From Plumapathes pennacea (Eukaryota > Cnidaria > Anthozoa > Antipatharia > Myriopathidae), in NCBI GenBank assembly GCA_964036295.1, contig OZ038468.1:2848501-2912500 (forward strand): 64,000 bases of DNA, in the 5' to 3' direction. Made by a program: the position numbers and the translations under genes. The notes beneath the pieces were generated by a model. The model searched no databases and had not been told where the DNA came from. It worked only from the letters and a program-made list of their open reading frames with translations. Every line of letters starts with the position of its first letter. Within the stretch, counting starts at the first letter, position 1. Below are positions 1-64,000 of this stretch, in pieces.

Positions 1-28
1 ATTAGTAGTACATTTGTCAAGACTTCCT

Positions 29-796
29 CATCGCCAGAAATTCCGGACATTTTGCGTCCACGATTGCTTCCGGTCTTTCCCAGCGGCGTGCGGTATGAGC
101 ATGCGCCATTCACACATTCAACATTGTTACGTACTTTGCCTCAGTAGGGTGGGGGAGGGATGGGTTTCTCCGGTTCAAAAAGAGACTGCTACGTTTAGGA
201 GACGTGCCGCTGAACGACCTAGTTGAAATTAGCTTTCGTTTGGTGCAATTTTCATGCGATTTGGAGCTTCCCAGCCCAAAATATCAACATCCGAAGTCAG
301 CGTATTTCACGGGAGGTATTCGCCATGGCTGGCTGTGAACTGCAAATTCAAACACAAAAAGTACACATCGAATTTGCTCCAGGGGACTGACTGAGGCTTC
401 ACTGGAGATGTTCAATCCTTCGACAATCAGGTACGGGGTAGACATTTTGCGTTTTACCCAAGGTTCTTGTATTAAATGCAGCTTAAAAAGTGACAGTAGC
501 CGGTTTTGAGCGTATTCCGCTATCAATCCCTTCTTACGTCGGCCGAAATTTTAAATTCAAAAAAGTACACATCGAATTTTACCGGAGATAAATATTTTTT
601 GTACTGTTGTGTTTAGGAAGCTTCCCTCTTCCGAATGCTGCCCAGACATTTTTACGAACGTGCTTCAGTTAAGCGAAAAGCGCAATTTATTATCAAATCC
701 CATACATTTCTTTGTTATTTCTTGAGCGGCTGTCAGCGTGAAACCTGATGCCTCTTCCGAGATGGCGCAACTGGATGTCTGAAATTTCTGGCGATG
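29..796. mobile_element. Non-autonomous TIR element, 768 bp, present only in copy A
   Basis: Ends are inverted: CATCGCCAGAAATT at 29 and AATTTCTGGCGATG ending at 796. The paralogous site in copy B (near 34406) reads CTTCCTGCCAACGG with no element, so insertion postdates the duplication. A target duplication of at most one base (T) is seen. No transposase ORF. A motif containing AAGTACACATCGAATTT occurs twice inside (about 358 and 563). Confidence 0.75.
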
Positions 797-1502
797 TGCC
801 AACGGGGTTTCGTTAGTAGTATTTTTGTGGCTGCAATTTATGTTTCATTTCTCCGTATGATCGCAAAGTGTTACGCGTTAGAGATTACGTCCAGGTTTAA
901 AGAATCCTAAACGACTTTATTAAAAGGTTCCTACATCATTCTCAACATATACTAAGTATCCTAGCTTCAGTCCCAGAATTAGTTCCGTAACTCTTGAGGA
1001 CGTTAAGATATTGCCCAAAATGTACTTGAGTGTATGATTTTTCGTAAATGTACACGGAGAGCGTGCTACAAGTCCTATTAAACAATTAATTTGCAATATT
1101 TCACCTCAACTCAATCAAATCACTTTTTACCCTTCTGAGTTGTAAAAGTGATTCTACAAACCATTAACAAAGAACCGAATGAGCGACACTGATGTGAGAA
1201 TTTATCATTTAATCAGCTATCACTTCAGTAAGTTATAAATCCTAAATAAAACCTAGTATTGTATGATAATAATACAAGTATACAGTACAAGTATCTCTGG
1301 CAATAGAATAAAAGAGAAATGTGGACTGTTCATAACAGTATCCACGCTACTTTCTGAAGGTACATTTTTATAAAATAACTATGATACTACGCGTGCCCTG
1401 ATCGGCTAAATAACCATGTTAGATCAGAGTATATTACACGCTGACGCAATACGCGATGTTTTTTACTTGACCAATTATTTTATAAAAAATATAACGTGTT
1501 CC
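797..1502. other. Non-coding 3' flank of SCAMP-A
   Basis: AT-rich sequence shared with 34400-35480 in copy B. No coding potential is seen; it leads into the foldback repeat that follows. Confidence 0.6.
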
Positions 1503-1637
1503 CGTGTAATATAGCCTCATCTAACCACTTAGGAAGTTGGGAGAACACTCGAGTAACGCCGGAAACCTCGTGGTTTCCTTACGCTACTCTCGTGTTCTCC
1601 CAACTTCCCGCGTGTTTAGGTGAGGCTATATTACACG
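1503..1637. repeat. Foldback MITE
   Basis: An almost perfect hairpin: CGTGTAATATAGCCTCA at the left end and its reverse complement at the right, with arms running through GAAGTTGGGAGAACAC. Also present at 35480-35625 in copy B, so the insertion predates the duplication. Confidence 0.8.
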
Positions 1638-1750
1638 GTGACGCGTTATATATTTCTTAAGTGTGACATTGCGGAAATACATTTTTCAAGCATGTAGTCA
1701 CCATATTTTTGAGCCAGTGATCATGCAAAAAACTGTGGATTCAAGTTCAT

Positions 1751-1990
1751 GGCCCGCTTTTTCAAAGCACGATTAGGCTAATCCTGGATTAGGTCTAAAC
1801 TTTCATGTCATTTATATGCCTGAAAATGTGAAGGTTTCGTTCACAACAGCTTCCTTTATGCGTTTTTAAGCTGGAACAAGCTTTATAGTCCATCTTCAAA
1901 CAAAACTCTGCGGTTTATTGGCAGAGGGGTCGAGAGAAAGAATTTCGTTAATCCTGGATTAGCTTAGTCGGCTTTCGAAAAACCGGGCCC
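1751..1990. repeat. GGATTAG-type MITE
   Basis: Inverted ends GGCCCG-TTTTTC-AAGC and GAAAAACCGGGCCC, with subterminal TAATCCTGGATTAG on both arms. Family members also lie at 35739-35978, 44976-45216, 47919-48163 and, more diverged, about 60010-60195. Confidence 0.75.
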
Positions 1991-2176
1991 AGATTTGCAG
2001 TTCAGTGTAGTGTTCATCAATTCTCAAGACCAAGAAACTGAATAGTAGGACTTGATACTCAACTATAAATTAGTTCAAGTTGTGCACAAGAAAAATGTAA
2101 ATAGCCATGGTGACAAACGCTGACCAACATATTTCCACTATGTACACTTGTTGTACCATAGCTTATTTCTGATTGG

Positions 2177-2543
2177 TCACATTGTTGCCAAATTCTGGAC
2201 ATCCTGGTTGGAAGCCTCACCCCGGGCAAACTCTCCCTGCGCTTTCACAAAGCTGGCTCCAGCCACGCGATAAATTCTGTTTATCTGCAGAGGAACAAAA
2301 GGAGATGATACCTGGGTGAAAAAGACGGCAGCAAACAAGAATGTTGGTAAGCAATGATGTACAGCCCTGGCCAAACGGACTCCAGTGTCAACCAACTCAA
2401 GTTGAACTAATGGCTATCACTTAGTCACACATCCACTTGTTGGTACACTCAGGGTGACTTTGGTCAAACTCAAATTTACACCAAGTTTTTCACCCACCCA
2501 CCCAACTTGGGTTGGCTTGTGTGTGTGAGTGTGTGTGTGTGTG

Positions 2544-2583
<40 letters not shown>

Positions 2584-5500
2584 TGGCCACCTACTACAGG
2601 TCCATATATTTCAGCACACCTGGGTCAACTTGGGAGGATATTTGGCCAGGGCTCGAATGTTCAAAGCAAGATTAGCTAATCCTGGATGAGCTCTAAACTG
2701 TGTTGTTATTTTTAAGCCTGAACGTCATAAACTTTCTCACAAAATGATTTCCTTGTTTTGTTTTAAACTTTGATAACTTTGTGATCAGGTCCACCTTTTC
2801 CTTAGCCTGCGTAGCTGGCGGTCTCATTTGGCGGAGAGACTGAGGGCGAGTGACAAAGACGGGTGAGGGGGAAAAGACCGTGGTCTTTTCCCCCGCCCCG
2901 TAATTTTGTCACTCGACCTCAGTCTCCCATCTGCCATCAGTACAAAATGGCGCCCGTGAACACTGTTCAACCGCATCGAATGAGACCGCCAGCTACGCAG
3001 GCTACCTTTTCCTCCAGTAGCAAAAACAACAACAACAACAACAACAACAACACAAAAAAATGGCCAATTTTATTATATAGACACGAGTGTTTTACTGGAG
3101 AATATACCGTTCGTAAAATCCATACGAAACTACATCCGGGACCCGAGTGGCGTATTTTCCATATCCTCACTAGTGGGGATATCGTTGGCATCATTTCTCG
3201 CTTTTGCACGGTTGTTTGTGCAATTTCTCGTAAAACACTCGTGCCTAATATAATAAAAAGAAAATTACACGGCGGCTTGAAGATATGGATTTTATTTTCG
3301 AGTGGTAAAAACAATATTTTACTCACTCGCGAAGCGCTCGTTCGTAAAATATTGTTTTTACCACTCGAAAATAAAATTCATATCTTCGCGCCACCGTGTA
3401 ATATCCTCTATATATTTTTTGTGCTTTTCACCACGGAGGGAAAGGAGGGCCTGAGTGTAGATTAGAGCTTAGAGTTACAATTGACTGGTGCATTAGCTTT
3501 TGATCCAACTCTGCAGTTTGTTGGCAAAAACGGTGAGAGAACGAAATTAGTTAAACCTGGATTAGATAAATTGAGCTTTGAAATTGGACAGTAAGTCAGA
3601 TGAACCAGAACAAACAAAAATAGAACCAACCGTTATCATCAAAGCAATGTCTGTGATGACACCAACAGTAAAAAGTATGGCTGATGCAAACATCATGCCT
3701 CCCACAGGATAACTGTTATGGATTACCGTTGTTGCATTGATAAATCCACTACAAAAAAAAACAAAAAATGGAAAAGACAACAGGTTAGATGCTGTACAAA
3801 GAGGTTATTACACGGGAAGGAGTGCAAATACAGTGAGGTATTTTTACGAGTCAGTTCTACATTTTTGAGCCTGCTTCAGGCAAGAAAAAATATAACTGAC
3901 TTGTAAAAATACAGCCATATTGCATGGCTTTTCGTGTAATAAATTGTCAATATACTACAATTGAAGCAGGGCAAATGTTCTCACCGCCAAAAAAATGGAT
4001 CAAAAAATGACACGTTGGTAAATTTGCTTGCAAAAATTGATCTCCTACAGTAAGCTAATAAACCAGTTGATCTGGTTCCTGACAAGTGCATTTACACTCC
4101 CATTTTTGCACTCGTTTTGGCCTTTATTTGCACTCGAAAATGTGGAGTCGTGTAATAAATGTCAGTGATCATGTATTTGTAAGTCCTGCACCACATGCAA
4201 CCCCACCCACCCCTTCCTTCCTCCCTCATTAAAAAATTACCGCTGTATGGAGCAGCTTCCTCTATCTTTCACTTGAGAGCAGACTAAAAGAATGATTCGT
4301 AATCATAACCTACAATAGCCCTACTGATAAAAGTTGGTTCCCGTATGAGCTGTTTGGAAAACAAGCACACCTGATTATAATCACCCTCCTACTAACCCAC
4401 CCCACCCCACACCTTCCCCCACCCCTCCCCCCCCCCAGTTTCAGCCTGCATGCATGAGACTCAGACATGATATTTGGCAGGTATAGTACTGTTTCTTTTG
4501 TATTTGCTTTTTTTTTTAACATAATGGTTATCATGTAATCACGGTACAACTTTGAGGAGGTTACAGTACATCAAGCTTACCAAGCTCCACATCCAGGTAT
4601 TCCTAAAGCAAAGAAAATATTGACTCCAATGTGAAGGAAGAAGATCAAAAAGAACACGATATAGTTGAATGAACTGTCATTCCTGTAGTCAGAGGGAAAA
4701 AAATGTTTAAGAACATTATCCAATGCACAAATAGAGGTTAACTATTACATGCATGCACAGCAATACAAATTTATCTTCCAGTGTTGTTGATATCTATGAG
4801 TTGTACTGTAGATATGTAAACACCAGAAGATATAAAATGTCTCCAAGTGGCCATGTAATGTTCTGGTTATTATATAGATATCAATGAAATATCCAGAACA
4901 AAGACTTATTTCACAACTTTTACTTCCTGTCAGAACATGCTGTCTTCAAAAATTGCACACACAGTAAAGTTATCCTTGTTATATTTCAAATGTGAAAATG
5001 TTGTATGTGATGAAGAAATCAGTTTTCAGAACTGAAGAAATCCTGGTACTTCATCAATATCTACAGTATATAATAAAGGCACATATATCATAGACTACTA
5101 AACTATTATATTATGATATACTATAAAGTCCCGGGGGGGGGGGGGGGTACTCCCTATGATCGGATATACGGGGAGGCTCCGCCCGAAAGGAGTGTATTTT
5201 TACGATCGAGGTATAAAAAAGGGTATAGGAAAATGACGTTTTTTAGGTATTTTAAAGGGTCAATAAAGAGGGTGGAGTGAGGAAATAATTTTGGTATTTT
5301 AAAGGGGTACTAAAAACGCCAGGAAAAACCGGGGAAAAAAAACGGCGGAAGACCGGAAACTCCGCCTTGTTAAAAGTGGGAAGCACCCCACCGTGGAATC
5401 GTCTGCCGGACGCTCGGGCCAGACCCCAGACCCCACGGCAGGTATAAAAAAGGGGTGCTTGTACTGGAGGTATATAAAAGGGTCCCAATTTTGCCCCCAG

Positions 5501-8500
5501 GATGGTATTTTAAAGGGTAAGGGGTTGACAGTCCGGGCGGAGCCTCCCCATACAAAAGTCCTTTGAGTATAAAGTATAAAGTATATTATACCCGGGTATA
5601 AAGTATATTATACTTTCATGTTTAGGTAAATTGAACCCCTTGTGCTACTGATAACAGTCTTCAATACCCACATTTTAGCTAGTCCTATTCTGGAATAGGA
5701 CTAGACAAACACACCCTTAGATATCACTGTCAAATGGGTATGATCTCCAACTTACTTGATAAGTAGTTCTGTACCAACCCATAAACAAAGGGGCACATTG
5801 GCAAACAAATACAAAATTGACAACCCAAATGTGATACTGCTGTATTTATCATTGGCCCCTGATATCAGCAGAGCCATAGCACTCGGAAAGTTTAAGAAGA
5901 CAACAAAAATGTACACCACAAAGGAAAAAAGATGGTAAGTTTTTAAACTACAAAAAAGAAGCTGACATACGTACAGTAATGAGCTTCAGAGCAGGCAACT
6001 TTTACTTTTACTTTTAACTTTTACCCATGAAAAAAATGCAATGCATGCACATCAATGATCGAAATGTACTTCTCAGAGTTTGGCTTGAAAACCATGACTA
6101 AATTTGCAAAAGTGGCTTCGTTGCTGGAGCTGAAATCTCTGCTGCACATCTTAGCTTCTTTTCTGAAGTATTTGTCTGAGCACAGTACTTACTTGAGTGC
6201 ATTGTAAACAGGGCGGTACCAACACAAAAATGACAGAGGAACGCTTGCAACTAAGTACAAGAGAGACAAGGCAAACGTCTCTCCCCCATGTACTTTATCA
6301 GCATTGATCACAAGTAACGCAAATGCCGAAAGGAAATTAAAACTCATGACAAAACTGTAGGCTGAAAGAAAAAGAAACAAGAATACAAGCTGTAAAATCG
6401 TAAGGCTTCTGGGATGTGGCTTAATTTACATAATCAGAATACTGCACAATGTGCTGGTAAGCTGAAGCCACAGAATAGGGCACAAAGACCACAGTGGTAG
6501 CGGGCATTACCCCTTGATCTACCAAAAATTAAAAATAAAAAAAGTTGTGAGCCCAAGTACTAGCAGCCATGGACAGCTGTTTTGTTCACATTGTGCTTAC
6601 CAGCACATTGTGCAGTATTCTGAAACAAGAATACACTTTACCATTTTATTTTTATCAGTGTATCGTTACTCGAGTCATGATTAAAGACTGATGATAACGA
6701 TTTAATAACAAACAACAACAGCGAAAGTTTACATTGTGGTCGAGCTTACTGAACTCTAGGTCGAGGCTCGTTCAAAGTCCAAAACTCGAGATCGAGGCTG
6801 GTTCCAAGTTCAAACTGAACTCGTCACATCTCCTTTCCTTAATTCTTGACAGTACATAAACTTGAACAAAACTTTAAACTGAAACTATAGTCTCTTTACA
6901 ACAATGTCCATTAAGAGGAGACTATCACTGTCCATAATACTCCATGTCTGCAAAATGTGGGGGGGGGGGGGGGGGGGGGGGGGGGGTCGATCAGTGCAGC
7001 GGCAGTGGTTCTGGACTTGCCTCTCTAACTACAGTTTGGACGGGTTGGGCTGCTGGCTCCATGTCCAACTCGAGGTCTGCATTTGGTGGTACATACTCAC
7101 TGGTAGAGCGGAGATGTCGGCGGTTGCGTCGGTAGGTCCTTCCATTGACGTTGACGAGATAGGATTGCTGGCCTGCATATCCAACGACACGACCCAAGGT
7201 CCATTTGTTATCTCGTGGTAACCGCATCCTGATTGGATCTCCTCTGCGTAATACAGGCAGCTCTCTAGCATGTCTGTCATGGTTGCGTTTCTGCTTTTGT
7301 TTTCTCCTCTGGATGTTCTTCTGTGCATTTGCAACCAGGCATGGCTCCAATAGCTTCTTGGCTATAGGCAGACGTGTGCGTGTACGTCTACTATAAAAGA
7401 GCTGTGCTGGTGAGGCATCCATGCCCTCAGTCGGTGTATTACGCCATTCCAGTAAGGCCAATAATGGATCTTTCTTGTCGTCGCACGCTTTCTTTAGCAG
7501 CAACTGGCATGTTTTGATAGCGTTTTCCACGCGCCCGTTGCTCTGTGGGAAGCGTGGACTAGAAGTGACATGTTGAAAGTCCCAGTCTGTACTGAAGGTC
7601 TTGAATGCGGAACTTCCAAATGGTGGGCCGTTGTCACTCACTACTATTTTTGGTATACCATGTCTGGAGAACCATGACTTCAAGATGGTTATCATTCGAG
7701 TGGCAGTAGTGGATTTCAAATCTTGCACTTCAAACATTCCAGAGTAGTAGTCCACTGCGATCAGAAACTCTTGCTTCTGCAGCTCAAACAGGTCTACTCC
7801 AACCTTCTCCCAGGGGACCTGAGGCACATCATGAGGAATTAATGGTTCCTTGCATTGCTCTGGGCAATATCTGTTGCAAATGGGACACTTCGACAGATAA
7901 TCCTTGAGTGCAGTTGTGATGCCTGGCCAATAGACAATGTCTCGAGCTCTTTGTAGAGTGCCTTCAATTCTAATGTGGGACTCGTGTAGACTCTTGATAG
8001 TGCTTGGACGCTCTGCAGCTGGTATCACGATGCGGTGGCCCTTGTACACTAGGCCATCTTCAGTAGTCAGCTCATCACGGCTGTTCCAGTACAGTTCAAT
8101 GACTCTTTTTGTGCACTGGTCAAGTTTCTTTACTTCTGCTCGACTTCCAGGCCATCCGGTTTGGATGGTTTCAATCAGAATTTGGAGTTCCTCGTCCTGG
8201 CCAGTTGCGTCACGTAGGTTTATCAACTTCCTTGGCATTACACTCACATTGTCGTGGTGCTTCAGCTGCTCTAGCTCAGCAGCAAACACACGTTCACGTA
8301 GTGTGGACATCGCTGTACTCTCTCTCCGGTGGTGTGTTGTCCAAGTATGCACGGCTTAACGTATCTGCCAGGTACATAGTGGTGCCTTTCTTGTATTCAA
8401 CAATGAGATCATAGCTCTGTAGGCGGAGGCGCATGCGCTGCAGCCCCTTTGGTGAACTATGGATTGGCTTCTTGAAAATAGTTTCTAATGGCTTGTGGTC

Positions 8501-11500
8501 GGATTCCACTGCCACATTCTTCCTTGCGTAAATGTAGTGATTGAACTTCTCACAAGCGAAAACAATTGCTGGATGGTTACAGGCTTCTTAACATCATAGT
8601 AGGCCAACACGGGTGCAGTGATCATCATGGCCTTGATTCGTTCCACGGCTTTCGCGTGTGTAGGGAGCCAACATCATTGCCATCTTTGTCCAGAAGTCTT
8701 CTGAGAACTTCCGTTTCGTCTGACAAGCGTGGCAAGAACTTTGCCAGATAGTTTACCATGCCCAAATATCTTCGTAGCGATGCAACATCTGTTGGGTCAG
8801 CCATTTTCACTATGGCTTCCACTTTGCGTGGATCAGGTTTAAGTCCTGCTGGTGTTAAGATGTGGCCAATAAATGGGACTTCAGGCTGTCGCAGTCGGGC
8901 TTTCTCCTTCTTTAACTTCAGGTTGCGCTCACGGCAGCGGTCCAGGAATGCTTGAGCATTTCTGTCATGGTCTGCACACCACTCTTCAGGCGTGTCACCA
9001 TAGCCAACAACCACAAAGTCATCTGCGATGACCTCAACACCTTTCAGGCCCTCTATGTGCTCGTACATTCTTCGTTGCCATACCTCAGGAGCACTATTTA
9101 TACCAAAGGGCATTCGCTTCCATCGATAACGACCGAAAGGGATGTTGAAGGTCGTTAATAGGCTGGATTCCTCGTCCAGTTCGATCTGCCAGAAACCGTT
9201 GCTAGCATCGAACACACTGAAGATCTTGGCTCCATTCAGCCTAGTGGCGATTTCCTCGATGGTTGGCATGGGGAAATGTTCACGCTTAATAGCCTTGTTT
9301 AGGTCTCTTGGATCTAAACACACACGTATCTTGGTTTCCCCAGTTCCTCCGGTTGCTGGTTTGTGCACTACCAGCATGCTCGACACCCAATCAGTAGGTT
9401 GATTCACTTTCTCAACGACACCCTCAGTTGCCATGTCGTCAAGTTTCTCTTGAACTTGGTCAATCAGTGCTACAGGAATACGACGAGGTGGGTGCACGAC
9501 AGGGGGGACAGAGCTATCTGTTACTATGCTGTATGCTCCTTCAAGCCTTCCAAGGCCCTCAAACACATCACTGTACTGCTCTAGCAGTGGGGCGTGGTCC
9601 GTTCTCAGCACATTCACACGAGGATTTCTGTCGCAATCCAGGATTTGGATCATCTTCATATCCAGCAATGTCTGCTTGCACAATATAGGCTCGTACCCCT
9701 GACCTTTGACAACGTTGACCTCAATCTTGTGATTCTGACCTGCACGTCTAGTGTGCATTGTAGCCTTGCCCTCTATAGGCTGTTCGTACCCATTAGCCAG
9801 TATTAGGATAGAGTCACTACACTACACCTGTCAAGTTGTTGTAAGCTTTGGTCTCCTGTTACTTTCCTGTACATAGATGCAGGTAAAACATTACATTCTG
9901 CACCGGTGTCCATTAAAAATGTTACTTCTTGACCCGAAACATCATTGACACCATTCAAAAGGGTCAAAGTCACCATGTCACGTCCTGCATGTCCGGCACG
10001 ACGTGCATCTCTCAAATGGAATTTCTCTTGAACTGTGGAAATCCTTTTCTTGGTCGGGCACTTGGCAGCAAAGTGATTTGTAGCATTGCAATTTCGGCAA
10101 GTTTGTCCATAAGCTGGGCAGTTCCTCTGCTCGTGGTCTCGCCCACAATACTTACAATCTTTCACCACCTCCATGCGGCGTCTACTACCATTGGTGCTGT
10201 CTCCGGTCGCTTGCTTTCCACGGTTCAGGGCGGTGTTGTCATTTGAGCGTCCTTTCTTGTGTTGCTGTGTCTTGGCGTGCTGGGTTTTGAACTTGATGGC
10301 CTGCACACTGGACTCGAGAGTCATTGCTTTCATCGGAGCCTCAGTACTTTCAACTGCACGCACGTGATTCAGTGCTTTGTCGAGAGTGAGCTTGTCCTCG
10401 CGAAGCAACCTTGTTCGCACAGTCGTATATAACAACAACAGCGAAAGTTTACATCGTGGTCGAGCTTACTGAACTCTAGGTCGAGGCTCGTTCAAAGTCC
10501 AAAACTCGAGATCGAGGCTGGTTCCAAGTTCAAACTGAACTCGTCACAGTCAGCAGCAAGTTTAAAATCATCATTAAGTTTTTATTATCTCAATAGTATA
10601 TGAGTCAGAAGCATGGGTGCAATTGTGTACAATATACACTGCAATTGCTCCTTTTGATATTTAATGTTACACATAATGTTAAGAATTAAATACTGTGTAG
10701 TACACTTGTTCAAAACTATAAACCTGGACTTAAACCTTTCACTCCCAAGTTCAAAATGCAGATTCTCCCAACCTTTTAATAAGAAAATGTATAAGTAATG
10801 TAGTGAGAATTGATGTTTCAAATGTAAAAAGCAATCCAGTGTACGTGACGTCAAATCACTGAAATTGGTAACCAGGTTGCAGGAACAAAGACAAAGCTCA
10901 CTTTCCTTCATCATATGACAATGAACTTTGGTGATCTCTCAATTTAGGATGTTCACTACCGATTTGGTAGAAAAAATAACTATTGATTGATTTGATTGTA
11001 GTAGCACTTTAACAACAACAATTGAAGACACTTACCTTTCCACCTAAAGAACAGAAATTTGCAAGTCTTCTGGTACTCTATGGGGATGTCAATGCTAATG
11101 TCGTGAAAGAAGCATGGCTTGCACGGACACTTGGAGGGTAGAGGGGGGAAGTTGTTTTCTCTGTAACCTACAGAACAATAATGAAAATTCAGTGATACAA
11201 ACCTGAAAATTCATACAGTGTTCAAAGTACATGCATAGAATATACTGTGCAAAGTGGCAAACTTCATAGAGGATATTACACCATGATACAAATATATGAA
11301 TTCTATTTTAGAGTGGTAAAAACAATATTTTATGAATGAGGGCTGCGTGAGTGTAATTTTCTTTTTACTATATATATATAGACAAGAATGTTTTACAATA
11401 AATGCACAAACAACTGTGCAAAAACAAAAAATAATGCCATAGCTATCCTCACTTAAGAATAAGGAAAATTCGCCACTCAGGTACCGGATGTAGTTTCATA

Positions 11501-14500
11501 CGTAGATACGTATTTTATACGTTCATACATAGTTTCATTACGCACGGTGTATTTTCCAGTTAACCACTTGTGTCTATATAATAAAGGTGTTTTATGTCCA
11601 GAAGTAACTTTCCCTTATAATACCTCTTGACTGTTCTCAAGTCTACCATAATCATACAGTAAAGTACACGATTATTTTATACAGTCTAACAAGCAGAATC
11701 CTGTAAAAAATCCTGTAAATCACAGAACTTAAAGTGCTTCTTGTTCTTATACTAACAGTATCTATTCTTTTCACACAATGCTCAATTTTACGGTGGAAAA
11801 TCTTTTGTTTTGTGCTGTTGGCTCACTGAAGTGTATATAATAATCAACACTTCTCAAACTTTTGTCCCACAGAAACTGCTGCAGTCCTACTATTAATTGT
11901 ACCTCCAAATTGCATCCTCTGTAATTCTTGTTCTTTCCCCTGCAATCCCTATAATCAATCAATCAATCAACCATAGATTTTACAGCATCTGTTATTCTAT
12001 GTGACACAAAAAGTTCAGAATCAATCTACTGGGATGTATCTATCACTACAAATTAAAGTAATTTTGTCAATAGCAGTCAGCACAACTAGAAAGTAGTTAG
12101 TCAGTAAGTTCAATAGACCGGTAAAATTAGTTGAGTAATGTTTTATAGTTTTACATCTCGAGGTACGCGCAACTGATAATGAAAGAGCTCGTTCAAAGCT
12201 GCACACGTAATGACGTGATGCGTTGCTATAGGCAACAGCAGAGGCTCACGTTACATCTTTCCTCTTTTAGAACATAAGTTCCAAGAACAATGAGAACCTG
12301 AAAAATGTCTATAAACTGACAAATACATAAATCTGTAAAAAGGTAAATGTCTTCAATCTTAATTCTGTAAATTCATTAACTTCCTCGATCAGAAATAGAC
12401 CAATATGAACTTAGTCATTCAAACAAACAAAGTCTCGGAAGCGGGCAGGCTTCCTCACTTCTCTCTTTGGACGACTTGTTCTTGGGGTGACAGGTAGGCT
12501 TGACACATCCGGCACTGGGTCAGAGAGAATCGGCTCAGGTGGGTTGTCTTCAGGGGGTGCTGCAGGTTTCACTGGTGACTGAGGAAGTGACTGCTGTGGT
12601 GGTGCTGCTGATGGTTCAGGGGGGTCATCCTCAGGCTGAACATTCGCAGGTGAATCTGGGCAGTAAACTTCATGTGTGGCTCGCAAATATTTCCGATTGC
12701 GGCGGTAAAAACGACCAGCAGACTCAACAATATAGGAACGTGGTGCCACCTGTTGCCAACAACTTGACCTTGCTTGAGTTCCCTGAGACTCTTGGTTGAG
12801 CGATTGTAGTACTTTGCCTGCTTCTCTCTCTTTCTCTGGAGACCTTGTTGCACTTGTTCTGCCATAGGCGGTCGCAGCAGGTTAGCGGTTGTGGGCAGTA
12901 GGGTGCGGGTACGGCGTCCAAAAAGGCGATGAGCTGGTGAGAGCAGGAGATGTTCGTCTGGGGTGTTTCGAAAATCCAGTAGGTGTAGATAGAAATCACC
13001 CTTGGCTCTAGTTGCTTTCTTCAAAAGCATCTTTGTTTTATTGACAGAGTTCTCAGCTTTGCCATTCGACTGCGCATGTAATGGTGAGCTGGTAGTGTGC
13101 TGGAACTCCCAGCTTTTTGTGGCAAAGCATCTGAATTGCTGTGAAGCGAACTGTGGTCCATTGTTAGAAACCACAACTTTCGGGATACCATGTCGTGCGA
13201 AGACTGCTTTGAGTTTGTTGATCACCGCTGTTGATTGGGTGTTATTCAAACGTTCCACTTCGAAGAAATTAGAGTAGTAGTCTGACACAACGAGGTAAGA
13301 TTTACCCTCATGTTCCAGTAGGTCACATGCAACTCGGGACCATGGTCGATTAGGAACTGGGGCAGACATCATTGGTTCCTTGCATTGCTCAGGCTTTAGA
13401 GCATTGCATATTGAACATTTGGTGATGTAGTCTCGCACCTCAGCATTCATCAATGGCCAGTAGAGCACTTCTCGTGCACGGCGTAGGGAGCCTTCAATTC
13501 CCAAATGGCTACTGTGCAGTTTAGAAAGCATCAATGGGCATAGACTGGAGGGCACTACTATCTTGTTTCCCTTGAAGAGTAGACCATTCTGTGTAGTTAA
13601 CTCCTCTCGACAGTTGAAGAATGCTTGGGCGGGTTCCGGTACTTCCTTTGTGGTCTTGGGCCAACCAGTAAGTGTTAGCTTCAGGGCAGCTTGCAGTGAT
13701 GCATCCTTGGCAGTTTCTTCATGGAACTGGTGCAATCTCTCCTGAGATATGGGCAGGTGATCCGTGAGATCCAAACTTTCAAACTGGTGGCAGAACTCAT
13801 TCTCGGGTTCTGACTGCGGCATAGTATACTTAGTGCAGGCACGTGACAGGGTATCGGCAATGTACATTAACTCGCCCTTCTTGTAGGTGATGTCTACATC
13901 AAACTTCTGCAGCCTTAGTAACATCCTCTGAAGGCGCTTTGGGACACTGTGCATAGGTTTCCGGTGAATGGAAACCAGTGGCTTGTGGTCTGATTCAATT
14001 GTGACATGACGGCTGTAAATGTACTGTTCAAACTTCTCACACGCCACCACAATTGCCAACATTTCTTTCTCAATCTGTGCATAATTTTGTTCAGTTGGAG
14101 TCAGTGCACGTGCTCCATATGCGACAGGTTGACCACCTTGTAGAAGTGCAAATCCAAGGTCATTCTGTGATGCATCAGCCTGGATGGTGACCTCTTCTCG
14201 GACATCATAGTATCTCAACACTGGGGCCCGGGAGATGAGCTGTTTGATGGCTGTTATGGCCTCATCGTGGGCTGGTAACCAATCCCAAACTACTCCCTTG
14301 TGCTCTAGCTTCCTGAGGGGCTCTGTGACTTCGGACTAGCCTGGGAAGAAACTTGGCTAGATACTGAGTCATTCCCAGGAAACGCTGTAGTGACTGCAGG
14401 TCGGTGGGAGTTGGCATGTTTAGAACAGCATGGACTTTGTCAGGGTCTGGAGCAAGTCCTTCTGGGGTGAGCAAGTGGCCAATGAAAGGAACCTTTAAGA

Positions 14501-17500
14501 GGCGCAACTTGATCTTCTCCTTGTTCAGCTTCAAACCACTTTCCTGTGATCGCTGTAACAAACGTCGGAGATTCTCGTCATGATTCTTGACAGCAGCCTC
14601 GTGTGTCTCACCAAATCCACAGACAAGGAAATCGTCAGCTATGACCTCCACTCCAGGAAGTCCCTCGATGACTACATTCATGCGCTGCTGCCAGACTTCT
14701 GGTGCACTTTTGATGCCAAATGGCATCCTAAGCCAACGGTAACGGCCAAAAGGCGTTGCAAAAGTGGTCAGGTGACTGGACTGTTCGTCGAGTTTAACTT
14801 GCCAGAAACCAGTCTTGGCATCTAATACACTGAACACCTTCGCATTATGAAGCCTGGTCGCAACCTCTTCGATAGTGGGTAGTGGATAGTGCGACCGTTT
14901 GATGGCGGCATTTAGATCACGTGGATCTAAGCAAATGCGAATCTTGCCATTCTTCTTTGACACGATCACCATATTGGATACCCACGGTGTTGGTTCTGTG
15001 ACTGGTGCAATCACTGCATCATCAACCATTCTGTCCAACTCTTGTTTGACTGTGTCACGCTGCGCGACGGGGACTTTCCTGGGGGGATTGACTACAGGCT
15101 TCACTTTATCCTTCAACTGGATTGAGTACTCAGTTGGAAGTGTTCCCAATCCCTCAAATACATCAGGAAAGTCTCGCAACACACTGTCATTCATCATATC
15201 AGCTGGTGAAGTAGAGCTGTGTGTGTTGGTTGCTGGAATTGAGGTTGACTCAGCAGCGTTAACGGACGAAACTGAACCATTGTCACTCTCAACGACTTTG
15301 ATAAGACCCATACCAATGCAGGACTTCATTCCTAGCAAAGGTGTTGCTTGACGCTTCACGACAACGAAAACCAGGTCCTGTGCGTTTCCCTTGCGTTCAA
15401 CGCGTAGCTGGACTTTGCCAATTGCACGCTCGCTCGCTCCATTGTGCATGATTAGTCGAGTGTCCTTACCGGCCTTGTCTCCAGTTGTAATGTAGTCGGA
15501 GAGCGGAAGGATATTGCAAGAGGAACCCATATCCATCTGGAATGTGACTGGATAGTTGTGGCCTACGTTGAAGGATATAACTTGGCCCACCCCGTCTTTG
15601 TGACTACAAAACTCTTCGCCGTACGACTCGCTTTCAACTGAATTGATGTTTTTCTTTGATCGGCAGACTTTGGCGAAGTGGCCAACTTTACCACAATTAT
15701 GACACTCTTTGTCGGTGGCTCTGCACTCAGAGCGTTTACGAACGTGCTTGCTGCCACAAAACTTACACAGCGTTAGGTTTTCAGCCGTGTTTACTGCGAC
15801 AGGAGTGTGCCTAGTGAACTGGGCGACCTTCGCTTTGTTTGCTTGTGGATGGGCCATTCTTTTGGGCTTGTTTCTCTTGCTAACTGAATGGACCTTAGAC
15901 TCTTCCGATGCCATGTCCTTTGAGAACAGTTGTGTGGCGTAATGGCTTCGCAACACCTCAATCGCCTTGTCAAGTGTCAAGTCTTTCTTTCCGAGTAGTT
16001 TCTCACGAAGGAAGTCTCCTCGTACTCCGCTGACTAGTCTGTCTTGTATCATTTCGTCCTTTAACTGACCGAAGTTGCAGGTATCTGCCAGTTTCCTGAC
16101 TTGAGTTATGTATGCCTCGATGCTTTCGCCAGTTTCCTGGGCGCGTTTGTTGAACAAATATCGTTCGTAGATAATGTTAGTAGCTGGCATACATTTGTCC
16201 TCATACTTGGCTAAAACCAGATCTATGTTGCCATGTTCGTCGTCGGTGAGCTCGAAGGTTTCAAACATGTCTTGAGCTTCTTTGCCGATAACATTGAGCA
16301 GATGGGCAACACGAATCCTGCCATCTTTTTTGTCAATTTCCGCGGCGACTTCGTAAAAGTGCCAATCTCGCTTGAATTGACGCCAGTTTTCCCCCCTGTG
16401 GGACTTGTCCTGAAGGTTTAAAGAGTCCGGCGGCTTTGCTACATTTGCCTGCGCCATCTGACTGCTTTCACTGCTGACACCATGTAACGATACTTGTTTA
16501 ATGTGAAATAAACTGTAGTTTTACATCTCGAGGTACGCACGACTAATGATGAAAGAGCTCGTTCAAAGCTGAACACGTAATGACGTGTGCGTTGCTAGGC
16601 AACAGCAGAGGTTTACGTTACACACGCTAGTCAAGCAATTTGGCTTGACTTCAAAATAATGGGAACTTCAAATTAACCGAGTTCAAAATAGTGGGGTTCC
16701 ACTGTACCAACTTTTGTGTGGCCATAATGTACAATTTCATAGAGAAAACAACCTAGTTTCTGAAGGTTATCAATTTCAACAGATAATAACTTGATACAAG
16801 ATTTTGTCCCAAATAGCTCTCATACCAAGCTATGGAATGCCAAGTCTCCTTGCTGTAACAGTATGATACTGTACATTGTACTGGACAATAAATATCTAGT
16901 TTGAGCAAAACTTGGTGGGGGGAGGGGGGGGGGGGGGGGTGGTGTACACAGAGGAAGTTACAGGTACTAAGCTTCAACTCTTACCACAAAAGGTGATGCT
17001 GCTTCAGGAGGTGGAAGCATCGGCGTAGTCGTTGGCTGCAAAAAAAGTCAGGCAAACCATTAGACCCCAAAACTGATCAGAGGCAAACTACTCATACACA
17101 CTCAACTCTAAAATGAAGTTCAGAAAATGGTAGGTGGTCTTAAAGGTTGAGCGACTCTGCATTTTGAGCTTAGGAGCTAAAAAAGGGTCAGCCGGCAAGA
17201 GAAGCTGAGAAATGCGTGACATTTTTTTTTATGCACAATCGATTTTGACAGTTTGACTTCGAACACTTATTTCTAATCAGAGGCCACAATTAATCCAGCT
17301 TTCACTTCAATACTTACCTGTTTCTTTTATTAACTGAATGCATTTCTTTTATCAGGCTTTCCAGTATTCGTGCTCTATATCAAATATAAAATTGAAAGCG
17401 AGGAATGTAACACGATAGTTGTTTACAATATTATTGCGGTTTTGTTCACAGTGTGTTGACAGTCCATTTGTGACTGCAAACTCAATGCTCAGGACTATTT

Positions 17501-19396
17501 TGGTGTATTTTTCATTGCTATACAATGACCACTGCAAAACAAAGGCTACATGATCAAATGGAAGAAACATTTCAACAGGCATTGTGCAATCAGCAGAAGC
17601 ATTTTATGAGCCAACAGATGTCATGTACAGTGTAAAGCATAAATCACCATTGTTTTATGGCTAAAGCTCATTGTAGCTTTGGTTTCCTTTTTCGGCCTGT
17701 TATCTTCCCAGAATTATTTTGTGTCGCCACAGAAAGTTTCGTCGGGACTAAATACTTAGCGGCGACAGAGATATTTGCATTCCCGCAGCGGTATCCATCA
17801 AACATTTGTCTATGGCTATTCTCAAAGCTTCCGCGGTGAACTAAAGAACGCAAGCCAAAATCATTCCCTAAAATCCAGTTTATCCGTGCATGTTCCACAA
17901 AGCCAAACGGCATTGAGTTTGGATTAAATGTAGTTAACTTTTACACACAAGTAACGAGCAATTCACTGGCCACACTCGAGTTGTTTAACGAAGTCAATTA
18001 CGTCATTGCATGTCACGTGATAATATGAACCAATCACCGTGTGCTGATTCTTGACCCAGAAAAAAAAATCCATTTTTAAGCTCACGGGGCGTAGCACCTC
18101 CGCGAGTAACTAGCAAATAGCTTCACGTACGCCTTGTGGACCCTTGTTTGAATGCTGACATAGGTATCTTTGATATTCACTGGAGGCAGGCATCTTTCTT
18201 CATATGCTTTCATCAGTTTGGCATTGAAGTTGTTGTATGCAGCCTCTGGATTTGTGCAAGAATAAATCTCTTTATCATATGGCACTGATACTACGTACGC
18301 TACGATTGGTTAATTTACCGGTCCATACTTTCCTGTACGGACCGTAAATTGATTTTACGCACGTTCTGATTGGTCAATTTTACCGGTCCATAACTTACTG
18401 TACGGACCGCAAAATCAGTTTGCTAAACGTTTGTCATAAAAGGCCCAGAAGTGCAATGGGAAGTTTGATCTCTGTGGGATAACAACAGACAGGAAGTTGA
18501 ACAGTTCATTTAGCAAGCTAATCGCTTTCACCCGACGACCAAATTTACGACTGAAATCTCAGAAATAGAAACAACATTTCTGGACACAATCATTTACAAA
18601 TGAATATACCCTGGTAGAGTTCACTGTAAATTTAAAAGAGGCGTTTTAGCCCCAAAATGCAAATAGCCCCACTTTATAAAGGGGCTATTTTGAGCCACGA
18701 AGGGCAAATTTGAAATTTGTGGTCAAAATGGCCTTGTTGACATATTTCAATATTCTGCAAACAGAATGAAGAATAAGTAGAATGACGAAGCGTTTGTTTA
18801 GTCAAAGTTCTATCAAAATTAAAGGCGAAAATTCCTAAGGTTTTGTGAACTACATTATTATGCTGCTAATGTGATGGGTGGGCACCAATATACAAACAAC
18901 GAAAACATCGGAAAATATGCGGTTGCTCTTGTACCAAAAACCACAATGAATTTTGTGGTTAATCATTGTCCCGGTTGAATGTCAGATGCTGTGATGAAAT
19001 CAAACATACTGTATATCCAATGCAAAACATGCAAATTTAGCATTTACACAGTACTACATTAGAACAAAGTAGAAACAAAGTCCGTGTTTACAATGGTCGA
19101 AATCCACAGAAACAAGCAAATATTCAACTCATGTCTCCTGGAGCACTCAGGTTTGGTAGCCAGAGCTCCTTGCTCAAATGAAACCTGATTAAACTATAAA
19201 TTATTATTACAACACTCATGCATTTGCTTCTTAAAGGTTGAGGGACTGCATTTTGAGTTTAGGAGCGAAAGCGTTAGCCAGCAAGAAAAGCTGAGTAATA
19301 CGTGACATATCTCTTTATACACAGTTGATCTTCAAACACATATTTTTTAATCAGAGGCCACGATTAATCCAGCCTTCGCTTCAATACTTGTCTGTT

Positions 19397-19430
<34 letters not shown>

Positions 19431-22400
19431 GAATGCGTTTCTTCTATCAGGCGTTCGAGTATTCGTGCATTGTAACAAATAGAAAATAAAAGCCGAGGAG
19501 TGCTACACGAGACTTGTTTGCAATATTATTGCGGTTTTGTTCACAGCACGTTCCGTCCATTTGTGACTGCAAACTCAATGCTCAGGACTATTTCGATGTA
19601 TTTTTCATTTATAGCAGACAATGGCCATTGCGAAACAAAGGCTACGTGACCAAATGGAAGAAATATTTCATCAGGCAATGTACGATAAGCAGAAGCATTT
19701 TATGAGGCAACAGATGTCATGTACAGAGTAAAGCATAAAATAATATTGTCATTGTTTTACGGTTAAAGCTCATCATAGCTTTGGTTTCTGTTTTCGGTCT
19801 GCTATCTTTCCAGAAGTATTTCGTGTCGCCACAGAAAGTTTCGTCGGAACTAAATAACTAGCGGCGACAGAGTTATCACCAATCCAGTATCCATCAAATA
19901 ATCGAATCTCAAAGCTTCCGCGGTGAACTTTAGGAACACAAGCCAAAATCATTCCCTAAAATCCAGTTTATGCGTGCATGTTCCACAAAGCCAAACGGTG
20001 TTGAGTTTGAATGGGATACAATTAACTTTTACACACAAGCAACAAACAATTTAATAGCCCGCATCTCAAGTTGTTTGCGAGGTCAATTTACGTCATCGCA
20101 TATCATGTGAAAATGTGAACCACTCACAGTGTGTTGATTAGCGACCCAGAAAAAGAAAACAAACAAACAAACAAACAAACAAAAAACGAAAAAACGAAAA
20201 AAAAAAAAAAAAAAAAAAAAAGAATTTGCAAATTTAAGCTCGCCGCAACCGCTAGCAAAAGCGCTAACGGGAACTTAAACGCACAACAAATCCACAGAAA
20301 CAAACATCTCTGGAGCACTCAGGTTTCGTAGCCAAGACATTGTGTCAACAAAAACGATTCACTGGGATTTCAATTTTGAGGTCAAATATTTTAGCTTTTA
20401 ACTCGGGCCGGCTTATGATAATAATAAAAAAAAAAACTCACAAATACGCCAGGAGTCACATCAGAACAAGGAAAGGGTGGCAAAATATTTTTAATTGAAG
20501 ATCCTCCAGGTGTCGTCCTCTACAGCCTGCCCGCAGCCCGTCTTCCGTCGGGCAAGTTCTTTGGTTTGAACCGTCTCTTCAGAAAGACCCTTTATTCATA
20601 AGACTGTCGCGCATGCAAAAGTAAAGCTAAGGCCAATATGTTTCGCCTGTTTTTTTTTACTACCTATAAATTCAGCGTGAACGATTCGATAATTCTCCGG
20701 AACTCGAAGTATGCGCTAACTCAGATGTATTCCCGGGTCGGTCCGATTTTGGCGGGACGGCGCTAAATATTTTTCACGGCCGCAGTTCCAAGCTTAGTAG
20801 TATGAATGCTTGTATGTTGCACGTCTTTGGAATATGTTTTAAAGTTCACCAACATGCGAAGCAGCTAATATCTACCCTCTTTATGAGTACGAAAGAAATA
20901 ATTTCAAACGCTTGTAATTATGCGCGTTTCACATTGTGACCCCTGCCCACGGTTTATACAGACCCGTAACAATCGCTCTACTAATTGACAAAGTTGACAA
21001 AAGAAGCCCCGTTGGATTTGTCATCAATCGGTAGTAACCAGGAGGCCCTGCTGCGAAGGAGAAAATGTGCACTTCTGGCTCGTGATGTGCGAAATGGCTA
21101 CTGCCTTGTTTGAAGACTCCCTCAACCAGCTTCTCTTAAAAGCAATTAGAATAAGAAACAATCGAATTGTTTAGCGTATATTTAGGGGTCATATTTTTCG
21201 AGACACCCTCGACGAGCCGCCTGAAAGCTTTGTGTAGGAGAGGAAAAAGAGGCCGAGAAGCTCGGAAAACATGTCGGAATAAATAAGCCACAGTTTTCTC
21301 TCCAAAAGCTTGGGCGAGCCGCCTGAAAGCTTTGTTTAGGAAAGGAAAACCAGGCCGACAATAAAATACGGAACAATCATGGCGCAACTTCATTACTTGC
21401 CCGGCGAAGAATTTGAAGCATACCGCAACCGCTAGCAAATGCGCTAACGGGAACTTAAACGCACAACAAATCCACAGAAACAAACATCTCTGGAGCACTC
21501 GGGTTTCGTAGCCAAGACATTGTGTCAACAAAAACGATTCATTGGGATTTCAATTTTGAGGTCAAATATTTTAGCTTTTAACTCGGGCCGGCTTATAAAA
21601 AGAAAAAGAAAAAAAAAAAAAAAAAAAACAAAAACCCACAAATACGCCAAAAGTCACATCAGAACAAGGAAAGGGTGGCAAAATATTTTTAATTGAAGAT
21701 CCTCCAGGTGTCGTCCTCTACAGCCTGCCCGCAGCCCGTCTTCCGTCGGGCAAGTTCTTTGGTTTGAACCGTCTCTTCAGAAAGACCCTTTATTCATAAG
21801 ACTGTCGCGCATGCAAAAGTAAAGCTAAGGCCAATATGTTTCGCCTGTTTTTTTTACTACCTATAAATTCAGCGTGAACGATTCAATAATTCTCCGGAAC
21901 TCGAAGTATGCGGGTAGCTCTAGTCGAAACCCTTCCGAACGGGGCACATAAGTTGACTTCACTCGGCAGTGGTTTCAATTTTTTGGAGAAAACACCATCA
22001 CGAAGGAATCACCCTTACTCACCTTCTGGTCTTTTTGCGGATGCTACGGATCTGACGGTACTCTAACTCAGATATATTCCCGGGTCGGTCCGATTTTGGC
22101 GGGACGGCGCTAAATATTTTTCACGGCCGCAGTTCCAAGCTTAGTAGTATGAATGTTTGTATGTTGCACGTCTTTGGAATTTGTTTTAAAGTTCACCAAC
22201 ATGCGAAGCAGCTAATATACCCTCTTTATGAGTACGAAAGAAATAATTTCAAACGCTTGTAATTATGCGCGTTTCACATTGTGACCCCTGCCCACGGTTT
22301 ATACAGACTCGTAACAATCGCTCTACTAATTGACAAAGTTGACAAAAGAAGCCCCGTTGGATTTGTCATTAATCGGTAGCAACCAGGAGGCCCTGCTGCG

Positions 22401-22956
22401 AAGGAGAAAATGTGCACTTCTGGCTCGTGATGTGCGAAATGGCTACTGCCTTGTTTGAAGTCTCCCTCAACCAGCTTCTCTTAAAAGCAATTAGAATAAG
22501 AAACAATCGAATTGTTTAGCGTATATTTAGGGGTCATATTTTTCGAGACACCCTCGACGAGCCGCCTGAAAGCTTTGTGTAGGAGAGGAAAAAGAGGCCG
22601 AGAAGCTCGGAAAACATGTCGGAATAAATAAGCCACAGTTTTCTCTCCAAAAGCTTGGGCGAGCCGCCTGAAAGCTTTGTTTAGGAAAGGAAAACCAGGC
22701 CGACAATAAAATACGGAACAATCATGGCGCAACTTCATTACTTGCCCGGCGAAGAATTTGAAGCATACCGCAACCGCTAGCAAATGCGCTAACGGGAACT
22801 TAAAAGCACAACAAATCCACAGAAACAAACATCCCTGGAGCACTCGGGTTTCGTAGCCAAGACATTGTGTCAACAAAAACGATTCATTGGGATTTCAATT
22901 TTGAGGTCAAATATTTTAGCTTTTAACTCGGGCCGGCTTATAAAAAGAAAAAGAAA

Positions 22957-22988
<32 letters not shown>

Positions 22989-25900
22989 AAAAACAAAACA
23001 AAAACCCACAAATACGCCAGAAGTCACATCAGAACAAGGAAAGGGTGGCAAAATATTTTTAATTGAAGATCCTCCAGGTGTCGTCCTCTACAGCCTGCCC
23101 GCAGCCCGTCTTCCGTCGGGCAAGTTCTTTGGTTTGAACCGTCTCTTCAGAAAGACCCTTTATTCATAAGACTGTCGCGCATGCAAAAGTAAAGCTAAGG
23201 CCAATATGTTTCGCCTGTTTTTTTACTACCTATAAATTCAGCGTGAACGATTCAATAATTCTCCGGAACTCGAAGTATGCGCTAACTCAGATGTATTCCC
23301 GGGTCGGTCCGATTTTGGCGGGACGGCGCTAAATATTTTTCACGGCCGCAGTTCCAAGCTTAGTAGTATGAATGCTTGTATGTTGCACGTCTTCGGAATT
23401 TGTTTTAAAGTTCACCAACATGCGAAGCAGCTAATACCTACCCTCTTTATGAGTACGAAAGAAATAATTTCAAACGCTTGTAATTATGCGCGTTTCACAT
23501 TGTGACCCCTGCCCACGGTTTATACAGACTCGTAACAATCGCTCTACTAATTGACAAAGTTGACAAAAGAAGCCCCGTTGAATTTGTCATCAATCGGTAG
23601 CAACCAGGAGGCCCTGCTGCGAAGGAGAAAATGTGCACTTCTGGCTCGTGATGTGCGAAATGGCTACTGCCTTGTTTGAAGACTCCCTCAACCAGCTTCT
23701 CTTAAAAGCAATTAGAATAAGAAACAATCGAATTGTTTAGCGTATATTTAGGGGTCATATTTTTCGAGACACCCTCGACGAGCCGCCTGAAAGCTTTGTG
23801 TAGGAGAGGAAAAATAGGCCGAGAAGCTCGGAAAACATGTCGGAATAAATAAGCCACAGTTTTCTCTCCAAAAGCTTGGGCGAGCCGCCTGAAACCTTTA
23901 TGTAGGAAAGGAAAACCAGGCCGACAATAAAATACGGAACAATCATGGCGCAACTTCATTACTTGCCCGGCGAAGAATTTGAAGCATATCGAAAGGCGGG
24001 AAAAAAAGCAAACCACAAATAGTATATCTTCACTGTCTCAGGAGCCAAGCAGATACTCCAAAAGCGGCTGTTTCAGCAAAAACGTCGTCCTTCTCGTGTC
24101 CGGAAACCATAAATAAAAAATTCGGATATCAAACGATTAATTTTGTTTGATGTGATCTCAAACATAGGCAAATTCGAACAATTTCGCACCGCAGCTTGCA
24201 CAAAACATCTCAGAACCTGAAACATGCAGCTGCCATCTTGGAAATGTTCCATGATGCTTTGCTTTACTTGTACCCAGGCCTGCGGTTTTTGAGCTATTTG
24301 CTATTGCCGTGAGCTGTTTTGTTTTGCCGTGACAATTGTGTGCCACCGTAGAAAATCTCAGTTTATCTGAACGAACTCTTCTTCTCCGGCAGCCAACTCT
24401 TGCAGAACTAAATATAATCCCGTATCCAGACCCTCCGATGTCTTACGCGCATGCCTGACGAAATCAAACAAGGCTCTGGGACTAATCCGTATTCTATATA
24501 CTATCTATATTCGTATTTATGCTCGTGGGTAAATGGCAAAGCCAGATTTATTTTTGGTTTTTGGCAGCTTTTACTGTTATGTATGGGGTTTGAAGTGAAT
24601 AAAACACCACTATATCGTTGAATGGAAACATTAAGTTTTAAAAAGTCAGACCGTGGAAGGATGTTCCGTTGCACGAACGGATTTTTTCCACCCATTGATC
24701 GACTGATTTTATCGATACTGCAAATACAGTAACTCTGTTGGCCTGATCAGGGTTGACATGCTCACGATGTACATATGAAGAATGCCGTACACATAATCCG
24801 TGCACGTACTTGCGCAAATACAAAGCAGCTGCACAGAAAACAAATTACCCGGCTGTAATAAATCTGAGTTGGACTTAACGAAACGAAAGCATATGGCACG
24901 AGTTTAAATATATAACTTGACATTTCACTTCGTCGCTCTCAGCTGGTTCTTTAGGGATAGAAATGTGCTTCAAAGTTGCTGAAGACATAATGTGCCGATC
25001 GCGACGGGAGATAATGCTTCAAACTTTGAAGTGCTCGATCGCAAAGACCGCGTTTAACAACGACAGCCGGGGCCAGAATTTGGTTGCAAAGCCACCGTTT
25101 GGTCAAGTTGCAATCTGGAGAACTGCTTCATCTTATCTTTGTTGCCTTATGCAGATGCAATCAACTGGGTCCCCGCAAACTTCATCGCCGCTGTTTAAGT
25201 TCCGCCCCCTCACCCAAGTATAAAAATGGGGTAGGTATGGTTGCTCAGGAACAGAAAGAACAGGTTTCATGAAGGATTTTTATTCTTGAGCCACATTCTG
25301 CTACTGTATATCCTATTCTATATTCCTCCTTTCCTGATAACACCTTTTAATTTCTACAAAGAAATTACCGTTAATGTTGTGAATGAAACAGTAAGAATTA
25401 CACTCCCAAGTCTGCTGTTAAATTCTAGAGCATCCCCTTCACTGCCAAAACTAAATTCAATTCAACCGAGAAGTATGCTAACTCCTGAACTGTCACGTAA
25501 ATGCTAGAGTAAAAGCTCTTAATATGTACTCACACACATTCACTGCCCACATTGCTGTTAAGCAGTTCAGATTGTTTAGCATCTTACAGTAAGTCTAATT
25601 TGGACCCAAAAAATAAACATGAAGGGTCAAATAAAGCCACAGTAAAGGAGCAACTTTAACATCTTCTTTCCTAGGCTGAAGGGAAGACTGCCCAGGAATG
25701 ACTACGCAACCTTAAAATTTTGCCATGCACAATTTTGTAATGTACAGTAAATGAAATGCCTACGCATACTCTACTGTACTGGTGCTGTTGGGAAACATGG
25801 CATAACCTCATTTTCCTAAATATTACATTTTACTTCACTTCTTCATAACTAAAGCCACACATTTGAACTTATTAAGTAAACATTAACTACTGGTTGAAAA

Positions 25901-28900
25901 AAAGTATTCAGCTTTATATCACAGCCCTAAATTATACCACTAAAAATGGCAGTTTACTTTAGAGCAAGACATTCTCTAATAAAAGGTCTAATAAGGTTAA
26001 ATATTCCTCAATTAAAGGAAGATGATTTGAATGTCAGAATTTAGCAAGATTACAGCAATTACAATTGGCTAACACAAGTGTCCCACCCTTGTGATTTGCT
26101 ATAATATTATAATTAAGTCACACTTTATTCAGTGACTCAGTCAAACTGCAATTCTGTCAACTTGAAAAGTGATCACAACTAATGTTTTTAGAGAGTAGTT
26201 TCCAATGCAACTGATCATTTCAAAACCTTAGACAAACATACAGACTCTCACGTTACCACCCAAGATCTTAACTTCATTATATGGTGTTGATAATGATTGT
26301 AGAGAATAATACATGGCCACACTGAATTATGAAATTTAGCTTCAAGTATTCATCTCTACAAGTGAGAAAAGCAAACAAGTAAGATATCACGATGAACACA
26401 AGAAGATAAATTTCATATCTTCAAGCATCCATGTATTATTCTGTCTATTTCATAAACTCTGGTGTGATACAGAGATTTCCACCACTAAGAAAAGCAAAAA
26501 CATGCAAAAGCACTGCTTGCTAATATCAACACATGTAAAAAATATCATATTTTTACGTGTGTTCAGATATGACAGTTTGTACATTTTGTGATCATGCAAA
26601 AACAAAATACTGTCCACTAGTGATATTGCTCTATATAAAACATGGTGTTAACAACACCAGAACAAATTCTACAGAAAACCTGACTTTAGTCTTATCATGT
26701 GAAAGAAACTCTAACCTGAAATGTCAAAACAATGACATTGCATGCTAGGAAAAACCTATCTATCACTTCTTAGAACTTGGAAAAATCTGGTATTACATTA
26801 TTTTGATATCTATATAACAATTTTTATTTTTTATCTAATAACCAACTAATTTGCAATATTAACCTTGACTCAACCAAATCACCTTTCACCATCTGAGTTG
26901 TGACAGTGATTCTCCTAACCAACAAAGAACCGTACAAGCGACATTATGAGAATTTATCATTAGTAGTGTGTTTTAAGCATACAATTTATTGCTGTATTTA
27001 CTGTTAAGGACATAGAAGCTTAAAGGTCAAATTTCCCACAGTAACACAATGCCTCTTAATTTCTTGCTACATGTGCGTATGATGTTGTGAAAAACTTTGA
27101 ATGGTTTGGATTGAATTTAAAACATATAATGTAGGCATCAATTCCTGATGTTTAAAGTTCAAGATGCCAGCTTAAAACATTCCTCACAACACTCAACAAT
27201 AATTTGGGGTAATTCATAGCCCTATTTACAGTGTTTTTCAGCCTAGAATATCATTCACACATTGAAACTTCATGAAGTTTGCAAGGAAACATCAAGTATG
27301 TAGTACAATTTGTAAAGTCTGGACAATGTAATGTTATTTATCCAGGGATTGAACTTCAAGGTTGTCATATTGAATTAGTAAAATAATGACAATTCTTTTT
27401 GGAACAATGTATGGCAAATCATAAAGTAAAAATGTTCATCAACAGGTATCAGTGATTTCTGCACATTCAATTTAATTGTATCACCATTTTCCCTGACAAC
27501 CATACCAAGTTTAAAACACTTAGCTCACAAGAAACCTTAAACTCAGCCCCTGTGATAAAACATGAGCACAAATGCATAGAGGAAGTGTGTACAATGTACA
27601 GTGTACCATTGTATAGTAACAAATGAACACCTTCAAAATAAACAACAATGATTGAAGACAAAAGTAAGCTACTGTGTACTTACCTTGCCATCTAAAGAAC
27701 AGAAATTTGCAAGTTTTCTGGTACTCTATAGGAATGTCAATGCTAATGTCGTGAAAGAAGCAAGGCTTGCACGGACACTTGGAGGGTAGAGGGGGAAAGT
27801 TGTTTTCTCTGTAACCTACAAAACAAAAATGAAAATTCAGCAATACAGACCCAAAAATTCATACAGCATAGTACATGCATACGGTATGCTATGCACAGTG
27901 GCACACTTTATATGATATTACACGGTGGTGCAAAGACATGAATTTTATTTTCCATGGTGAAAACAATATTTTACGAATGAGTGCTGCACGAGTAAGTAAA
28001 ATAGTGTTTTTACCATGAAAAAATAAAATCCATATCTTCAAGCCACAGTGTAATTTCCCTTTTGTTATATAGACACGAGTGTTTTACAAGAAAATGCAAA
28101 AACAACCATACAAAAGCAGAAAATGATGCCATCAACATCCTCACCAGTGAGTATATGGAAAATATGCCACTCAGGTCCTGGATGTAGTTTCCTATTACAT
28201 AGACAAGAGTGTTTTACTGGAAAATACACTGTACGTAAAATCCATACAAAACTACATAAGGGACCTGAGTGGCGTATTTTCCATACCCTCACTAGTGAGG
28301 GTATTGATGGCATCATTTCTGCTTTTGTACAGTTGTTTGTGCATTTTATCATAAAACACTCCTGCCTATATAATAAAATAAAAATTACATGGTGGCTTGA
28401 AGATATGGATTATATTTATATTATTTTTACCACTCGAAATTATTAAATTTCATATTTTCACTCCACTGTGTAATACCCTTTATATATGTATTTTATTTAT
28501 TTTCCAGTAAAACACTCGTGTCTATATATAATAAAGATGTTTATGTCTACAAGTCTCATATATTCCCTTCTAATGCCTCTTGACTGTTCTCAAGTTTACT
28601 GTAATCATACGGTAAAGTACATGATTTTTTATACAGTCAAACAAGCAGATCTAAGATCCTGTAAATTGCTAAAGTGGTGCTTCTTGTTCGGGTACAGTAC
28701 AGATTTTTTTTCACACAATGCTCAATTTTACAGTGGAAAAGTTTTGCCCTATTAGCTTGCCAAAGTGTATACATGAACACTTCTCAAACTCCTATCCCAC
28801 AGACAAACTGCATAAAAGAGACAATAGCTGACGTTTTGAGCGCTAGCCCTTCATCATTCGCTCTGACGAAGGGCTAGCGCTCGAAACGTCAGCTATTGTC

Positions 28901-31900
28901 TCTTTTACGGCGTTCCATTACCCTCATCAACACCTAGTTGATACACCAGTTTGTCTTCTGCCACGCCGACGCAGTCAACCTAGTTCTCTTAAGAGCTGGT
29001 ATTACATTGTCCTATCCCACAGAAACTGCTACAAACAGTACCTCCAAGTTGCATCCTTTGTAGTTCCTGTTCTTTTTTCTGCAATTCTGCTGCCTTTCTC
29101 TCAAGTTCCTATTAAAAGCAATCACAGACTCATAGCATCCCTTTTTCCATACAACACAAAAAGTTCAAAATCACTGGGATATTTCTAGTACTACAAAAGC
29201 AACTTCATCAAATCTCTTTTCTGTAAAGATGGTTTACACAGTGGCCATTTTGGATGGCAGGCAAAACAAAATCTTTTTTCATAACAATAGCATTTCTTTT
29301 CCAGGGGAATCGAATTCTATTGTTCCTGCCATCTAACATGGCTGCTGTCCTAACCTCTATTATGTATGCAGTATACTGAACAGAAGTATGTATGAACTAC
29401 AGAACTGGTTATCATTACAAACTATACAGTACCTCTTGTCGCTTTCTGAGGTTCTCCTGTTCTTCTTCAACCTGAAGAAGAAAGCCAAAATTACATTGTA
29501 TGGAACAAGTACATAGTATACATGTAAATATACCATAAACCCCCAACCCTCTAAATACTAAAATATATTCAATAATTAGCCCCTCCCCTCCAACAAAGTC
29601 CATGGACTGCAGGCTTAACGTCCAATACACTCAAACCCTGCTATTTCAAAGTCCCACGGGACATGAAAAAAGTTCGAAACAGCAGGGGTTCAAAACAACC
29701 ATGCTAGTCAAACTAATCCAATACAACTATTTCAAGTTTGAAATGGCAGGGTTCTACACACTTCCGTGTGGCCATACTGTACAATTTCATAGATAGCCTG
29801 CGTAGCTGGCGGTCTTATTCGATGCAGTTGAACGGTGTTCACGGGCGCCATTTTGTACTGATGGCAGAAGGGAGACTGAGGTCAAGTGACAAAATTACGG
29901 GGCGGGGGAAAAGACCGCCTGCCAGAAGACTGTGGGTTTTCGATATCCGCCCACTTGTGACAGGCCAATCAGCAATGGGCTGTCAGTTGTCAAATTTGCT
30001 GACACCATCTGATACATGATATGTGTTTTTCACAGCAAACTTTCCATGGCGAGCTGATTTACGAAAATACTGTATACTAAAATTACGAATCCAAAACGAA
30101 AGACATCATAAGTCATTCGGGTCACATGAAGACGGATTTTGCTCCAGTCACATGGCTTCGGCAGCTCTTGCTTTTGTTCGTTTGTAAAATCACACCTTCG
30201 CCAACCCGCTGTGGTTTATCAAGGCCCGACTACAGCTCGACAACAGGGAACGCTTTACAACTCGTACGAGACTCTCACAAGAGCAAAGGAGTGAGAGCGT
30301 TTTATCGCGGACTTACGGCGTCATGCGTTGGAATATCGGAAACTGTCATCCACATCATAATCTACGAACACATCAAGGACGCTTTCTCGGCAAAGCAGTA
30401 CACCGACTGTGGCGTATTTGTAAAACAAACGCAAAACCGTTTCCAGTTAACCTGCCCGTTTAAATGCTCCTTGGCAAGCACGAACAAAGTAAAAATTAGG
30501 CTTTTTTCAAGGCCAACGGCAAAATGGCGGCAACATCCTTCCTAGACAACAAATCTTTTACGGCGGTTTCCTGTTCTTTTTTCAGGACGATCTCACGGTC
30601 GCAACCTCTTAGATTTAACTTTTTCAAAGCTTCTTCCACAAAATCCGCCATCTCTTGTGCGTTTCTCTCACGCCGCTCACTTGATTGACAGTTTATTATT
30701 CTCAGCCAATCAGAATACTGCGTGCACTGGTGCACGCAGCCAGTCGAAAACCCACAGTCTTCGGGCAGGCGGTCTTTTCCCCCGCCCCCACCCCCCTCCC
30801 CCCGCCCCGTAATTTTGTCACTTGACCTCAGTCTCCCTTCTGCCATCAGTACAAAATGGCGCCCGTGAACACCGTTCAACCGCATCGAGTGAGACCGCCA
30901 GCTACGCAGGCTATTTCATAGAGAAAATCAAGCTATTGCCTAAAAGTCACCTATTTTAACAGATAATAACTTGATACAAGAATTTGTCCCAAACAGCTTG
31001 CATAATAGCAAGCTATCAAATACTGTACATTGTACTGGACAAAAAATATCTAGTTTGAGCAAAACTTGGTGGGGTGGGGGGGGGGGGAATGGGGGGGGGG
31101 GGGGTGGTCGACAGAGAAAATACAGTACTAAGCTTCAACTCTTACCACATAAGGTGGGGGTGGCTGCTGATGGGGTTCCAATACAGCTGGCTGCTGAGGT
31201 GATGCTGCTTTGGGAGGTGGAAGCACCGGCGTAGTCGTTGGCTGCAAAAAAAGTCAGGCAAACCATTAGACCCCAAAACTGATCAGAGGCAAACTACTCA
31301 TGCACACTCAACTCTAAAATTATAAAGTTCAGAAAATGGTAGGTGATCTAAGTTGGGTTTCAAGCTCAGATTAGAAATTATCCTAACAATTAACACTCTT
31401 CCCAGTGCATACATCAGGCCAAGCCTTAGCATTTTTCTGTATGCCTTGAAAATCTGTTCTCGGTACATACATTCCATTTATCTTCCCCTCATGTGAAGAG
31501 TACACTGTCAGAGTACAGTAAAATATAAATTGTATTTTTTTATTTTTTTGCAAATTCTAACTGCTCTGGCCTTTATCAGTTGGGAAATGTCATGACTAAA
31601 CTAAGAAATATCGAACTACAAACCACAAAGAGCATTTTTTTTTATGTCACTGGATAAACACTGTTCACAAATTCAGAAAGTGAGCACATACAGTATACTA
31701 TAATATAACATTACTATTGCTTCCAAATTACATTAGCTCTGACACAGCCCTTACAAAAATCACCAGATGGTCAAAATGTCCTGCTCTCTTTGACCTGATG
31801 TGTCACCTGGTCTAAACTGTACTTTAACTCCCAGTATCAAAATGCAGATTCTCCTAACCTCCTTATATGGGAATATACTAGTTATGTAGTGAGAATTTAT

Positions 31901-33314
31901 AGCTTTATCAGCTACCATCTGAGCAAGGTATCGAAAGCCAAGTTCTCCTTACTATATGATATATTTTTGGTGAGAAACTGAAGGAGAAAACCAAAGGGTT
32001 TTTTTGATGCCAAATATTTTTTCTGAAATATGTTTCCAAAACTTACTATTTATCAGCCACCTGCCCTGATATTTCAATGCAAAACGAGATGATTAATGGA
32101 GAAAAATGTATCCTGTATAAACATGAACTGTACTTAATAAAGTTACAAACAGGTCCCCACGTAATCACAATGTACAGCAAGAGTTGATTTTACACGCATT
32201 TTGACAGTAATATTAATGCATGAATACAAGTTTTGACCACATTAACTCAGACCCAACATTAAAATCAGTCAGTTTGGATGTTTTAAAGTCCCGAGCCTTA
32301 CCGTACATACATAATGTACATAGACCCATAAATGTAAACATTGTATGCTGTGCAGCATACATGTACATGTGCTGTACAGTTCACAAAACAGGCTACTTCA
32401 AGTAAATTAAATATTTAACAGCTTGAAATTGGACAATTTCCACATGCCAAACAATTTAAAAATGCTTTTCATAAGCTAAATAATTATACTACAGTACATA
32501 CAGCAAAGACAAAAACATTTACTATCACTTCAGCGCAACTATGTAAACTATACAGAAAGTGAAAGGAAGAACATTGCTGATTAAGACTAGAATGTAGTTT
32601 TTGTTTTACTTAAAAGTAAGCCAATGATAAATTCATCAATCTGAAAGTGTATATGACAAATGATTTGAATATGTGACGTACGCCCGTACGCATACACTTC
32701 ATATGTAAAGACACAAAAATAATTCTGAGGTCATTGTGAACTCTTGCAGAAAAACTTGCATCGGGAAAAAAAAAACTAAGATATTAAAATAATAGACAAA
32801 TTTTGTCTTAGCTTTACACCTCCACTAATCGTGTTGATCTTATTAAATTATTCTTCATTTTGAACAAGAAATACAAGGTAATCATTATTATTGGACCTAC
32901 ATGTAAATTTCACTATGAATCTTGCACTTACACTATTTTCAATTCAACTGCACTATTTTAGAATCAAAAGCAAAATATCTAAAGCATGAACACCCAACGT
33001 TCAAACTACTCCTAATAAACGAACACAAATATATATAAAATAAGGAAAGTGCGAACCTGTTTCTCCTTACTCGGGTCCTTCGCCACATTTTGGTCGGCAA
33101 AAGGGTTGAAATCTTCCAAGCCTCGAGCAGCACTAGTTGTCATAGAGGTTACCGAAGGATCCTAAGCCGAAAGTACAAAGAATGTAAATACAGTCCTTTT
33201 GTAATTTCTGTCTTGTACGATGTCGAACTTGAAGGTGTCGAAAACAAGCATTTCTCTTACCGCGAAAGGGTTTTCGGACTCCCCTGAGAAGGGGTTGTTC
33301 TCGTAGTTCGACAT
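2177..33314 (-). CDS. SCAMP: SCAMP-A: secretory carrier-associated membrane protein, 10 exons, composite gene
   Basis: Four-pass membrane protein of post-Golgi and recycling vesicles. Coding exons in transcript order: 33261-33314, 33057-33161, 31146-31241, 29433-29471, 29042-29108, 27684-27815, 6193-6361, 4581-4682, 3631-3748, 2177-2284. All junctions have GT/AG and phases agree, giving 990 nt and 329 residues (family about 340). NPF motifs (EH-domain ligands) are at residues 7-9, 15-17 and 37-39. A proline-rich exon 3 is followed by a charged coiled coil (about 86-120), then the conserved cytosolic NFPPLP / PCFFHDISIDIP segment, TM1-TM2 in exon 7, the family E-peptide as CWYRPVYNALKND, TM3 in exon 8 and TM4 in exon 9. 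The C-terminus keeps INRIYRVAGASFVKAQ but then ends abruptly in QNLATM, unlike SCAMP-B. Intron 6 spans about 21 kb and contains redundant exon copies and two Gypsy elements inserted in the same orientation as the gene. Family identity is very sure; use of these exons as one transcript is inference. Confidence 0.82.
2518..2582. repeat. (GT)n microsatellite
   Basis: A GT run with two interruptions. The copy-B counterpart is 36565-36614, of different length. Confidence 0.95.
2803..3004. mobile_element. MULE-type MITE with 9-bp target duplication
   Basis: Termini TAGCCTGCGTAGCTGGCGG and its reverse complement, flanked by CCTTTTCCT on both sides (2794-2802 and 3005-3013), an exact 9-bp duplication. 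It shares termini with the gene-carrying element 29794-30913 and is also present at 36835-37062 in copy B. A 9-bp duplication is characteristic of Mutator-like transposons. Confidence 0.85.
3071..3412. repeat. Foldback element with perfect palindrome, copy A only
   Basis: The core at about 3270-3405 is a near-perfect inverted repeat of GGATTTTATTTTCGAGTGG, folding around GCGAAGCGC. The left portion carries TATATAGACACGAGTG. The element is missing at the matching point of copy B (about 37165). Related pieces lie at 11280-11600, 27910-28480 and 39530-39800. Confidence 0.75.
5133..5590. repeat. Inverted-end repeat with G-run terminus
   Basis: A 15-base G run then TACTCC; CGGGGAGGCTCCGCCC at about 5169 is mirrored by GGGCGGAGCCTCCCC at about 5536. 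The interior is built from degenerate TATTTTAAAGGGT and GGTATAAAAAAGGGT units. No ORF of interest. Lies in a segment missing from copy B. Confidence 0.65.
5756..5916 (-). pseudogene. Diverged duplicate of SCAMP exon 7 lacking an acceptor
   Basis: The minus strand has an open frame matching exon 7 along its length: VVFLNFPSAMALL, then FGLSILYLFANVPL, ending LLIK before a good donor (GTAAGT) in the same phase 2 as the true exon. The E-peptide WYRP is replaced by WVGTELLIK. Where the real exon has CTTTCAG, this copy reads CTTTGTG, so no AG acceptor is visible. The nearest upstream AG would put an in-frame stop at the exon start. It is a relic or a non-canonical alternative exon, and it is absent from copy B. 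Confidence 0.6.
6659..6828 (-). repeat. Gypsy-1 LTR (3' LTR of the element)
   Basis: 170 bp starting TGTATCG and ending CGTCACA. Its last 120 bases recur almost exactly at 10429-10548. Confidence 0.88.
6959..6986. repeat. Poly-G run
   Basis: Twenty-eight consecutive G. Other long G runs lie at 16917-16939, 31064-31104, 36900-36922 and 41281-41296. Confidence 0.95.
6991..8352 (-). pseudogene. Gypsy-1 integrase
   Basis: About 450 codons open. An H2C2 zinc-binding domain (LHESHIRIEGT and CPICNRYC) is followed by the DDE core: GVDLFEL, VVSDNGPPFG and NGRVENAIK. The C-terminal part includes the GPY/F-like RRNRRHLRSTSEY segment. The frame stops beside a 28-base G run (6959-6986). The domain itself looks intact, although the element as a whole is dead. 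Confidence 0.88.
8294..8624 (-). pseudogene. Gypsy-1 RNase H remnant
   Basis: Readable as APVLAYYDVKKPVTIQ joined straight to AIVFACEKFNHYIYARK and then AVESDHKPLETIF. Compared with Gypsy-2, about 44 residues are missing between these parts, removing the first catalytic Asp and the Glu of RNase H. A frame change precedes the integrase ORF. Confidence 0.8.
8625..9758 (-). pseudogene. Gypsy-1 protease tail and reverse transcriptase
   Basis: An RT frame of about 377 codons: the TKIRVCLDPRDLNKAI block, FGRYRWKRMPFGINSAPEVW, and the catalytic VIADDFVVVG box (the family YxDD). It then reaches YLGMVNYLAKFLPRLS and frame-shifts, so the RT-RNase H connection is lost. Role: cDNA synthesis, presumably inactive here. 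Confidence 0.88.
9803..10438 (-). pseudogene. Gypsy-1 Gag C-terminus and protease start
   Basis: It encodes the end of Gag with two zinc knuckles (CKYCGRDHEQRNC and CRNCNATNHFAAKC) and the aspartic protease active site LMDTGAECN. About 180 N-terminal Gag residues present in Gypsy-2 are missing; the apparent start codon lies next to the LTR and is an artefact. The frame ends early in the protease, before the RT ORF begins at 9758. Confidence 0.85.
10429..10548 (-). repeat. Gypsy-1 truncated 5' LTR
   Basis: Matches 6713-6828 of the other LTR. The end that should adjoin the primer-binding site is deleted and fused to Gag. Confidence 0.85.
10732..10905. repeat. CTTTCACTCCCAAG repeat copy in SCAMP-A intron
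   Basis: Starts CTTTCACTCCCAAGTTC and continues through AAAATGCAGATTCTCC. Related repeats occur near 31835, 41905, 51689-51896 and 53258-53400. No coding capacity. Confidence 0.55.
11036..11167 (-). pseudogene. Second, intact copy of SCAMP exon 6
   Basis: It is 132 nt, phase 1 to 1, with acceptor TAG and donor GTAAG. It encodes GYRENNFPPLP, then KPCFFHDISIDIP, ending FFRWK. It has the same length and phase as 27684-27815, whose last residues read FFRWQ. The reading frame is intact, so it could serve as a mutually exclusive alternative to the 27.7-kb exon, being about 16 kb closer to exon 7. It is labelled pseudogene only because its companion exons 3-5 are damaged. Confidence 0.6.
11882..11951 (-). 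pseudogene. Truncated SCAMP exon 5 copy
   Basis: On the minus strand the coiled-coil exon is recognisable as LQGKEQELQRMQFG with its phase-1 donor GTACAA. The first third of the exon (the ELER-AAE part seen in 29042-29108 and 40275-40341) is gone and the intron runs straight into it. This argues that the 11-17 kb exon set is decaying. Limits are approximate. Confidence 0.65.
12142..12255 (-). repeat. Gypsy-2 3' LTR, truncated
   Basis: Shares TTTTACATCTCGAGGTACG through CACGTTACA with 16511-16622 and lacks the first 25-30 bases. Confidence 0.85.
12256..12410. other. Gypsy-2 3' untranslated segment
   Basis: AT-rich stretch between the 3' LTR and the end of the integrase frames. A polypurine tract is not evident. 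Confidence 0.5.
12411..12749 (-). pseudogene. Gypsy-2 integrase C-terminal tail
   Basis: A frame displaced from the main integrase ORF. It begins RSYIVESAGRFYRRNRKYL, homologous to the Gypsy-1 SYLVNVNGRTYRRNRRHL, then a Pro-rich tail ending RKPARFRDFVCLND. A small deletion near 12750 put it out of frame. Confidence 0.8.
12569..14221 (-). pseudogene. Gypsy-2 RNase H and integrase
   Basis: 550 codons. RNase H residues are present (TIQADASQNDLGFALLQ, QIEKEMLAIV, IESDHKPLV). The integrase zinc domain reads HSSHLGIEGS and CSICNALKPEQC. In the DDE core the first Asp (ACDLLEH) and the Glu (NGKAENSVNK) remain, but the second catalytic position reads VVSNNGPQF, so Asp is replaced by Asn. The last 60 codons are out-of-frame readthrough. 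Confidence 0.88.
14262..16457 (-). pseudogene. Gypsy-2 Gag-protease-RT polyprotein
   Basis: 731 codons starting MAQANVAKPPDSLNLQ. The Gag N-domain is followed by two zinc knuckles (CKFCGSKH-type, then CHNCGKVGHFAKVC). The protease site reads FQMDMGSSCN: the catalytic triad D-T/S-G has become D-M-G. RT has IRICLDPRDLNAAIKRSHYP, FGRYRWLRMPFGIKSAPEVW and VIADDFLVCG. After YLAKFLPRL a one-base change near 14334 shifts the frame away from RNase H. Confidence 0.9.
16483..16622 (-). repeat. Gypsy-2 intact 5' LTR
   Basis: 140 bp, TGTAACG to CGTTACA. Next to it at 16482 and downward is the putative tRNA-Leu primer-binding site. Confidence 0.9.
16985..17035 (-). pseudogene. Redundant SCAMP exon 3 copy inside intron 6 of SCAMP-A
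   Basis: It reads PTTTPMLPPPEAASPFV (17 codons) with acceptor TGCAG and donor GTAAG, phase 0 on both sides. It is the same exon as 31146-31241, less an internal 45-nt stretch. No exon 4 copy follows it: the paralogous block in copy B that holds exon 4 (40688-40726) is missing here, apparently deleted together with the outer end of the Gypsy LTR at about 12142. Including this exon would keep frame, so it could be used, but it more likely is a leftover of the tandem duplication. Confidence 0.7.
17146..18060. repeat. 0.9-kb block, first copy of a local duplication
   Basis: Recurs at 19232-20150, and its second half (17660-18060) recurs at 42180-42560. Shared stretches include GCCACAGAAAGTTTCGTCGG and CTCAAAGCTTCCGCGGTGAA. 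Short ORFs in it are not conserved between copies, so it is taken as non-coding. Confidence 0.8.
18082..18285 (-). pseudogene. Fragment of a non-LTR retrotransposon ORF2
   Basis: 67 codons. The stretch NPEAAYNNFNAKLMKAYEER followed by CLPPVNIK has the pattern of the endonuclease-RT linker of Jockey/RTE-type elements (a Y-F residue series, then a conserved C-x-P segment). No flanking RT domain is found. Confidence 0.45.
18286..19231. other. Non-coding stretch with GGTCCGTA palindromes
   Basis: Two tandem copies of an ACCGGTCCATA-CTGTACGGACCG palindrome lie at about 18317-18420. The rest, to 19231, shows no coding potential. The palindrome recurs at about 43868-43955. Confidence 0.55.
19232..20150. 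repeat. 0.9-kb block, second copy
   Basis: Colinear with 17146-18060, with a T homopolymer (about 19398-19427) inserted and small indels. Directly followed by A-rich DNA and the tandem array. Confidence 0.8.
20244..23988. repeat. Three tandem repeat units of about 1.2-1.35 kb
   Basis: Units start at 20244, 21424 and 22769 with CGCAACCGCTAGCAAA; lengths are 1180, 1345 and about 1220. Unit 2 carries a private segment of about 150 bp (21912-22062). Each unit has an A-rich purine run near its start, of different length. Each ends with a minus-strand ORF (21136-21531, 22481-22876, 23702-24016) containing a duplicated KAFRRL motif. The ORF matches no family I know. Units are very similar, so the array is recent. 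Confidence 0.9.
24126..24350 (-). pseudogene. BED/CGGBP-like zinc-finger fragment, inverted relative to 44355-44588
   Basis: The minus strand reads TSKAKHHGTFPRWQLHV, then SGSEMFCASCG and FEFAYV, followed out of frame by DHIK. A C-x2-C followed by a DHIK-type helix resembles the BED/CGGBP1 fingers of hAT-derived proteins. The plus-side flank (GAAAATCTCAGTTTATC) resembles the 5' flank of SCAMP-A at 33356. Identity is tentative. Confidence 0.4.
24351..27683. other. SCAMP-A intron 6, upstream part, no gene seen
   Basis: AT-rich; ORFs are short and lack domain motifs. The segment 26840-26960 repeats the TTTGCAATATT / CAACCAAATCA sequence found at 1090-1200 and 34690-34800. Confidence 0.55.
27910..28480. 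repeat. Cluster of foldback repeats in intron 5 of SCAMP-A
   Basis: Several inverted copies of the ATAGACACGAGTGTTTTAC and GAAGATATGGATT... arms found also at 3071-3412. No coding content. Confidence 0.65.
28803..29009. mobile_element. 207-bp insertion with hairpin and 13-bp target duplication
   Basis: TCCTATCCCACAG flanks it on both sides (28790-28802 and 29010-29022). The equivalent places in the other SCAMP copies have a single copy of this motif. One end is a hairpin of about 100 bp with arms containing GAAGGGCTAGCGCTC. The long direct duplication suggests retrotransposition; no A tail is seen. Confidence 0.75.
30200..30405 (+). pseudogene. Captured SLC25A33/36-like mitochondrial carrier fragment
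   Basis: One frame reads KARLQLDN, the next continues NALQLVRDSHKSKGVRAFYRG, then LTASCVGISETVIHIIIYEH and IKDAF. FYRGL-AS--GISETVI is the signature of the pyrimidine-nucleotide carriers SLC25A33/36. A frameshift near 30245 separates the two parts and the rest of the carrier is absent. It lies inside the 29794-30913 element, so it is a transposed copy, not a gene. Confidence 0.75.
30455..30651 (-). pseudogene. Captured N-terminus of a RecQ-like helicase
   Basis: Starts with ATG at 30651: MADFVEEALKKLNL, then KKEQETAVKDLLSRKDVAAILP. At the Walker A position the frame slips: ILP is followed by LALKKA, while another frame resumes SLIFTLFVLAKEHLNGQ. The order (Q-motif-like KEQ, then ILP, then SLIF) matches RecQ-family helicases. 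It is broken exactly at the ATP-binding loop. It is carried by the 29794-30913 element. Confidence 0.65.
31242..33056. other. SCAMP-A intron 2
   Basis: AT-rich, no coding region recognised. Includes a repeat copy near 31800-31960 shared with 41860-42030. Confidence 0.6.
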
Positions 33315-34378
33315 AGATGCGATGGCTGTTCAAATTCGCTCCCCTGTGAAGCAGAAAATCTCAGTTTATTTGTACGAACTCTTCCGACTCTCGCAAAACT
33401 AAATAGTCGTCGGCCACGACGCATGTGCAAAACTTGGTCATGTGATAAGCTCGATGACGTAAGGTTAAATCATGTTTGGAGAGCTGGGACCGAATATCGT
33501 TCTTTCCCGAACCCTATCCCCCACATGAAGGATCTCGCAAGGGTTATTTTAGCACGTGCAGAGCTTGTAAACTTCAAGACTTAAAAACTCAAAACTTGCA
33601 CTTTATACTCGAGTATAGATCTTACTCATAAAGGCGGAACCTAATTTACATAAATTTAGAAGGTTAACTTTTACGATGAAACTTCCGACACCACATCCAA
33701 GGCCATATATTTAGTAGTAACTTGTGCAATTTGAATGGTGTATACTTGCAAACTTATCCGCATCCGTAAGTGCAGCAAATACATGGAAGCAAGGCCTGGT
33801 GGGCCAGACTGTCTTTCATACAAATCCCTAGCTTGTTTATAGAGTTCTCTAGTTACTAAAATGTGTTGAAGTGCCCGTTGTAATTACGATGGCACGTTAT
33901 GCGCCAAAAATTCAGTGTCAGAAACAGTGTCAAATATCTCTGTTCTCACTTACTGGAACGTGATGAAACTCGACTGCCTTCGGGATGGATTGAGGTATTG
34001 TACGATTGTACAGAATCGGAACGTTTAGGATAAACAGAAGGCGAGATATTGACGAACATATGTCTTTGTTTACGTACGCCATTTCCGCGAAAATGAAACT
34101 TGATGTTTATATTATTCTGACGCATAAATTCTCGCTTACAAAGGATAGCTGAAAACTGATCTATCGGTAATAGTTACATCTTGTCAGCTGTATTTAGTGT
34201 GTAAAATATTTTCTTCACAGCTTGTTTAAGAGTTTTTACTACTTCGAATGTGGCGAAAAGCGCCCGTCGAAATTAGGAGCGTTACACAAGCGTTGCACAA
34301 GGGTAGCAAGGACAACAGTCAGTGTTTTAAAGAAAGAGTTGCAAAGAAAGAAAGAACATTGTAACTTCGCTAGTTGAT
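33315..34378. other. 5' flank of SCAMP-A and spacer to the duplicated block
   Basis: The promoter and 5' UTR of SCAMP-A should lie just above 33314, where GTGAAGCAGAAAATCTCAG is shared in part with SCAMP-B. No TATA box or coding ORF is recognised. Copy B of the duplication begins at 34379, with the 3' flank of SCAMP-B. Confidence 0.55.
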
Positions 34379-35027
34379 TAGTAGTACATTTGTCAAGACT
34401 TCCTGCCAACGGGGTTTCGTTAGTAGTATTTTTGTAGCTGCAATCTATGTTTTATTTCTCCGTATGATCGCAAAGTGTTACGCGTTAGAGATTACGTCCA
34501 GGTTTAAAGAATCCTAAACGACTTTATTAAAAGGTTTCTACATCATTCTCAACATATACTAAGTATCCTAGCTTCAGTCCCAGAATTAGTTCCGTAACTC
34601 TTGAGGACGTTAAGATATTGCCCAAAATGTACTTGAGTGTATGATTTTTCGTAAATGTACACGGAGAGCGTGCTACAAGTCCTATTAAACAACTAATTTG
34701 CAATATTTCACCTCAACTCAATCAAATCACTTTTTACCCTTCTGAGTTGTTACAGTGATTCTACAAACCATTAACAAAGAACCGAATGAGCGACATGTGA
34801 GAATTTATCATTCAATCAGCTATCACTCCAGTAAGTTATAAATCCTAAATAAAACCTAGTACTGTATGATAACAATACAAGTATACAGTACAAGTATCTC
34901 TGGCAATAAAATAAAAGAGAAATATGCACTGTTCATAACAGTATCCATGCTACTTTCTCGAGATACATTTTTATAAAATAACTATGATACTACGCGCGCC
35001 CTGATTGGCTAAATAACCGTGTTAGAT

Positions 35028-35398
35028 ATAGAGATTACTTCATGGAAAGTGCGCGCGTACGGTTTTTATTCACGAGTTGTGAAGTATCATAAAACGAACG
35101 AGCGAGGCTTTGCGAGCGAGTGAGTTTTATGATACGAAACAACGAGTGAATAAAAACTGTACAAAGCACTTTCCATGATGTTTTCTGTTTATTATATACA
35201 TACTGAGACATTTATGATGGGACCGGGAAACCCTTTAAAAGTAGTGAAAAATCGTCGTTCGCAGCTTGTGATTGGACGAATGATTTTTTCACGTGTGAAA
35301 AGCGTTGTTCGCGGCCTCTCATTGGCTAGAACTCATTTGCGTACGAAATTTTACGATATGGCTTTTTCGTGAGTATGTCTCAGTATGTATATAATAAT
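35028..35398. mobile_element. Copy-B-specific composite foldback insertion
   Basis: Absent at the matching point in copy A (about 1427). The left part (35037-35179) is a hairpin with arms CATGGAAAGTGC and GCACTTTCCATG. The right part (about 35190-35398) has inverted ends TATTATATACATACTGAGACA. It contains only short ORFs. Confidence 0.7.
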
Positions 35399-35479
35399 AG
35401 AGTATATTACACGCTGACGCGATACGCGATGCTTTTTATTTGACCAATTATTTCATAAAAGAAATATATAACGTGTTCC

Positions 35480-35625
35480 CGTGTAATATAGCCTCATCTA
35501 ACCACTTAGGAAGTTGGGAGAACACTCGAGTAATGCCGGAAACCACTCGGCGGCCTCGTGGTTTCCTTACGCTACTCTCGTGTTCTCCCAACTTCCCGCG
35601 TGTTTAGATGAGGCTATATTACACG
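35480..35625. repeat. Foldback MITE, copy B orthologue of 1503-1637
   Basis: Same arms as the copy-A hairpin; the loop has about ten extra bases (CACTCGGCGG region). No coding content. Confidence 0.8.
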
Positions 35626-36194
35626 GTGACGCGTTATATATTTCTTAAGTGTGACATTGCGGAAATACATTTTTCAAGCATGTGGTCACCATATTTTTGA
35701 GCCAGTGATAATGCAAAAAACTGTGGATTCAAGTTCATGGCCCGGTTTTTCAAAGCACGATTAGGCTAATCCTGGATTAGGTCTAAACTTTCATGTCATT
35801 TATATGCCTGAAAATGTGAAGGTTTCGTTCACAACAACTTCCTTTATGCGTTTTTAAGCTGGAACAAGCTTTATAGTCCATCTTCAAACAAAACTCTGCG
35901 GTTTATTGGCAGAGGGGTCGAGAGAAAGAATTTCGTTAATCCTGGATTAGCTTAGTCGGCTTTCGAAAAACCGGGCCCAGATTTGCAGTTCAGTGTAGTG
36001 TTCATCAATTCTCAAGACCAAGAAACTGAATAGTAGGACTTGATACTCAACTATAAATTAGTTCAAGTTGTGTACAAGAAAAATGATGTTTACACACAAT
36101 GTTAAATTTTACCTCAAATTAGAAGTTAAATAGCCATGGTGACAAACGCTGACCAACATAATTCCACGATGTACACTTAATGTCATACCATAGC

Positions 36195-36569
36195 TTAGTT
36201 CTGATTGGCCACGGCAGTGTGGAAACCCGCTGCTGCCGCATTCTGGACATGCTGGTTGGAGGCCACACCCCGGGTAAACTCTCCCTGCGCTTTCACAAAG
36301 CTGGCTCCAGCCACGCGATAAATTCTGTTTATCTGCAGAGGAACAAAAGGAGATGATACCTGGATGAAAAAGACGGCAGCAAACAAGAATGTTCGTAAGC
36401 AATGCTGTACAGCCCTGGCCAAAAGGACTCCAGTGTCAACCAACTCAAGTTGAACTAATGGGTATCACTTAGTCACACATCCACTTGTTGGTACACTCAG
36501 GGTGACTTTGGTCAAACTCAAATTTACACCAAGTTTTTCACCCACCCACCCAACTTGGGTTGGCTTGTG

Positions 36570-36615
<46 letters not shown>

Positions 36616-37094
36616 TGGCCACCTACTACAGGTCCATATATTTCAGCACACCTGGGTCAACTTGGGAGGATATTTGGCCAGGGCTCGAATGTTCAAAGCA
36701 AGATTAGCTAATCCTGGATGAGGTCTAAACTCTGTTGTCATTTTTAAGCCTGAAAGTCATAAACTTTCTCACAAAATGATTTCCTTGTTTTGTTTTAAAC
36801 TTTGATAACTTTGTGATCAGGTCCACCCTTTCCTTAGCCTGCGTAGCTGGCGGTCTCATTTGGCGGAGAGACTGAGAGCGAGCGACAAAGACGGGCGATG
36901 GGGGGGGGGGGGGGGGGGGGGGTTGGGGCGCGGTCTTTCCCCCCTCCTCCTGCCCCGTAATTTTGTCACTCGACTTCAGTCTCCCATCTGCCATCAGTAC
37001 AAAATGGCGCCCAGTGAACACTGTTCAACTGCATCGAATGAGACCGCCAGCTACGCAGGCTACCTTTTCCTCCAGTGGCAACAACAGCAACAAT

Positions 37095-37146
<52 letters not shown>

Positions 37147-40100
37147 CAAAAAACGGCCAATTATATTTTTTGTGCTTTTCACTACGGAGGGAAATAAAGG
37201 CCTGAGTGTAGGTTAGAGCTTAGAGTTACAATTTGACTGGTGCATTAGCTTTTGATCCAACTCTGCAGTTTGTTGGCAAAAACGGTGAGAGAACGAAATT
37301 AGTTAAACCTGGATTAGATAAATTGAGCTTTGAAATTGGACAGTAAGTCAGATGAACCAGAACAAACAAAAATAGAACCAACCTTTATCATGAAAGCAAT
37401 GTCTGTGATGACACCAACAGTAAAAAGTATGGCTGATGCAAACATCATGCCGCCCACAGGATAACTGTTATGGATTACCGTTGTTGCATTGATAAATCCA
37501 CTACAAAAACAAAAAACAAAAAACAAAAAAACAAAAAACAAAAAACAAAAAACAAAAAACAAAATGGAAAAGACAACAGGTTAGATGCTGTACAAAGAGG
37601 TTATTACACGGGAAGGAGTGCAAATACAGTGAAGTATTTTTACGAGTCCGTTCTACATTTTTGAGCCTGCTTCAGGCAAGAAAAAATATAACTCATAACT
37701 TGTAAAAATACAGCCATATTGCATGACTTTTCGTGTAATAAATTGTTAATATACTACAATTGAAGCAGGGCAAATGTTCTCACCGCCAAAAAAAATGGAT
37801 CAAAAAATGACACGTTGGTAAATTTGCTTGCAAAAAATTGATCTCCTACAGTAAGCTAATAAACCAGTTGATCTGGTTCCTGACAAGTGCATTTACACTC
37901 CCATTTTTGCACTCGTTTTGGCCTTTATTTGCACTCGAAAATGTGGAGTCATGTAATAAATGTCAGTAATCATGTATTTGTAAGTCCTGCACCACATGCA
38001 ACCCCTCCCACCCCTTCCTTCCTCCCTCATTAAAAAATTACCGCTGCATGGAGCAGCTTCCTCTATCTTTCACTTGAGAGCAGACTAAAAGAATGATTCG
38101 TAATCATAACCTACAATAGCCCTACTGATAAAAGTTGGTTCCTGTATGAGTTGTTTGGAAAACAAGCACACCTGATTATAAGCACCCTCCTACTAACCCA
38201 CCCCACCCCTCACCTTCCCCCCACCCCTCCCCCCAGTTTCAGCCTGCATGCATGAGACACATGAGATTTGGCAGGTATGCTACTGTTTCTTTTGTATTTG
38301 CTTTTTTTTTAACATAATGGTTATCATGTAATCACAGTACAACTTTGAGGAGGTTACAGTACATCAAGCTTACCAAGCTCCATATCCAGGTACTCCAAAA
38401 GCATAGAAAATATTGATTCCAATGTGAAGGAAGAAGATCACAAAGAACACGATATAGCTGAATGAGCTGTCATTCCTATAGTCAGAGGGAAAAAAATGTT
38501 TAAGAACATTATCCAATGCACAAATAGAGGTTAACTATTACATGCATGCACAGCAATACAAATTTGTCTGAGCACAGTACTTACTTGAGTGCATTGTAAG
38601 CAGGGCGGTACCAAAACAAAAATGACAGGGGAACGTTTGCAACTAAGTACAAGAGAGACAAGCCAAATGTCCTTCCCCCAAGATACTCGTCATCATTGTC
38701 AACAAGTAACGCAAATGCCGAAAGGAAATTTAAAAACAAAACGAAACTGTAGGCTGAAAGAGAAAGAAACAAGAATACAAGCTGTAAAATCACAAGGCTT
38801 GTGGGATTAAGCCACATTGTGGCTGCATAATCAGAATACTGCACAATGTGCTGGTAAGCTGAAGCCACAGAATAGGGCACAAAGGCCACGGTGGTAGCAG
38901 GCACCCCTTGATCTACCAAAAAATAAAAATAAAAAAAGTTGTGAGCCCAAGTAATAGCAGCTATGGACAGCTGTTTCGTTCACATTGTGCTTACCAGCAC
39001 ATTGTGCAGTATTCTGAAACAAGAATACACTTTACCATTTTATTTTTATCAGCAGCAAGTTGTAAAAAGCAATCCAGTGTATGTGACGTCAAATCACAAC
39101 TGAAATATTGGTAACCAGGTTGCAGGAACACAGACAAAGCTCACTTTCCTTCATCATATGACAATGAACTTTGGTGATCTCTTAATTTAGGGTGTTCACT
39201 ACCAATTTGGTAGAAAAAAATAAAATAACTATTGATCGATTTGATTGTAGTAGCACTTTAACAACAACAATTGAAGAAATTTACCTTTCCACCTAAAGAA
39301 CAGAAATTTGCAAGTCTTCTGGTACTCTATAGGAATGTCAATTCTAATGTCGTGAAAGAAGCAAGGCTTGCACGGACAACTGGAGGGTAGAGGGGGGAAG
39401 TTGTTTTCTCTGTAACCTACAGAACAATAATGACAATTCAGTGATACAGACCTGAAAATTCATACAGTGTTCAAAGTACATGCATAGAATATACTGTGCA
39501 GAGTGGCAAACTTCATAGAGGATATTACACCATGATACATATACATATACATATACATATGAATTCTATTTTAGAGTGGTAAAAACAATAGTTTATGAAT
39601 GAGGGCTGCGTGAGTGTAATTTTCTTTTTACTATATATATAGACAAGAATGTTTTACAATAAATGCACAAACAACTGTGCAAAACAGAAAATAATGCCAT
39701 AGCTATCCTCACTTAAGAATAAGGAAAATTCGCCACTCAGGTACCGGATGTAGTTTCATATGGATTTTACGCATGGTGTATTTTCCAGTTAACCACTTGT
39801 CTCTATATAATAAAGGTGCTTTATGTCCAAAAGTAATTTTCCCTTATAATGCCTCTTGACTGCTCTCAAGTCTCCCTTCGGACTGTAGATTGACTTCAAG
39901 CAATAGAAAGTTTTATAATATTTCTAGTTGCCCGGCCCAGAATTTACCTGCCCAACCAAAAGTTTTGGTTGCCCCGGGCAAGCGGGCAACCGTTAATGTC
40001 GAGCACTGAGTTTACCGTAATCATACAGTAAAGTACATGATTATTTTATACAGTCTAACAAGCAGAATCCTGTAAAAAATCCTGTAAATCACAGAACTTA

Positions 40101-43100
40101 AAGTGCTTCTTGTTCTTATAATACTAACAGTATCTATTCTTTTCACACAATGCTCAATTTTACAGTGGAAAATCTTTCGTTTTTTGCTGTTGGCTCACTG
40201 AAGTGTATATAATAATCACCACTTCTCAAACTTTTGTCCCACAGAAACTGCTGCAGTCCTACTATTAATTGTACCTCCAAATTGCATCCTCTGTAATTCT
40301 TGTTCTTTCCTCTGCAATTCTGCTGCTACTCTCTCAAGTTCCTATAATCAATCAATCAATCATAGATTTTAAAGCATCTGTTTTTCTATGTGACACAAAA
40401 AGTTCAGAATCAATCTACTGGATGCATCTATCACTACAAATTAAAGTAATTTTGTCAATAGCAGAGCACAACTAGAAAGTAGTTAGTCAGTAAGTTCGAT
40501 AGACCGGTAAAATTAGTTGAGTAATGTTAGTTTGTTACAAAAAGTTCAGAATCAATCTACTCAATATTTCTAGTACTACAAAAGCAGTTTTGTCAAATCT
40601 CCCCTCTGTATTGTAGATGGTATACTGTTCAGCCATATGTATGAACTACAGAACTGGTTACCATAGAAACTATACAGTATTTAGTACCTCTTGTCGCCTT
40701 CCGAGGTTTTCATGTTCTTCTTTAACCTGCAGGAGAAAGCCATAATTTGTACAGAACAAATAGCTGTACATAGTCAAACTACATAGTACAAATCCATAAA
40801 CATCCCACCCTCTACTGCACAGACAAGTTAAAATCCATTCAATAATTAACCCCTCCCCTCACACAAAGTCCATGGACTTACATGCTGCAGGTTTATCATC
40901 CAAATACAGTTCAACCATGCCATTTTCAAATCCCATGGGACATCATAGAAAGTTCGAAATAGCAGGTTTCGAAATATCCACGCTAGTCAAGCAATTTGGC
41001 TTGACTTCAAAATAATGGGGACTTCAAATTAACCGAGTTCAAAATAGTGGGGTTCCACTGTACCAACTTCTGTGTGGCCATAATGTACAATTTCATAGAG
41101 AAAACCAAGCTAAGTTTCTGAAGGTTATCAATTTCAACAGATAATAACTTGATACAAGATTTTGTCCCAAATAGCTCTCATACCAAGCTATGGAATGCCA
41201 AGTCTCCTTGCTGTAACAGTATGATACTTACTGGGCAATAAATATCTAGTTTGAGCAAAACTTGGTGGGGGGAGGAGAGGGGGGGGGGGGGGGGGGTGTA
41301 CACAGAGGAAGTTACAGTACTAAGCTTCAACTCTTACCACATAAGGTAATGCTGCTTCAGGAGGTGGAGGGACCAGTGTTGTCTGCAAAAAAGTCAGGCA
41401 AACCATTAGGCCCCAAAACTGAAAATGGTAGGTGATCTTAGTTGGGTTTCAAGCTCAGATTAGCAATTATCCTAACAACACTCTTCCCAGTGCATACATC
41501 AGGCCAAGCCTTATCACTTACATGTATGCCTTGAAAATCTGTTTTCAGTACTTACAATCTATTGTTTTTCTCCTCATGTGACACTGTCAGAGTATGTACA
41601 ATAATTATTGTACAACTAGTGCAGGTGTTTTTTGTTCGTTTTCTTTTTTGCAATTTCTAACTGTCTGTTTTTATCAGTTAGGAAGCATCATGACTGGACC
41701 AATAAATATCAAACTACAAACCACAAAAAGCATTTTTTTATGTTACTGGATGAACACTGTCCACAAATTCAGAAAGTGAGGACATATACTATAATATAAC
41801 ATTACTATTGCTTCCAAATTACATTTTAGCTCTGACACAACCCTTACAAATGTCCTGCTCTCTTTGACCTGATGTGTCACCTGGTCTAAACTGTACTTTA
41901 TCTCCCAGTATCAAAATGCAGATTCTCCTAACCTCTTAATACGGAAATATCTGAGTTATGTAGTGAGAATTTATAGATTAATCAGCTATCATCTGAGCAA
42001 GGTATCAAAAGCCATGTTTTCCTTACTATATGATACCCCTGGTAAGAAACTGGCTTCTATGTCGGCGGTTTGGACTAAACAGTCGTTCAGCCCATCTCAT
42101 TAATGTTCCCCCTCTAGGTGGCAAAAACTACTGAGGGGGGAGGAGCATGAAGTGTTATCCATATAAAAGCTGCCGTGGTATTTGGTTTCCGTTTTCGGCC
42201 TGTTATCTTCCCAGAAGTATTTTGTGTCGCCACAGAAAGTTTTGTCGGGACTTAATACTCAGCGACGACAGAGATATTTGCATTCCCGCAGCAGTATCCA
42301 TCAAACATTTGTCTATGGCTATTCTCAAAGCTTCCGCAGTGAACTAAAGAACGCAAGCCAAAATCGTTCCCTAAAATCCAGTTTATCCCTGCATGTTCCA
42401 CAAAGCCAAACGGCACTGAGTTTGGATTAAATGCAGTTAACTTTTACACACAAGTAACGAGCAATTCACTGGCCACACTTGAGTTGTTTAACGAAGTCAA
42501 TTACGTCATTGCATGTCACATGATAATATGAACCAATCACCATGTGCTGATTCTTGACCAAGAAAAAAATATATATATATTTTTCACAATGCACGAGAAC
42601 TCTGTATTTCAAAATCACTGACTGGGACAAAAACACCGTGGTGATTTGAGGACATTTAATTTGCTGGAAGAAACCTAAATGCTCCACGAGGAGGCAGGAA
42701 AATTAAGCAGTGAGTTTTGAATAATATAACTTTCAACGATGTGTCGGTCGCAGTTTGTGATGAAATGATTTTCTTTTAGTGCCATTTTGCCTTCTACATT
42801 ATTGCACGTGTAAGAAACTTATTCAAAAGAATAAAAAATACTCTGAGTTACAAAGCAGTTTCTTCTGGAAAGCGATAAGACTGCAGTTTTTTTAAATCTT
42901 TAGTGAGTGAGAAAGGGCGAGTTCGAGTCATTCACCGAATAAAGTTCATTGCAGTGTCGTTGTTTGACACATGCTGTAGCAGTGTGGGCAGACCTTGTTT
43001 CCATTTGATCGGGAAAGATCCACTGACTTGGTTAAAATAATAGTTGACAAACGTTATCCAACTTGATGGAAATGCTGTCGTTTATTATCGTTGTCCAAAA

Positions 43101-44313
43101 TCGTGGAAATTATTTCCAAGTACACTAGAAAAACTGACGAATACTTGTAGTTGAACTAAAGCACACAAGCTAAGAGAGCTTCATTAAGTAGTAAATTTGT
43201 ACAAAAGAACCAGATGCTGAACTATGAACAAAAGAACCAGATGCTGAACTATGAACAAAGAACCAGATGCTGAACTTGATATTGAGACTAGAACACTAAA
43301 TGCAGACTGCTTGAAATAAAGACTAAAACTGAACGACCGATGAAGCACAACACAGATTAACTACAAGAACTTAAACTAGGAAAACACTTTTGCCTATGGT
43401 GGCACTAACACACGCTATGGGCCATTTCATTCAGCTCAGAACAAATTAGTATTTATCTAGGCAGTTGGTTCAACAGACGCTTATTTTCTTTCAAGATTTT
43501 CAAATCGGTAGAATTGTAAGCTGTTAACTGAATTTGTTGTGAAAACAAACGTGCATAATTCATGCCTGATCGCGATTGATGTTGTTGAATGAACAAGACG
43601 AGTACTCGTTGGGTGTTGTAATATTCCCAGTTAAAACTTGACTACCACCCCCAGGGGACTTGAAGCCCTGACTTTACTGTAGGGCCACCCTGCAGCACAG
43701 GCTGGGAACACCTTGTTTTTCAGTTCTTTCATTTTTATGATTCAGTTCATCTTCATGAACTAGTGTAAACAAGCAATAAAAGTGGATATCATAACAATGG
43801 GGCCTTGTTTTGTGTTTGCCGAAAGATCTAAAGCCATATAATAAATAACCTATTAAACTCGTTTGCTTGGTCCGTATCGTAAGTTATGGATCCTCGTTTT
43901 TTTCGCCGCGACGAAAAAAACTCGGTCCATAACTTACTGTACGGACCGCCCGCTCGGTTAATAAGATCTATTTATTAAAATCGTTTTATCATTAATCATC
44001 AATCTCTTAAAGTACTCCCAATAACGAACACATTAAAAATAAGAAACATGCGAACCTGTTTCTCTTTACTCGGGTCCTTCGCCACATTTTGATCGGCAAA
44101 AGGGTTGAAATCTTCCAAACGTCGAGCAGCACTAGTTGTCATAGTGGTTACCGAAGGATCCTAAGCCGAGAGTACAAAGAACGTAAATACGAAAACAATC
44201 CTTTTGTAATTCTTGTACGATGTCAAACTTGGAGGTGTCAAAACCAGCATTTCTCTTACCGCGAAAGGGCTTTCGGACTTCCCTGAGAAGGGGTTGTTCT
44301 CGTAGTTCGACAT
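36195..44313 (-). CDS. SCAMP: SCAMP-B: complete secretory carrier-associated membrane protein gene
   Basis: Paralogue of SCAMP-A with all ten exons in about 8 kb. Coding exons in transcript order: 44260-44313, 44056-44160, 41338-41382, 40688-40726, 40275-40341, 39285-39416, 38585-38753, 38374-38475, 37383-37500, 36195-36332. GT/AG sites and phases are consistent, giving 969 nt and 322 residues. NPF motifs are at 7-9 and 37-39; the middle one has become SPF. Exon 3 is short (15 codons against 32 in SCAMP-A). The coiled coil spans about 69-103. The E-peptide between TM2 and TM3 reads FWYRPAYNALK, so the usual leading Cys is Phe. TM3 (exon 8) and TM4 (exon 9) are intact. The C-terminus, after FVKAQGEFTRG, continues through an Ala-rich QNAAAAGF tail as in other SCAMPs. 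The first ATG is followed directly by SNYENNPF, the expected start. Role: vesicle trafficking and membrane recycling, from family knowledge. Confidence 0.92.
36835..37062. mobile_element. MULE-type MITE, copy B orthologue
   Basis: Same element as 2803-3004. Flanks CCCTTTCCT and CCTTTTCCT differ by one base. A 23-base G run (36900-36922) has expanded inside. Confidence 0.8.
37084..37146. repeat. (CAA)n microsatellite
   Basis: About twenty CAA units, against about nine at 3026-3051 in copy A. Confidence 0.95.
37503..37562. repeat. (AAAAAC)n next to SCAMP-B exon 9 acceptor
   Basis: On the transcribed strand this is a GTTTTTT run that forms the polypyrimidine tract before exon 9. Confidence 0.9.
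42561..44055. other. SCAMP-B intron 2, private part
   Basis: No coding region seen. A 3-unit tandem repeat (ACAAAGAACCAGATGCTGAAC type) lies at about 43201-43280. A hairpin with arms around GGTCCGTA and TACGGACC lies at about 43840-43980. Confidence 0.55.
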
Positions 44314-44354
44314 AGATGCGACGGCTGTTCAAATTTGCTCTCCTGTGAAGCAGA

Positions 44355-44588
44355 AAACTTACGGTGGCCCACAACTGTCACAGCAAAAGAACAGCTCACG
44401 GCAAGAGCAACTTGCTCAAAAGCTGCAGGCCTGGGCACAAGTAAAGCAAAGCATCATGGAACATTTCCAAGAAGGCAGCTGCATGTTTCAGGTTCTGAGA
44501 TGTTTTGTGCAAGCTGCGGTTCGGAATTGTTCGAATTTGCCTATGGTTGAGATCACATCAAACAAAATTAATCGTTTGATATCCAAAC
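44355..44588 (+). pseudogene. BED/CGGBP-like zinc-finger fragment, partner of 24126-24350
   Basis: Near-copy of 24126-24350 in opposite orientation, starting immediately beyond the SCAMP-B 5' flank. It reads TSKAKHHGTFPRRQLHV, then SGSEMFCASCG. A frame break follows at the expected histidine helix. Confidence 0.4.
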
Positions 44589-44659
44589 TCTACCAGGGTA
44601 GTATTCATTGATGAAATGACTAAAAAATGGCTTTTACAAACACCCGAACCGCCGCGAAT

Positions 44660-44790
44660 ACCGGGTGTAACGAAAACGAAGACCCCAAAATAAATTAATA
44701 TAACTTTGCGGGGTCTTCGTTTTCTGGGTCTTCGTTTTCGGTTTTCGGTGGTGGGTGTATCGAAAACGAAGACCCCAAAGGGAATCGTCC
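44660..44790. repeat. Cluster of GAAAACGAAGACCC motifs
   Basis: The motif occurs twice direct (about 44673 and 44761) and twice inverted (about 44702 and 44722), around an AT-rich loop. It may fold into a stem. Confidence 0.7.
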
Positions 44791-44975
44791 ACTTTCCTGT
44801 ATTTTGAGCGTGGTTTCTCTTGAAGTGATCTGTCTACGGTGTTTTGTAGCGCTTATCGTGCTGTCAGCTTTTCTGCCATGTTGTTTACTTGTGGCGTAGC
44901 ACCGCTGACCGGCTCAAACGCACGCGGTCGTGACACATTCGCGGTCGCGAATGGTAAAAAAGAACTTAAGCACCA

Positions 44976-45216
44976 GGGCCCGGTTTTTCGAAAGCCGATT
45001 AAGCTAATCCAGGATTAACGAAATTCTTTCTGACGACCTCTCTGCCGATAAAATGCAGGGTTTTGTTCAAATATGGATTAAAAAGCTTGTTTTAGCTGAA
45101 TACGTATCAAGGAAATCATTGCAGGACATAATCTTCACATTTTCAGGCTTATAAATGACAAGAAAGTTTACACCTAATCCAGGATTAGCCTAATCGTGCT
45201 CTGAAAAACCGGGCCC
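44976..45216. repeat. GGATTAG-type MITE, 241 bp
   Basis: Ends GGGCCCGGTTTTTCGAAAGC and GAAAAACCGGGCCC are inverted; subterminal TAATCCAGGATTA on both sides. Confidence 0.8.
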
Positions 45217-47918
45217 AGGACGGGAGAGGACGACGGCAACGTCGGTGAAACAATAAAACTTATTGAAGAAGACAAAAGGCGCACGTGAATATGTGAAATT
45301 GACACGATCTCGGGTTGTCGTGCTCTCGCGTGCGACTCCAAATTCTTCTTTTTTATGCTGTTGTCAGGACGTGGACAACATTTTGAGAAATTACGACAAT
45401 CGTTCTTCTTAGTAGGAGACGATGAAAGCAATAAAACTTCGGCAAAAACGGAACACATTTGAGCAAACTAAGAATAGGCAAAGTTACAAAGACATAAGGA
45501 TTACAGAGACACTCTTTTCCTCCTCGCGTTGCCGTCGCCGTCCTAGTTTGCTTAAGCTCCCTAAAATCCGAGATACGCCGAGACGTCGCGACCCTTGTTT
45601 GAAAATCCGAGACCGAGTCTTAGAAAATACGAAAACCAAAAATGAAATACAAAAACGAGACTTTGTGATAAAGTCTCAAAGTCGCCACCCCGATTGCAGA
45701 CTAAAATGACCCCGAAGCCGGAATAAATAGAACTCCGGCAAACGGGCACTGCCTTTTTCTTTTCCTTTTTTTTTTTTTTTTTTTTTTTCAACATGTTCGC
45801 CTTTTATATTTTTTATGGTTTTGCGAGGTTGGAGAAAATGTACAACAACACGTGCTTAAACTTGCTGGAAGCCATTCAACTGCGTATCCCCACACTTGAC
45901 GTAAACTTGACCAATGGGATTCTAGGACCATATGAATCCAAACTTTGTTATTATCGGATTGTGCGGGCTTCAAGGTCAGGTTGGTGATGGTCGTGCCGAG
46001 ATGCAACCTGCTCCAAAGAAGGTAAGAACACACTATACATGGAAATTAAAGACTCGGATAGTTAGTGGGATTCCACAGTAAGCGGTATAGATAAATGCCG
46101 CGAACCAAAATGACTGCGCATACATTCACTTGAACAAGCAACAGTGTTTGCAGAGTGACTTTACAATTTCTGTTTTCACTTTTCGATGTCCAGGCGTCAA
46201 AATGGGTGTAGTTAATAATGCCCAACGCTTGTTTTTACTAGCAGAAGCATACGCTTATTTGTTTGAAAAACCTACATAGTCAAACACGTGGTCGTCAGGA
46301 GCGGGAATGTCGCAGTTAATCTACTGTCAGAAAAGGAGCGGAGAAGCAGCGCTCCGAGTTCCAAAATTGCTCCTAAAGCATCGTATCCATATAAACGGAT
46401 AGTCTCGCGACGCAATGAAAAGCTACAGCGGTCTATTGTAGCTCTCATTGTATCATGCGCTTTTTTCATATCTACCGGTAGCGTGTAAACGGATTGCCGT
46501 TGTTACGGGTAAATAATGTATCCAATGTAGCTTTAACTAGGCCCTGGTCGTGACTTTAACGACATAATGTCGACTCTGATAACTTCTCACGATCAAGTAA
46601 TGCTTAGTTGCCGACGAGTGTGTCGGTGAGTTGCTAATACAAAACTTCAAAGAATCGGGATCTTCAATGAAGAGGAAACATAAGTGTTCATTTTTGCATT
46701 ATTGTAGAATAATGAAATGTCATTATTCAAAATTTCCATTACTCCAGTCCAGAAAATCTTATTATTCCGTTACAGAAAAATAAATAAATGAAAAAAAAAA
46801 AAAAAAAAAAGACATTATGCCAATATTCCAGGGAAATGTTATAGTTGTCAATGATTATTTCAGAGGAAACGTTGTTATCGAGGTTATTTCCGAAAAGCAA
46901 GACCATTATCCATTATTCCACTGCAAAAAATTCCGTTATCCTTATTACATTATTCCTCTTTATCCCCCGAGTAGAAGCGGTCGTTTCTTCTGAATTCCCC
47001 GGTTGGGGGGTGACTCCCACATAAAAAAAGGACGGGGATGCTTGTCGGGAATTTTTGCTATGTAAACACTTTGGCTTTGAGGGGGGGAGGGGGGGGGGCA
47101 ACTCGCGTTTACGGAAGCTTGTTAAAAACACATTTTCAGCATAATCGAAAACACAAGAGTACAGAAACCAACGAAATATATATATTCCTTCAGTCCGTCA
47201 TCCGCGGGCTTTACAGACAAAGTTTTAAAAATTTTTCCCAGTCTCAAGACCGGAAGGCCAGCTTTGAACAGGTTGAACCAGAACAAAAATTGTCTGTGCA
47301 AAACGCTCGGTAAAGCTGTCTTAGGTAGGCGGGTTGTCTTGGGTACCCGGGACAACTGTTTTTGGCATAAACGACTGCTCAGGTTGTTTCCAGTCGATCC
47401 CTCAAAGAAATCGTTTCGTTCATTTTCCAAGCTAGCAACCTTGCCTCTCGTACAGTGCCAGTCGTTTATTACCGTCCGTCGAACTGCTTGGCCTTGTATC
47501 TGCATCGTTTTAGAAAATCACCTCCGTCGTGTTTCACCGCTTCTCATCGGCAATGAATCAAGCTTGAAAGCTTAGCCACTGCGCTGGAGGTCGCCCGTTC
47601 GTTTACATGAAGTGTTGTCTGCCCCTTGACTGACAGAATGACGAACATTCAACCGATGACATGCCGTCACGTTTAGAAACATGTTTTCCCAAATGAATCC
47701 TGTAAAATGCTGGTATGAAACAGAAAAGAATCTTCGATTTCACTTACCCATGGCCTAAGTCTTTAGTGTTTGCATCAACGCGGTCTGAGCAGCAAAGAAT
47801 GGGATTCCAGGAAGTTAGTGAAGCATTACTTTTCACGCCGTTTTCGTTATATTTCAAAACGCTTAGGTTCTGTTTTCCATAAACAACGAAAACAATAGAT
47901 ACTTGAATTTGAAACACC
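45217..47918. other. Gene-poor stretch
   Basis: Small overlapping ORFs without domain motifs, T and A homopolymers (about 45765-45788 and 46792-46810), and a G-rich run at 47081-47098. I see no supported gene. Confidence 0.5.
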
Positions 47919-48163
47919 CAGGGTCGATTTTTTAAACAAAGCCTAATTTAGACCTGGTTTATCGCTAACTTGAAGTTTAGACGGGCGCCGTAAAACAGGG
48001 TTAGCCAAACGTTAAATTCTATTATTAGAACATGGATCGGAGTCGGTTTATTAAGAGGATGTTTAGCCCTTGTCCATTAAGCATGGCTAATGTTTAAGTC
48101 TTGTTTAGACCAGGACTTACTTTCTTAACCGCGGTCTAAACCTTGTTTAAAAAATCGGCCCCC
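47919..48163. repeat. MITE upstream of the TPR gene
   Basis: Ends GGGTCGATTTTTTAAAC and GTTTAAAAAATCGGCCCC are inverted. It lies only about 155 bp above the first ATG of the TPR ORF, so it may be part of its promoter or first intron. Confidence 0.75.
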
Positions 48164-48318
48164 ACAGTTGTGTACAATGCCCGCTGACTTAAAATTCGGC
48201 GATCGCAGTTCCTTTGTCGTGTGACGGCTGCCGAAGTGACTGTGTGCAATGCATCGAATTTCCCACCCTTATTTCATCTTTGCAGCTGTGCACCAGAGAT
48301 GAAGTGATCCCACGCGTT

Positions 48319-51300
48319 ATGGCCTCCGCAAATCAAGTTTCAACAAATCAGCAGATGGCCTTAAACTTTCTCTGTGCAATGAAACCAAAATTCAAAGCCA
48401 ACCTTTGGAGAGAAGGTACAGCGACTTTCTGCAGGGCCTATGCTTTGGAACCGCTCCTCTGCATTCGTGAACTGGTCGACCAGCCAACGCTTACTGTGCA
48501 AAACGTAGCGCTCACGCTAAAAGAGTGGTGCGCACTTGCAGATCACGAGAGCTTTATAGATATGCTCAAGCGCCTTCAAATACCGCTGACTTGGGAACAA
48601 GTCTGTGATATCATCCTCTCTCCAGGCCTACTCCCACACGATTACCCGGCATGGTGCGCGAAAGTGAAGTTCCAAATGCATGAGAAACGCTATGGTGACG
48701 TAGTGGTCACGTGCACTGAGGCTTTAAAGACCTTTGCTGACGGACCGGTAGAGCTGCATGCATTCTGGATCTCGCGTGGCCTTGCACACTTGATACTGAA
48801 GGACGCCGACAAAGCTGTGATGGACTACATGTCCTCTTACGAAGAGGACCCCGTGGCTTGCCAGGCCTTCGTCCTCAAGCATCAGAGCAGTCATGTGGGT
48901 CCAATTCTGGGCGCGTTCTACCAAAAACTGAACAATCTGGACCAGATGAAAGCGGGAAACGCAGATCATGAAGATTTACTGGTGTCCGGTCGACTCCTTC
49001 AGTTTATCCTTGAGTTTGAAGACGTTCCCGATGCTTTGGTAATCTGCGCCAGCCGAATGAGGAAAACTGGAGATTTGAACGAAGTCATCAAGTTCCTGTC
49101 GCTAGCCATTCAGCGCTTGATTAAACGTAAGTCTATCGCTGATTGCCTCCAGCTTTGGTGTTTGCGCGCCGAGTGCTACATGACTCAGGGTAAAACCGAC
49201 GAGGCTTTAGAAGACTACATAGCGACCGTGGCGTTGGAAGAAGAGCACACTCGCGTCACCTTGCGCGCCCTTCCACTTCAGCAACAAGACACGCTCGTGG
49301 CACGTGCTGGTGAAGTGGCATCCAACACCCTCTTGCGATGTCAACAGAGCGCGTTAAATGTAAGCCAGGGGGAGCTCACACGAGCCGTTGCTCTCTTCAA
49401 GTTGCTGTACCTCATAAATGAAGACAACGTCGATGTACTCTACAGCGCGGCGGAGTGTAATAAATTGCTGGGTAATTTCAGTGAATCCATCCAGTGCTTT
49501 ACTCGGTTTCTTGCTCTGCGCCCGAAGTCTAAAGATGCGCTTTACAGCGTGGCAAGGTGTCACAAATTGCTGGGCAGTTTCAGTGAGGCTATCCAATTCT
49601 TCACTCGATTTCTTGTGCTGCGCCCGAAGTCGGAAGATGCTCTTTGTCAGCGTGCGGCGTGCCACCTCAAGTGTGGAGACGTACAGAGTTCATTGAGCGA
49701 CTACAACGCAGCACTCAGCCTGAAGCCCAAGTTCGCTCAGGGTCTGTTTGGTCGCGCTTGGCTTTGGCTGACACAAAAAGAGTTTGGGAAGGCAGTGAAT
49801 GACTTCGCCTCTGCAAGTAGAGCCGATGCGAAATTCAGTGGGTGCTGGGTTCAACTGCTGTCGGAGAAGGAAGAAACCTTTATGAGAACCGAGCTGAAGT
49901 GGTACCTGACCTGCGCGTTGGAAGCGAAGTGTGGTGCAAAACTAGACGAGGATACCATCGAAGTTGCTGACTTGACCACACGTATTTGGCCTAGAGACAT
50001 GACTTGTCATCTGCTGTATGCGGACGCTGTTCTGGCCTTTAAGAAATCAGGCGAGGCGCAGGCGAGGCTGGTAAAATTGATGCTGGAAGCAATCGACGAG
50101 CTGTCGGTGACTGTGTACTTAGCAGCGCTACGGATGACACAAGGTAAAGAAGAAACCGCCACAGAAGGTTTGGCCATCGCGGCAAAAACACACGGGGAGG
50201 TGAAACTGAAGGTCGCTCTGTTCAATCTCAAGGAGGATCAACGAAACCGGATATCACGTCACGCACACAAGAGAGGCGTGAAGCGCGCGGGCAAGAACCC
50301 GGATGATCCCATCGTGGAGATGCTCTTCACAGTTGCAGTGGCAGCAGCGACGTGTCAAGCGCATGTGTGGAAATCCTACTTCTGCAGGGCTAAAGTGCAT
50401 TGGCGTCTTCGTAATGCCCAGGCAGCGCTATCTGACCTCGCGTCTGCACTGACAATCAAGAAGGATTCTGCCGAAATGTGGTCTTGGCGCGCACTTATCT
50501 TACTTCACTGCAACAATTTAAAAGCAGCATGCATGGATTTATGCAGGGCTCTTCAAGTCGACGATGAGGCGTTAGGGCGTTTTGTTGCGTCTCAGCCCAA
50601 AGAAGAGAAGACACGCCTGATGGATGCCCTGAAAAACTGCGCACAGCATCTTTTCAGTAAGCGCAAGGAGGAAGCCGCCTTAAAGATGATTCTTGCGATG
50701 ACTCATCTTCTGGTCAAATTGGATGGGATCGTGGTTGAGCATCACAGCAACTTTGCTGACGCCTTGATCTGTAATGATAATTACCAACGAGCTGCCGAGG
50801 AGCTTTCCGAAGCGGAACGAATATCTCCCGAAAACGTGTCGGTACTGACTCGTTTGAGCCTCATGCACATAAATCTCGGCGATGTCAATACGTGCGTACT
50901 GAAACTGTGCAAGATCGCCAAGATCAATCCCAAGGCGCTCGATTTCTTTTTCAAGATGTGTAACGCAGAACAGAAGAGGAAGATCGCCTCCAAGAGCTTT
51001 GCCCGTGCAAGCACCTGCCCAGACGACCGTGCTGTTCTTTACTACACTGTCTGCATCGGTGCCACTGACGGGGATCTCCCTGATGCACTGCGCAGGCGCT
51101 CGGAATGCCTCGGAAAATTGCGATGCTACCAGGCCGCGATTGCGGACATCTCAGCGGTCATCGGCAAGGGACAAGACCGGGTTGGAGATTTGTGCGTACG
51201 CGCAGACTTGTATCGCATGAACCAGGAGCCAAAGTTGGCATGCAAGGATTACATTGCTGCTCTCGAGTTAGACGCTGTGGTTGCAAAGGATATTATTTCC

Positions 51301-51492
51301 CAATGCCCAGTTACGGAAGTTGGCGCAAGCAAGGAATTCCTGACTGCAATTAAGCAGGAGATTCAAGACGAAAACACCCTTGGTGCATTGGAACTGTGCA
51401 AGTATGGACTGCAGCTCGACCCGAACAACGCTGACCTGAAGGACGCCAAGGAACAGCTGAAAGGGTGTAAGAAGAAATGCGTCATACAGTAG
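48319..51492 (+). CDS. Large TPR-repeat protein with C-terminal CaaX motif
   Basis: An uninterrupted 1057-codon frame from the first ATG (MASANQVSTNQQ). The frame stays open upstream to 48214 without an ATG, and a good acceptor (TTTCATCTTTGCAG) at 48284 suggests a 5' exon beyond it. The protein is built of helical TPR units. Two neighbouring units (about 49432-49530 and 49534-49632) are nearly identical: KLLGNFSESIQCFTRFLALR and KLLGSFSEAIQFFTRFLVLR. Others include CHLKCGDVQSSLSDYNAAL and LRNAQAALSDLASALTIK. The last residues, KGCKKKCVIQ, form a polybasic stretch and a CaaX box with final Gln, the type used by farnesyltransferase. There are no signal peptide or TM segments. Overall layout recalls TTC34-like proteins, but that is uncertain. 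Role: a protein-binding scaffold, possibly membrane-anchored (inference). Confidence 0.9.
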   Translation: MASANQVSTNQQMALNFLCAMKPKFKANLWREGTATFCRAYALEPLLCIRELVDQPTLTVQNVALTLKEWCALADHESFIDMLKRLQIPLTWEQVCDIILSPGLLPHDYPAWCAKVKFQMHEKRYGDVVVTCTEALKTFADGPVELHAFWISRGLAHLILKDADKAVMDYMSSYEEDPVACQAFVLKHQSSHVGPILGAFYQKLNNLDQMKAGNADHEDLLVSGRLLQFILEFEDVPDALVICASRMRKTGDLNEVIKFLSLAIQRLIKRKSIADCLQLWCLRAECYMTQGKTDEALEDYIATVALEEEHTRVTLRALPLQQQDTLVARAGEVASNTLLRCQQSALNVSQGELTRAVALFKLLYLINEDNVDVLYSAAECNKLLGNFSESIQCFTRFLALRPKSKDALYSVARCHKLLGSFSEAIQFFTRFLVLRPKSEDALCQRAACHLKCGDVQSSLSDYNAALSLKPKFAQGLFGRAWLWLTQKEFGKAVNDFASASRADAKFSGCWVQLLSEKEETFMRTELKWYLTCALEAKCGAKLDEDTIEVADLTTRIWPRDMTCHLLYADAVLAFKKSGEAQARLVKLMLEAIDELSVTVYLAALRMTQGKEETATEGLAIAAKTHGEVKLKVALFNLKEDQRNRISRHAHKRGVKRAGKNPDDPIVEMLFTVAVAAATCQAHVWKSYFCRAKVHWRLRNAQAALSDLASALTIKKDSAEMWSWRALILLHCNNLKAACMDLCRALQVDDEALGRFVASQPKEEKTRLMDALKNCAQHLFSKRKEEAALKMILAMTHLLVKLDGIVVEHHSNFADALICNDNYQRAAEELSEAERISPENVSVLTRLSLMHINLGDVNTCVLKLCKIAKINPKALDFFFKMCNAEQKRKIASKSFARASTCPDDRAVLYYTVCIGATDGDLPDALRRRSECLGKLRCYQAAIADISAVIGKGQDRVGDLCVRADLYRMNQEPKLACKDYIAALELDAVVAKDIISQCPVTEVGASKEFLTAIKQEIQDENTLGALELCKYGLQLDPNNADLKDAKEQLKGCKKKCVIQ

Positions 51493-51688
51493 AGTGTTTG
51501 CCATTGGAGCAGGGAAAGACTTTCCAAAACGGTACCGTTTCCGAGACTCACCTTTAGAACTTTCCCATTGAAGTGCATAACATATACGTTTATAACTCGT
51601 TTGTGGCATAAAGTATATAGCAATATAGTTCTCTTACAACTCGTCACTGTCAAATGAACTTCAAGTGTGAATCAGTTTTTGTTTGAGT

Positions 51689-51896
51689 TTAACTCTTTCA
51701 CTCCCAAGAGCTGATTAAACTTCAGTTTTCTCGTTCAGTTCCTCACCAGAAGTGTATCAGTGTAAGGAGAACATTACCTTTGACTTAGTTCAGATGAAGG
51801 CTGATCGAACTTTAATTTCTCACTCGATATCACTCATACAATTTCCTCTTGTAAGGTTGAGAGAATATACATTTTGAACTTGGAAGTGAAAGGGTG
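51689..51896. repeat. CTTTCACTCCCAAG repeat with inverted ends
   Basis: Starts AACTCTTTCACTCCCAAG and ends CTTGGAAGTGAAAGGGT. A further partial copy lies at 53258-53400. Confidence 0.65.
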
Positions 51897-54699
51897 ACGA
51901 TTTGAGCGTTCAACTGGAAGTTTGAGTTGAATGTACGTTTTTCAGGTTGGGAATCGAATTTGCCTTAGGCAAATGACTAGTTCAGTTAGTTGATATTGTA
52001 CGAAGAGTGGATATATTACGTGAGGACTACCCTGTTCCATGATCAGTGTTCAGTGACTGCAAAAATAATGGCGAGCGAAAAACTCGTGCGAAGACGGGAA
52101 GGACTCCCGAGGACCTGCTGGCGCCATGATGTTGACATTTTTTTTCTAATCCTAGTTGTCATAATATGTTGAAAATGTTGATATTTAGGTTAGTATATTT
52201 AGTTAGGTCTGAGCAAAGCTGAGCAGTAAAATTTTTCGATTGATACTGCTGCCGTTGAACCGGAAACGACTTGTTTCGACTTAAGTACTTCGACACCAAT
52301 CATCGATGATTATGTTTACCAATAACTATAATTTCACAATTTCTTCGAGTGTGATCAGATACTTCGCAATGGAATAGATGGCTTAGATCTTAGAGCCGTG
52401 TTTGGATGACTGTCGAGAAACCAAAACCCACTCAAGTGCACCTCCAATCACAGAGGCTGTAAGAAACACTTTCAACCAATCAGATGCCAAAGTTATCCTC
52501 GTTTAGTTTTACTTTGAGGAAGAAACAAATTGGTAGTGTGAAAAAATGCCATCGCCATTTTATACTTTCTTGCGTGACTTGCCTGACAACGCATTCAGGT
52601 TCTTTTCTTGATAGGCCAATAATACTGCTAAACTGGTTAGGAGCAATCGGAAATCATAACAAACGTACAACCAATACAATCAGACCATTACCTTCGACAG
52701 TTATCCGAAAACGGATCTAAAGTAAAAATTAAATTTGGTACTTGCAAGGGAAAGACGCGAAAGAAGTAACTGAAAACATTGTGAAGTGGACATTTACAGC
52801 CGTGGTATCAGACATCGATTTTCTACTTATTATTTTTCTACCCTTCCTAGCATATGCGACTGATAGTTATAATTTTTAGTCTGGTGAAACTTTGGAAGAA
52901 CTGAACATTTTGCTTGACACGCAAGCATGGCTAAGTAAGATTACTGGACAAGATGGAGACATTTTAGTTGTTGATATGAAAAAGAATTCGTCCTAGAAAC
53001 AAGAATAAAATTATCTGTTAAACTATACACTTGCATTTTTAAACTCGTGGTATTCCCCTCGAGAAAATCCATATGGTGACCGACTTTTGGGAATTTGTGT
53101 TTCACGTGATTGTTTGCGAGTTGTCCAGTGCCTTGTGCTTCGCAACTTTCGCAAACAAGACGCGAAAGAAGTAACTGAAAACATTGTGAAGTGGACATTT
53201 ACAGTCGTGGTATCAGAAAAGCCTGGCACAGGAATTTTTTGACTTTTTTTCTCGTTAACCCTTTCACTCCCAAGAGTGATCAACTTCGATTTTCTCCTTC
53301 AGTTTCTCACCAGAATACATCATGGCTTTTGATACCTTGCTCAGATGATAGCTGATTAAACTATCAATTCTCACTACGTCACTCATACACGACGACCCCG
53401 AGATCATGTCAATTTCCGTTCACGTGCTCCTGTGGTCTTCTGCAATTAGTTTTATTGTTTTCCCGACGTGCCCAGAACGACGAGACTAAAACTAGCATAA
53501 AGCTGTCCTAAGCAGCAAGCTTGACTTGATTTCGTAGCGGGGTTCCTTGACCAGGGAATGATCGATGGTAGCAAAACGCAGGTAATAAGACCATATACCA
53601 GAAAAAATATCAACAATTCATGTAATGAACAATTAAAGGCCACGGCCATAACTGACCACAAATCGCTGAATGAAATGAATTGAATGTGATTAAGATTTGC
53701 TGAGACCACCTTTTGGTAAGTTGCGTAAAACTCTATATTGTAAATCCCTACAGTTCTCTGAACTAAATTTTTCCAACCAACTTACACAGGTAGCCCAAAC
53801 TCCTAGCGCGCGTCACGTGATCAGTCGCTGCGTTGCGTAACATCGTGACGGTTGGATTTTATAAGGTTTGTAATGGAGATTTCGGTTGGTCGCGAAACTC
53901 GAATTCTACTGGAATATTAAAGCTGAAACTTACGTACCTTGTTTCTGTGTGTATTTTCTTGCCGTTGTAGTTATTTCAGAGCGAACTGCTCGCTTGATCA
54001 TCCCACAAAAGAAAAATAAGAGAAGGTAAGTGACTCCGGCCGCCAGGCTACCGAGTCCGACCCGCAAAACCGGCCATAAAATCGTTCCAACGTATCCATT
54101 CGATCCAAAACGCCACCAGTCTGATACTCGATAGTTATTCTTCCCGGCTTTTGCTAGCAGCGATAAGGAACCAACATTGGAGTGGAATTACAGCTCAAAA
54201 CCTTTGATCATCGAGCAATCTTCATTCACACCAACTGTATAAATTAGCCTAGCGACCGCGCCTACCGTTCAAATTTCCACTCAGCATGGGTGGGAAGGGG
54301 TAATTTTTGTTCATCGTGAACATTATAGCTCCAGGGAGCCCTGGTGCGTGTATCTGTCATTGTTAGCATCTGCCAATCATAACGCAGTTTCAAACTGCGT
54401 ACAATATTTCACTACAACGGGAAAGCCCACACTGCAACACCTGTACTCTCGTCGTTCTTGAATAATCTGCTATCGGTATGGTTCAGTGAAAAATTGTTGA
54501 GAATATATGGCGCAAGAACAAATCTATGTATTTTTCTCAGGTTGACGGATGAGCAGCTGAGGGTGATCCGATGCGCAGAAACGTTCACAGTCTCTTGTTA
54601 ACCGGAAAGGCTGTTTCAAAAAAATTCTCGTTTTGAAACAGAAGCAACAGGAATCTTGGAAAGGCCTATTCAGACATTGAGTATTGTGTATCAGAAAAA
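51897..54699. other. Intergenic stretch, no supported gene
   Basis: Short ORFs only. A segment of about 55 bp is repeated at 52752-52807 and 53160-53216. A possible untranslated exon with donor GTAAGT ends at about 54026, unsupported. Confidence 0.5.
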
Positions 54700-55640
54700 A
54701 AAAATTTTTGTTTTCACTTCAAGTTTTTATTTCTTTTCGCACTTTACATTGTTTCACATGCATACATACAGTCATATAGGAAAAAGCAAAACAAGATCGA
54801 TCACACGCACATTCACAAAACACACTAAGGGCTAATATAGAAATTAATATTATAAGCTGACTTAATATATACTAACCTAAGCTCATCACAACCGACTAGT
54901 TACTAATTGTCAATTTGATCTGAAACAAAAATGTGATTTAACTTTTCCCATTTCTTATAATGAAGAGGTAGCTTGTCTTTTTTCCTGGCGATATAGAGCT
55001 CAATATCAAATATACGTTCTATCCTGGCAATAAAACCTCTAAGAGAAGGCTTACTATGCTGGCATTTCTAGAGTAAATATAATATTTTCCTAACAACAAA
55101 ATATGATTGATCAAGATAACGTCAAACTTCAAGAAAGAGAATTTGAGCAATAATCGTTAGGTGAAAAACTGCAAATTTTCCGCTTCATTAATTTATGTAA
55201 ATTTGACCTTAGAGGCTAATGTTACACAATTGTTTGCCATGATTTTTTCGCAGTACCATGACAATTTTTTCCTTACAATGAGCAACTACGAAGTATAGAG
55301 AGGACTACCCAAAAGTGTTTTACAAAGAAACAAAACAAAAAAAATTGTAAGAGTTGTGTACGTTTGCATTGTGCCATCTTGATAGTTTTACAAACGACAT
55401 TGACACTTTCGGATCTCATTATTTTAAAATCAATTTTTTTAAAATCAAACTTTCACACCAAATTTTCCAAAAATCAGATCTGTTTCGGTCAAAGTTCCCA
55501 CATAGATATTATTGTCTCGTAACCAGGACAGGACGTGTTTCCAAAACTCACTGGATATCGTACAGGAGAAGAGTAAATGCTCGATGTATCTTGATGCTAA
55601 TGTATCAGAAAAAGGCTGTTTTAGCATATTCGAATAAAAC
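54700..55640 (-). pseudogene. 3' fragment of an L1/Tx1-like LINE
   Basis: The minus strand reads HLLFSCTISSEFWKHVLSWL at about 55450-55600, the EHLF-C...FW post-RT motif. Further on, KCQHSKPSLRGFIARIERIF and then KKWEKLNHIF end at a stop near 54907. Frames are broken by at least one shift and RT is absent. The end is near an A run at about 54695. Confidence 0.65.
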
Positions 55641-56349
55641 TGACAAAAGTTTTGATTCCCGTTTGCGAAACATTCAATTTCAAATTAACATAAATAGTAC
55701 TCTACTTTTAATGTGCCTAAAAACGATAATACCAGACTTATATTTTGCAGTCCAAGACCTTTGCAACGATGTATAATACGGCTATATACGTTAAATAGTA
55801 TCGCTACAAGTACAGACAAACAGCGCCTGAAACTAACGGCATTATTCGCCGAAGTGCAGGAAGGTGAATAATTGTTTCGTGATAGATAAAATGTGAACGG
55901 CCGATCTCGAGTTGAGAAAGGAAGTGTGCTCAACACACTTATGGCATAATCTGAATAGAAGACTTTAGAAATCTATGAAGATTTCTGTTTGTTTTACACG
56001 ATGGTAACAGAGACAGGTCGCTTGCAGTGCGAAGAATTGAATTACGTCATTGGGAGAAACAGTTAAAGCTTCCTTAAGCGGGCAGTCTTGGTAAGCAGAA
56101 AAGGTGTCTGTAACTGAAAATGTCCGCTTACTAGAATGTGTAAATACAGAGTTAGACTGAGCTAGATTTTAAACGGGGTTTCGTAGAAGCGTCCGTAAAT
56201 AGAGCTGTCCGCTTACAAGAGTGTCCGCCAAGAGAGCTTCGACTGTAAAGTAAACGAGTTTTTGATGTGCCGACGGATTGGATAAATATTAAGTGAGATA
56301 CGTCACGCATAGCATAACGAATTTATTCCGCTGGTTGTTTATGAGTCAG

Positions 56350-57743
56350 CTACACAATCAGTGCCGCTTGCGTGACGAGACCCAATCCTTCTTCTCGATA
56401 AAACCTGGTAGCTGCAGAGGTTTCTTCCTCCTCGGAACCTTCGTTTGGCGGTTGAACAATCTTAGCACGTTTGGCCGGCCTTGTAGATTTATTTCCTCTG
56501 TCTTTGGTGTTTTCCGTGGCCCTGATTGAGTGAGAGAAGCGCAAGCCTCGTTTTTCTTGTGCAGAACTTATGTTATAGAAAATGCATTGAACTAACTTAT
56601 AGTTGAGTATTGAGTCCTGTATTGAGTTTCTTGGCTAAGTCTTGAAGTTTTACGAGCGTTACAATTTACTACAAAATCTACACTTAAATCCGCGGTTTTG
56701 TGCAATAACCACTGACTCAAAAGCCGAAAAAGGTATTTCCCCGGTGTCGCAAGAATCGGGTGCGCGCGCCATTTTGTTTCACTACCTCCTAAAGTGATGG
56801 AGTATAGCGAACAACAATCACGCGTTTTGCTGCCTGCGTAGCTGGCCCACAGAAGGTGAGGGAACCTCCGGTACTGGAGCTGGATTCCTGACTTTTACTT
56901 GATATATCGCTATTTTTTGTTTCAAATCCTTGTGTGGACAAATATTACCGAGAGGTGTAAAACATGCACCAATAAACTGTGCACTATTCATATCAGCTAA
57001 AGTGTTGCTACCCAGTAAACATCAAATTTCAACCCCTCACGTGTGAGTTAAATAACATATAACTGCTAACCTGTTTCGCTTTCTTGTTGTAGTTTGGCAA
57101 TCATGATTTTCCTTTAAAAAAGAGCAGAACAAAAATATATATTATTTAATAAAGAAACAGGTAATCCTGAGAATTTTATATATGGACGGGTACGTTCGGA
57201 TTTGGCAAAAGTCAAGTTAGCTTATAAATGTGTAGAATTTAGTTTAGAAGACGTGATAGTCATTTTGGTGCAAGCGGCAGTTACAGGTGAACAATGGCAA
57301 GAAAGCGTGCTAGAGGCTGCGCCTGTTTATAATTGGTACAAATCAAAATCTCTTACCCTGACAGATGTGTCCGATTCAGCAGGATTTTCTCTGTTATCGT
57401 AGCTTCTTTTCAATTCGTCGATAAGCTGCTGCAAACCGCTTTTCTTAATTCTGGCTTTGGTGTCACTGGTACGATCGAATAGCTCGACATATTCACTCCC
57501 GTCTTTAACACGCATTCCGATGACCTCATAAGACAGGGATTCTCCTTTTTCCAAAGATGTCTTTAATTCGGGACTTATCCATGGCTGGGCTTCAAGCATT
57601 AAGCAATCTAATAACTTGTGCCCGCCGCGACGGTCGCAACTGATCAAAGATCTGAGCATTCCGTACTCCCAAACCAGCGGTTTCTCTTTAGTCTTTAGAG
57701 ACCACCAAGATGTGATTTCTGGATAGCGTTTGCTCAAAGACAT
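56350..57743 (-). CDS. Unrecognised 199-residue protein, three exons
   Basis: Exons in transcript order: 57357-57743 (ATG in the context GACCATGT), 57071-57111 and 56350-56521, with donors GTAAGA and GTTAGC, acceptors AAAG and ATCAG, and matching phases (600 nt including stop). The N-terminal 115 residues look like a compact folded domain: SWWSLKTKEKPLVWEYG, LISCDRRGGHKLLDCLMLEA, then PWISPEL and VIGMRVKDGSEYVELFDR. This is followed by a charged helix (LQQLIDELKRSYDNRE). The C-terminal third is basic then acidic (STRPAKRAKIV, EGSEEEE) and probably disordered, with a possible nuclear signal RPAKRAK. The central order (PWI, beta-like stretch, DG-x-V) is faintly like a telomere-type OB fold, but I do not recognise the family. 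No TM or signal peptide. Confidence 0.72.
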
Positions 57744-57959
57744 GGTCTTCCCTCAGGTTTATCTGACAAGGAATTGATTAAGCCGCATATATTATATATA
57801 AGAAAGGGGGAGGGTCGTTAGTAAATCTGTCCACGTTCAAGTTTAACGGTTTCCATTGTGTTCTGAAGCCATGTTACAAACATCTAATTCCAAGGAAACA
57901 CAATACAGTCTATCTAGTTTATCTCTGCAAAATATCAATTCATCACATTCTATAGCCGC

Positions 57960-59660
57960 GTTATTTTATTTTATTTTTATTTTTTATTTAAACAATATTT
58001 GAGCGTTACATTTGCTCCAGGAGCTAAAGCTCATCGAGGGAGCTTATGTAAATTTAATACATGCAACGGTATATCAGACACAAAATAGAAACAGAGTTTT
58101 CGGACAAAAAATAAATAAATAAATAAAATAATAATAATAAAGCAAGTTACCATTAAATGCTAAGATGTAAATCGTGCAGACTGCATGATATAAGATTGAA
58201 CTGCTTTGAACAAGTTTACGTTGGTCTGAAAGTCGATATGAGGAGAACCATATAAAAACAGTTACCGCCAAGATTCTGAGCAGCAAAGATAAACAACGTA
58301 TCACGCAGAGCAGCAAATCGGGGACAGAACAAAAGAAAGTGCTCAACAGTTTCGTTTGATTTTCCGCAGATACATAAAGGGAAAGGACTGCAACCCCTTA
58401 AGAATAAGTGAGCGTTGAGAGCACTATTACCTAATCTTAGTCTAGTATGGAGAATTGAAGGATATCGGTCACCAACATAGAATAAATCATTTCTCGGTGA
58501 TATACGAAAGCTGTCATTAAAGTAGTTGTTTTTTGAAAGAAGCTAGTGATAAGCATTGACGTGTTTTGTCTAACAGGTTGTTCCATAATTTGATTGTAGA
58601 ATAAATGAAAGACTTTTTAAACCTTTCAGTACGAGACTGAGGCAAACTAAGATTGTCACTCGAGCAGAGACAGTATGACGTGCGTTCACTGACTTGTTTC
58701 GGACAAATAGACTGCAAGTATGGTGGAACTAACTTGTTAAAAATTTTGTACATCATAACTATTTTGTGAACAGATCGCCTATTTTCCAATGTATGCCATG
58801 ACATATCTTCAAGTAAATTCGCTCTATGAGTCCCTTTCATTGCTCCAGTGACAAGCCTAGCAGCCTCAAATTGTACTCCCTCAAGCAAGTCGCTTTCTCT
58901 AGTCAAGCAACCGCCCCAGACAACATCAGCATATTCCATGGTAGAACGGACAATGCTTTTATACAAAACTTCCAACGCAAATCTATTCAGCTTAAACTTC
59001 AGTCCTTTTAACATGTTTAACCTTTTAGAGGCCTTTTGATGTATTTTTAAAATGTGTGGACACATGACAAAGTAACGCCAAGGTGGTCATGGGAAATAAC
59101 CTCTTCGATAGGACGGAGTGCAAGATACAAAGAAGGATGTACGGGTTTTATACGTTTGGAAGAAAATGTCATAGTTTTTGTTTTGGAGGCATTTAGGGTC
59201 ACTAACCAGCGATCCGACCAATCAGAAATGGCTTGCAAGTCATTATTGAGTTTCTCAACAGATATATAGTTCAGGTGAAGATACTTCTTCCAACAGAAAA
59301 GAATCGTCAGCAAAAAGAAAACAGTTTGAGGTAATTCCAGAAGTTATATCGTTTATATAAATCAGGAAAAGCAGTGGCCCAAGGACAGAACCTTGCGGAA
59401 CACCTGCTTGAATTTCACGCCACTCAGAATTTAGACCATCCACTACAACTCTTTGTGAACGCCCTAGTAGATAACTTCTAAACCAATTATATAAGATTCC
59501 TGTAATCCCTATACATATAGCCGCGTTATGTTTTGGGACACCAAAAGAGAAGTATTTCAATTTCCGAAGCATAAATTATTTATGTACATTCCAATTGCGA
59601 CTCTTTCATCAATCTCCCAAAAAAACTCCGTCACGAAAATATCAACTGCACGTCGCTGTG
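57960..59660 (-). mobile_element. Degenerate 5'-truncated non-LTR retrotransposon (Jockey/CR1-like)
   Basis: In minus-strand order: the RT core with EIQAGVPQGSVLGPLLFLIY and FLFADDSFLL (59255-59572); ISDWSDRWLVTLNASKTKTM (to 59047); a 182-codon thumb/tail ORF (58517-59065) with RSTMEYADVVWGG; and the C-terminal CICGKSNETVEHFLLFCP (about 58370-58315). Frames shift at least three times. The 3' end is an AAATAAAATAA-type tail at about 57960-57990. The endonuclease is absent. Confidence 0.88.
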
Positions 59661-60009
59661 ACTCGGAACAGTTCGTGCATAGACTTTTAATAATTGCATA
59701 TATAATAAATTTGGAGGTCCAAACGAACCTGTTATGAAAACATCCCTAAAATTTGTAGTGCTTACGATTAATTTTTAGAACACCGTTTCATGCGCAAAGT
59801 AACCGGTGTCTGTACACCCCAATTCGAAACATAAATCAAATACTTTGATGACCTGATATCCTTAAAATGGTTAAAAGAAACATTCTGTAAAACGTGTGTC
59901 TGAATTGTGCCCCAGGATGAATGAAGGGTCTTCTCAGTTGATGCATGTTAGAAACATTTGATGCACAAAGCAGTGACTGAGCTGCCATACTACAATGCTT
60001 TGGCAACCT
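59661..60009. other. No feature seen
   Basis: AT-rich with short ORFs only. Confidence 0.5.
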
Positions 60010-60195
60010 GGGCATGCTTGTTTGAAGCAAGGCTAAGTTAACCCCGGGTTAAGTCAAAATGACTCCGTCGCTATGTTTTGAGAAAGAACAAACTTTTTAT
60101 CTAGTTTTTGATCAAAACTCGGCAGTTTGTTAGCCAAAAACAAGAAATAAAAAGTTTGGTTAACCCTGCGGGTTAGCTTAACCGGACACGAAATA
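60010..60195. repeat. Diverged GGATTAG-type MITE
   Basis: Layout as in the other members: GAAGCAAGGCTAAGTTAACC near the left, GGTTAACCC...GGTTAGCTTAACC near the right, and a central CTCGGCAGTTTGTTAGC corresponding to CTCTGCGGTTTATTGGC at 1905. Confidence 0.55.
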
Positions 60196-60794
60196 GTGTT
60201 CAGGTGTCACAGCGGATTTTATCCCCCCAGGATATAGAAGAAATATTGCTTGCTCCAACTGTGAAGGTTTGTACCCTATTAGATTAGATACTATTTCGGA
60301 TAATAGGTCTGTTTTCTTGGAAACCCTTTACAACTGTGACTTTGCTAGTTAAAATATTCTGCATTCCTGAACATTGTGCCTCAAGTCAAATTCTCAAATA
60401 ACTTACGTTCAATTTATGATATTTGGTTTCTGCATTTCAAGTGTTCCCAATTAGCACGGCAGTGCTAATACATTGAGACTTAAAGTAGTGTTACGTTGGT
60501 CAATTAACTTGCAACACCTCATTGGGAACGATTTTCGCGATGTTTCCAGTGCTGCAACGCCTTGCAAGTTTTTGAAAGCGATAAATAGAGTGAATTATTA
60601 ATTTTTTTTAATTGGGACAGTTTGGTCTGCTCAGTTGAAGTTTCAGGTTGTTTCACGTTAGGAATATACAATCATATCAATTATTGTAATGCTAGCCTAG
60701 TAACGCTACGGTGTAAAACTAAACTCACCTGAAAACTGACCTGCCTCTGACACTGATGAGATGTAACCATCAAATGACCAAAATATAATTAAGC

Positions 60795-62520
60795 AACATA
60801 ACACGAGTTTTCCGGGATGTTGGGAGAACACGAGAAAATGTTCAAACTTACGAGCCGCTTCGGCGAGTGATTCTGAACTTTTTCTCGTGTTCTCACAACA
60901 TCCCAAGTGTTTTATATAAGAGTACAAAGACATGGAAACGCATGTTACATTGCTTTAATAAAATAACGAAGCATTTATCACCTGAAAGAACATATATTGA
61001 AAATGATCAAGTAAAGAGTTTCTCCCGAAAACCGTCAAAACGCACTCTTGTCCAATCATCGAAGCATTTATCACCTGACAGAACTATTTATAGAAAATGA
61101 TCAAGTAAATAGATTCTCCTGAAAACCGTCAAAACGCACTCTCGTCCAATCATCGAAGCATTTATCACCTGACAGAACTATTTATAGATTCTCCCGAAAA
61201 TCGTCAAAACGCACGCTCGTTTAATCGGAAAGTCTGCACGGCACTTCGCTCAAACCAGTCCATGAATGAAAACGGAACATCACTCGCGTTCACTTGGAAA
61301 AGTTGAGAGGCTGCTAAATGAAGATGAATTTCACAAGAAATAGGTCGAATATTAGTTCCGCTGTTTGTCAAGAATTCAAAAATATTAGTATTTTAAGAAT
61401 TAAAACTATGATGTGCTGTCATGCATAAGTTTCTGTCGTTCAGCAAACATCATAAACTATTGATATGTTTGTTCACTACAACGAGCTGACACAGCGTTTG
61501 CACGCAAAGATCTGAGTCTTCTTTCATTTTGAACTCTTTTGAGTGTTCTCACAACATCCCAAGTGTTTTATATAAGAGTACAAAGACATGGAAACGAGTG
61601 TTAATTTATAAAATAACGAAGCATTTATCACCTGACTGAACTATTTATTATATATTAATATTTTAAGAATTAAAACAATGAAGGCGTGATGTTATGCACA
61701 CATTTCTGTAGCAGTAACCAAAAATCATAAACTATTGATATGTTTTTGCACCACAACAAGCTGACACAGCGTTTACGCGCAAAGATCTGAGTCTTCTTCC
61801 ATTTTGAACTCTTTCAAGTGTTCTCACAACATTCCAAGTGTTTTATATAAGAGTACAAAGGCATGAAACTATATTGCTTTTATAAAATAACGAAGCATTT
61901 ATCACCTGAAAGAACTATTTATAGAAAATGATCAAGTAGAGAGATTCTCCCGAAAATTGTCTAAACGCACGCTCGTTCAATCGGACAGTCTGCTTCACGG
62001 TACTTCGCTCAAATCAGTCCATGAATGAAAACGGAACATCACTCGCGTTTACTTGGAAAAGTTGAGAGGCTGCTAAATGAAGATGAATTTCACAAGAAAT
62101 AGGTCGAATAGGTCCCGCTGTTTGTCAAGAATTCAAAACATATTAGTATTTTAAGAATTAAAACAATGTGCTGTCATGCATAAGTTTCTGTCGTCAACAA
62201 AGAAGGATGGTCCAAGTATCCAATGATGCAACTCGAACAAATTATACTATCAACCGGAAAGTGATCACGTGACAAGATTCAAGATTCAATATTCTTCTGC
62301 CCGTCCAATCAGAAAGTCTGTTTCACGGCACTTCGCTCAAGTCAATCCATGAATGAAAACGGAACATCACTCGCGTTCACTTGAAAAAGTTGAGAGGCTG
62401 CTAAATGAAGATGAATTTCACAAGAAATAGGTCGAATATTAGTTCCGCTGTTTGTCAAGAATTCAAAATATATTAATGTTTTAAGATTTTTAAAAAATTG
62501 CGGTCATGCATACGTTTCTG
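60795..62520. repeat. Decayed tandem array with a foldback at its left end
   Basis: The phrase CCAAGTGTTTTATATAAGAG recurs at about 60902, 61558 and 61835. GAATGAAAACGGAACATCAC recurs at about 61264, 62023 and 62350. CGAAGCATTTATCACCTGA occurs at least five times. The left edge (60795-60910) is a hairpin with GATGTTGGGAGAACACGAG. Unit lengths are uneven because of deletions. No coding frame is conserved. Confidence 0.75.
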
Positions 62521-63279
62521 TCATTATACCAAACGACATAAACAGTATTTATATGTTCGTGCACTACACGAGCTGACAGCGTTTGTGCGTAAAGATCAGA
62601 CGAGTCTTCTTCTAGTCAAATTAACTTCAAGTGCCTTCAGTTTGACGGTAAGTTTGGCAGTTTTCTCGTAGTGTCTTGCAAAGAATTCTCAGTTTAAATT
62701 TTGTATCATATTGGTAAATTTGTTTTAAAACAGTCTAGCTACCCTTCTTCAAGACGAAATTTACCTTTAAATCAAACTCGTTTTCAGTCGTCTTTAGACA
62801 AGAAAAAGGTTATTATAACCAAACCGTGGGTATGAACACGTCCGTCTTGAAAGTTTGGCTTATAAAATTAATTGTGTGCCCACCTGGGACGTCAATATTG
62901 ATTTCTTCGTAAAATTGCGGAAATTTGGTGTTAAGTGCATGATGCATGGTGCCGGTCACTATTTTACCGAATATGCTTTTGCGAATAAAGCCTGGCTAGT
63001 CACCATGAGCCCTGCAAGGCACACTGAAATAAGCTTTTGCAAGGAATGCCGTATGCTTCGCCACATCTTGATGTACGTTTAAGCCGAATTTGAATCGATC
63101 GTCCACTCGTTCTTTGCCACACTTCTTATGTTTTTCTGCTTGTTTCCTCGTGAACCTTAGAATGGCTAGCGCTCTTCGTCTGTGGATCCTCCGGCTGGAT
63201 TTGCTGGTCATAATACGAGCCTTTGTCGCTTTCAGCCAAAGAAACAGCCGTTTCCTCCGCAAACTTTTTCCGGTGTACC
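62521..63279. other. Intergenic, possible 5' exon at 62640
   Basis: GACGGTAAGT at about 62645 would be a good donor, but no coding exon can be tied to it. Short ORFs on both strands are unsupported. Confidence 0.4.
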
Positions 63280-63405
63280 AGTAAATGTGTTCCCCCCTAA
63301 AAGTGTTCTCCCCGGGACACATTTCCCAGTAAATATGTTCCCCCCGGGGAACACCTTTCCTGGGATATGTGTTCCCCCCATCGGAAATATGTTCACCCCA
63401 AGTTA
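63280..63405. repeat. Degenerate minisatellite of ATGTTCCCCCC units
   Basis: Five or so units of roughly 25 bp, each with GTGTTCCCC or ATGTTCCCC followed by TTTCC. Apparent ORFs across it (repeating GEHIYW on the minus strand) are a by-product. Confidence 0.75.
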
Positions 63406-63913
63406 ACATTAGCTGTATACGATAACAATTGTCTGAGCAACTGCAACAGGGATTCTGGCAGAGTCAAGCTTATTGCGTTTTGCGTTTTCAACTCTGGTCT
63501 ACACGAAAACGAAAGAATTCGGTGATAAAAATGCATCGATTCGAAAACACAGCCAAAAGTGGATCGTTTTCAAAACGGCCCGGTTTCTCTTTCCGTGTAA
63601 ACGCATCCGTGTAAACAGCGCCTCAAACAAAGAACGATAACTGATGAAAACATTAAGCAAAGCAAGACTTCAACATCTGAAGCATGCAAATTAACAATGT
63701 GGACTAATTGCCCTCTGAAAAAGCCCGCCGTGTCGTGAAAAAAATCGTTTCTTTTGTGTTGTGAGGTAATGACGCGAATGATTGACACATGGTTAGTATG
63801 TTTACTCCACCCATAAAGTGACAAAATGCATTGACCAATTGTAAGACTGGAATAAAAAAACCTCCCAGGGTTTCTGTGGAGTGAAGAGGAGTAAACTGCA
63901 AGGAGAAGCAAAG

Positions 63914-64000
63914 ATGGATTCAAAGGAGTATAGTGTTATCTATAATTATGTTGCAAGAGGAGAGTATCCAGATAGGTTCTCTAAAGAAGAAAAGAGATCT
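63914..64000 (+). CDS. Start of a possible integrase-like ORF, cut by the window edge
   Basis: Open from ATG: MDSKEYSVIYNYVARGEYPD, then RFSKEEKRS, still open at the edge. The pattern (I-Y-V-G-YP, then a K-KR cluster) resembles the N-terminus of Ginger/Gypsy-type integrase proteins such as KRBA2/GIN1, where an H2C2 domain would follow. Only 29 codons are visible, so the call is tentative. Confidence 0.4.
   Translation, partial: MDSKEYSVIYNYVARGEYPDRFSKEEKRS

Follow-up and report, generated by a model that had tools for sequence, protein, structure and literature searches.

A 64,000-nucleotide stretch of the Plumapathes pennacea genome (contig OZ038468.1; hereafter the window) contains an insertion in which sequence resembling a mitochondrial carrier gene and sequence resembling a RecQ-like helicase gene lie between inverted ends, and the locus raises the question of whether a transposon has captured pieces of two host genes in an animal. 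Plants provide well-documented examples of gene capture by cut-and-paste transposons. In the preliminary description, which was made from the letters of the window, the insertion was read as a Pack-MULE-like element, that is, a Mutator-like element holding broken fragments of both genes. Here we consider what the insertion is, where each of its pieces came from and to which class of transposon it belongs.

The insertion, its empty sites and its surroundings

The element occupies positions 29794-30913 of the window and has long inverted ends (TIRs) together with an exact 9-bp target duplication (TSD), TTTCATAGA, on both sides (Table 1). Its inverted arms form an outer pair (29793-29908/30799-30914, 116 nt, 97% identical) and an inner pair (29899-29943/30744-30788, 45 nt, 98%), and the 1120-bp element with long inverted ends and an exact 9-bp duplication was thus confirmed as first described. 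When its flanks were joined at one copy of the TSD, they aligned without any insert to 40766-41347 (72%) and to 16710-16995 (76%) of the window. Both of these paralogous stretches carry one single TACAATTTCATAGAGAAAA, and therefore the two paralogous empty sites that had been proposed do exist. The window holds many duplicated stretches (797-4776, 6170-12142, 16623-24000 and 34404-44357; 82-98% identical among those longer than 300 bp), and it was apparently tandem duplication that supplied the empty sites.

Table 1. Features of the window element, its empty sites and two short elements with the same ends (window coordinates)
Feature	Position	Strand	Remarks
Left TSD	29785..29793	.	TTTCATAGA
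Left TIR	29794..29943	+	begins TAGCCTGCGTAGCTGGCGG; G-rich part ~20 bp shorter than subfamily consensus
Left end of long element (TIR and stretch preceding DUF6589 gene)	29794..30056	+	ends just past ATGGCGAGCTG
Filler	30057..30089	.	33 bp; 36 bp in B consensus
Captured fragment of single-ORF SLC25-type mitochondrial carrier gene	30090..30376	+	84% to L050 3759-4054
RecQ-like helicase gene remnant (from the transposon itself)	30377..30651	-	from start codon inward; Walker A frameshift; internal deletion
Right TIR	30744..30913	-	
Right TSD	30914..30922	.	TTTCATAGA
Paralogous empty site	16735..16743	+	single TTTCATAGA
Paralogous empty site	41091..41099	+	single TTTCATAGA
Short element, ends as in window element	2803..3004	.	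202 bp; TSD CCTTTTCCT, exact
Short element, ends as in window element	36835..37062	.	228 bp; TSD CCCTTTCCT/CCTTTTCCT, 8/9

A mobile family and the source of its carrier piece

The genome searched was the 290-Mb assembly of 24 contigs (written C1, C2 and so on below). A 22-bp terminus matched it at 259 places (129 forward, 130 reverse), and the reversed control gave no match. Forty stretches around these matches were retrieved, 35 of which had both ends. An exact 9-bp TSD flanks 31 of these 35 two-ended loci, and two more (L012 and L029) agree at 8 of 9 positions; the exceptions are L043, with an exact 8-bp duplication, and L028, with only 4 of 9. The copies have distinct TSDs, a Pack-TIR feature indicating repeated transposition. 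The window element is a member of a mobile multicopy family with tens of copies, and the search for its termini and alignment of its copies, suggested in the preliminary description, confirmed the family. The assembly-made hairpin that had been named there as a possible refutation was not seen, as the same ends recur across the genome. Carrier sequence is present in 34 of the 35 two-ended loci, with L048 (C1:29990396-29991647) as the sole exception. L048 was considered as a second cargo element and rejected; its interior is bounded by other inverted ends (GTGACTAAACTGGATACTCC) and looks like a different transposon nested inside window-family ends.

The copies form two subfamilies. In subfamily A, 20 aligned copies lie 0.27-5.18% from their consensus, 14 of them at 0.27-1.15%, and in subfamily B, 10 aligned copies lie at 0.78-1.72%. 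A tree of 32 rows (21 of A, 10 of B including L053, and the joined ends of the long element described below), which was built without copies that are interrupted or shortened (L030, L037, L043 and L045 among them), separated A from B fully (100/100) and placed the window copy among the young A copies. L030, L037 and L035/L036 were also tried as autonomous elements and rejected, being long only through inserts that interrupt copies. L035/L036 (C4:21002412-21012751) is a B copy split by ~9 kb of sequence, part of which consists of long arrays that translate as repeats of three residues (I-E-P / G-S-I / Y-R-A). L037 (C3:9577999-9583807), another B copy, is interrupted by a ~4.5-kb insert, which contains a minus-strand ORF of 1095 codons that, by eye, resembles a retroelement polyprotein. 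Elsewhere, L056 (C8:8250367-8250987) retains both the carrier and the helicase piece of the family interior but no recognisable terminus, and six plus-strand exact termini lie within 71 kb at C1:1817762-1888679, with no exact partner among the matches listed; the latter are possibly a duplicated half element.

The mitochondrial carrier fragment, first noticed on the plus strand of the window, proved to be real. Its 74-aa reading in the A consensus matches Mito_carr (2.4e-15), and the donor search that had been suggested led to two open frames on C1, L050 and L051, which are the closest matches beyond the family. The A-consensus segment is 88% identical to L050 and 87% to L051, and the window copy, which has a 14-bp deletion relative to its subfamily consensus, is 84% and 83% identical, respectively. 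The L050 gene (C1:26141428-26142411) is a single ORF, open for 328 codons, and the donor gene would be expected to group near SLC25A33/36. Subfamily B retains ~50 bp of extra carrier sequence that matches L050 and not L051, which makes the L050 gene lineage the likely donor. Judged from these alignments, the carrier piece was indeed captured, its origin being an SLC25-type gene on C1 with a single ORF. Pack-TIRs are characterised by non-transposon host sequence that lies between TIRs and has its parental copy elsewhere in the genome, and the carrier is the only piece here to show this.

To map the breakpoints of the carrier piece, all 9 kb of L050 were used as query, and matches were obtained in 42 of the fetched element loci. 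On the donor, the left boundary falls at 4052-4054 in 41 of the 42, the remaining locus, L032, keeping just 40 bp; the right boundary is at 3759 in 21 loci and at 3705-3713 in 19, and with this query none of the 42 loci matches the donor past 4060 or under 3700. A separate count gave 46 loci with carrier matches, or 43 excluding L050-L052, two of these over 34-40 bp only; its query was trimmed at the breakpoints, and for this reason the breakpoint claim was drawn from the whole-L050 query. Two divergent copies that resemble A, L028 and L029, retain the longer carrier form. One donor breakpoint, constant within 2 bp in 41 of 42 copies, points to one capture event, which we infer to have preceded the split of A and B, with later trimming in A.

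A small search for further cargo covered 20 terminus sites, namely the C1:38517692 pair and 19 of the 24 plus-strand matches without an exact partner that were counted by eye among ~100 listed of the 259 terminus matches. Nine of these sites had a partner end whose TSD agreed at 7 or more of 9 positions (four of them exactly), giving elements of 131-795 bp, and 11 of the 20 had no partner end of that quality within the 1.6 kb examined. Interiors were compared for just the two elements longer than 320 bp; across the 20 sites, carrier sequence was found in the 795-bp element L072 only, which is a B derivative.

The helicase piece and a 7.2-kb relative

A long element at C6:16679416-16686576 (7161 bp) has the TIRs of the window family (157/171 bp, 92%) and the TSD GGCAGATTG on both sides, and it is inserted in a repeat whose neighbouring units carry GGCAGATTGAAT uninterrupted. 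At one end it encodes a RecQ-like helicase (DEAD 4.9e-18, Helicase_C 5.8e-14, phmmer similarity to WRN/RECQ1/BLM), and at the other end, on the opposite strand, DUF6589 (6.6e-21), the protein being spread in this copy across several ORFs; a zf-AD-like N-terminal stretch beside DUF6589 scored 1e-5 and 26.1 bits, under the Pfam cut-off of 28 bits. The start of the helicase and the DUF6589 gene each lie just within a TIR, at opposite ends of the element. The left end of the window family corresponds to the DUF6589 end of this element (92%) up to the start codon, and the right end corresponds to its helicase end (79-81%). On the left of the window copy, the blast match stops at 30042 and identity picks up again, by eye, to 30056; ATGGCGAGCTG is common to both elements and marks the start of the reading frame in the long one. 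On the right, window 30380-30423 corresponds to long-element 6565-6608, and window 30422-30913 to 6713-7161. The filler has no significant match in the sequences with which it was compared, the long element and loci L050/L051. At the sequence level, the window element is the two ends of the long element with its middle replaced by a carrier-gene piece.

Because the same TIRs bound the helicase/DUF6589 element on C6 and the right ends match, the helicase piece is transposon sequence, and its reading as a captured host gene was rejected on the content of the C6 element. The resemblance to RecQ helicases itself holds at the level of the family, as the longer piece in subfamily B gives a DEAD match (3.5e-6); the minus-strand ORF of the window copy has no significant Pfam match (best 0.14, to an unrelated family). 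The proposal of pieces from two host genes is therefore reduced to one, the carrier captured from the C1 gene, with the RecQ piece being the transposon's own helicase. The break that had been placed exactly at the Walker A loop was likewise rejected as a meaningful breakpoint, since it is a frameshift belonging to subfamily A: in the B consensus Walker A is intact and the reading continues beyond it (PTGFGKSLIF...VVSPLKSLIGDQ), and in the window copy the similarity continues past Walker A in another frame (GLEKSLIFTLFVLAKE). Carrier and helicase fragments lying side by side at a normal locus, which had been named as evidence against a capture, were not seen; the donor is on C1, and the helicase is in transposons on C6 and C2.

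The C2 transposon is a second long copy, 97.8% identical over 6.7 kb and without the helicase-side end; one stop interrupts its helicase, and its zf-AD ORF has indels and many stops. A genome DNA search found no third long copy, only divergent relatives. Between the two long copies, dN/dS was 0.83-1.46 in four of six ORFs and 0.18 and 0.34 in the other two, with just 5-16 differences in each, and on these differences no clear coding constraint is visible in the six ORFs. DUF6589 (PF20231) has 44 matches in the genome, most of them with no nearby match to the helicase query, which comprised the N-terminus only. Beyond the two long copies, helicase and DUF6589 occur together at two places on C8 only. 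One is a divergent relative, C8:6192159-6194211, which matches both parts in the same order at 71-73%, and the other is a pair at C8:6170297-6171301(+)/6173315(-), recognised by comparing two match lists by eye. Two matches on one strand of C3, to a MULE domain (C3:8573120-8573395) and to DUF6589 (C3:8575496-8576446), are also separated by ~2 kb.

Class and origin of the element

According to the accessible part of one source, AcademH transposons encode a helicase and have TSDs of 9 or 10 bp, those of AcademX being 3 or 4 bp, and this split in TSD length is tied to helicase versus nuclease (PMC10045372); in another, RecQ helicase is named as an Academ component (PMC3627910). Both AcademH features are found here: the long element encodes a helicase, which its Pfam domains and phmmer similarity show to be RecQ-like, and the TSD is of the described length (exact 9 bp at 31 of 35 two-ended loci, and 9 bp in the long element). 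Their fit to the published description is what AcademH membership rests on, and the best name for the window element would be a multicopy gene-capturing non-autonomous AcademH element, classed by helicase and TSD. The window copy differs from AcademH in being without both genes and in carrying a piece of a host carrier gene, the likeness being one of helicase and TSD alone.

It is improbable that these elements form a superfamily apart from AcademH, with a RecQ helicase, a DUF6589 transposase and a 9-bp TSD, and merely resemble it. Some weight is lent to this by the AcademH assignment being drawn from helicase and TSD and not from the transposase, by the finding of no mention of DUF6589 in the literature searched, and by KolobokH, another superfamily that also carries RecQ helicases. 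However, it is for AcademH that a helicase together with a TSD of 9 or 10 bp has been published, whereas the Kolobok TSD is TTAA. In the accessible part of their description, KolobokH and Kolobok-1_CCri are, like the long element, DNA transposons with a RecQ helicase, once on the complementary strand, but they have a 4-bp TTAA TSD and fungi or a red alga as hosts (PMC9587614). The TTAA duplication was not found in the window family.

The Pack-MULE reading, in which a Mutator-like element carries captured pieces of two host genes, is very unlikely and has been largely refuted. MULEs have TSDs of 8-11 bp and long TIRs, both of which the window family shows, and MULE-type domains are present in the genome (11 PF10551 matches); the TSD length is not diagnostic, because it is shared with AcademH. 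Against this reading, the helicase is the family's own gene, as the C6 element shows, PF10551 is absent from the seven long-element ORFs scanned (three at E<=0.001, four at E<=1), and the terminus occurs at none of the eight MULE-domain loci examined of the 11 (<=2 mismatches, 3.2-3.3 kb each). The autonomous MULE with the same termini that the preliminary description had proposed to look for was not found in these eight loci and seven ORFs, and a Mutator origin was rejected, as PF10551 showed no link to the termini there; the RecQ-like helicase and the 9-bp TSD are instead the published AcademH signature. It is also very unlikely that the helicase of the C6 element is host-derived, a whole RecQ gene having been taken up by a TIR element. 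Although the two long copies show no visible constraint over their few differences and the helicase/DUF6589 coupling is confirmed at few places, both genes lie just inside a TIR, the coupling recurs in the divergent C8 relative and the second C8 pair, and a helicase is a known AcademH component.

Considering all of the above, we think it highly probable that the window family is a non-autonomous transposon of the AcademH kind, which arose once by replacement of its middle, was mobilised in trans and was recently amplified. In the model that we propose, the middle of a 7.2-kb helicase/DUF6589 transposon would have been lost, once, and the gap filled by ~350 bp from the single-ORF mitochondrial carrier gene and ~35 bp of filler. 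The replacement may have occurred by gap repair, with a switch to the carrier gene after excision of the long element, or by template switching at a replication fork; gap-filling and FoSTeST models have both been described for animal Pack-TIRs (PMC8277862). A source for the filler was not found in the long element or in loci L050/L051, and the right junction shows no visible microhomology, so the repair mechanism is offered as a conjecture. The chimera may then have been mobilised in trans by the proteins of the long element, as its TIRs and TSD length are shared with that element, and DUF6589 would be the transposase. Division into subfamilies A and B would have followed, and then a recent amplification to tens of copies with 9-bp TSDs.

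No account of gene capture by Academ elements was found in the literature searched, the coverage of which was incomplete and did not include the defining AcademH paper, reportedly that of Kojima from 2020. Such capture does not appear in the accessible parts of PMC10799480, PMC12730594, PMC8290104 and PMC8616336, and gene capture by helicase-bearing transposons in fungi is a speculation in the first of these. In the accessible part of a survey of Pack-TIRs in 100 animals, the elements were mostly hAT and TcMariner and mostly single-copy, with four multicopy cases; multicopy animal Pack-TIRs spread by transposition, no Pack-MULE was reported in the 100 reference genomes, and a word search of the main text found no Academ element (PMC8277862). 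Like these animal Pack-TIRs (PMC8277862), the window family is a non-autonomous DNA transposon that has TSDs and holds host sequence between its TIRs; it differs from them in that one and the same captured segment is matched by 42 fetched loci. Ssk-FB4 of Drosophila also has a 9-10 bp TSD, long TIRs, a captured gene and several insertions; in contrast, nearly the whole gene was captured, the copies are few, and it is a Pack-MULE according to its authors (PMC8277862).

Since the captured piece, its likely donor, the long transposon with the ends that were kept, the intermediate subfamilies and the empty sites are all present, the successive steps by which a Pack-type element was born can be followed here. 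The locus also carries a caution, in that a transposon's own helicase may be mistaken for a captured host gene. We consider the chances even that this is a high-copy gene-capturing AcademH family in an animal, unlike the surveyed Pack-TIRs, whose long relative reveals DUF6589 (PF20231) as the AcademH transposase. The long element points to DUF6589 as a possible transposase and, if this is true, an orphan Pfam family would gain a function.
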